From Halorubrum californiense DSM 19288 (lineage in GTDB: Archaea; Halobacteriota; Halobacteria; Halobacteriales; Haloferacaceae), in contig NZ_AOJK01000008.1 of assembly GCF_000336875.1 (NCBI RefSeq), positions 41,137 to 73,987 on the forward strand: DNA of 32,851 bases. Reading direction: 5' to 3'. This document shows, piece after piece, positions 1 through 32,851 of the stretch (positions within the stretch are counted from its first letter, which is position 1; each line of letters opens with the position of its first letter). The notes under the pieces are model-generated. The model was not told the origin of the DNA. It saw only the letters and a list, made by a program, of their open reading frames with translations, and made no database searches. The translations under genes were made by a program, and so were the position numbers.

Positions 1-80
1 CGGCTTGCTGCGCGCCTCGCTCGGTCGCTCGCGTTGCTCGCTCCTTCGCTGCGGTGCTTGCTACGCCGTGCTTCGCCCTC

Positions 81-236
81 GCGGCTGCCCCTTTGAGCCC
101 CGCCCCACCCGCACCGCAACCTCACGCCTCCCCAGCCTCGCCACTCGCTCCCTCCGGTCGCTCGCGGCGTCCCTCGCGCGTGCTGTCTCGCGGCCTCCGC
201 TTCGCTCCGGCCGCTCGCAGGCACGCGCCACCGCAT
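81..236 (+). repeat. Dispersed GC-rich intergenic repeat, copy 1
   Basis: A stretch of about 156 bases closely resembles bases 24617-24774 in the same orientation. Shared blocks include GGCTGCCCCTTTGAG near the left end, CCTCCCCAGCCTCG in the middle, GCGTCCCTCGCGCGTGCTG, and CTCGCAGGCACGCGCCACC near the right end. The blocks between them differ in sequence and length, and the reading frame is not kept, so it is not a conserved protein. It is preceded (1-80) by a tract rich in CTCGCT/CGCTGCGG words, as is copy 2. Nothing else is visible in bases 1-358. It ends 122 bases before the M42 peptidase start. It could be a structured RNA, a decayed mobile repeat or a regulatory element; the sequence alone does not decide. 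Confidence 0.75.
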
Positions 237-358
237 CTGTAACTGATTCCCGTCGGCGTTCGCGGCTATTTGAACCTCTGGTCGATCGCGGTTCGGCGAA
301 GGCCGACGGTCGTGCCGGATCCTGCGGAACTTTGTCGCTGGCGCGGTCACTCCGCGGT

Positions 359-1417
359 ATGCCGCGCGATTTCGACTTCGACTTCGACCTGCTCCGAGAG
401 CTGACCGAAGCCCGCGGCGTCCCCGGCTACGAGGACGACGTCCGCGATATCGTCCGCCGCGAGTTCGCCGAGAGCGTCGACCGCGTCCGGAGCGACGCGA
501 TGGGCAACGTCGTCGGGACGATCGAGGGCGACTCCGACTACGCCGTCGCCGTCGCGGCCCACATGGACGAGATCGGGTTCATGGTCCGCCACGTCACCGA
601 CGAGGGGTTCGTCCAGGTCGACCCGCTCGGCGGCTTCGACGCGCGAGTGCTGCGCGCGCAGCGCGTCACCGTCCACGGCGACGAGGACCTGACGGGCGTC
701 ATCGGCTCCGTCCCGCCGCACACCCTCACGGACGAGCAGCAGGAGAAGGACGGCGAGGTGAAAGACGTGTTCATCGACCTCGGTCGCGACGCCGAGGCGG
801 TCGAAGAGCTGGTGAGCGTCGGCGACCTCGTCACCCTCGACCAGACCACGGCGCGGATGGGCGACCGCGTCACCGGGAAGGCGCTCGACGACCGGATCTG
901 CGTGTTCGCGATGCTGGAGGCGGCTCGCCGCATCGACGACCCCGACGTGACGATCCACTTCGCGGCGACGGTTCAGGAGGAGGTCGGCCTGCGGGGCGCG
1001 AAGGCGCTCGGCGTCGACGTCGACCCCGACCTCGCCGTCGCCCTCGACGTCACCGTGGCCAACGACGTGCCGCAGGTCGGTGACCCGGCCGACGCCGTCA
1101 CCGACCTCGGCGCGGGAACGGCGGTGAAGCTGAAGGACTCATCGGTGATCACCAGCCCGAAGGTCCACAGCCGGCTCACCGAGGTCGCCGAGGACGAGGG
1201 GATCGACCACCAGCACGAGGTGCTGCCCGCGGGCGGCACCGACACCGCCGGGTTCCAGAACACGGCGGGCGCGAAGCCCGTCGGAGCCATCTCGATTCCG
1301 ACGCGGTACCTCTACACCGTCACGGAGACCGCCGACGGCGGCGACGTCGAGGCGACGATCGATCTGCTGACCGCCTTCTTGGTGTCCGAGACGGGTGAGC
1401 ACGACTACACGCTGTAG
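359..1417 (+). CDS. M42 family metallopeptidase (endoglucanase/aminopeptidase family)
   Basis: The 352-residue product has the M42 (TET-type) aminopeptidase layout: the metal-binding segment AHMDEIGFMV near the N-terminus, GKALDDR in the middle, the catalytic pair in QEEVGLRGAK, and a C-terminal GGTDTAGF segment. Family members are cytosolic di-metal enzymes that form dodecamers and trim short peptides made by the proteasome. The start at 359 is chosen because the M42 similarity begins right after it, and the open frame further upstream only reads through the GC-rich repeat. One oddity is at about residue 319: the C-terminal segment reads RYLYTVTE where the family normally has a metal-binding His in an RYxH-type motif, so one ligand may be missing. 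The gene converges on the MFS gene with 27 bases between stops. The family call is strong; activity is uncertain. Confidence 0.9.
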   Translation: MPRDFDFDFDLLRELTEARGVPGYEDDVRDIVRREFAESVDRVRSDAMGNVVGTIEGDSDYAVAVAAHMDEIGFMVRHVTDEGFVQVDPLGGFDARVLRAQRVTVHGDEDLTGVIGSVPPHTLTDEQQEKDGEVKDVFIDLGRDAEAVEELVSVGDLVTLDQTTARMGDRVTGKALDDRICVFAMLEAARRIDDPDVTIHFAATVQEEVGLRGAKALGVDVDPDLAVALDVTVANDVPQVGDPADAVTDLGAGTAVKLKDSSVITSPKVHSRLTEVAEDEGIDHQHEVLPAGGTDTAGFQNTAGAKPVGAISIPTRYLYTVTETADGGDVEATIDLLTAFLVSETGEHDYTL

Positions 1418-1444
1418 TCGGGAGCGGACTTCCCCGCTGATCGA

Positions 1445-2767
1445 TCAGTCGTCGCCGGCCGGGACCGCTCCGGGGTCCCGACGCGCGCAGTGGGCCGCGC
1501 GCGCCTGCCACGCGAAGCCGGTGGTCGCGAACGCGATGAACGCGGCCGCCAGCAGGAACCCGGTCTCGGTGGTCGTCCAGTCCATCGTGGTCCCGACCAG
1601 CACGGGTCCGACGACCTGTCCGACCTTCCACGAGACGGAGCGCAGGCTCATCGCGCTCGCGACGGAGTCGTACGCCTCGCCCTCGCTGACGAACAGCGAC
1701 ATGCTCGCCGGCAGTCGGATCGAGTCGGCGATCCCGAGCAGCGAGTAGGCGGCGAACAGCGCGAAGAACGCCCCGCCGAGCGTCTGGGAGTCGCCGAGGT
1801 ACGAGACGGTGACCGGCGCGACGGTCCCGTCGAAGTACGCCGCGAGGGGGATGATCGCCGTCCCGATTCCGTACAGGAGCGCGCCGACCGCGACGAACAG
1901 GTAGGTGCGCTCGTAGCGGTCGGTGAGGTCGCCGACAAACCCCTGCGTCAGCGCCTTCGTCGCCTTCCCGCCCGCCATGATCCAGCCGATGGCGAACGCG
2001 GAGATGCCGAACGTCGTTCGCGCGTAGATTGGGAGGAAGATGATCACCGCCATCTTCCCGACGCTGAACGTGAACCGGAAGAACACCAAGGCGCGCAACA
2101 TTGGGAGGCCGAGCAGCGACCGGAACGTCTCGATCCCGCCCGCGTCCTCCGGGTCCTTCCGGCCGCCGGGGTTGTCGCGGAGGAACGCGAAGACGAGCGC
2201 GAACGCGGCGAGCGTGACGAGCGTCAAGACGAGGTACGTCTCGGTGAACCCGTAGGCGTACAGGAGGTAGCCGCCGACGAGGTCGCCCGCGAGCGACGAG
2301 ACGGAGGCGAACTGGTTGTACGAGCCGAGCCAGCGCCCCTGCTCGTCGTCCGGGCTGATCTCGCCGATCACCGTCGCGCCCGTGATCCAGAGGACGCTCG
2401 CGCCGAGCCCTTGGACCATCCGCACGAGGATGATGTGGACGGAGCTGTCGACCAGCGCGAAGCCGACGAAGACGGCGACGTTGATCAGGAAGCCGCCGAG
2501 CAGCCACCGCTTCGCGTTGCCGGTGTCGACCTTCCGTCCCAGCGGGAGGACGATGACCAACTGAACGATCGCGAAGGCGGTGCCGAAGAGTCCCTCGATA
2601 AACCCGGTGGTGCCGAAGAGGTCGGCGTACAGCGCGAGGGCGATGAGGATCGTCGAGTACGCCTGACTGCGGGCGAACGCGGTTCCCGCGAGCGCCGCGA
2701 ACTCCCGGTCTCCGAGCAGCCGTACCGAGTTGCCGAACTGCGCCACGGTCGACTCTGTTCGAGGCAA
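1445..2767 (-). CDS. Major facilitator superfamily (MFS) transporter
   Basis: The product (440 residues from this start) is very hydrophobic with about twelve membrane segments, and carries the MFS loop signature between helices 2 and 3 (PLGRKVDTGNAKRWL). A matching but weaker loop follows in the second half (GFVGDLTDRYERTYL). It would be an integral membrane secondary transporter; the substrate cannot be told, and drug or metabolite efflux is only a guess. The start is uncertain: the listed one is a TTG, and a GTG seven codons further in (2744-2746) is an alternative. The latter would place the start about 35 bases after a T-rich TATA-like box (minus strand, about 2777-2786), which favours it slightly. 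An 18-base tandem array lies just upstream, and tupA diverges from the same intergenic region. Confidence 0.88.
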   Translation of the reverse strand: MPRTESTVAQFGNSVRLLGDREFAALAGTAFARSQAYSTILIALALYADLFGTTGFIEGLFGTAFAIVQLVIVLPLGRKVDTGNAKRWLLGGFLINVAVFVGFALVDSSVHIILVRMVQGLGASVLWITGATVIGEISPDDEQGRWLGSYNQFASVSSLAGDLVGGYLLYAYGFTETYLVLTLVTLAAFALVFAFLRDNPGGRKDPEDAGGIETFRSLLGLPMLRALVFFRFTFSVGKMAVIIFLPIYARTTFGISAFAIGWIMAGGKATKALTQGFVGDLTDRYERTYLFVAVGALLYGIGTAIIPLAAYFDGTVAPVTVSYLGDSQTLGGAFFALFAAYSLLGIADSIRLPASMSLFVSEGEAYDSVASAMSLRSVSWKVGQVVGPVLVGTTMDWTTTETGFLLAAAFIAFATTGFAWQARAAHCARRDPGAVPAGDD

Positions 2768-2807
2768 TGACGGCCCGAGAAAAAAGCGCCGTCGATCCGG
2801 CGGTCCG

Positions 2808-2933
2808 GGTGGGGTTGTCGCGAAGGGTGGGGTCGTCGCTCAGGGTGGAGTCGTCGCTCAGGGCGGGGTCGTCGCTCAGGGTAGGGTCGTCACTCGGGGC
2901 GGGATCGTCGCTCGGCGCTGGGTCGTCGCTCCG
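2808..2933. repeat. Tandem array of seven 18-base units
   Basis: Seven units of 18 bases follow one another without gaps, with a consensus close to GGTGGGGTCGTCGCTCAG. The middle units differ from each other at one to three positions and the outer ones at more. Because 18 is a multiple of three, all frames can stay open: one minus-strand frame reads as repeats of DDPTLS. No start, ribosome site or recognisable protein is attached, so it is treated as non-coding. It sits between the MFS gene and tupA, 40-170 bases upstream of the MFS start. Confidence 0.85.
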
Positions 2934-2961
2934 GCCGAGGTCCGAGCCGCCCGAGGGCGCC

Positions 2962-2990
2962 CCATATAACCGATGTAAGTTACTATATGG
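2962..2990. promoter_or_regulatory. Inverted repeat upstream of tupA (possible operator)
   Basis: CCATATA (2962-2968) and TATATGG (2984-2990) form a perfect inverted repeat around a 15-base centre, in an AT-rich patch that contrasts with the surrounding GC. The right arm lies 33-39 bases before the tupA start and could overlap the TATA region. A regulator binding here could block transcription of the tungstate-binding protein gene. The general form, two AT-rich half sites upstream of an oxyanion uptake gene, recalls ModE-type sites, but identity with them is not shown. Confidence 0.45.
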
Positions 2991-3022
2991 TTCTAAGTGC
3001 CTGTATTCAGTCACCTACACGT

Positions 3023-3952
3023 ATGCGCCGTCGACAGTACCTGCGGGCGCTCGGGCTCGGCGGGGCCGCCTTGGTGGCCGGCTGTACGGGTCGAGCCGAA
3101 GAGACCGGCTCCCGCGCCCCCCGTCCCGGATCGCTGACGCTCGCCACCGCCACGACGGCGTACGACAGCGGACTGTTGCCCGTCCTCAACCGCGGATACG
3201 CCGAACGGTTCGGGACGGAGGTGGAAGCGGTCGTGCGCGGGACCGGCGCCTCGCTCCGTATCGCCCGGGACGGCGACTGCGACATCGTCCTCGTCCACGC
3301 CCGGCCGCTGGAAGACGAGTTCCTCAGGGAGGGCGAGGGGATCAACCGTCGCAGGCTGATGGTCAACGACTTCCTCGTCGTCGGCCCGCCGGACGACCCC
3401 GCGGGCGTCGCGGGAGACGACCCGACGTCGGCATTCCGGGCGATCGCGGAGGCGGAGGCGACGTTCCTGTCGCGGGGCGACCGGTCGGGAACGCACATCC
3501 GGGAACTCCGGATTTGGGACGAGGCGGGCATCGACCCCGGCGGCGACTGGTACCTCGAAACCGGGCAGGGGATGGGCGACACGCTCACCACGGCGCAGCA
3601 GTCGAACGCCTACACCCTCGTCGACCGCGGCACCTTCCTCGCCGTCGCCGCCGACGGCGGCCTCGCCCGCCACGTCGACGTCGGAATCGACGACCCGCCG
3701 CCGCTCCTCCGGAACGAGTACGCGGTCATCCCCGTCAACCCGGCTCGTCACGACGTGTCGTACGCGCGAGCCATGTCCTACGTCGGCTACCTCACCGGTC
3801 CCGGACAGTCCCTGATCGAGGAGTTCCGGGTCGACGGGGAGCGAGCGTTCCGCCCGATCGGGCGGTCGGCCGATCCCGAGTTCGAGCAGTACGTCCCGAG
3901 CGACTGGGACGGGTACGAGCCTAATCGTGCCGGAAGCAGCGCGACCCGGTGA
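3023..3952 (+). CDS. tupA: Tungstate/molybdate-type ABC transporter substrate-binding lipoprotein (TupA-like)
   Basis: The 309-residue product starts with a twin-arginine signal (MRRRQYLRALGLGGAALVAG) ending in the lipobox LVAGC, so it is probably exported folded and anchored as a lipoprotein at Cys21. The body matches the TupA type: LTLATATTAYDSGLLPVL after the signal, then DIVLVHA, INRRRLMVNDFLVVGP and SRGDRSGTH. TupA proteins bind tungstate (or molybdate) and deliver it to the TupBC permease and ATPase, feeding tungsten enzymes. The start at 3023 is chosen because the twin-arginine motif begins there. No permease or ATPase gene is adjacent, so it is an orphan in this window. Its last 32 bases overlap the 3' end of the convergent purine gene. 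The inverted repeat upstream may control it. Confidence 0.87.
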   Translation: MRRRQYLRALGLGGAALVAGCTGRAEETGSRAPRPGSLTLATATTAYDSGLLPVLNRGYAERFGTEVEAVVRGTGASLRIARDGDCDIVLVHARPLEDEFLREGEGINRRRLMVNDFLVVGPPDDPAGVAGDDPTSAFRAIAEAEATFLSRGDRSGTHIRELRIWDEAGIDPGGDWYLETGQGMGDTLTTAQQSNAYTLVDRGTFLAVAADGGLARHVDVGIDDPPPLLRNEYAVIPVNPARHDVSYARAMSYVGYLTGPGQSLIEEFRVDGERAFRPIGRSADPEFEQYVPSDWDGYEPNRAGSSATR

Positions 3953-5525
3953 ACGCCATCGCCATGTCGCGCTCGTCGGCCGCGGCGATCACGTCCTCGT
4001 CGTTGACGGAGCCGCCGGGCTGGATCACTGCCTCGATACCCGCGTCGGCCGCCTCCTCGACCGCGTCCGGGAACGGGAAGAAGGCGTCCGAGGCCATCAC
4101 GGCGCCATCGGCGGACTTCCCCTCCGCGTCCTTCTCGGCTTTCATCGCCGCGAGCGTCACGGCGTCGACCCGCGACACCTGTCCCATGCCGACGCCGACC
4201 GTCTCGGTGCCGGTCGCGAAGAGGATGCCGTTCGACTTGACGTGTTTCAGCGTCTTCCACGCGAACAGCATCGTCTCGATCTGCTCGTCGGTCGGCTCGC
4301 GCTCGGTGACGACCTCCAAGTCGTCGGCGGTCGGCGACTGTCGGTCGCGCTCCTGGACGAGGCGGCCGCCGACGATGGGCTTCTCGGTGAACCGCTCGGA
4401 GAAGCGGTCGTCGCCCGCGCCGAGCGGGCCCACGTCGAGCACGCGGAGGTTCTTCTTCTCCGTGAGCACGTCGAGCGCGCTCTCGGTGTAGCCGGGCGCG
4501 ACGACGACCTCCTTGAACGAGTCGGCGACCGCCGTGGCGGTGTCGGCGTCGCACTCGCGGTTCAGCGCGACGATGCCGCCGAACGCCGACTTCGCGTCCG
4601 TTCGCAGCGCGCGGTCGTACGCGTCCGCGAGGTCGGAGCCGACCGCGCAGCCCGCGGGGTTCGTGTGTTTGATCACCGCGGCCGCGGGCTCGTCGAACTC
4701 CTTGACGAGGTCGAGCGCGGCGTCGGCGTCGTTGTAGTTGTTGTACCCCATCCCCTTCGCGCCGGGGTTCAGTTGGGCGGCGTCGACGACGCTCGCCTCC
4801 TCGCAGCCGTCGTCGACGTACAGGGCGGCGTCCTGATGCGGGTTCTCGCCGTATCGCAGCGTGGCGGTGCGCTCCTCGGAGACGAAGCGTCGCTCCGGGA
4901 AGTCGCCGCCCACGTCGCCCTCGACCGCGACGCGCTCCGGGTTCCCCTCGTCGTCCCGCTCGACGCTCACGCGGTCCTCGGCGAACCAGCGGACCGCCCG
5001 CGGGTACGCGGTGAACTCTGCCTCGCGGAGGACGCGCGCAGTCAGCGAGTCGGCGTCGTCGTCCTCGTACACCGGGATCGGCTCCTGGGTGACGACCGGG
5101 CCGGCGTCGACCTCCTCGGTGACGACGTGGACCGTACAGCCGGTCGTCCGGACGCCCGCGTCCAGCACCTGCTCGTGGGCGTCGGTGCCGGGGAACGACG
5201 GGAGCAGCGAGGGGTGGACGTTCAGCGTCGTCGGGACGGCGTCGAGGAACTCGTCGGTCAGCACGCGCATGTAGCCGTCGAGGCAGACGAGGTCGACGTC
5301 GTAGTCGGAGAGGCGCTCGACGATCCGGCGCTCGTGCGACTCGCGCGACTCGCCCTCGTCGCGCTCGACGACCTCGGTCGGGATCCGGCGCTCGGTCGCG
5401 GCCCCCAACACGGGCGCCTGCTCGCGGTTCGTCAGGACGACCGACAGCTCCGCCCCGCCGGGCGCGGCGTCGGCGATGTGTCTGAGGTTCCGTCCCCGGT
5501 TGCTCGCGAGTCCCGCGATCTTCAT
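3921..5525 (-). CDS. purH: PurN-PurH fusion: GAR formyltransferase plus AICAR formyltransferase
   Basis: This 534-residue protein has two purine-pathway domains. Residues 1 to about 190 are a PurN-type glycinamide ribonucleotide formyltransferase, starting with the ribonucleotide-binding MKIAGLASNRGRNLR and including LNVHPSLLPSFPGTDAHEQ, whose Asn and His belong to the formyl-transfer site. Residues from about 210 to the end are the AICAR formyltransferase part of PurH, with LRYGENPHQ, VIKHTNPAG, SDAFFPFPD and VIQPGGS. The MGS-like IMP cyclohydrolase domain that is N-terminal in bacterial PurH is absent, so the name bifunctional PurH/IMP cyclohydrolase would be wrong here. Such fusions are known in haloarchaea, where a separate PurO usually closes the ring. 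The start is supported by a TATA-like box (minus strand, 5547-5554) about 26 bases upstream. The gene diverges from purB. Confidence 0.93.
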   Translation of the reverse strand: MKIAGLASNRGRNLRHIADAAPGGAELSVVLTNREQAPVLGAATERRIPTEVVERDEGESRESHERRIVERLSDYDVDLVCLDGYMRVLTDEFLDAVPTTLNVHPSLLPSFPGTDAHEQVLDAGVRTTGCTVHVVTEEVDAGPVVTQEPIPVYEDDDADSLTARVLREAEFTAYPRAVRWFAEDRVSVERDDEGNPERVAVEGDVGGDFPERRFVSEERTATLRYGENPHQDAALYVDDGCEEASVVDAAQLNPGAKGMGYNNYNDADAALDLVKEFDEPAAAVIKHTNPAGCAVGSDLADAYDRALRTDAKSAFGGIVALNRECDADTATAVADSFKEVVVAPGYTESALDVLTEKKNLRVLDVGPLGAGDDRFSERFTEKPIVGGRLVQERDRQSPTADDLEVVTEREPTDEQIETMLFAWKTLKHVKSNGILFATGTETVGVGMGQVSRVDAVTLAAMKAEKDAEGKSADGAVMASDAFFPFPDAVEEAADAGIEAVIQPGGSVNDEDVIAAADERDMAMAFTGSRCFRHD

Positions 5526-5546
5526 ACCCGACGGTCCGACCGATCG

Positions 5547-5554
5547 GGTATATC
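5547..5554 (-). promoter_or_regulatory. TATA-like box of the purN-purH gene
   Basis: GATATACC on the minus strand is centred about 26 bases before the ATG at 5525, the spacing expected for a leaderless haloarchaeal transcript. The 167-base region shared with purB also holds the short palindrome GTGTACAC near 5577. Confidence 0.5.
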
Positions 5555-5692
5555 GATTGCGGTCCGCGTCGCGTTTGTGTACACGATCGGGGATCGGAAA
5601 GCGGTTTTTGGGCGATTCGAGGCGTGTTCAGATCCACGTCCGTGCGTCACCCTATCGACACGCTTTTGCTGGCTCCGGGGGCAGTCGCGGAC

Positions 5693-7159
5693 ATGACCGA
5701 CGACTCCGAACCGACGGCGGACGACGCCATCGCCGGGCTGTCCCGGTCGGCCCCGCTCGCGGCCGTCTCACCGCTCGACGGCCGCTACGCCGGCCGGACG
5801 GCGCCGCTGTCCCCGTACGCCAGCGAGGCAGCGCTGATGCGCGCACGGACCCGCGTCGAGGTCGAGTACCTGCTCGCGTTGGGCGACCTCTCCGCGACGC
5901 CGATCGGCTTCGACGAGGCGAGCGAAGCGGCGCTCCGCCGGATCTACGAGGAGTTCGACGCCGAGGACGCGCGCCTGATCAAGGAGCTCGAGACCGAGGG
6001 CGCCGCGGGGTACGACGCCACCAACCACGACGTGAAGGCCGTCGAGTACTTCCTCCGCGTCCGACTGGCGGAGCTGGTCGAAACTGCCGACTCGCCGCTC
6101 GCCGACGCCGAGTCGCTGTACCCGTGGATCCACTTCGGACTCACCAGCGAGGACGTGAACAACCTCGCGCAGCGGCTCCTCGTCAAACCCGCGGTGAGCG
6201 CGGTGATCGTCCCCGCGGTCCGCGAGGTGCGCGACGCGCTGGTCGACTTGGCCCACGAGTACCGCGACACGCCGATGTTGGCCCGAACGCACGGCCAGCC
6301 CGCGACGCCGACCACGTTCGGCAAGGAGATGGCGGTGTACGCCGCGCGCCTCGGCCGGGCGCTGGGTCGGGTCGTGGTCGCGAACGAGGACCTCTCCGGG
6401 AAGCTCGCGGGGGCCTCGGGCACCTACGCGGCCCACCGGGCCGCCTACCCCGACGTCGACTGGCGGTCGTTCTCCGAAGCGTTCGTGCGCGACCTCGACT
6501 TGGAACACACCGCGCTCGCGACGCAGGTGAACCCCTGCGACGACCTCGCGGCGCTGTTCGACGCACTGCGGGGCGTCAACAACGTCCTCCTCGATCTGGA
6601 CCTCGACGCGTGGCTGTACGTCTCCGACCGCTACCTCGGGCAGGAGGCCGTCGAGGGCGAGACGGGGTCGTCGACGATGCCACACAAAGTGAACCCGATC
6701 GACTTCGAGAACAGCGAGGGGAACCTCTCGAAGGCGAACAGCGACCTGACGTTCCTCGCCGACTACGTGACGACCTCCCGGCTCCAGCGCGACCTCTCGG
6801 ACTCGACGGTCAAGCGCAACGTCGGCGCCGCGCTGGCGCACTGCCTCATCGGCTACTCGAAGGCCGCGGACGGCCTCGGCAAGGTCGTCCCGAACGAGGC
6901 GGTCATGCGCGAGGAACTGGACGCGACCCCGGAAGTGATCGGCGAGGCGGTCCAGACGGTCCTGCGCCGCGAGGGCGACACCGAGGCCTACGAGCGCGTG
7001 AAGGCGCTCTCTCGCGGCCGGTCGGTGACGCTCGACGACTTCCGCGAGCTGTTCGACGACCTCGACGTCGACGAGGCGGTCCGCGCGGAGCTGAAGGCGC
7101 TGACCCCCGCCGGCTACACGGGCTTCGCGGACGAACTCGTTGACGATATCGACGAGTAA
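5693..7159 (+). CDS. purB: Adenylosuccinate lyase
   Basis: The 488-residue product is an adenylosuccinate lyase of the fumarase/aspartase superfamily. It removes fumarate from SAICAR to give AICAR, and from adenylosuccinate to give AMP, in the cytoplasm, as a homotetramer. Visible signatures are LSPLDGRYAG-type residues near the N-terminus (AVSPLDGRYAGRT), TSEDVNN, ARTHGQPATPTTFGKE at about residue 200, and the mobile catalytic loop SSTMPHKVNPIDFEN at about residue 325. The long form of that loop is typical of the E. coli-like subgroup. ATG 5693 is preferred because the upstream in-frame codons show no family similarity. The divergent neighbour uses the AICAR made here, so the pair covers adjacent pathway steps. 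Confidence 0.95.
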   Translation: MTDDSEPTADDAIAGLSRSAPLAAVSPLDGRYAGRTAPLSPYASEAALMRARTRVEVEYLLALGDLSATPIGFDEASEAALRRIYEEFDAEDARLIKELETEGAAGYDATNHDVKAVEYFLRVRLAELVETADSPLADAESLYPWIHFGLTSEDVNNLAQRLLVKPAVSAVIVPAVREVRDALVDLAHEYRDTPMLARTHGQPATPTTFGKEMAVYAARLGRALGRVVVANEDLSGKLAGASGTYAAHRAAYPDVDWRSFSEAFVRDLDLEHTALATQVNPCDDLAALFDALRGVNNVLLDLDLDAWLYVSDRYLGQEAVEGETGSSTMPHKVNPIDFENSEGNLSKANSDLTFLADYVTTSRLQRDLSDSTVKRNVGAALAHCLIGYSKAADGLGKVVPNEAVMREELDATPEVIGEAVQTVLRREGDTEAYERVKALSRGRSVTLDDFRELFDDLDVDEAVRAELKALTPAGYTGFADELVDDIDE

Positions 7160-7251
7160 CGCTCGCCCGAACGGAGGCCGGGCCGACGGCGGACCGCGCT
7201 CGAACCGAGCCGCCACAAGAGGTTTGTCGCTCGGCGCGGAAGCGAGGGACG

Positions 7252-7575
7252 ATGCCCTCCGAAACCGACGACACGAAGTACTCCGTCTTCGACGACGAGG
7301 AAGCGGCCGAAACCGAGACCAGCGACCGCGGCGATCCCGACGCCCGGGCCGACGACAGACCACAATCCCTCGGCGGCGACGGCGACGACGGCTGCCCGAA
7401 GTGCGGCGGCACCGAAGCGGAGACCGACGAGATAGCCACCAGCGGGACCGGTCTGACGAAGCTGTTCGACGTCCAGAACCGGAAGTTCCTCGTCGTCTCC
7501 TGCGCGGAGTGCGGCTACTCAGAGCTGTACAAGGGCCAGTCGTCCGGGAACGCGATCGACTTCTTCCTCGGCTAA
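7252..7575 (+). CDS. Small zinc-ribbon protein (COG3478-like)
   Basis: The 107-residue product has an acidic, probably disordered first 40 residues, then a zinc ribbon built from Cys48-x2-Cys51 and Cys84-x2-Cys87. Around it are TSGTGLTKLFDVQNRKF and GYSELYKG, and the end GNAIDFFLG. This pattern fits the small predicted nucleic-acid-binding zinc-ribbon family COG3478 (YpzJ-like), whose members are normally about 70 residues; the acidic extension is the haloarchaeal addition. No experimental role is known to me. It stands 92 bases after purB on the same strand and 82 before the next gene, so it is probably its own unit. Confidence 0.8.
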   Translation: MPSETDDTKYSVFDDEEAAETETSDRGDPDARADDRPQSLGGDGDDGCPKCGGTEAETDEIATSGTGLTKLFDVQNRKFLVVSCAECGYSELYKGQSSGNAIDFFLG

Positions 7576-7628
7576 GTCCAGCGGGCCGGGCGGCGGCCGC
7601 CCAGCACCGCCGCCGGGAGGGCGAGCGA

Positions 7629-7636
7629 TTTTTATC
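7629..7636 (+). promoter_or_regulatory. TATA-like box of the sensor-domain membrane protein gene
   Basis: TTTTTATC is centred about 26 bases before the ATG at 7658, fitting a leaderless transcript. Confidence 0.5.
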
Positions 7637-7657
7637 GGATGGCGAACCAGTCGCGGT

Positions 7658-8596
7658 ATGGTCTCCCTCCGACCGCTCGCAGCCCTCCCCGTCGTCGGCG
7701 TCGTCGCCGACGGCCGCACGTATCGCCACCTGCTGTACCTGCTGATCGCGCTCCCGCTGGCGTTCATTTACTCGGGGTTCGTCACGTTCGCGCTCGTGTT
7801 CGGACTCGTCTTCTCGGTCGTCCTCGTCGGAATTGGCGTCCTGATCGTCGCGGTGATCGGCTCGCGACTCGTCGCCGGCCTCGAACGATGGCTGTCGAAC
7901 CGCCTGCTCGGCACCGATCTGGTCGCGCCGGACGACCTCCCCGCCGCGGCGGACGACAGCTCTGCGGACGCGACCGCGAGCGTCCGTGCGTACCTCGCGG
8001 CTCCGTCGACGTGGCGGGGACTCGGGTACCTCTCGCTGAAGTTCTGGGTCGCGCTGCTGGCGTTCGCGCCCCTCTTCGTCCTCTCGAACGCGTTGACGCT
8101 CGTCGCCGCCCCCGTCCGGTACCCCTACACCACGCAGTTCGGGGAGGTTGACGGCGAACCGGTGCTGTGGACGGTCGACGCCGCGCCCGAAGCCGCGCTC
8201 GCGACGGCAATCGGCGTCGTCGGCGTCTTTGTCGGTCTCCACCTGACGAACCTGATCGCGGGCGGCGCCCGCCTGATGGCCGTCGGGCTGCTCGACGGCG
8301 ACGCCGGTGCGGGTGCCAACGGATCGACCGATAGCGACGCGGTCGACGGCGGCGTTACCGTCGATCGCGACACGCCCGACGGCGGCACCGCTGACCGCGA
8401 GCCCGGGGCCGAAGAGCGTGCGGAGGCCGACGAGAGCCCGGGAGTCGACAAGAGCCCGGAGGCCGACGAGAACGCAGACCGGGACGGATCGGCCGCCGAC
8501 GGCTTCGAGTTCGACGGCGATCCGACCCCCGCCGATTCGGACGAGCGCCTCGGGGACGCCGACGCCGACGACGCCCGCCGCGGCGACCGCGACTGA
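7658..8596 (+). CDS. Membrane protein with putative sensor domain (PF13796-like)
   Basis: The 312-residue protein resembles the membrane 'sensor' domain found at the N-terminus of some actinobacterial histidine kinases and as a stand-alone protein in haloarchaea. It shows YRHLLYLLIALPLAFIYSGF with two hydrophobic stretches, an ER-type amphipathic link (AGLERWLSNRLLGTD), then WRGLGYLSLKFWVALLAFAPLFVL and one more membrane segment before residue 210. About the last 95 residues form a very acidic Asp/Glu/Ala/Gly-rich tail with no predicted fold. No kinase or output domain is attached, so the signal and partner are unknown. The start is supported by the TATA-like box at 7629-7636. Family assignment is from remembered pattern only. 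Confidence 0.7.
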   Translation: MVSLRPLAALPVVGVVADGRTYRHLLYLLIALPLAFIYSGFVTFALVFGLVFSVVLVGIGVLIVAVIGSRLVAGLERWLSNRLLGTDLVAPDDLPAAADDSSADATASVRAYLAAPSTWRGLGYLSLKFWVALLAFAPLFVLSNALTLVAAPVRYPYTTQFGEVDGEPVLWTVDAAPEAALATAIGVVGVFVGLHLTNLIAGGARLMAVGLLDGDAGAGANGSTDSDAVDGGVTVDRDTPDGGTADREPGAEERAEADESPGVDKSPEADENADRDGSAADGFEFDGDPTPADSDERLGDADADDARRGDRD

Positions 8597-8609
8597 TCCG
8601 CCCGGAGCG

Positions 8610-8617
8610 CTTATTCG
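8610..8617 (+). promoter_or_regulatory. TATA-like box before the first YdjM-like gene
   Basis: CTTATTCG is centred about 26 bases upstream of the ATG at 8639, giving a leaderless start for the two-gene unit 8639-9997. Confidence 0.45.
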
Positions 8618-8638
8618 ACTCCGAGCGTCAGGACGGGT

Positions 8639-9319
8639 ATGACACCGACGCTCGTGAGGGCGGCCGTGGGGGCGCTGCTCGCGGCCGCGCTGCTGGGAGG
8701 TGCGTTCGACCGGCGCGCGGTCGCGGTCGTCGTCGCGGCCGCGCTCGTCCCCTCCCTCGACGCGGCCGCGAGCCTCGCCGTGCCGGGCGCGACGAACGCC
8801 CTCCTCCACGCGGTCTGGGCGCCACTTCTCGTCGGCGGGCTGCTGTACTGGGACACGACGCTGCGCGCCGAATCGACCTTCCGAGACCGGTGGGGTCGCC
8901 GCGGGACGCGGGTCGCGTGGGTCGCGCTCGCGTCGTTCGTCGTCGCCGGAGTCGGTTCGGCGCTGTTCGCCGGCGAGGGCGCGGCGCTCCTGTACCCGCT
9001 GGAGGACGCGCGCTACGTCGTCCGCGGGCGGCTGGTGTTCTCGACGCGGGACGGCGTCGTCCAGACGTTCCTCGCGCTGGGTTCGGAGGGACCAGGAATC
9101 CTACCGCTGGAGCGCGTCGGCGGGGCGGTCGCCGACCCGGTCACCTCGTGGATCAACCCCGACGGGCGGCCCGGCCTCGACCCGGGCGCCGACCGCGAGT
9201 TCCGGGTCGTCGACGGCGGGTGGCAGGCGGTCGTCGTCGCCGCCGCGGCCGCGACGCTCGCCGTCCGGTTCCGGATGGGCGACGAAGACGCGGAGGTCGA
9301 CGGCGGGGTGACCCACTGA
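8639..9319 (+). CDS. Degenerate paralogue of the YdjM-type membrane hydrolase family
   Basis: This 226-residue membrane protein matches the next gene product in layout: a start of the form MTPTLVRAAVGALLAAALLGGAFDRRAV against MPSTIVHAGFALLLATGLLGAYYDRRAL, then a loop, two more hydrophobic segments, and late segments VVFSTRDGVVQTF-like against VFYSTADGFVQTF. The histidines of the partner are missing: His7 is Val, the HRTVGHN segment has become NALLHAVW, and the HGFAHVALDW segment is VVAGVGSALF. It therefore probably cannot bind metal in the same way. It ends with a TGA directly followed by the ATG of the partner, so the two are co-translated. It may be an accessory subunit or a decaying duplicate. 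Confidence 0.65.
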   Translation: MTPTLVRAAVGALLAAALLGGAFDRRAVAVVVAAALVPSLDAAASLAVPGATNALLHAVWAPLLVGGLLYWDTTLRAESTFRDRWGRRGTRVAWVALASFVVAGVGSALFAGEGAALLYPLEDARYVVRGRLVFSTRDGVVQTFLALGSEGPGILPLERVGGAVADPVTSWINPDGRPGLDPGADREFRVVDGGWQAVVVAAAAATLAVRFRMGDEDAEVDGGVTH

Positions 9320-9997
9320 ATGCCCTCGACGATCGTTCACGCCGGGTTCGCGCTGCTGCTCGCCACGGGACTGCTCGGGGCGTACTACGACCGGCGGGCG
9401 CTCGCGGTCCTGCTCGTCGTCCTCGTACTCCCGGAGGCAGACAGCTTCCTCGGGGTGGTCATGGCGGGCGCGCACCGCACGGTCGGCCACAACTTCGTCC
9501 TCCCGGCGGTCGCCGCGCTGGCGCTGTACTACGACACCCGCGTCCGGGAGCGGTCGCTGGTCCGCGAACGTCTCTCGCCGCGGTGGGTCGCGGTCGCGTG
9601 GGTCGCTATCTTCGTCCACGGCTTCGCGCACGTCGCGCTCGACTGGACCCACCTCGACGGGGTGAACGCGTTCTGGCCGCTCCGCGACCGCTTCTTCCAC
9701 TTGGACGGAGAGGTCTTCTACTCGACGGCCGACGGGTTCGTCCAGACGTTCGTCGACGTGCGGGTCGACCCGGAGACCGGGACGCGGACCGTCGACGCGG
9801 GGGCGGGCGGTACCAGCGAGTCGGTCCACGTCAGCAATCCCGTCCAGCCGCGCGACCCCGACGTCGACGTCGAGGAGCCGGTCGACCGGCGGTTCCCGGT
9901 CGCGAACAGCGGGTGGCGGCTCTACCTGATCGGACTGGGGTTGTTCGCGGCCGTCGCCCGGCGGTTCCAAGGCGACGGCGTCGGGGACGGCGACTAA
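9320..9997 (+). CDS. Membrane-bound metal-dependent hydrolase (YdjM/PF04307-like)
   Basis: The 225-residue product has the features of the YdjM family of predicted membrane-bound metal-dependent hydrolases: MPSTIVHAG at the very start with His7, a conserved acidic LPEADSF after the second hydrophobic stretch, the AHRTVGHNF motif, and a later HGFAHVALDWTH motif inside or next to a membrane segment. About four to five membrane segments are visible, and a last one follows an Asp/Pro-rich outer loop near residues 165-195. Substrates of this family are unknown; phospholipase-like activity has been proposed for relatives. The start codon touches the stop of the upstream paralogue, so the pair is an operon. 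Confidence 0.75.
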   Translation: MPSTIVHAGFALLLATGLLGAYYDRRALAVLLVVLVLPEADSFLGVVMAGAHRTVGHNFVLPAVAALALYYDTRVRERSLVRERLSPRWVAVAWVAIFVHGFAHVALDWTHLDGVNAFWPLRDRFFHLDGEVFYSTADGFVQTFVDVRVDPETGTRTVDAGAGGTSESVHVSNPVQPRDPDVDVEEPVDRRFPVANSGWRLYLIGLGLFAAVARRFQGDGVGDGD

Positions 9998-10081
9998 TAC
10001 GGGGCTGAGATCGCGTGACTGCGCCGCCCGTAACATGGTATGACCGCAGGGTAAACGGCTCCGGGACCCTACTCGGACACG

Positions 10082-11686
10082 ATGTCACCCCAACCGGATG
10101 CGGGCCTGTCGGACGCGGCCGAACCGCTCGCCGGGGAGTCGATCGCGGTCGTCGGCGCCGGCTTCGGTGGGCTCTCGGCGGCCTCGTACCTCGCCGACGC
10201 GGGGGCGGACGTGACGCTGTTCGAGCGGAACGAACACCCCGGCGGGTACGCGGGACGCATCGAGCGCGACGGCTTCCGCATCGACACCGGGCCGTCGTGG
10301 TACCTCATGCCGGAAGTGTTCGACCGCTTCTTCGAACAGTTCGGGCGGTCGACCGACGACTACTACGACCTGATCGAACTCGACCCGCTGTACGAGGTGA
10401 TCTGGAAGGACGGCGACCGCGCGTCGATGCCGGCCGACCGCGCGGGGCAGCAGGCGCTGTTCGAGTCGTACGAGGAGGGTGCGGGCGACGTGCTCGACGA
10501 GTACCTCGCGGACGCCGCCGAGGCGTACGAGCTGGGGATGGACCGGTTCGTCTACCCCAGCCGGTCGCGGCTACGTGACATGGTCGATACCGACGTGCTC
10601 CGGTCCGGCCGCGCGCTCCCGAAGCTCCGCGAGATGGACGAGTACGTCGGCGACTACTTCGAGAGCGAGAAGCTCCGGCAGATCGCGGAGTACAAGCTCG
10701 TCTTCCTCGGCGGGTCGCCGTACAACACGCCGGCCATCTACACGCTGATGAGCCACGTCGACATGAACCTCGGCGTCTACCACCCGGTCGGCGGGATCGC
10801 GAGCGTCGTCGACGCGATGGCCGACCTCGCGCGAGAGCTCGGCGTCTCGATCCGGACGAGCGAGCCGGTGACCGCGATCGAGCCGTCGGTCCCGGCCGCG
10901 ACGCCGACGTTCGTCGTCGAGACGGAGCGCCGCGGAGGGGACGGCGACATGGCCGCGACGGCGCCGCAGTCGAGTCGCTTCGACCGCGTCGTGGCGAACG
11001 CGCCCCCGCCGCACGTCGAGCGCGACCTCCTGCCCGCGGGGATCGTCGACCGCGAGTCGTACTGGGAGTCGCGGACGTACGCGCCCTCGGCGTACCTCTC
11101 GTACATCGGCGTCGAGGGCGACGTGGATCTGGACCACCACACGCTGGTGTTCCCGACCGACTGGCGGCCGCACTTCGACGACATCTTCGACGAGCCGGCG
11201 TGGCCGGACGACCCCGCGTACTACGTTCACGTCCCGTCGAAGACGGACCCGGAGGCGGCCCCCGACGGCCACGAGGCCGTCTTCCTCCTCGTCCCGCTGG
11301 CCGCCGGCTTGGACGACGACCCGGAGACGCGCGAGCGGTTCCGCGACGTAGTGTTCGACGACTTGGCGGAGCACGCCGGCGTCGACTTCCGCGACCGGAT
11401 CGTCTTCGAGGAGACCGCCTGCGTCTCCGACTTCCGGCAGCGGTTCAATGCCCCCCGCGGCACCGCGCTGGCGCTGTCGCACACGCTCGAACAGACGGGG
11501 CCGCTGCGCCCCGCTCACCGAGCGCCCGGGGTCGAGGGGCTCTACTACGTCGGGGCGTACACCAACCCCGGCATCGGGATGCCGATGTGTCTGCTCAGCG
11601 GCGAGCACGCCGCCGAGGCGGTCGTCGAGGACGCGACCGGCGGCGGCGTGCTCCCGTCAGTCGTCTCGACGTCGACGCTGCGGTGA
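10082..11686 (+). CDS. crtI: CrtI-type phytoene/carotenoid desaturase
   Basis: The 534-residue flavoprotein has the CrtI pattern: an N-terminal FAD-binding motif (VVGAGFGGLSAASYLADAG), the CrtI-typical ERNEHPGGYAGR and DTGPSWYLMPEVF, the middle segment GGSPYNTPAIYTLMSHVD, the YHPVGGI stretch, and the C-terminal second FAD contact YYVGAYTNPGIGMPMCLLSGEHAAE. Such enzymes introduce double bonds into phytoene on the way to lycopene and the red bacterioruberin pigments of haloarchaeal membranes. Genomes of this group often carry several paralogues, so which desaturation step this one does is not certain. No phytoene synthase, lyeJ or cruF gene is next to it here. The gene converges on the PAS protein gene with only 24 bases between stops. 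Confidence 0.88.
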   Translation: MSPQPDAGLSDAAEPLAGESIAVVGAGFGGLSAASYLADAGADVTLFERNEHPGGYAGRIERDGFRIDTGPSWYLMPEVFDRFFEQFGRSTDDYYDLIELDPLYEVIWKDGDRASMPADRAGQQALFESYEEGAGDVLDEYLADAAEAYELGMDRFVYPSRSRLRDMVDTDVLRSGRALPKLREMDEYVGDYFESEKLRQIAEYKLVFLGGSPYNTPAIYTLMSHVDMNLGVYHPVGGIASVVDAMADLARELGVSIRTSEPVTAIEPSVPAATPTFVVETERRGGDGDMAATAPQSSRFDRVVANAPPPHVERDLLPAGIVDRESYWESRTYAPSAYLSYIGVEGDVDLDHHTLVFPTDWRPHFDDIFDEPAWPDDPAYYVHVPSKTDPEAAPDGHEAVFLLVPLAAGLDDDPETRERFRDVVFDDLAEHAGVDFRDRIVFEETACVSDFRQRFNAPRGTALALSHTLEQTGPLRPAHRAPGVEGLYYVGAYTNPGIGMPMCLLSGEHAAEAVVEDATGGGVLPSVVSTSTLR

Positions 11687-11710
11687 GCGATTCCCCGGGC
11701 GTCGCCCGCG

Positions 11711-12262
11711 TCACCGCGTCGAGTCTCCCCTCCCGTTCGCCGCGTCGAGCGGCTCAGGCTCCTGGACGGCGATCCAGTGCGTGACCGTGCCCGCGTCGCC
11801 GAACAGCGGTCGCAGCGAGACGCGGTTCGCGAACGGGGTGCCGTCTCGCCGCCGATTGCGGAATTCGACGGCGACCCGCGACCACGTCGAGAGCGCCTCG
11901 CGGACGTCGGCGCGGGCGTCCGCGTCGGCGTCGGGGCCCTGAAACAGCCGGGGGTTCCGACCGCGGAGCTCGTCGAGCGCGTAGCCGGTCCACTCGCGGA
12001 ACCAGCGGTTGACGTAGACGATGGGCGTGTCGCGGTACGCCGGGCCGGTGAGCGTGAGTCCGAGGGGGAGGTCGTCGAGCGCGCGGACGCGGTCGACGAG
12101 CATCGCCTCGCGCTCGGTCCGGTCGGCGGGGTGCTCGGAGTCGGCCGGGTCCGAGTCGACATCGAGGTCGTGCTCGTCGGTCAGCGCCGAGACCCGCGTC
12201 CGGAAGGCGCCGCGGTCGGCGTCGATCGCCGCGAGGACGTCGCGTCGGAGCGTCACGCGCAC
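11711..12262 (-). CDS. Single-domain PAS/LOV-like protein lacking the LOV cysteine
   Basis: The 183-residue product has an N-terminal helical part (1-60) and one PAS domain at about 65-170. The domain is of the LOV type: VNRWFREWTGYALDELRGRNPRLFQG carries the GxNCRFLQ-like helix, with Asn103, Arg105 and Gln108 kept but Pro104 where the photoactive Cys would be. The later FANRVSL (Asn146) and the closing IAVQEPE (Gln167) also match flavin-contact positions. No kinase, cyclase or DNA-binding domain is attached. It might bind flavin as a redox sensor, or another ligand, but cannot form the LOV cysteinyl adduct. The start is GTG at 12262; another GTG two codons further in is possible. It sits tail to tail with the carotenoid desaturase gene. 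Confidence 0.75.
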   Translation of the reverse strand: MRVTLRRDVLAAIDADRGAFRTRVSALTDEHDLDVDSDPADSEHPADRTEREAMLVDRVRALDDLPLGLTLTGPAYRDTPIVYVNRWFREWTGYALDELRGRNPRLFQGPDADADARADVREALSTWSRVAVEFRNRRRDGTPFANRVSLRPLFGDAGTVTHWIAVQEPEPLDAANGRGDSTR

Positions 12263-12380
12263 GCTTGGTCGCGCGGCGACAAGCCGCTGTCGGTCGCCAG
12301 CGGCGGGGGACGGCGACGCGGGTCCGACCCGGATCGCGGACGCGGCGTCGGCACCCGATCCGCGGGAATCAGCCGTGGCG

Positions 12381-12388
12381 TTTATTAC
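12381..12388 (+). promoter_or_regulatory. TATA-like box of the lactate permease unit
   Basis: TTTATTAC lies in an AT-rich patch and is centred about 27 bases before the ATG at 12412. Transcription should therefore begin at or next to that ATG, leaving about 95 transcribed bases before the permease start. Confidence 0.55.
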
Positions 12389-12411
12389 ATAGATAATTCA
12401 CATAGACCGAC

Positions 12412-12510
12412 ATGAGTCGACGGAGAAAGTCGGCGGACGGCGCTCGGTTGCTTCGGACCGCGGCGGCGAGGGAACGTCGCGGCCGCGACGCGAGGGGTGA
12501 ACGACGATGA
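12412..12510 (+). CDS. Possible 32-residue Arg-rich leader peptide overlapping lctP
   Basis: An ATG at 12412 opens a 32-codon frame rich in arginine (starts MSRRRKSADGARLL) whose TGA stop shares the bases ATGA with the permease start at 12507. The TATA-like box 27 bases upstream would put the transcript start at this ATG, so ribosomes could enter here without a leader and be handed to the permease. On the other hand the peptide resembles nothing known, and a good ribosome binding site (GAGGGGTGA, 12492-12500) already serves the permease. It may simply be part of a 5' untranslated region. Confidence 0.35.
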   Translation: MSRRRKSADGARLLRTAAARERRGRDARGERR

Positions 12511-14267
12511 CGCTCGGCGCGAGCGCGCCGCTGGCGCTGGTGCCGCTCGTCGTCGTCGCCGCGCTGCTCGTCGGCCTGCTGTGGCCGGCGTCGCGGGCGA
12601 TGCCGGTCGCGTGGCTGGCCGCCGCGGCGGTGGCGTTCCTCGCGTGGGGGATGCCCGTCGAGTGGATCCTCGCGGCCTCGGTCAACGGCGCGATGGCGGC
12701 CGTCGAGATCCTCTGGATCGTGTTGGGCGCGCTGGTGCTGCTGTACACCCTGATGAACTCCGGCGCGGTCGACCGGATCAACGCCGGCTTCGCGTCGATA
12801 AGCGACGACCGGCGCGTCCAGGTCGTGCTGCTCGGGTTCTTCCTCGCGACGTTCATCGAGGGCGTCGCCGGCTTCGGCACGCCCGCGGCCGTCGTCGCGC
12901 CGCTGCTCTTGGCGCTCGGGTTCCCCGCGTTCGCCGCGGTCGTCGCCGCGCTGATCGGCCACGCGGTCGCGACCGTCTTCGGCGCGGTGGGCACGCCGAT
13001 CATCGTCGGATTCGAACAGCCGCTCGACGCGGTCAGCGGGGCGATCACCGGCGGGGGCTTCGAGTCGGTGGGCGCGTACGCGACCGCGGCCGGCGGGTGG
13101 GCCGCCGTGTTCAACGGGCTTCTCGGGCTGTTCATCCCCTTCATCGCGGTGGCGATGGTCGTGTACTTCTTCGGCGCGGTCGACCCCGACGAGCGCTCGC
13201 TCGGGCCGGCGCTCGCGGTGGCGCCGCTGTGCCTGTTCGCCGGGGTCGCGTTCGCGGTGCCGTACGTCGCGGCGGCGTGGTTCGTCGGCCCGGAACTGCC
13301 GTCGCTGATCGCGTCGATGGTCGGCGGCGGCGCCGTCGTCGCGGTCCTGCGAGCCGGCTACCTGCTCCCCGACGAGGAGTGGACGTTCCCGCCCCGCGAG
13401 GCGTGGCCGGACCACTGGGTCGGGAGCATCGAACCCGGCAGCGAGATGGCCGGCGCCGCGGCCGCGACGGGCGGCGGGGGAACGGCCGGTGGGGAAACGG
13501 GCGGCGTCGACGACGCCGAGATGTCGCTGCTGCGCGCGTGGTCGCCGTACGTCGCGCTCGTCGTCCTGCTCATCGGGACCCGCGTTATCGACCCGATCGC
13601 GACGTTCCTCCAAGAGGGGCCGGGGATGACGATCGCCGTCTCCGGCGTCCTCGGCACGACCATCGACGGGGCGATCGGCTGGGCGTACGTGCCCGGGACG
13701 TGGCTGCTCGTCAGCGCGCTGATCGCGGTGCCGGTGTTCGGGATGTCGGCGGACGAGGTGACGAGCGCGTGGCGCGAGGCGGCCGGGAAGATCGTCTCGC
13801 CCGCGGTCTCGCTCGTCTTCGTCATCGCGATGGTCGAGGTGATGCTCCAGACCGCCGCCCACCCCGGCGCGACCGCGGACGGCAGCATGATCGTCGTCCT
13901 CGCGGACGCGACCGCCTCGACGTTCGGCGCCGCGTACCCGCTGTTCGCGCCCGTGGTCGGCACCCTCGGCGCGTTCATCGCGGGGTCGATCACCGTGAGC
14001 AACGTGACATTCGCGGCGTTCCAGTTCGAGATCGCCCGGGAACTCGGCCTCTCGACGCAGCTGCTCGTCGGCGCGCAGACGATCGGCGCGGCGATCGGTA
14101 ACACGATCGCGATCCACAATGTGATCGCCGCGCTCGCGACGGTCGGGCTCGTCGGGAAGACCGGGCGGGTCATCCGGCTGAACCTGCTCCCGGTCGCCTA
14201 CTACGTCGGGGTCGGCGGACTGCTGACGGCGGGGTTCGTCTACCTGCTGTTCCCGACGCTGTTCTGA
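12507..14267 (+). CDS. lctP: L-lactate permease (LctP family)
   Basis: The 586-residue product is an integral membrane transporter of the lactate permease family, with about twelve to fourteen hydrophobic segments. Typical stretches are EILWIVLGALVLLYTLMNSGAV, FIEGVAGFGTPAAVVAPLL and the AVGTPIIVGFEQP segment in the first half, and TVSNVTFAAFQFEIA followed by GAAIGNTIAIHNVIAA near the end. Family members take up lactate or glycolate together with protons. A central Gly/Ala-rich loop (about residues 310-335) looks disordered. A ribosome binding site, GAGGGGTGA, ends 6 bases before the ATG, which fixes the start. A possible leader frame overlaps it by four bases. A 9-base inverted repeat follows the stop. 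No lactate dehydrogenase genes are next to it in this window. Confidence 0.9.
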   Translation: MTLGASAPLALVPLVVVAALLVGLLWPASRAMPVAWLAAAAVAFLAWGMPVEWILAASVNGAMAAVEILWIVLGALVLLYTLMNSGAVDRINAGFASISDDRRVQVVLLGFFLATFIEGVAGFGTPAAVVAPLLLALGFPAFAAVVAALIGHAVATVFGAVGTPIIVGFEQPLDAVSGAITGGGFESVGAYATAAGGWAAVFNGLLGLFIPFIAVAMVVYFFGAVDPDERSLGPALAVAPLCLFAGVAFAVPYVAAAWFVGPELPSLIASMVGGGAVVAVLRAGYLLPDEEWTFPPREAWPDHWVGSIEPGSEMAGAAAATGGGGTAGGETGGVDDAEMSLLRAWSPYVALVVLLIGTRVIDPIATFLQEGPGMTIAVSGVLGTTIDGAIGWAYVPGTWLLVSALIAVPVFGMSADEVTSAWREAAGKIVSPAVSLVFVIAMVEVMLQTAAHPGATADGSMIVVLADATASTFGAAYPLFAPVVGTLGAFIAGSITVSNVTFAAFQFEIARELGLSTQLLVGAQTIGAAIGNTIAIHNVIAALATVGLVGKTGRVIRLNLLPVAYYVGVGGLLTAGFVYLLFPTLF

Positions 14268-14270
14268 CGG

Positions 14271-14302
14271 CGCTCCGGAGGGAACTGCGGCGGTCCGGAG
14301 CG
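14271..14302 (+). terminator. Hairpin after lctP
   Basis: CGCTCCGGA (14271-14279) and TCCGGAGCG (14294-14302) form a perfect 9-base inverted repeat with a 14-base loop, 3 bases after the permease stop. There is no T run after it, so a terminator or RNA-stability role is only likely from position. Confidence 0.4.
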
Positions 14303-14408
14303 GGCCGGCGGCGGTCCGAGCGGATTCGGACTCGGCGCTCGGCCGCGGTACGTTGTCGCTGACTGAAACGAAGGTTATCCGTGTCCGGTCCAGAGGGGAG
14401 GACGACCG

Positions 14409-15953
14409 ATGCGAGACAGCACCGCCCTCGTCGCCGTCGCCCTGCTCGTCGCGCTCGCCGGCTGCGGCGGGCTCGGCGGAGAGCTGTCCGGGCCCGTCGG
14501 AGCGCCGTCGCCGTCGATCGACACCGTCGACGCGCCCGAGTCGCTCGGCCACGACGACCGGGCGACGGTCGCGGCGACCGCGCGGTGGGAGGGGCTGGCG
14601 GACGAGGGCGCCGACTCCGCGGACGGGAGCGGCGACGCCGCGGGCGGGGGGCGTTCCAACGCCACGCTCGACCCGGTTCGGGTGACGGTCCGCGTCGGCG
14701 ACGCGACGCTGCTCTCGGGGAACCGGTCCGTCCCCGCCAACGGAACGATGACCGTCCGGACCGAGGTCGACGCCGCGGCGCTCGATCCGGGCGAACACGA
14801 GATCAGGGTGACCGTCGGAGAGGCCACCGCGACCCGCACCCTCGCCGTCGAGGAGGCCCGGGCGGCGACGTTCGCCGTCTCCGCAATCGACGCGCCCGAG
14901 AGCGTGGACTACGGCGAGGACCTCGCGGTGACGGCGACGGTGACTAACACCGGCGACTTGGCGGGCGAGCAGACCGTCCGGATCCGGTACGGGACCGGTA
15001 CGAGCGCGAACCGGACGGTCGCGCTCGACGGCGGCGCCGAGGCGGCGGTGGCCGTCACGTTCGCGGACGTGCGGTTCGACGGCGGGGACTACCCGGTCGT
15101 CGTGATGACCGCGAACCGGACGCGCGAGCGGCCCGTGTCGGTGGTCCACCCGAGCGCGTACGGGAAGACGACGCTGGCTCTCTATGTCGACGACGAGGCG
15201 GTCGACCGGAACGTCTCGGGCGTCGTCGCGGCCGCGACGGGCTACTGGGAGCGCAACGACGAACGCTACCTCGGCTACCCGGTCGCGTACGAGCGCGTCG
15301 ACGACGCGGACCGGGCCGACATCGTCCTCCGGTTCGACCGCGTGGAGCGGTGCGGCGTCGAGGGCAACGACACGCGCTACTTCGGCTGCGCCGACCTCCT
15401 CGTCGACGAGCCGCGGACGCCGATGACCGCGACCGTCGATCCCCGGATCTCCGACGCGGAGATGAACGCGACGATCATCCACGAACTCGGCCACGTTCAG
15501 GGGCTCGAACCCGGCGAGGAGCCCGCCGGGCTGATGAACGCGACCAGCACGCTCGCGACGCATCGGCCGGTGAAGGTCCACCTGCGCGCCGACGACGGCG
15601 CGGTCATCGGCCCCGTCGAGGACGAGGTGACCGCGGCGCTCGACTACTTCGCGGCGCGCGAGGATGTCGCCGGGAGCGACGGGTTCGCGTGGGAGTTCGT
15701 CGACAGCGCGCGCGAGGCGCACGTCCAGATCACCTACGACGAGCGCGGCGAGGTCTGCTTCGTCGACGACGGGGGCTCCTGTACGGTCGACGGCGAGTAC
15801 TACGGGCAACAGGACGTGCGGCTGGAGGAACTGGACGAGGACGTCGTCGCGTGGCACGTCGGCGCCTCCCTCGCGCCGGTGTTGTTGAAGGAGGTGCCGC
15901 CGGAGCTCACGGGCGAATCGGAGCGGCGGGGGCGGGAGGACTGGCCGGAGTAG
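14409..15953 (+). CDS. Lipoprotein with CARDB-like domain and HELGH zinc metalloprotease motif
   Basis: The 514-residue product has a signal peptide ending in the lipobox ALAGC (Cys19), so it is probably anchored on the outer membrane face. Two beta-rich, adhesion-like parts follow, the second (about residues 160-245, TVTNTGDLAGEQTVRI) resembling CARDB domains. The catalytic-looking part has HELGHVQGL at 358-366 and LMN a dozen residues on, like the zinc motif and Met-turn of metzincin peptidases. The usual third ligand in HExxHxxGxxH/D is not seen at its place: the sequence continues EPGEEPAGLMN. Three cysteines around residues 315-330 and two near 450 could form disulfides. The start is backed by GGGGAGG about 8 bases upstream. 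Substrate unknown; it may be inactive. Confidence 0.7.
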   Translation: MRDSTALVAVALLVALAGCGGLGGELSGPVGAPSPSIDTVDAPESLGHDDRATVAATARWEGLADEGADSADGSGDAAGGGRSNATLDPVRVTVRVGDATLLSGNRSVPANGTMTVRTEVDAAALDPGEHEIRVTVGEATATRTLAVEEARAATFAVSAIDAPESVDYGEDLAVTATVTNTGDLAGEQTVRIRYGTGTSANRTVALDGGAEAAVAVTFADVRFDGGDYPVVVMTANRTRERPVSVVHPSAYGKTTLALYVDDEAVDRNVSGVVAAATGYWERNDERYLGYPVAYERVDDADRADIVLRFDRVERCGVEGNDTRYFGCADLLVDEPRTPMTATVDPRISDAEMNATIIHELGHVQGLEPGEEPAGLMNATSTLATHRPVKVHLRADDGAVIGPVEDEVTAALDYFAAREDVAGSDGFAWEFVDSAREAHVQITYDERGEVCFVDDGGSCTVDGEYYGQQDVRLEELDEDVVAWHVGASLAPVLLKEVPPELTGESERRGREDWPE

Positions 15954-16015
15954 GAGAAAGAAGTGGGAGGAGAGCGGCGCGAGAACTGCTCGAAGACGGA
16001 CCACGTCACAGCGAA

Positions 16016-16030
16016 CTGACACGCTGTCAG
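16016..16030. promoter_or_regulatory. Palindrome upstream of the restriction-modification operon
   Basis: CTGACACGCTGTCAG is a 15-base inverted repeat (6-base arms, 3-base centre) placed 20 bases before the TATA box at 16051. That is where an activator or repressor of the methyltransferase-helicase operon could bind. It is 60 bases after the preceding stop, so a hairpin at the end of that transcript is the other reading. Confidence 0.45.
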
Positions 16031-16050
16031 CCCCTCGCAGTCAGCCAAGC

Positions 16051-16060
16051 GTATAAATAG
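16051..16060 (+). promoter_or_regulatory. TATA box of the restriction-modification operon
   Basis: GTATAAATAG is the best TATA box in the window. It is centred about 35 bases before the ATG at 16090, so the transcript should start about 8-10 bases before that codon. Confidence 0.65.
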
Positions 16061-16089
16061 CGATACAGCGAACCCCCGTCCAACGAAAC

Positions 16090-19000
16090 ATGTCTGTTCG
16101 GACCTCGATCGGCCCCCTCCAGTCTATCGAAAACGGCGGGGACGTCATCAGCTATCTGCTCGAACCGGACGGGATGAACTACGGGTCGTACGTCGAGGTT
16201 CCGAGCGGCATTCAGCGGAACCGGGGTCGAAACGACTGGTACGAGGCGCATCTCGTCGATGCCGACGGCGACGGCATCATCCGGTACATCGAACTCGAAC
16301 GGTCGGACGAGACGCCGTCGTTCAGCGACCTGAAACGGCAGTTGAAGCGTCACGGGAGTCCGATCGACGAGTTGTTCACCGTGGTCGCGTATCGGACCGG
16401 CCCGGATCCGCTCACGAGTCCGGTCGACGACGACCTCACGTTCCTCTTCATCGACGAGCAGTTCTCCTCGGAAGCCGTCGAAGTCACGTTCGACCTCAAG
16501 TACTTCACCGTCGAGCGGTCCGACGTCGAGCCGGCGTACGTCGACTTTCTCGGCGACCTGTCGGTCAACTCGGCGCAGGGTCGGACGAGCCTCGAACGGG
16601 ACGTCGAGGACGTGTTCTCGATCCGGGAGATCACGCGGAGCTTCTACGAGGAGTTCGGGGAGATATTCCGCGGGACGCTACAGGGCGCGATTCACGACCT
16701 CGAAGCCCCGGACGAAAACCTCAACGCCTACACACGCACGGTGGTCAACCGCGTGCTGTTCCTCATGTTCATCGAGGAGAAAGGGTGGCTCGACGGCGAC
16801 ACGGACTACGTCGAGAACCGGTACGAGGCCGCGACGGCGGACCCGGACAAACACCTCTATCACGACCTCTTCGAGCCGCTGTTCTTCGAGGCGCTCTCGA
16901 ACACCGGCACGACCGACGACGAGTTCCTCGGGCGGATTCCGTTCCTGAACGGGGGGCTCTTCGAGCGCGCGGCCATCGAGCGCGACGTCACCATCGACGA
17001 GGCGTTCTTCGACGCCCTGCTCGACCCCGAAGAGGACGAGTCGGGCGAGCCGAAGGGGTTCCTGCGTCGGTACAAGATCTCGCTGCGGGAGTCGAACCCG
17101 AGCGAACAGGAGTTGGTGGTCGACCCCGAGTTTATCGGACGTATCTTCGAGATGTTCATGCAGGCGGACGAGCGCTCGGAGGTGGGCGCGTTCTACACGC
17201 CGAAACCGATCACCACGTACATGACCAAGAACGCGCTCAAACAGCACCTGCTGGAGCGGACCGATCTCACCCACGAGCAGGTCGTCTCGCTCGTGAGCGA
17301 CCACGCGGCGCCGGAGTCGTTGACGCCGGCGCAGGCCGACGCGGTCGACGACGCGCTGCGGTCGGCGAGCGTCCTCGACCCCGCCGTGGGCAGCGGCGCG
17401 TTCGTCATCGCGATGCTGGAGGAACTCGTCGCCGTCGCGGAGGCGGTCGACGCGACGCGCGACGACGCGGACGCGATGGACCGGTTCGAGCGCAAGCAGG
17501 AGTTCATCGCGGACAACCTCTACGGGGTCGACATCGACGCCGGGGGGATCGAGCTGTGTAAGTTCCGGGTGTGGCTCCACCTGATGCAGGACCTGAACGT
17601 CTCCCACGAGGAGTTCCTCGACCGGAACGAGGAGCTCGCGCTGCCCAACCTCGGCTTCAAGTTCTTCGTCGGCAACAGCCTCGTCGGCGAACACGACCCC
17701 ACCCGGATCGACGTCAGGTCGTATCAGGAGACGCTCACCGGCGGCCTCGAATCGACGCTCGACGAGATCCACGAGACGCGAAGCGACTTCCTGACCGCCC
17801 ACGGCGACGAGAAGGCGGCCCTCGGCGAGCGCTTGGAGGACCTGACCGATCGGCTGGAGACCCAACTCGCGGTCGAAGGCGGCGACGACTGGATGAACGA
17901 GGTCGCCGCGGAGGCCGGGTCGACGTTCGCGTGGACGTCGATGATCCCCGAGGTGATCCTGGACGGCGGCTTCGATATCGTGATCGGGAATCCGCCGTAC
18001 GAAGGCTGGTCACAGCAGGGGTACGTCGGCGAACTCGCGACGTTCTACGACGAGCAGTACGACTTCTACGAGACGATCCCCGGAATGCGCCACGACCTCT
18101 ACCAGAAGTTCATTATCCGGGGGTGGGAGCTGACGGCCGAGGAGGGCGTTCTCTCGTACATCACGAGTAACACGTTCTACACGATCGGATCCAAGCAGAG
18201 CAGTCGGCGGCTCATGCAGCAGCACGAACTCAACGAACTGATCAGAGCGAATCCGAACACGTTCGATGCGAGCGTGAACCCCGCGATATTCGCGCTCCGC
18301 AAAACGTCTCCGCCGTCCGATCACCGGATATCGTACGTCGACGCGTCGGAAACGCCGATAAACGAGTACCGGACCCTCGTGGGGGAGTTGGGGAATTTCC
18401 GAGAACAGCGTCCCAGTTCGGACGAGGAGGCTACGACGCGGCTCGATACACTGGAGCCGACCACCGGGTACGCCGTCGATCTGGACGTCTATCGGAATAC
18501 GATACGAAACGCGTTTTTCGAGCCGAACGAGGAGAACATGCGGCTCTTCGAGCGGTTCATGGAGCGGATTCAGGACCTCTCGACGGAGTGGGAAGCCGAG
18601 ATTCAGGACTCCACCAGCCTCGAAAACAGCTTGGACAGGATCCGAAGGGACCACCTCTCACAGCTGACGGAGGGGTCGGTGACGATCTTGGGTCTACTCA
18701 CTCTCGGGGGAGTCGGGATACAGACCGGCGACGTCGAAGAGTACACCGCGTATCTCGACGGCAGTGAGGACGCCGAAAAGATCAAACAGCGAAACGGGGA
18801 CGAGTTCGAGTACGTCGAGAAAAACGACGAAACGTTCCGCTATCGCTCCAGAGTGATTCAGCAACGACACGTTCGTGACCCGTCGACGCTCTCGGAACAG
18901 GAGAAGCGATCCGGCATCGACGGGCCGTGGGACGGCCAGACGTGGGTCCCGATCGAGAAGGGGTTCAAGCAGGGAGAGACGTATTATAAAGAGACCTACG

Positions 19001-19443
19001 AGTACGTGAACTGGTCGGAAGACGCCGTGGAGCGGATCGAAGCCGACGGGATGATCAAGAACCGAGAGTACTCCTTTGAGGAAGGAATACTGATTTCGAC
19101 CGGCGGATTCTCGGATCTCGCAGTCCGCTACACGACGGATCGGCTAATCGGGGCGCCCCTGATCATCTTCACGACGAACACGGAACTGGTATCGCCGAAG
19201 TACCTCGTCGGGGTACTACTGTCCGAAACGGTCAACGATATCGCGAAAACGTTCCTGAACAGTTCCGGGATGCAGACGACCGACGTTCGTCACATCCCGA
19301 TCGTCATTCCGACCCCGGAGCAGAAATCGTCCGTGGAGAGCCTCGTCGACGAGGCGATCGATTGTCGGAACGGCAGCGCGAGTCGAAGCATCGACGCGGT
19401 GCGGTCGGATATCGAGGAAATCGTCGAGGAACTGTACTCCTAA
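16090..19443 (+). CDS. Eco57I-type DNA N6-adenine methyltransferase with C-terminal specificity region
   Basis: This 1117-residue protein has a helical N-terminal half (RTVVNRVLFLMFIEEKGWL near 215-240, as in type ISP and IIG enzymes), then a gamma-class adenine methyltransferase: GAFYTPKPITTYM at about 366, the AdoMet-binding motif I DPAVGSGAF at about 430, LYGVDIDAGGIELCK, and catalytic motif IV NPPY at 634-637. The last 400 residues should hold the target-recognition domain (closing motif like HIPIVIPTPEQK). No nuclease motif is visible, so it probably methylates the site while the next gene cuts. From about 18200 the bases turn AT-richer (60-base lines of 50-52% GC at 18481 and 18781, against 82% at 17341), which suggests the specificity part was exchanged. 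The next gene starts one base after its stop. Confidence 0.9.
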   Translation: MSVRTSIGPLQSIENGGDVISYLLEPDGMNYGSYVEVPSGIQRNRGRNDWYEAHLVDADGDGIIRYIELERSDETPSFSDLKRQLKRHGSPIDELFTVVAYRTGPDPLTSPVDDDLTFLFIDEQFSSEAVEVTFDLKYFTVERSDVEPAYVDFLGDLSVNSAQGRTSLERDVEDVFSIREITRSFYEEFGEIFRGTLQGAIHDLEAPDENLNAYTRTVVNRVLFLMFIEEKGWLDGDTDYVENRYEAATADPDKHLYHDLFEPLFFEALSNTGTTDDEFLGRIPFLNGGLFERAAIERDVTIDEAFFDALLDPEEDESGEPKGFLRRYKISLRESNPSEQELVVDPEFIGRIFEMFMQADERSEVGAFYTPKPITTYMTKNALKQHLLERTDLTHEQVVSLVSDHAAPESLTPAQADAVDDALRSASVLDPAVGSGAFVIAMLEELVAVAEAVDATRDDADAMDRFERKQEFIADNLYGVDIDAGGIELCKFRVWLHLMQDLNVSHEEFLDRNEELALPNLGFKFFVGNSLVGEHDPTRIDVRSYQETLTGGLESTLDEIHETRSDFLTAHGDEKAALGERLEDLTDRLETQLAVEGGDDWMNEVAAEAGSTFAWTSMIPEVILDGGFDIVIGNPPYEGWSQQGYVGELATFYDEQYDFYETIPGMRHDLYQKFIIRGWELTAEEGVLSYITSNTFYTIGSKQSSRRLMQQHELNELIRANPNTFDASVNPAIFALRKTSPPSDHRISYVDASETPINEYRTLVGELGNFREQRPSSDEEATTRLDTLEPTTGYAVDLDVYRNTIRNAFFEPNEENMRLFERFMERIQDLSTEWEAEIQDSTSLENSLDRIRRDHLSQLTEGSVTILGLLTLGGVGIQTGDVEEYTAYLDGSEDAEKIKQRNGDEFEYVEKNDETFRYRSRVIQQRHVRDPSTLSEQEKRSGIDGPWDGQTWVPIEKGFKQGETYYKETYEYVNWSEDAVERIEADGMIKNREYSFEEGILISTGGFSDLAVRYTTDRLIGAPLIIFTTNTELVSPKYLVGVLLSETVNDIAKTFLNSSGMQTTDVRHIPIVIPTPEQKSSVESLVDEAIDCRNGSASRSIDAVRSDIEEIVEELYS

Positions 19444-19444
19444 G

Positions 19445-22400
19445 ATGTCCGAACAAGACTGGAGCGGCTACTCCGACGTCCTCGACAATCGAAACTACAA
19501 CGTCGAAGACCGTGCCAACGCTCTCGCACGCGAGGCCGACACGGTCAAAATCGCCGTCGGCTACTTCTTTCTCGGCGGATTCGACCTCCTCAAGGAGAAC
19601 CTCCGGGACGCCGACAAGGTCGAGATACTGGTCGGCACCGACACCGACCAGCGCACCATCGAGGAGTTGGAGCGCGGGTTCGCGGACGACCTCGACGAGT
19701 ACGACAGAGACGAGGCCGAAGACGGGATCGTCCGCCTGTACGAGCTAATTCACGAGGAGAAGGTCGACGTGCGCGTGTACGACGACGCGCGCTTCCACCC
19801 GAAGCTCTACCTGTTCAGGGACCCCGCCGGATCGCCCGACCTCGGCCACGCGATCATCGGCTCCTCGAACCTCTCGCCCAGCGGCCTCCGGGGCAACGTC
19901 GAACTCAACGTCGAGAAGAAGGACAACGCCACGATCCGGTATCTGGAGTCGTGGTTCGACGACATCTGGGCGGAAGCGAGCGAGTTCGACACCGACCTGA
20001 TGACCGCCGCGATCGAGCGCTCGCAGTTCGCCGACGCGCTCCCCGACCTCGACGAGGGCGACGGGGGCGAAGCGGACGGCGACGACGATGATGCGTCCGA
20101 GGTCGACGCCGTCGAAACGATCTCGCCGTACGAGGCGACGAAGCGGTTCATCGTCGAACAGTTCGATCGGGACGTCCGCGAGGGGACCCTCCTCGAAGAC
20201 ATCTCCGGCGACTACGAGGAGCAGCTCACCGCCTTCCAGCAGGACGCGTTCCGGGCCGCACGCCGCCCGCTGGAGAAGTACAACGGCGTGGTCCTCGCGG
20301 ACAGCGTCGGCCTCGGCAAGTCGTACATCGGCGCGCCGCTCGTCCAAGACGCCACGACCTCCCGCGACGAGGTGCTGATCATCGCGCCGAACCGACTCAA
20401 GCCGATGTGGAAACGCGAACTCCTCGACGCCGAGACGGGGGAGTTTCCGACGACCGCCGAGAAGACGTTCATCAGTTTCAACAAGCTGTCCCGGCTCTCC
20501 GAGCAGGAGATACAGCGGTTCCGCGGCGTGGACGTCGTGCTCGTCGACGAGGCGCACAACCTCCGGAACACGGGGACACAGCGCTACGACAAACTCCAGT
20601 CGATCGGTCGACAGGGCAAGAAGTTCGTGATGCTCACCGCCACGCCCATCCACAACTCCGTCCGCGACGTCGACAACCTGATCAAGGTGTTCGCCGACGA
20701 CGGCGACTTCGACATCGAACTCGGCGGCATGTCTCCCAGCGAGATTTTCAAGGAGTACGACCGGCTTTCGGGCGATTTCAACGACGGCGTCGTCGACGAC
20801 GGCAACGACGGCGACGACGGCGACGCCGAAGAGACGACCGCTGACCGACGTCGCCTCTCGGAACTCGAAGCGAACATCGAGTCGATACTGCGAGAGGTGA
20901 TACTCTCGCGCGACCGGAAGTACATTCTCGACAACTACGACGACATCACTATCGGCGGCCGACAGATCAGCGTCCCCGAGCGACAGCCCCGTCTGATAAC
21001 CCCGGACGACCCGCGCCTCGACGAACTGTACAGCGACATCGTCGACGCCGTCATCGGGACGGACGAGGTCGAGGACTCCGGCCTCAACATCCCGTACGTC
21101 AGCGCGGACCGCTACGACGCGGACGGCGACGAGAAGGAGGAGCTCATCATCGAGTATCAGAACGCGAGCATCCTGATGCTGGTAAACCTGCTCAAGCGGC
21201 TCGAAAGCAGCCTCGCGGCCTTCGAGGACTCCGTCGACCGACTCATGGAACGCGAGCGTATCACTCGCCACATCGCGACGGGCGACCTCGAAGACGCGGC
21301 GGCGAGACGGGACGCGGTCGAGCAGATACGAGACACGTTCGACGAGGGGTTCACGCGAGACATCGACTTTGAGGACGTCGCCGACGCGATCACGCAGGTC
21401 GGCGCCGACAAGCGCGAGGAGATCGTCGCGGATATCGAGGAGGACCTCGCCGTTCTCGAACGGATCAGAGAACAGGCCCGGGACGCGCTCCAAACCGACG
21501 AGGGAGGCCGAACGAAGGACGCGAAAGCCGAGCGGCTTCGGCTGCTGATCGACCGCGAACTCACCGGCGAGAAGGTGATCCTCTTCAGCCAGTACGTGCC
21601 GACGGTGACGCACCTCTTCGAACAGATCACCGGCGAAGACGCGGCGCACACACAGGTTGCGACTATCGACGACGCGCCGGGCGGGCCGACCGTCGGCTAC
21701 GTACACGGCGGGAGCGGGTACAGCGAGCGCATCGTCGAGCGATTCGCCCCGGAAGCGCAAGACGCGGACGTGGGCGAGACCGAGGAGATCGATATCCTCC
21801 TCGCCACGGACGTGCTCGGCGTCGGACAGAACCTTCAAGACGCCCGCGTGCTCGTCAACTACGACCTCCACTGGAACCCGATGAAGATGGAACAGCGGAT
21901 CGGTCGTATCGACCGCATCACGACGCGACACGATGCGCTGTGGATCTACAACTTCGCACCGACCGGCGATCTGCGGCGACAGCTCGGTCTCATCGAGCGG
22001 ATCGAAGAGAAGATCCAAAACATCGCCAGCACCTTCGGACACGCCGCGCCGATCTTAGACAACGCGGAAGAGCAGGTTCACAAGACGCTCATCACCTACG
22101 AGCGACTCGAAGCGGGAAGCGACGAGTACGGAGACGGTCGGCTCGAAGGGATCGGCTCGAAGTACGACGATCTCAGGAACGCGGTCCAGTCGTTCTGTGC
22201 GGAGAACGACGTCGACATCGATGAACTTCGCCAGACGAGGGAGATGGTCGACTCCCGCTCGGAGCCACAACACTTCCTCACGCCGGGCGAGTCGAACAAC
22301 TACGTTACGCTCGCCCACCTGACGCACAGCAGCGGTCGGACGGAGTGGCGAACGACCGTGTTCGACTCCGAGCGACTACAGCGAACGACGATCGGCGGAC

Positions 22401-22873
22401 AGGCGATATTCACCCAGTTCCCCCGACTCGAAACGGACGACGTTCGCGTGTTCGAGACGATCGCTTCGCCGGACACGACCCGGCATCCGGTTCCGGAGGA
22501 CGACCTCGGTGAGCTGCGTGATTTCGCCCGAGAGCTGGGGAATCCGAACACGTGGGAGAACGACATACTGAGCCGCCAAGGCGGGCAGAGCGAGGTCGTC
22601 ACGAACATCGTTCAACTGTGCCGGAAGCTCGCCGAGAGCGACGAGGCGGTCAGCGACGAGGCCGCGGAGATCGTCGAACTGCTGAACGAACACGAGGTCA
22701 GCGACTGGGCGGAAAACCAGCTGCGGACCACCTATCGTCGCCGTCGGCGATACGGAACGACCGGGACGGTTCAGCGACTTCATCACAAGCTGACCGAAGA
22801 GATCGAACTCGTCGACCCCGAGCGGGTGACCGAGACCGATGTCGCACTCGCGGGACGGCTCTCACCGGACTGA
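19445..22873 (+). CDS. Phospholipase D-type nuclease fused to SNF2-family helicase
   Basis: The 1142-residue protein combines a nuclease and a DNA motor. Residues about 20-180 form a PLD-like domain with a single HxK motif (HPKLYLF, His118 and Lys120) followed by the IIGSSNLS stretch (137-144); one copy implies a dimer, as in BfiI. An acidic linker (about 203-225) leads to the helicase: Q-like LTAFQQDAF at 261, Walker A DSVGLGKS at 286-293, Walker B VDEAHNLRN at 367-375, motif III LTATPIHN at 397-404, and C-terminal motifs V-VI around 782-825 (ATDVLGVGQNLQ and QRIGRIDRI). Helicase-nuclease proteins of this sort act as ATP-dependent restriction subunits. The C-terminal 300 residues are unassigned. 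Its one-base spacing from the methyltransferase gene shows a single operon and probably a joint system. Confidence 0.88.
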   Translation: MSEQDWSGYSDVLDNRNYNVEDRANALAREADTVKIAVGYFFLGGFDLLKENLRDADKVEILVGTDTDQRTIEELERGFADDLDEYDRDEAEDGIVRLYELIHEEKVDVRVYDDARFHPKLYLFRDPAGSPDLGHAIIGSSNLSPSGLRGNVELNVEKKDNATIRYLESWFDDIWAEASEFDTDLMTAAIERSQFADALPDLDEGDGGEADGDDDDASEVDAVETISPYEATKRFIVEQFDRDVREGTLLEDISGDYEEQLTAFQQDAFRAARRPLEKYNGVVLADSVGLGKSYIGAPLVQDATTSRDEVLIIAPNRLKPMWKRELLDAETGEFPTTAEKTFISFNKLSRLSEQEIQRFRGVDVVLVDEAHNLRNTGTQRYDKLQSIGRQGKKFVMLTATPIHNSVRDVDNLIKVFADDGDFDIELGGMSPSEIFKEYDRLSGDFNDGVVDDGNDGDDGDAEETTADRRRLSELEANIESILREVILSRDRKYILDNYDDITIGGRQISVPERQPRLITPDDPRLDELYSDIVDAVIGTDEVEDSGLNIPYVSADRYDADGDEKEELIIEYQNASILMLVNLLKRLESSLAAFEDSVDRLMERERITRHIATGDLEDAAARRDAVEQIRDTFDEGFTRDIDFEDVADAITQVGADKREEIVADIEEDLAVLERIREQARDALQTDEGGRTKDAKAERLRLLIDRELTGEKVILFSQYVPTVTHLFEQITGEDAAHTQVATIDDAPGGPTVGYVHGGSGYSERIVERFAPEAQDADVGETEEIDILLATDVLGVGQNLQDARVLVNYDLHWNPMKMEQRIGRIDRITTRHDALWIYNFAPTGDLRRQLGLIERIEEKIQNIASTFGHAAPILDNAEEQVHKTLITYERLEAGSDEYGDGRLEGIGSKYDDLRNAVQSFCAENDVDIDELRQTREMVDSRSEPQHFLTPGESNNYVTLAHLTHSSGRTEWRTTVFDSERLQRTTIGGQAIFTQFPRLETDDVRVFETIASPDTTRHPVPEDDLGELRDFARELGNPNTWENDILSRQGGQSEVVTNIVQLCRKLAESDEAVSDEAAEIVELLNEHEVSDWAENQLRTTYRRRRRYGTTGTVQRLHHKLTEEIELVDPERVTETDVALAGRLSPD

Positions 22874-22893
22874 ACCCGGACCGGATCGGTCAT

Positions 22894-23214
22894 TTACTCC
22901 CGGTACCGCGCTTCGAGGTCCTCGGTGAAGCGGACGTATCGGCGTTCGACGCGCTTGAACTCCGTCCCGGGGATGGCGAGCGAGTCCGCCACGGAACTGC
23001 TGTCGCGCACCGTCTCCTCGACTCGCTCCGTGGTGACCAGCCCCTTCGATTCGAGGCCGTCGATCACCGGCTCGACCCCTTCCTCGCCCCCGAGAACCCG
23101 GAGGTCTTCGACGGGCAGCCCCTCGTCGGTCATGAACTCGAACGTGTCGCGCTCGATCGACTCGCCCGCTTCGAGGACCCCTTCGACGAGCCGTCTTTCG
23201 GCGTCGGTCAACAC
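22894..23214 (-). CDS. Small hypothetical protein, possibly helix-turn-helix-like
   Basis: The 106-residue product is not recognised. It is acidic and largely helical; LTDAERRLVEGVLEAGESI followed by VEPVIDGLESKGLVTTERV looks like the helices of a winged helix-turn-helix, but this is weak. The start is GTG at 23214: the frame has a stop ten codons upstream and no other start between. A TATA-like TTTTATCC on the minus strand near 23341 could be its promoter, about 125 bases upstream. It is convergent with the nuclease-helicase gene, 20 bases apart, and lies between that system and tRNA-Ala, so it may belong to the island; a regulator of the system is a guess. Confidence 0.55.
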   Translation of the reverse strand: MLTDAERRLVEGVLEAGESIERDTFEFMTDEGLPVEDLRVLGGEEGVEPVIDGLESKGLVTTERVEETVRDSSSVADSLAIPGTEFKRVERRYVRFTEDLEARYRE

Positions 23215-23681
23215 GGTCGATTCGCCGTCGCTCGCGGTTTCACTTCAGCGTTCGTGCGTGAGGGTCGAGCGGCCGCCTCACTGTCGTCGAAACACGGGAC
23301 AGCCGAGGTCGACGAATATCACCGAACTCCGACAGATCGGATAAAACGTGAACGCGCGAAGTTGACGAGCGTGGCCGCCGGCAGGCTATGGCTTACACTT
23401 GTTACCGCAGTCTAAGCACGTTCTCCCGCTTCGCAGTGTGAGTCCTTTCGTATCCTGACTACCACAACGCGGGCACACTGGATACCCCATATCTCGAATA
23501 GGTAGATAATGTATCATAAAACCACTCTCACGGAGCGGCAGCGGGAGCAATGTACTACGTGTTTGAAAACACAGTCAGAGCTGGTTGATTCGAGTTGACT
23601 CGCGGGGGTCCCGCGAACGAGCGCAGCGAGTGAGTGGGACTACGCGAGGAAATGACTGAGCGAACGAACTGAGCGAAGAAG
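23215..23681. other. Non-coding, partly AT-rich stretch between the island and tRNA-Ala
   Basis: No gene is supported here. Bases 23440-23575 are clearly AT-richer than the flanks, with many stops and a short hairpin (GTGTTT, GA, AAACAC) at about 23560-23573. From 23608 on, short words such as GAGCGAACGA, CTGAGCGAA and GAGCGCAGCGAG recur, including an inverted GTCCC/GGGAC pair. A partial copy of the tRNA 3' end lies at 23593-23607. The stretch looks like a decayed junction of an integrated element. Confidence 0.55.
23593..23607. repeat. Partial copy of the tRNA-Ala 3' end (possible attachment-site remnant)
   Basis: AGTTGACTCGCGGGG at 23593-23607 matches AGTGGACTCGCGGGG at 23680-23694, the 3' end of the tRNA gene and two bases of flank, at 14 of 15 positions, in the same orientation and 87 bases apart. 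Repeats of a tRNA 3' end are what tyrosine integrases leave. The match is short, so chance is possible. Confidence 0.45.
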
Positions 23682-23753
23682 TGGACTCGCGGGGATTTGA
23701 ACCCCGGGCCTTCCCCGTGCCAGGGGGATGATCTACCACTGATCTACGAGCCC
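23682..23753 (-). tRNA. tRNA-Ala (anticodon GGC)
   Basis: On the minus strand the 72 bases fold as a full cloverleaf: acceptor GGGCTCG with CGAGTCC, D arm GATC/GATC, anticodon stem TCCCC/GGGGA around the loop CTGGCAC, and T arm CGGGG/CCCCG around TTCAAAT. The anticodon GGC reads alanine GCC (and GCU) codons. The acceptor contains a G3-U70 pair and a discriminator A, the known alanine identity signals. CCA is not encoded. No intron is present. The 3' end points toward the restriction-modification region. Confidence 0.95.
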
Positions 23754-23781
23754 TCGAACGCATTCGTCCGTTCCCCGCTGG

Positions 23782-23790
23782 ATATATTAA
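23782..23790 (-). promoter_or_regulatory. TATA box of tRNA-Ala
   Basis: TTAATATAT on the minus strand lies about 30-37 bases before the first tRNA base, the normal archaeal promoter distance. Confidence 0.65.
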
Positions 23791-23825
23791 GGCCTTCGAC
23801 TCGGCGACGGAGCTACGCCGCAGGA

Positions 23826-24392
23826 TCAGATCCGGTCGGAATCGACGTACACGTCGAGGTCGACGTCCCGCGTCGACCCTTCCAAGTCGCGGACGGCGCG
23901 CTCGACGACCCGTTCGGCCTCGTCTCTGATCAACGGGATCGCCTTCTTCAACACCCAGTCGAACGAGACCAGCCGCGGGAGATCGAGCGCGTCGGAGCTG
24001 GCCGACCCGGGGTCGAACTCGACTTCGAGCGCGACCTCGCAGGGGGCGTCGCCGCTCGGGTCGGCGTCGCCCGCTTCGGTGTCGTCTGCGTCGCCGTCGT
24101 CGGTCTCGGGCGGCGTCACGCGCCAGCACCCGCCGGCGTCGATGTCCTTGGTGATCTCCCAATCGATCCGCTCGGGCGGGTCGACGCCGGTCACCTCCGA
24201 CCGGGCGGTGTAGGAGACCTTCCACCACGCGAACGTGAGTGCGTACTTGGTCCCGGGGCCGCCGTCGCCGGTGACGGTTTCGACCTCCCGGAGGTACTCG
24301 GAGTAGTTCGCGTACTGCGGGAAATCGAGCAGGAACGCGTACACCTCCTCGGGGCCGGCGTACACCTCCGTGCTCACGACGAGTTCGTCCAC
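23826..24392 (-). CDS. SRPBCC (START/Bet v1-like) ligand-binding protein
   Basis: The 188-residue product fits the SRPBCC or polyketide-cyclase fold: it opens with VVSTEVYAGPEEVYAFLLDFPQYANYSEYLREVE, continues with a strand pattern ending in VSYTARSEVTGVDPPERIDWEI, and closes with the long helix SFDWVLKKAIPLIRDEAERVVERAV. Such proteins hold hydrophobic ligands in a deep cavity; the ligand here is unknown. An acidic insert (DDGDADDTEAGDADPSGDA) sits in the middle. The start is GTG at 24392, supported by a TATA-like TTTAATAA on the minus strand about 26 bases upstream, giving a leaderless transcript. A 12-base palindrome covers the start codon. Confidence 0.78.
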   Translation of the reverse strand: MDELVVSTEVYAGPEEVYAFLLDFPQYANYSEYLREVETVTGDGGPGTKYALTFAWWKVSYTARSEVTGVDPPERIDWEITKDIDAGGCWRVTPPETDDGDADDTEAGDADPSGDAPCEVALEVEFDPGSASSDALDLPRLVSFDWVLKKAIPLIRDEAERVVERAVRDLEGSTRDVDLDVYVDSDRI

Positions 24393-24400
24393 GTACGTGG
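24389..24400. promoter_or_regulatory. Palindrome over the SRPBCC gene start
   Basis: CCACGTACGTGG is a perfect 12-base palindrome that includes the GTG start codon and the expected transcript start. The TATA-like box (minus strand, about 24413-24421) lies next to it. A repressor bound here would block initiation. With 12 bases in GC-rich DNA, chance occurrence is possible. Confidence 0.4.
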
Positions 24401-24616
24401 GTTCGGGTGACGCTTATTAAACAATCCGGCGACCAGAGGTGACTGGGATTTCTGCGGTGACTCGCGTCGGAGTCTCGGCCGCTCGATCATAAGTCGTCGA
24501 TCGAGGATCGACGGCGGACACCCCCAAAGCCCCAGCCGCGCTCGACTCCCACAGCTCGCTGCGGTCCTCGGTCGCTGCGCTCCCTGCGGTCCTTGCGTCG
24601 CTGGGGTTCGTCGAGC

Positions 24617-24774
24617 GCGGCTGCCCCTTTGAGTCCCACCCGACCGCGACCGCCCCGCAGCCTCACACCTCCCCAGCCTCGCGGTTCGCGCTCTCCGAGC
24701 GCTCACCGCGTCCCTCGCGCGTGCTGGCTTCGCGGCCGCCGGTGGCGGCCGCTCGCAGGCACGCGCCACCGCAT
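24617..24774 (+). repeat. Dispersed GC-rich intergenic repeat, copy 2
   Basis: This is the second copy of the element at 81-236, in the same orientation, with the same order of shared blocks and a similar CGCTGCGG-rich lead-in (24545-24610). Its right end is 109 bases before the ABC exporter start, against 122 bases for copy 1 and the M42 peptidase. The rest of the 491-base gap between the SRPBCC gene and the exporter shows no gene. A short forward frame runs through both copies but is shifted between them, so translation is not conserved. Confidence 0.75.
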
Positions 24775-24883
24775 TCAGTTGGGTTTGTACACCTGATTGG
24801 TTGGTCGAGCGTTGCGTTCGTCGGAACCCGGAACGGGCCGCCGAGGCCGCCGGATACATGGGGCTTCCGGCGCTCGTACGGCT

Positions 24884-27004
24884 ATGGCTGCCGACGAACG
24901 CAACGCCTTCGAAGTGTACCGCGACCGGGTCGACCGGCCGCTCGGCCGGCTGTTCCGCGAGTACGGGGCCTCCGAGGTCCACTGGCTCGTGATCGGGATG
25001 GCCGCCAACGTCGTCGCCCGCGTCGCGGGGCTGATCCCGCCGGTCGTCCTCGGCGTCGCCATCGACGCCGTCTTCACCGGCTCCGGTCCCTACACGCTCC
25101 CGATCGTCCCCGACGCGTGGCTGCCGACCGCGGAGGCCGCGCAGTTCCGCCTCTCGGTGCTGCTCATCTTCGGCTCGTTCGTCGTGACGGGCGTGTTCAC
25201 GTACGTCTACGGCATCGCCGCGAACAACTTCGCACATCGCGTGATGCACGCGGTCCGCACCGACTCCTTCGACCAGATGCAGCGGCTCGACATGACCTTC
25301 TTCGACGACAAACAGACCGGCGAGGTCATGTCCGTCCTCAACAACGACGCCTCGAACTTGGAGGTGTTCCTCGACAACGCCCTCCAGAACTCCGCCCGCC
25401 TCGGCGTGATGCTGGTCGGGATCGCCGGCGTTCTCGTCTACTACAACTACGAACTCGCGATCGTCACCCTCGCCGCGGTCCCGCTCATGTTCCTCTTCAC
25501 GCTGTGGTTCATGCGGGCGGTCGAGCCCCGGTACGTCGCGCAGCGCTCGGTCGTCGGCGACCTCAACACCGCCCTCGAAAACGCGCTCTCGGGCGTCGAG
25601 CTGGTGAAGACCTCCAACACGGAGGCTCACGAGAGCGAGCGCGTCGAGGACGCCTCCCACTCGTACTTCAAGCGCACCATGTCGATCCTCCGACTCAACT
25701 ACGTCTACCGGCCCGGGATGGAGCTGCTGGCCGGACTGGCGTTCGCCGCCACCTTCGCGGTCGGCGGCTTCTGGCTCGCCAACGGCCCGCCGGGCCCGTT
25801 CACGACGGAGCTGACGGTGGGGACGTTCGTCACCTTCGTCCTCCTCACCCAGCAGTTCGTCGCCCCGCTCGCGGAGGTGTCGAACATCATCGACCAGTAC
25901 GAGAACGCGAAGGCCTCCTGCGAGCGCGTGTTCGGCCTGCGCGACATCCCGGTCCGCATCGAGAACGCCGACGACGCGATCGAACTCGGCGGCGAGACGC
26001 GGAGCGACGGCGGGAGCGACCGCGACGCGGGTGACACGACCGACGACGCCGATGGCCGCGCCGACCACGGCGACCCGTCCGACCACGGCGACCCGTCCGA
26101 CCACGGCGGCGTTGCGGGCGCCGTCGAGTACGACGACGTCTCCTTCGCGTACCCCGGGAACGCGCTCGTCGACCCCGAGGACGCCGACGAGGAGGTCCTC
26201 CGCGGCGTCTCCTTCACCGCCGAGCCGGGCGACACCGTCGCCCTCGTCGGCCCGACCGGCGCCGGCAAGTCGACGCTGCTCAAGCTCCTCCTCCGGCTGT
26301 ACGACGTCACCGACGGCGCGATCCGGGTCGACGGCCACGACGTCCGCGACGTGACCGTCGAGAGCCTCCGCTCGTCGGTCGGCTACGTCGCGCAGGACAC
26401 CACGCTGTTCGACGGCGCCATCGCCGAGAACATCCGCTACGGGCGGTTCACGCGGATCGACGAGGCGGACGAGGAGGACGTGATCCGCGAGCGCGTCGTC
26501 GAGGCCGCGAAGGCCGCGGAGGCCCACGAGTTCATCGCCTCGCTGCCGAACGGCTACGAGACCCGGATCGGCGAGCGCGGCGTGAAGCTCTCCGGCGGCC
26601 AGCGCCAGCGGCTCGCCATCGCCCGGGTCGTCCTCCAGGACCCCGCGATCCTGATCCTCGACGAAGCCACCTCCGCGGTCGACACGGAGACGGAGATGCT
26701 GATCCAGCGCTCGCTCGACCGACTCGCGGCCGACCGCACCACGTTCGTCATCGCGCACCGCCTCTCGACGGTGACCGACGCCGACACCGCCCTCGTGCTG
26801 GAGGACGGCGGGGTCGTCGAGCGTGGCACTCACGACGAGCTGCTCGCCGCGGACGGGCTCTACGCGAAGCTCTGGGGCGTTCAGGCCGGCGAGATAGACG
26901 AGCTGCCGGAGGAGTTCGTCGAGCGCGCCCGCGAGCGCCACGTCGACCGCGCGGTCGAGCGGGCGACCGCGGAGAGCGAAGTCGAGTCGGAGACGCTGGA
27001 GTAA
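24884..27004 (+). CDS. ABC exporter, fused membrane and ATPase domains
   Basis: The 706-residue half-transporter has six membrane segments in residues about 20-330, with the coupling-type stretch VMHAVRTDSFDQMQRLDMTFFDDKQTG, then an ATPase domain: Walker A GPTGAGKST at about 456, Q-loop YVAQDTTLFDG, signature LSGGQRQRL at about 569, Walker B ILILDEATSAVD at about 590, and IAHRLST. Two copies would pair to make a full exporter; lipids, drugs or peptides are possible cargo. An acidic, low-complexity linker at about 365-410 contains a tandem repeat (DHGDPS units, 18-base repeat at 26061-26108). The ATG at 24884 is preferred to an earlier in-frame ATG because MAADERNAFEVYRDRVDRPL fits the family start. 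No partner genes follow; gltB converges 27 bases on. Confidence 0.9.
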   Translation: MAADERNAFEVYRDRVDRPLGRLFREYGASEVHWLVIGMAANVVARVAGLIPPVVLGVAIDAVFTGSGPYTLPIVPDAWLPTAEAAQFRLSVLLIFGSFVVTGVFTYVYGIAANNFAHRVMHAVRTDSFDQMQRLDMTFFDDKQTGEVMSVLNNDASNLEVFLDNALQNSARLGVMLVGIAGVLVYYNYELAIVTLAAVPLMFLFTLWFMRAVEPRYVAQRSVVGDLNTALENALSGVELVKTSNTEAHESERVEDASHSYFKRTMSILRLNYVYRPGMELLAGLAFAATFAVGGFWLANGPPGPFTTELTVGTFVTFVLLTQQFVAPLAEVSNIIDQYENAKASCERVFGLRDIPVRIENADDAIELGGETRSDGGSDRDAGDTTDDADGRADHGDPSDHGDPSDHGGVAGAVEYDDVSFAYPGNALVDPEDADEEVLRGVSFTAEPGDTVALVGPTGAGKSTLLKLLLRLYDVTDGAIRVDGHDVRDVTVESLRSSVGYVAQDTTLFDGAIAENIRYGRFTRIDEADEEDVIRERVVEAAKAAEAHEFIASLPNGYETRIGERGVKLSGGQRQRLAIARVVLQDPAILILDEATSAVDTETEMLIQRSLDRLAADRTTFVIAHRLSTVTDADTALVLEDGGVVERGTHDELLAADGLYAKLWGVQAGEIDELPEEFVERARERHVDRAVERATAESEVESETLE

Positions 27005-27031
27005 GGAAGCGGCGCGGGCGGTTCTCGACCC

Positions 27032-30000
27032 TCAGTCGTCGCCCGAGACTTGGCCGGTCGCGTCGGCGTCGGCGTCCGGCACCGCGGCGGCAGGCGCAGG
27101 CGGCTCCTCGCGCACGTCGGCGCCCTTGCCCTCCGCGATGACCTCGGCGTACGCGTCGGGGAAGACGCGGACGAAGTCGTCGAGCGCGGCCTCCCAGTCG
27201 TCGAGCAGGTCGGCCGCGCGCTCGCTGCCGGTGTACGCGCGGTGGTTCTCGACGAGCCGGCGGAGCATCCGCTCGTCGGACTCGTCGAGCGTCTCGGAGA
27301 CGGACACCATCCCGCGGTTGACGCGGTCGTCGAACCGGTCGTCGGGGTCGTACACGTACGCGATGCCGCCGGACATCCCGGCCGCGAAGTTGCGGCCCGT
27401 GTCGCCGAGGACGGCGACGACGCCGCCGGTCATGTACTCGCAGCCGTGGTCGCCGACGCCCTCGACGACCGCGCGGACCCCGGAGTTGCGGACGCCGAAC
27501 CGCTCGCCGGCGACGCCGTTGACGTACATCTCGCCCGAGGTGGCGCCGTACAGACAGACGTTGCCCGCGACGACGTTCTCGGTCGGGTCGTACGCCGCCT
27601 CGGCGGGCGTGTCGATCACGAGGCGGCCGCCGGAGAGCCCCTTGCCGACGTAGTCGTTGGCGGCGCCGGACAGCTCCATGGTGATCCCCGGCGCGAGGAA
27701 CGCGCCGAAGCTCTGTCCGGCCTCCCCGTCGAACCGGCAGGAGATGGTGTCGTCCGGGAGCCCGTCGCCGCCGTGTTCGGAGACGACGCGGTTCGAGAGC
27801 GTCGCGCCGACCGCGCGGTCGACGTTCCGCACGTCGCGGGTGAGTGCGACCGGCGCGCCGTCCTCGATGGCGGGCGCGGCCTCGTCGATGAGGTCCCAGT
27901 CCAGAAGGTCGTCGATGCCGGCGTGCGGCTGCTCGCGCACTTTCGTGCGGGACTCGCCCGCGGGCTCGGCGATGACCGCCGAGAGGTCGAGGTGCTTCGC
28001 CTTCTCGTGGTCGGTCTCGCGCTGCGAGAGCAGCCCGGGCCGGCCGATGAACTCCTCCAGCTCGGTGTACCCCTGCTCGGCCATGATCTCCCGCAGCTCC
28101 TGCGCGATGAACGTCATGTAGTTGATGACGTGGTCGGGCTGGCCGGGGAACCGCTGGCGGAGGTCCTCGCGCTGGGTGGCGACGCCGACCGGGCAGGTGT
28201 TCTCGTGGCACTGCCGGGCCATGACGCAGCCGGCGGTGACGAGCGACGCGGTGCCGAAGATGTACTCCTCGGCGCCGAGCGCGGCCGCGACCGCGACGTC
28301 GCGGCCCGTCCTGAGTCCGCCGTCGGCCGAGACGCGGATGCGGTCGCGCAGGCCGGTCGCGCGGAGCATCTGGTTCGCCTCCGCGAGCCCGAGCTCCCAC
28401 GGGAGCCCGGCGTTCTTGATCGAGGTCTTCGGCGACGCTCCCGTCCCGCCGTCGTGGCCGGAGACGTGCACGACGTCGGCGTTCGCCTTCGCGACCCCGG
28501 CCGCGATGGTACCGATGCCGGCCTCCGAGACCAGCTTCACGTTGACGTCGGCCTCGGGACTGGCGGCCTTCAGGTCGAAGATGAGCTGCTTGAGGTCCTC
28601 GATCGAGTAGATGTCGTGTTGAGGCGGCGGCGAGATGAGCCCGACGCCGGGGGTCGAACACCGGACGTGTGCGATCATCTCGTTGACCTTCTTGCCGGGG
28701 AGGTGGCCGCCCTCGCCGGGCTTCGATCCCTGCGCCATCTTGATCTGGAGCTCCTCCGCGTTCGCGAGGTACTCCGAGGTGACGCCGAACCGCCCGGAGG
28801 CGACCTGCTTGACGGTACACTCTTTCTCGGTGTCGAACCGCTCGGGGGGCTCGCCGCCCTCACCGGTGTTCGATTTCGCGCCGAGCCGATTCATCGCGAT
28901 GGCGTTGTTCTCGTGGGCCTCCGGCGAGATACTCCCGAGGCTCATCGCGGCGGTCGAGAAGCGCTCGACGATCGACTCGACGGGCTCGACCTCCTCGACC
29001 GGAACCGGGTCGCGGTCGGAGTCGAACTCCAAGAGGCCGCGCAGCGACTGTAGCTCCTCGGTCTGGTCGTTCACCAGCTCGGCGAACTCGCGGTACTGCT
29101 CGTAGTCGCCGCCGCGGACCGCCTGCTGGAGCGTGCCGACCGTCTGGGGGTTCCAGCCGTGTTTCACGCCGGACGAGCGGTGCTCGTACTCGCCGATCGT
29201 CTCCAGTTCGGGGTCGGCGCCGAACGCCATCGCGTGGCGGGTTCGGAGGTCGTCTTCGATCTGTTCGATCCCGATCCCCTCGGTACGGATCTCCGTCCCC
29301 TCGAAGTATTCGGCGACGAAGTCGGAGTTGAGGCCGACCGCCTCGAAGATCTGCGCGCCCTGGTACGACTCCATCGTCGAGATGCCCATCTTCGCCATCG
29401 TCTTGAGGAGGCCGTCCTCCAGCGCGTGGCGGTACGCCGCGAGCGCCTCGTCCTCGTCCGCGCCGTCCGGACCGGCGACCACGTCGGCGATGGAGGCGTA
29501 CGCGAGGTACGGGTCGACCGCGTCCGCGCCGTAGCCGACGAGCGTCGCGAGGTGGTGGACCTCGTGCGGCTCGCCGGACTCGACGACGACGCCCGCGCGG
29601 TTGCGGAGTCCGTTCCGGACGAGGTGGTGGTGGACCGCGCCGGTCGCGAGCAGGCTCGGCACCGCGAGCCGGTCGGGGCCGACTGCGCGGTCGGAGAGGA
29701 CGACGACGTCGGCGCCGTCCTCGATGGCGGCCGCGGCGTCCTCACGGACCCGGCTCACGGCGTCGACGAGCGAGCCGTCGCGGTCGTAGGTGACATCGAC
29801 GGTCACGGAGGTGAACGAGGGCCCGTCGGACGTGTCGCCGTCGCGGTCGCCGGGACTCCGCTCGCCCGGTCCGGGCAGCTCGCGGAGGGCGGTCGTCTCG
29901 GCGTCCGTCAGGACCGGGGCGTCGGCGACGATCTGCTCGGCGTGGGCCGGCGTCTCGTCGAGGAGGTTTCGCTGGTTCCCGATGCGCGTCTCCAGCGAGG

Positions 30001-31735
30001 TGACGAGTTCCTCGCGGATGTAGTCGATCGGCGGGTTCGACACCTGCGCGAACAGCTGCTTGAAGTAGGTGAACAGGGGGCGGTCGACGTCGGCTAGCAC
30101 GGACAGCGGCGTGTCGTCGCCCATCGAGCCGACCGGGTCCTTCCCGTCTTTCGCCATCGGCTCGACGAGGTGGTTCAGCGAGTCGGTGGTGTAGCCGAAC
30201 GCGGCCTGATGGGCGCGGACAGTCGGTTCCGTCTCGTCCCCCTCGTCGGACTCGCCGCCTCGTTCGCTCGACTCGTCGATCCCGGCCGCGACGCCGTCCT
30301 CCTCGGTGAGCGCGTCGAGGCCGACCTGCCCGTCCTCAACCCACTCGCCGTACTTCTCGTCGGTGAGCTCCTCGAACACCTCGTCGTCGGGGACGATCCG
30401 GCCCGCCTCGGGGTCGGCAACGAAGATTTCGCCGGGCTGAAGCCGACCGCGACGGCGCACGTCGGCCGGTTCGGTCGGGAGCGCGCCCACCTCGCTGCCG
30501 ACGACGAGGCGGTCGTCGGTCGTCACCTCGTAGCGGCACGGGCGGAGGCCGTTGCGATCCAGCACGCCGGCGACGCGCTCGCCGTCGAAGCCGATGACGA
30601 GGGCGGGGCCGTCCCACGGCTCGACGAGCGAGGCGTGGTAGTCGTAGAAGTCGGCGCGGTCGTCGTCCATCAGGTCGTCGCCGCGGAACGCCTCCGGGAT
30701 CAGCATCCGGAGCGCGTGCGGGAGGTCGCGGTCGGTCTGGAGCAGGAGTTCGAGCGCGTTGTCGACGCTCGCGGTGTCGGACTGGTTCGGGTCGTCGATC
30801 ACCGGCTTGATCGTGTCGAGCTCGGCCCCGAACGCCGGGTGGTCGAGGTCGTTCTCGCGGGCCCGCATCCAGTTGACGTTCCCACGGATCGTGTTGAACT
30901 CGCCGTTGTGGACGATGTTGCGGTACGGATGGGCGAGGTGCCACGCGCCGAGCGTGTTCGTCGAGAAGCGCGCGTGAACCAGGGCGACGTGGCTCGCGAA
31001 CCGCTCGTCGGTCAGGTCAGTGTAGTAGTCGGCGAGCTGTGACCCCTTCAGCAGCCCCTTGTAGACGACGCGCTGGCGGTCGAGCGAGCAGACGTAGAAG
31101 CGGCCCGCGCCGTCGACGTCGGCGACCGCGTTCTCGATCTCGCGGCGGGCGGCGTACAGCGCGCGGTCGAAGCCGAGCAGGTCGGGGTCCGCGTCGTCCT
31201 GACTGGTCTCCTCGGTGGTGAACCGCTGGGCGAGCCCCGCGCCCTCGACGGGCGCGACGAACACCTGCGAAACCTCGGGCTCGGAGTCGAGCGCCGTCGC
31301 GCCGAGGTCGGCGTTGTCGGTGGGGACCGAGCGCCAAGCCAGCACCTCCAGCCCGTAGACGGCGCACACCTCGGCGATGACGTCGTGGATCTCCGCCTGA
31401 ACGCCCGGTTCCGGCGGCATGAACACGGAGCCGACCGCGTACTCCTCCGGGAGGTCCGCGTCGACGACCTCGCGGAAGAACTCGTCCGGACGTGCGACCA
31501 TGATCCCCGCGCCGTCGCCGGTGTTCTTCTCCGCGCCCGTGGTCCCGCGGTGTTCGAGGTTCTCGAGCAGTTCGATCGCGTCCGTGACGGCCTCGTGCGA
31601 CGGCGCGCCGTCCAGGTCGACGACCCCGCCGATGCCGCAGTTCGACCGGTCGTCCGTCGGCGCCGCGAGCCCCCCCTCCTGACCCGAGGACTCCGAGTCG
31701 CGTACGCCCCGGGTGGTACTACGTGACTTGGTCAT
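27032..31735 (-). CDS. gltB: Glutamate synthase large subunit
   Basis: The 1567-residue enzyme makes glutamate from glutamine and 2-oxoglutarate, the assimilation step after glutamine synthetase. Order of parts: a glutaminase domain starting at the nucleophile Cys33 (SNCGIGGVVDL, after a 32-residue propeptide), a central domain around 500-780, the FMN-binding synthase domain around 830-1200 (with LISPPPQHDIYSIEDLKQL), the three-cysteine iron-sulfur cluster CHENTCP in CVMARQCHENTCPVGV near 1168-1178, and the C-terminal GXGXG domain. There is no gltD in the window, and haloarchaeal enzymes usually lack one and probably use ferredoxin. ATG 31735 is preferred to an in-frame ATG at 31798: it has a TATA-like box 27 bases upstream and leaves a normal propeptide. 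Full length, no damage seen. Confidence 0.96.
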   Translation of the reverse strand: MTKSRSTTRGVRDSESSGQEGGLAAPTDDRSNCGIGGVVDLDGAPSHEAVTDAIELLENLEHRGTTGAEKNTGDGAGIMVARPDEFFREVVDADLPEEYAVGSVFMPPEPGVQAEIHDVIAEVCAVYGLEVLAWRSVPTDNADLGATALDSEPEVSQVFVAPVEGAGLAQRFTTEETSQDDADPDLLGFDRALYAARREIENAVADVDGAGRFYVCSLDRQRVVYKGLLKGSQLADYYTDLTDERFASHVALVHARFSTNTLGAWHLAHPYRNIVHNGEFNTIRGNVNWMRARENDLDHPAFGAELDTIKPVIDDPNQSDTASVDNALELLLQTDRDLPHALRMLIPEAFRGDDLMDDDRADFYDYHASLVEPWDGPALVIGFDGERVAGVLDRNGLRPCRYEVTTDDRLVVGSEVGALPTEPADVRRRGRLQPGEIFVADPEAGRIVPDDEVFEELTDEKYGEWVEDGQVGLDALTEEDGVAAGIDESSERGGESDEGDETEPTVRAHQAAFGYTTDSLNHLVEPMAKDGKDPVGSMGDDTPLSVLADVDRPLFTYFKQLFAQVSNPPIDYIREELVTSLETRIGNQRNLLDETPAHAEQIVADAPVLTDAETTALRELPGPGERSPGDRDGDTSDGPSFTSVTVDVTYDRDGSLVDAVSRVREDAAAAIEDGADVVVLSDRAVGPDRLAVPSLLATGAVHHHLVRNGLRNRAGVVVESGEPHEVHHLATLVGYGADAVDPYLAYASIADVVAGPDGADEDEALAAYRHALEDGLLKTMAKMGISTMESYQGAQIFEAVGLNSDFVAEYFEGTEIRTEGIGIEQIEDDLRTRHAMAFGADPELETIGEYEHRSSGVKHGWNPQTVGTLQQAVRGGDYEQYREFAELVNDQTEELQSLRGLLEFDSDRDPVPVEEVEPVESIVERFSTAAMSLGSISPEAHENNAIAMNRLGAKSNTGEGGEPPERFDTEKECTVKQVASGRFGVTSEYLANAEELQIKMAQGSKPGEGGHLPGKKVNEMIAHVRCSTPGVGLISPPPQHDIYSIEDLKQLIFDLKAASPEADVNVKLVSEAGIGTIAAGVAKANADVVHVSGHDGGTGASPKTSIKNAGLPWELGLAEANQMLRATGLRDRIRVSADGGLRTGRDVAVAAALGAEEYIFGTASLVTAGCVMARQCHENTCPVGVATQREDLRQRFPGQPDHVINYMTFIAQELREIMAEQGYTELEEFIGRPGLLSQRETDHEKAKHLDLSAVIAEPAGESRTKVREQPHAGIDDLLDWDLIDEAAPAIEDGAPVALTRDVRNVDRAVGATLSNRVVSEHGGDGLPDDTISCRFDGEAGQSFGAFLAPGITMELSGAANDYVGKGLSGGRLVIDTPAEAAYDPTENVVAGNVCLYGATSGEMYVNGVAGERFGVRNSGVRAVVEGVGDHGCEYMTGGVVAVLGDTGRNFAAGMSGGIAYVYDPDDRFDDRVNRGMVSVSETLDESDERMLRRLVENHRAYTGSERAADLLDDWEAALDDFVRVFPDAYAEVIAEGKGADVREEPPAPAAAVPDADADATGQVSGDD

Positions 31736-31736
31736 A

Positions 31737-31762
31737 CACTCGCATACGAGTGAACAGTTAAA
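31737..31762 (-). promoter_or_regulatory. gltB promoter with operator-like palindrome
   Basis: On the minus strand TTTAAC (31757-31762) is about 27 bases before the ATG, so transcription starts at the start codon. Between them lies the palindrome CACTCGCATACGAGTG (31737-31752, 6-base arms). This is the position where a repressor would act. A second imperfect palindrome (8-base arms, one G-T pair) is at 31823-31840, and CCCTGATAGGG at 31770-31780. Nitrogen control is an inference. Confidence 0.5.
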
Positions 31763-31939
31763 GGTATGACCCTGATAGGGGTAGGATCCATCGTACACAC
31801 ATTAGGGAATATAAGGTAATTATTCATCACGGGTGGTGAACAGATAACATGACCCAGAAACGATCAAAATTCACGCGTTGCGAAGCCACAGAATTACTTT
31901 TCCTACGGTAATTTTCTGCGGACGTTTCACGTAGTCCGA

Positions 31940-31965
31940 TCAGACTGGTGGAACGTCCAGTCTGA
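31940..31965 (-). terminator. Hairpin after the HEWD gene
   Basis: TCAGACTGG and CCAGTCTGA form a perfect 9-base inverted repeat with an 8-base loop, two bases beyond the stop codon of the gene that reads leftward. A second inverted repeat (CAGAATTAC, 31889-31897, with GTAATTTTCTG, 31908-31918) lies further on. Together they probably end the transcript before gltB. Confidence 0.5.
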
Positions 31966-31967
31966 GT

Positions 31968-32135
31968 TTACTCTTCGAGGGGGACGAACGAGCCGTTGAT
32001 GTCCCACTCGTGGATACAGTAGACGTTGCCGGGTTCGTCCGCGATCCGCCACCCGTCGGCCTCGCCGTCCCACCGCTCCTCGCGGCCGCACAGCTCGCAG
32101 GTGCGCTCCTTCGGCGGTGTGATGGTCACGCTCAT
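31968..32135 (-). CDS. HEWD family small protein
   Basis: The 55-residue product has Cys13-x2-Cys16 (CELCGREE) and Cys40-x-His42 (YCIHEWDINGSFVP), which fits the haloarchaeal HEWD family, named after this motif. The Cys/His set suggests a zinc knuckle, though no function is known to me. ATG 32135 is preferred to an upstream in-frame start because the conserved body starts there. It lies between a surface-protein gene and gltB, all on the minus strand. Confidence 0.8.
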   Translation of the reverse strand: MSVTITPPKERTCELCGREERWDGEADGWRIADEPGNVYCIHEWDINGSFVPLEE

Positions 32136-32246
32136 ATCCGAGCGAACGGCACCGGCGAGCAAAAGGATACCGGCAATCGGCGGCGGCCGACCGGCCGCGG
32201 TGACCCGATCCGACGACTCCCCGTGGACTAACCGGGCCGTCGCGAC

Positions 32247-32851
32247 TCACGACCCGCGTCCGCGACGTCGAGCGAGCAGCGACGCGCCCGCCACCGCCGC
32301 GAGCGACGCGACGGCGTCGAATCCGGGGAGGTCGTACGCGGTCGATCGGATCGGCGCCTCGTCGTACCCGAGGTCGCTCGCGTCGGCCTCGTCCGCGGCC
32401 GAATCGCTCGACTCGGACGGGTCTCTCGACGCGGACGACGCGGGCGAGTCGGCGGGTCCCGTCGACGCCGCGTCGTCGCTTTCACCTCCACCGGCGTCGT
32501 TCGACCGGCCGTTCTCGGGGCGAGACCCCGCCGCGGAGCCACCGGCGCCGCGGTTGGGTCCACCGGTTCCGAAGAGCGCCGGCGGCCCCGCAGACGGCGG
32601 GATTTCGGACGTCCCGGGAGCGTTCGAGACGCCCACCCCGGGGCGCGGCGTCGGGCGGTTCGCCTCCGAACCGGTCGACCCTTCGGGCGGACTCGGACCG
32701 CCCGCGTCCGTCACGGCACCGGCCGAGCCGGCCGAGCCGGCTGCCCCTCCGGATTCGCTCGGGTCGCCGGTCGAACCGCCACCCGCCGAACTACCGCCAG
32801 CCGAACCACCACCCGCCGAACTACCGCCAGCCGAACCACCACCCGCCGAAC
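32247..32851 (-). CDS. C-terminal part of a PGF-CTERM surface protein (cut by window edge)
   Basis: The frame is open from the right edge to the stop at 32247, giving about 200 residues of the end of a longer protein. It begins with Gly/Ser/Ala repeats (units like SSAGGGSAGG encoded by a 30-base tandem repeat at about 32792-32851), goes on through an Asp/Ser/Pro-rich part, and ends in LPGFDAVASL, a hydrophobic stretch and RRRGRGS. That is the PGF-CTERM form of tail, which archaeosortase A removes while joining the protein to a membrane lipid. Serine- and threonine-rich stretches before such tails are often glycosylated. The start and the folded part lie outside the window, so the function cannot be told. 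Confidence 0.75.
   Translation of the reverse strand, partial: SAGGGSAGGSSAGGGSAGGSSAGGGSTGDPSESGGAAGSAGSAGAVTDAGGPSPPEGSTGSEANRPTPRPGVGVSNAPGTSEIPPSAGPPALFGTGGPNRGAGGSAAGSRPENGRSNDAGGGESDDAASTGPADSPASSASRDPSESSDSAADEADASDLGYDEAPIRSTAYDLPGFDAVASLAAVAGASLLARRRGRGS
32792..32851. repeat. 30-base tandem repeat in the surface-protein linker
   Basis: Two 30-base units, each with CCGCCAGCCGAACCACCACC and CGCCGAACTA, run to the window edge, and a diverged copy lies before them near 32765-32790. They encode the Gly/Ser/Ala linker and may vary in number among strains. Confidence 0.8.

What the first reader, a model, noticed from the sequence alone, without database searches (positions are those of the whole stretch)
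16090..22873. Two-gene system: N6-adenine methyltransferase plus PLD nuclease-SNF2 helicase
The pair is one operon (one base apart). The first protein has methyltransferase motifs DPAVGSGAF and NPPY and a specificity-like C-terminus but no nuclease; the second has a PLD nuclease motif (HPKLYLF) and a complete SNF2 helicase. In type ISP enzymes nuclease, helicase, methyltransferase and recognition parts share one chain, and in CglI/NgoAVII-type systems a PLD nuclease and a helicase are separate chains. This arrangement is between the two: nuclease and motor fused, methyltransferase and recognition apart. It is neither BREX nor DISARM, since no PglZ, BrxC or DUF1998 gene is present. I infer an ATP-dependent restriction system in which the helicase travels from an unmethylated site.
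Basis: partly seen in the sequence, partly recalled or inferred. Interest (0 to 1): 0.8.

Follow-up and report, generated by a model that had tools for sequence, protein, structure and literature searches.

The report
Two-gene ATP-dependent restriction-modification cassette
In a salt-loving archaeon, one gene makes a DNA-marking enzyme that reads a target sequence and the next makes a motor with a built-in DNA cutter; the pair looks like a compact, widespread immune system against foreign DNA whose target-reading part is exchanged between species while the cutter stays the same.

Summary
In detail: an intact gamma-class (Eco57I/PglX-like) adenine methyltransferase (16090-19443) and an intact PLD-nuclease/SNF2-motor protein (19445-22873) lie one base apart behind one TATA box. 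They form a ~6.9 kb insert in a housekeeping region; relatives have the empty site. All six full-length close homologue pairs in 391 haloarchaeal genomes are adjacent, with no shared third gene. 44 of 53 distant, mostly bacterial PLD-SNF2 loci also carry the methyltransferase within 1.5 kb.

The best new evidence on mechanism: the methyltransferase C-terminal block (aa ~641-1117) has been exchanged between species while its core and the whole helicase were not (AU test p ~1e-92). So target recognition sits in the methyltransferase and the nuclease-motor follows whatever target is installed, as in Type I/III/ISP systems.

The novelty claim is weaker than stated. 'Modification plus recognition in one chain, motor plus nuclease in the other' is the Type III division of labour, and HKD/PLD-SNF2 fusions beside N6-methyltransferases are published for Type-2 BREX-related systems, there with DUF499 and DUF3780. 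Here the pair stands alone: a new variant of a known kind, an unnamed minimal two-gene form. Its biochemistry is untested.

The parts
15954..22892 (+). inserted two-gene cassette (~6.9 kb), boundaries approximate
   Evidence: In G037, G017 and G023 the flanking peptidase gene and the 106-aa gene are 16-22 bp apart (empty site); G050 has the pair at the same place; lower GC over the pair
16052..16060 (+). TATA box (TATAAATAG), 38 bp before the first ATG; only promoter-like element proposed for the operon
   Evidence: sequence; conserved in G050
16090..19443 (+). gamma-class N6-adenine DNA methyltransferase with specificity block, 1117 aa
   Evidence: Pfam Eco57I 7.7e-26; fold BrxX Z 27.8, CamA Z 28.8, LlaBIII Z 24.0
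16090..16614 (+). N-terminal domain (aa ~1-175), place of the nuclease in MmeI/DrdV but no conserved PD-(D/E)XK motif; role open
   Evidence: poorly modelled (pLDDT under 50)
17377..17403 (+). methyltransferase motif I DPAVGSGAF (aa 430-438)
   Evidence: D430, G434, S435, G436 and F438 invariant in 20 pairs
17989..18000 (+). methyltransferase motif IV NPPY (aa 634-637)
   Evidence: N-P-P invariant in 20 pairs, last residue Y or W
18010..19440 (+). C-terminal target-recognition block (aa ~641-1117), exchanged between species
   Evidence: identity drop 91% to 38% and AU test
19445..22873 (+). PLD nuclease-SNF2 motor protein, 1142 aa
   Evidence: Pfam; PADLOC C3a139 HKD+Snf2 2.7e-77; model
19445..19984 (+). 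PLD nuclease domain (aa 1-180), H118xK120, GSSN 139-142, E153
   Evidence: PLDc_2 1.7e-12, RE_NgoFVII 2.4e-5; residues invariant
20132..21964 (+). SNF2 motor (aa ~230-840): Walker A K292, DEAH 368-371, TATP 398-401, QRxGRxxR 817-824; helical insert ~550-680
   Evidence: fold Z 24.1, rmsd 3.0, 394 residues to the INO80 ATPase
21992..22870 (+). C-terminal, mostly helical region (aa ~850-1142), function unknown
   Evidence: model only, low confidence in parts

Best explanation
A compact, mobile, ATP-dependent restriction-modification system of two subunits. The methyltransferase binds a target through its C-terminal block and methylates an adenine (N6), most likely on one strand of an asymmetric site, as single gamma-class enzymes of this fold do. 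When the site is unmodified the methyltransferase recruits or switches on the partner; the SNF2 motor moves along double-stranded DNA, and its N-terminal PLD nuclease, probably as a dimer, cuts foreign DNA. Shown by sequence: intact catalytic sites, operon, co-inheritance, insertion as a unit, specificity block exchanged without change in the restriction subunit. Inferred: physical complex, one-strand m6A, translocation, cleavage, antiviral role.
For: Intact and invariant catalytic residues of methyltransferase, PLD and motor. One-base spacing and shared TATA box. Six of six close full-length pairs adjacent in 391 genomes; 44 of 53 distant loci. Core and helicase share one tree, C-terminal block rejects it with delta lnL 97; breakpoints just after NPPY and at the end of the gene; same contrast in other clades. 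No third shared gene. Empty site and plasmid copy. Fold of the methyltransferase like DNA-bound BrxX, CamA and LlaBIII and of the motor like SNF2 dsDNA translocases. PLD nucleases driven by SF2 ATPases cut DNA in CglI/NgoAVII (PMC4267653) and SauUSI (PMC7913695).
Against: No biochemical, methylome or phage data. The N-terminal methyltransferase domain and the C-terminal helicase region are unexplained and poorly modelled. G000 also carries DUF499 and PglZ genes elsewhere, so help in trans is not excluded there, although DUF499 is absent from G050, G187 and G403. Block exchange by itself would also fit a system that regulates rather than restricts.
Confidence: 0.78

Rival explanations
1. BREX-like exclusion: the methyltransferase marks self and helps recognise phage DNA, and the motor blocks replication without sequence-directed cutting; the PLD domain is secondary.
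For: Methyltransferase fold matches BrxX over 625 residues; helicase profile relatives include BrxH.
Against: PLD catalytic residues are invariant in all sequences compared, and PglZ, BrxC and other BREX genes are absent from the cassette.
Confidence: 0.1
2. A partial system: the pair needs further components encoded elsewhere (for example DUF499, DUF3780 or PglZ proteins in trans).
For: G000 has a DUF499 gene on contig C25 and a PglZ gene on C44; published Type-2 BREX-related systems join the same two kinds of protein to DUF499 and DUF3780 (PMC12839542).
Against: DUF499 absent from G050, G187 and G403 and from 34 of 41 mostly bacterial genomes with the pair; no third gene shared by the six loci; the pair inserts alone.
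Confidence: 0.08
3. Reverse logic (phage-growth-limitation-like or Type IV-like): the nuclease-motor attacks methylated DNA, or the pair mainly regulates host genes through changing methylation.
For: SauUSI, a PLD-SF2 enzyme, targets modified DNA (PMC7913695); block exchange would also diversify a methylome.
Against: SauUSI carries its own recognition domain for modified DNA; here the restriction chain shows no exchanged block of its own and is always kept with the methyltransferase in the six close pairs.
Confidence: 0.05
4. Chance neighbours: an orphan methyltransferase beside an unrelated repair helicase.
For: Orphan methyltransferases are common in archaea (PMC10609329).
Against: Linkage across families and across Archaea and Bacteria, one-base or overlapping spacing, identical core and helicase trees.
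Confidence: 0.02

Closest known systems
Type-2 BREX-related (DUF499-centred) systems (PMC12839542)
   Same: HKD/PLD nuclease fused to the N-terminus of a Swi2/Snf2 helicase, beside an N6-adenine methyltransferase
   Different: Published systems also need DUF499 ATPase and DUF3780; neither was found in the window, and DUF499 is absent from the genomes G050, G187 and G403 that hold the pair. The curated model for the PLD-helicase of an anti-phage system (NF042964) matches at 148 bits against a cut-off of 1100
Type III restriction-modification (Mod/Res)
   Same: Two genes; methyltransferase plus recognition in one chain, ATP-driven motor plus nuclease in the other; exchange of target recognition re-aims both activities
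   Different: Here a gamma-class Eco57I/PglX-like methyltransferase, a SNF2 motor and an N-terminal PLD nuclease; Type III has a different methyltransferase order and a C-terminal PD-(D/E)XK nuclease (established knowledge; PMC4267653 table 2 for the nuclease)
Type ISP (LlaGI, LlaBIII)
   Same: Methyltransferase plus target-recognition half has the same fold (4xqk Z 24.0, rmsd 5.5, 517 residues); ATP-driven motor and nuclease act with it
   Different: All in one chain with a different nuclease and an SF2 motor of another kind; here two chains with a PLD nuclease
CglI/NgoAVII (PMC4267653)
   Same: PLD nuclease powered by an SF2 ATPase in a restriction-modification operon; fused PLD-ATPase homologues reported
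   Different: Separate C5-cytosine methyltransferase, recognition by a B3 domain in the nuclease chain, Z1-type ATPase; here adenine methyltransferase carries recognition and the motor is SNF2-type
DISARM class 1 and ARMADA (PMC12458937)
   Same: RapA/BrxHII-like (DrmD-like) helicase beside a PglX-like methyltransferase
   Different: They also have a YprA-type helicase or DUF1998 module and, in DISARM, a separate PLD protein DrmC; none is present in the cassette
SauUSI (PMC7913695)
   Same: N-terminal PLD nuclease fused to an SF2 ATPase that translocates on DNA
   Different: Single-chain Type IV enzyme with its own SRA domain for modified cytosine; no methyltransferase
PADLOC candidate family C3a139 (HKD+Snf2)
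   Same: Best profile match of the helicase, 2.7e-77 over residues 11-888; all 10 haloarchaeal members of A1 match
   Different: A single-protein candidate model; no description of a two-gene system found under that name

Membership tests
BREX (types 1-6) | PglZ and BrxC/PglY beside the methyltransferase | tested here: not met
   No such domain among window ORFs; the PglZ gene of G000 is on another contig
DISARM class 1 | DrmA/DrmB (YprA-type helicase, DUF1998) and separate PLD DrmC | tested here: not met
   Absent from the window; MZB/DUF1998 genes of G000 lie on other contigs; DrmD model 155 bits against cut-off 610
ARMADA | YprA-like helicase next to the helicase-methyltransferase pair | tested here: not met
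   No such gene in the window
Type-2 BREX-related | HKD-SNF2 helicase fusion plus N6-methyltransferase | tested here: met
Type-2 BREX-related | DUF499 ATPase in the locus | tested here: not met
   Absent from the window; absent from the whole genomes G050, G187 and G403
Type-2 BREX-related | DUF3780 protein in the locus | tested here: not met
   No match among the window ORFs scanned with Pfam; whole genomes not searched for it
Type III RM | Two chains: methyltransferase plus recognition, motor plus nuclease | tested here: met
Type III RM | Type III Mod (beta-class) methyltransferase and Res with PD-(D/E)XK nuclease | tested here: not met
   Gamma-class Eco57I order (motif I before NPPY and the C-terminal block) and PLD nuclease; the ResIII profile touches only the general ATPase core (3.8e-6)
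Type ISP RM | Nuclease, motor, methyltransferase and recognition in one chain | tested here: not met
   Two ORFs; no open frame in any locus matched both profiles
CglI/NgoAVII | C5-cytosine methyltransferase, B3 recognition domain on the PLD chain, Z1-type ATPase | tested here: not met
   Adenine methyltransferase; PLD chain shows no B3 or Z1 domain by Pfam
Type IIG/IIL (MmeI, DrdV) | Active PD-(D/E)XK nuclease at the methyltransferase N-terminus | tested here: not met
   Extra N-terminal domain in that place but no conserved D...ExK in 20 relatives; domain fold itself poorly modelled
Restriction-modification in general | Methylation of a defined site and restriction of DNA lacking it | not testable with these tools
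   Needs methylation calling and restriction assays

The most novel reading that the evidence does not exclude
A distinct, so far unnamed class of ATP-dependent restriction-modification, widespread in archaea and bacteria: one gamma-class, one-strand methyltransferase with a swappable target block licenses a PLD-nuclease/SNF2 translocase, with no DUF499, PglZ or YprA partner. It would be the free-standing core from which the BREX-related, DISARM and ARMADA methyltransferase-helicase pairs were built up, or to which they were reduced.
Probability: 0.45. Interest if true: 0.6.

Novelty: new variant of a known kind. Interest (0 to 1): 0.42.

Why it matters
If it restricts with two proteins alone, it is the simplest form of the helicase-methyltransferase core that recurs in BREX type 3, BREX-related, DISARM class 1 and ARMADA systems, and lets that core be studied without their many partners. 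The exchanged target block gives a direct test: G000 and G050 should have different motifs despite 91% identical methyltransferase cores, G050 and G403 the same or a related motif, and one helicase should serve different specificities.

Tried and rejected
PDB search with the single methyltransferase found nothing at 1e-5; the alignment profile was needed. Viral contigs held no close relative of either protein; with the broad profile they gave many PLD-SNF2 helicases, most without the methyltransferase in the locus, set aside as a different group. Phage records held only partial matches. Literature searches for the family name C3a139 and for a two-gene PLD-SNF2 plus methyltransferase system found no paper describing the stand-alone pair; subscription papers and REBASE entries could not be read, so prior description is not excluded. 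Considered and rejected: DISARM-like remnant (no YprA/DUF1998 or DrmC gene beside it); broken BREX locus (no PglZ/BrxC beside it, and the empty site shows an insert of just this pair); hidden active nuclease in the methyltransferase N-terminus (no ExK). No solved structure was listed for the N-terminal 170 residues or the helicase C-terminus; these parts were barely tested.

Full report
What is there. The first, 16090-19443, is a gamma-class N6-adenine methyltransferase: Pfam Eco57I 7.7e-26, N6_Mtase 6.5e-13, a weak MmeI spacer match; best PADLOC profiles are Type IIG enzymes, then PglX and DrmMI. The second, 19445-22873, has an N-terminal PLD domain (PLDc_2, RE_NgoFVII) and a complete SNF2-type motor. 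Its strongest PADLOC match is the candidate family C3a139 'HKD+Snf2' (2.7e-77, residues 11-888); DrmD, DpdE, PLD_Helicase, BrxH and HmaA profiles match more weakly, and all NCBIfam matches are far below their cut-offs. Stop and start codons are one base apart. A TATA box at 16052 precedes the first ATG by 38 bp and is conserved in the nearest relative.

Setting. The other recognisable genes of the window are housekeeping or unrelated: purH/purN-like and purB-like enzymes, an amine oxidase, a lactate permease, an ABC transporter, glutamate synthase and others. No PglZ, BrxC, DUF1998, DUF499 or DUF3780 domain was found among the 20 other window ORFs scanned. GC falls from 68-73% to 58-66% over the pair. 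In genomes G037, G017 and G023 of the same genus the flanking peptidase gene and 106-aa gene are 16-22 bp apart, which is the empty site; the window carries a ~6.9 kb insert exactly there, and G050 carries the pair at the same site. A tRNA-Ala gene lies 0.5 kb beyond the 106-aa gene. The G333 homologue is on plasmid pNVE500 of Natrinema versiforme, with a site-specific integrase gene nearby. So this is a mobile two-gene cassette.

Do the genes belong together? In 391 haloarchaeal genomes there are six full-length close relatives of the helicase (48-100% identity, window included) and six of the methyltransferase (46-100%). They are the same six genomes, always adjacent with the methyltransferase upstream, in four families. 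A seventh genome, G056, holds only a 106-residue helicase remnant. No third gene is shared by the six loci beyond local synteny of two close pairs. More distant haloarchaeal clades have the same two neighbours, sometimes convergent. In the genome collection, 44 of 53 PLD-SNF2 helicases with at least 1.5 kb of flank on both sides have the methyltransferase within 1.5 kb, mostly in bacteria. 34 of 41 such genomes hold no DUF499 gene and 26 of 41 no MZB/DUF1998 domain; many are incomplete metagenome assemblies, so these counts are indicative.

Which part reads the DNA? This was the decisive computation. Between G000 and G050 the methyltransferase core is 91% identical and the helicase 90%, but the C-terminal ~400 residues of the methyltransferase only 38%. 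Between G187 and G403 the values are 89, 94 and 46%. Between G050 and G403 they are 79, 79 and 71%, so G050 shares its C-terminal block with G403 and everything else with G000. Likelihood tests agree: core and helicase support the same tree, while the C-terminal block rejects it (delta lnL 97, AU p about 1e-92) and supports G050+G403. In 40-residue windows G050 follows G000 up to about residue 640, just after NPPY, then G403 to the end of the gene, then G000 again through the helicase. Other haloarchaeal clades show the same contrast, for example G051-G264 with helicase 96% and block 27%, and G030-G338 with 88% and 53%. This is the pattern of target-recognition exchange, and it says that the nuclease-motor takes its specificity from the methyltransferase. 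That reading is an inference from sequence; it assumes that the restriction half still works after the exchange, which the intact and conserved genes suggest.

Structure. AlphaFold models were built with distant homologues only (methyltransferase mean pLDDT 62.5, helicase 71.4). Methyltransferase residues ~180-1117 align with BrxX on DNA (Z 27.8, rmsd 5.6, 625 residues), CamA on DNA (Z 28.8, rmsd 5.6, 443), LlaBIII (Z 24.0, rmsd 5.5, 517) and MmeI (Z 22.7, rmsd 5.9, 574); the large rmsd values mean a shared architecture rather than a close match. The first ~170 residues are extra relative to BrxX and sit where MmeI and DrdV carry their nuclease. They have no conserved PD-(D/E)XK motif in 20 relatives, and the domain is poorly modelled, so its role is open. 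The helicase core aligns with SNF2 remodellers (Z 24.1, rmsd 3.0, 394 residues). PLD and motor catalytic residues are invariant in 20 pairs and in 27 diverse homologues.

How it most likely works. The methyltransferase binds its site through the C-terminal block; a methylated site is left alone; an unmodified site licenses the SNF2 motor, which translocates and lets the PLD nuclease, probably a dimer, cut. One-strand methylation of an asymmetric site is expected because there is one methyltransferase with one target block and its relatives by fold (BrxX, CamA, LlaBIII, MmeI) work that way (established knowledge and inference). The complex, translocation, cleavage and antiviral effect are inferred.

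Comparison. The closest published set of parts is the Type-2 BREX-related system (PMC12839542), with HKD-SNF2 helicase and N6-methyltransferase but also DUF499 and DUF3780; the DUF499 feature was tested and not met, so I do not file it there. The same helicase-methyltransferase core recurs in DISARM class 1 and ARMADA (PMC12458937). CglI/NgoAVII (PMC4267653) and SauUSI (PMC7913695) show that PLD nucleases driven by SF2 ATPases cut DNA. I found no paper describing the stand-alone pair, but REBASE and subscription journals could not be covered. Verdict: new variant of a known kind, widespread and unnamed; interest moderate, with the exchanged target block giving sharp tests.

Noticed in passing
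window 15954-23753 and loci L305-L317: The stretch between the peptidase gene and tRNA-Ala is a variable insertion site in the genus: contents and lengths differ between genomes, and L306, L312 and L315 carry a second copy of the first ~23 bases (3' end) of the tRNA, as left by integrating elements. The window itself has no such copy.
   Followed up: partly
G000 contigs C25 (142100-143878; helicase hit 134675-135622) and C44 (3158-3655): The host genome appears to hold further defence systems away from the window: a DUF499 gene near another SNF2 helicase on C25 and a PglZ gene on C44.
   Followed up: no
L218-L286 (viral contigs): Many viral contigs encode a full PLD-SNF2-like helicase without the methyltransferase in the locus; possibly phage replication helicases or a different defence group.
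   Followed up: no
L063 (G022): 1549-5343 and 7681-15113: A second, different 1245-aa methyltransferase of the same family lies downstream of the helicase of a methyltransferase-helicase pair, so that one helicase may serve two methyltransferases.
   Followed up: no
L195 (G056): 11987-12463: A 159-residue open frame matching only the last 106 residues of the helicase at 64% identity, with no methyltransferase nearby: a decayed copy.
   Followed up: no
window 12369-16022, minus strand: A 1217-codon open frame opposite real genes (lactate permease and peptidase on the plus strand) is an artefact of high GC, not a gene.
   Followed up: yes
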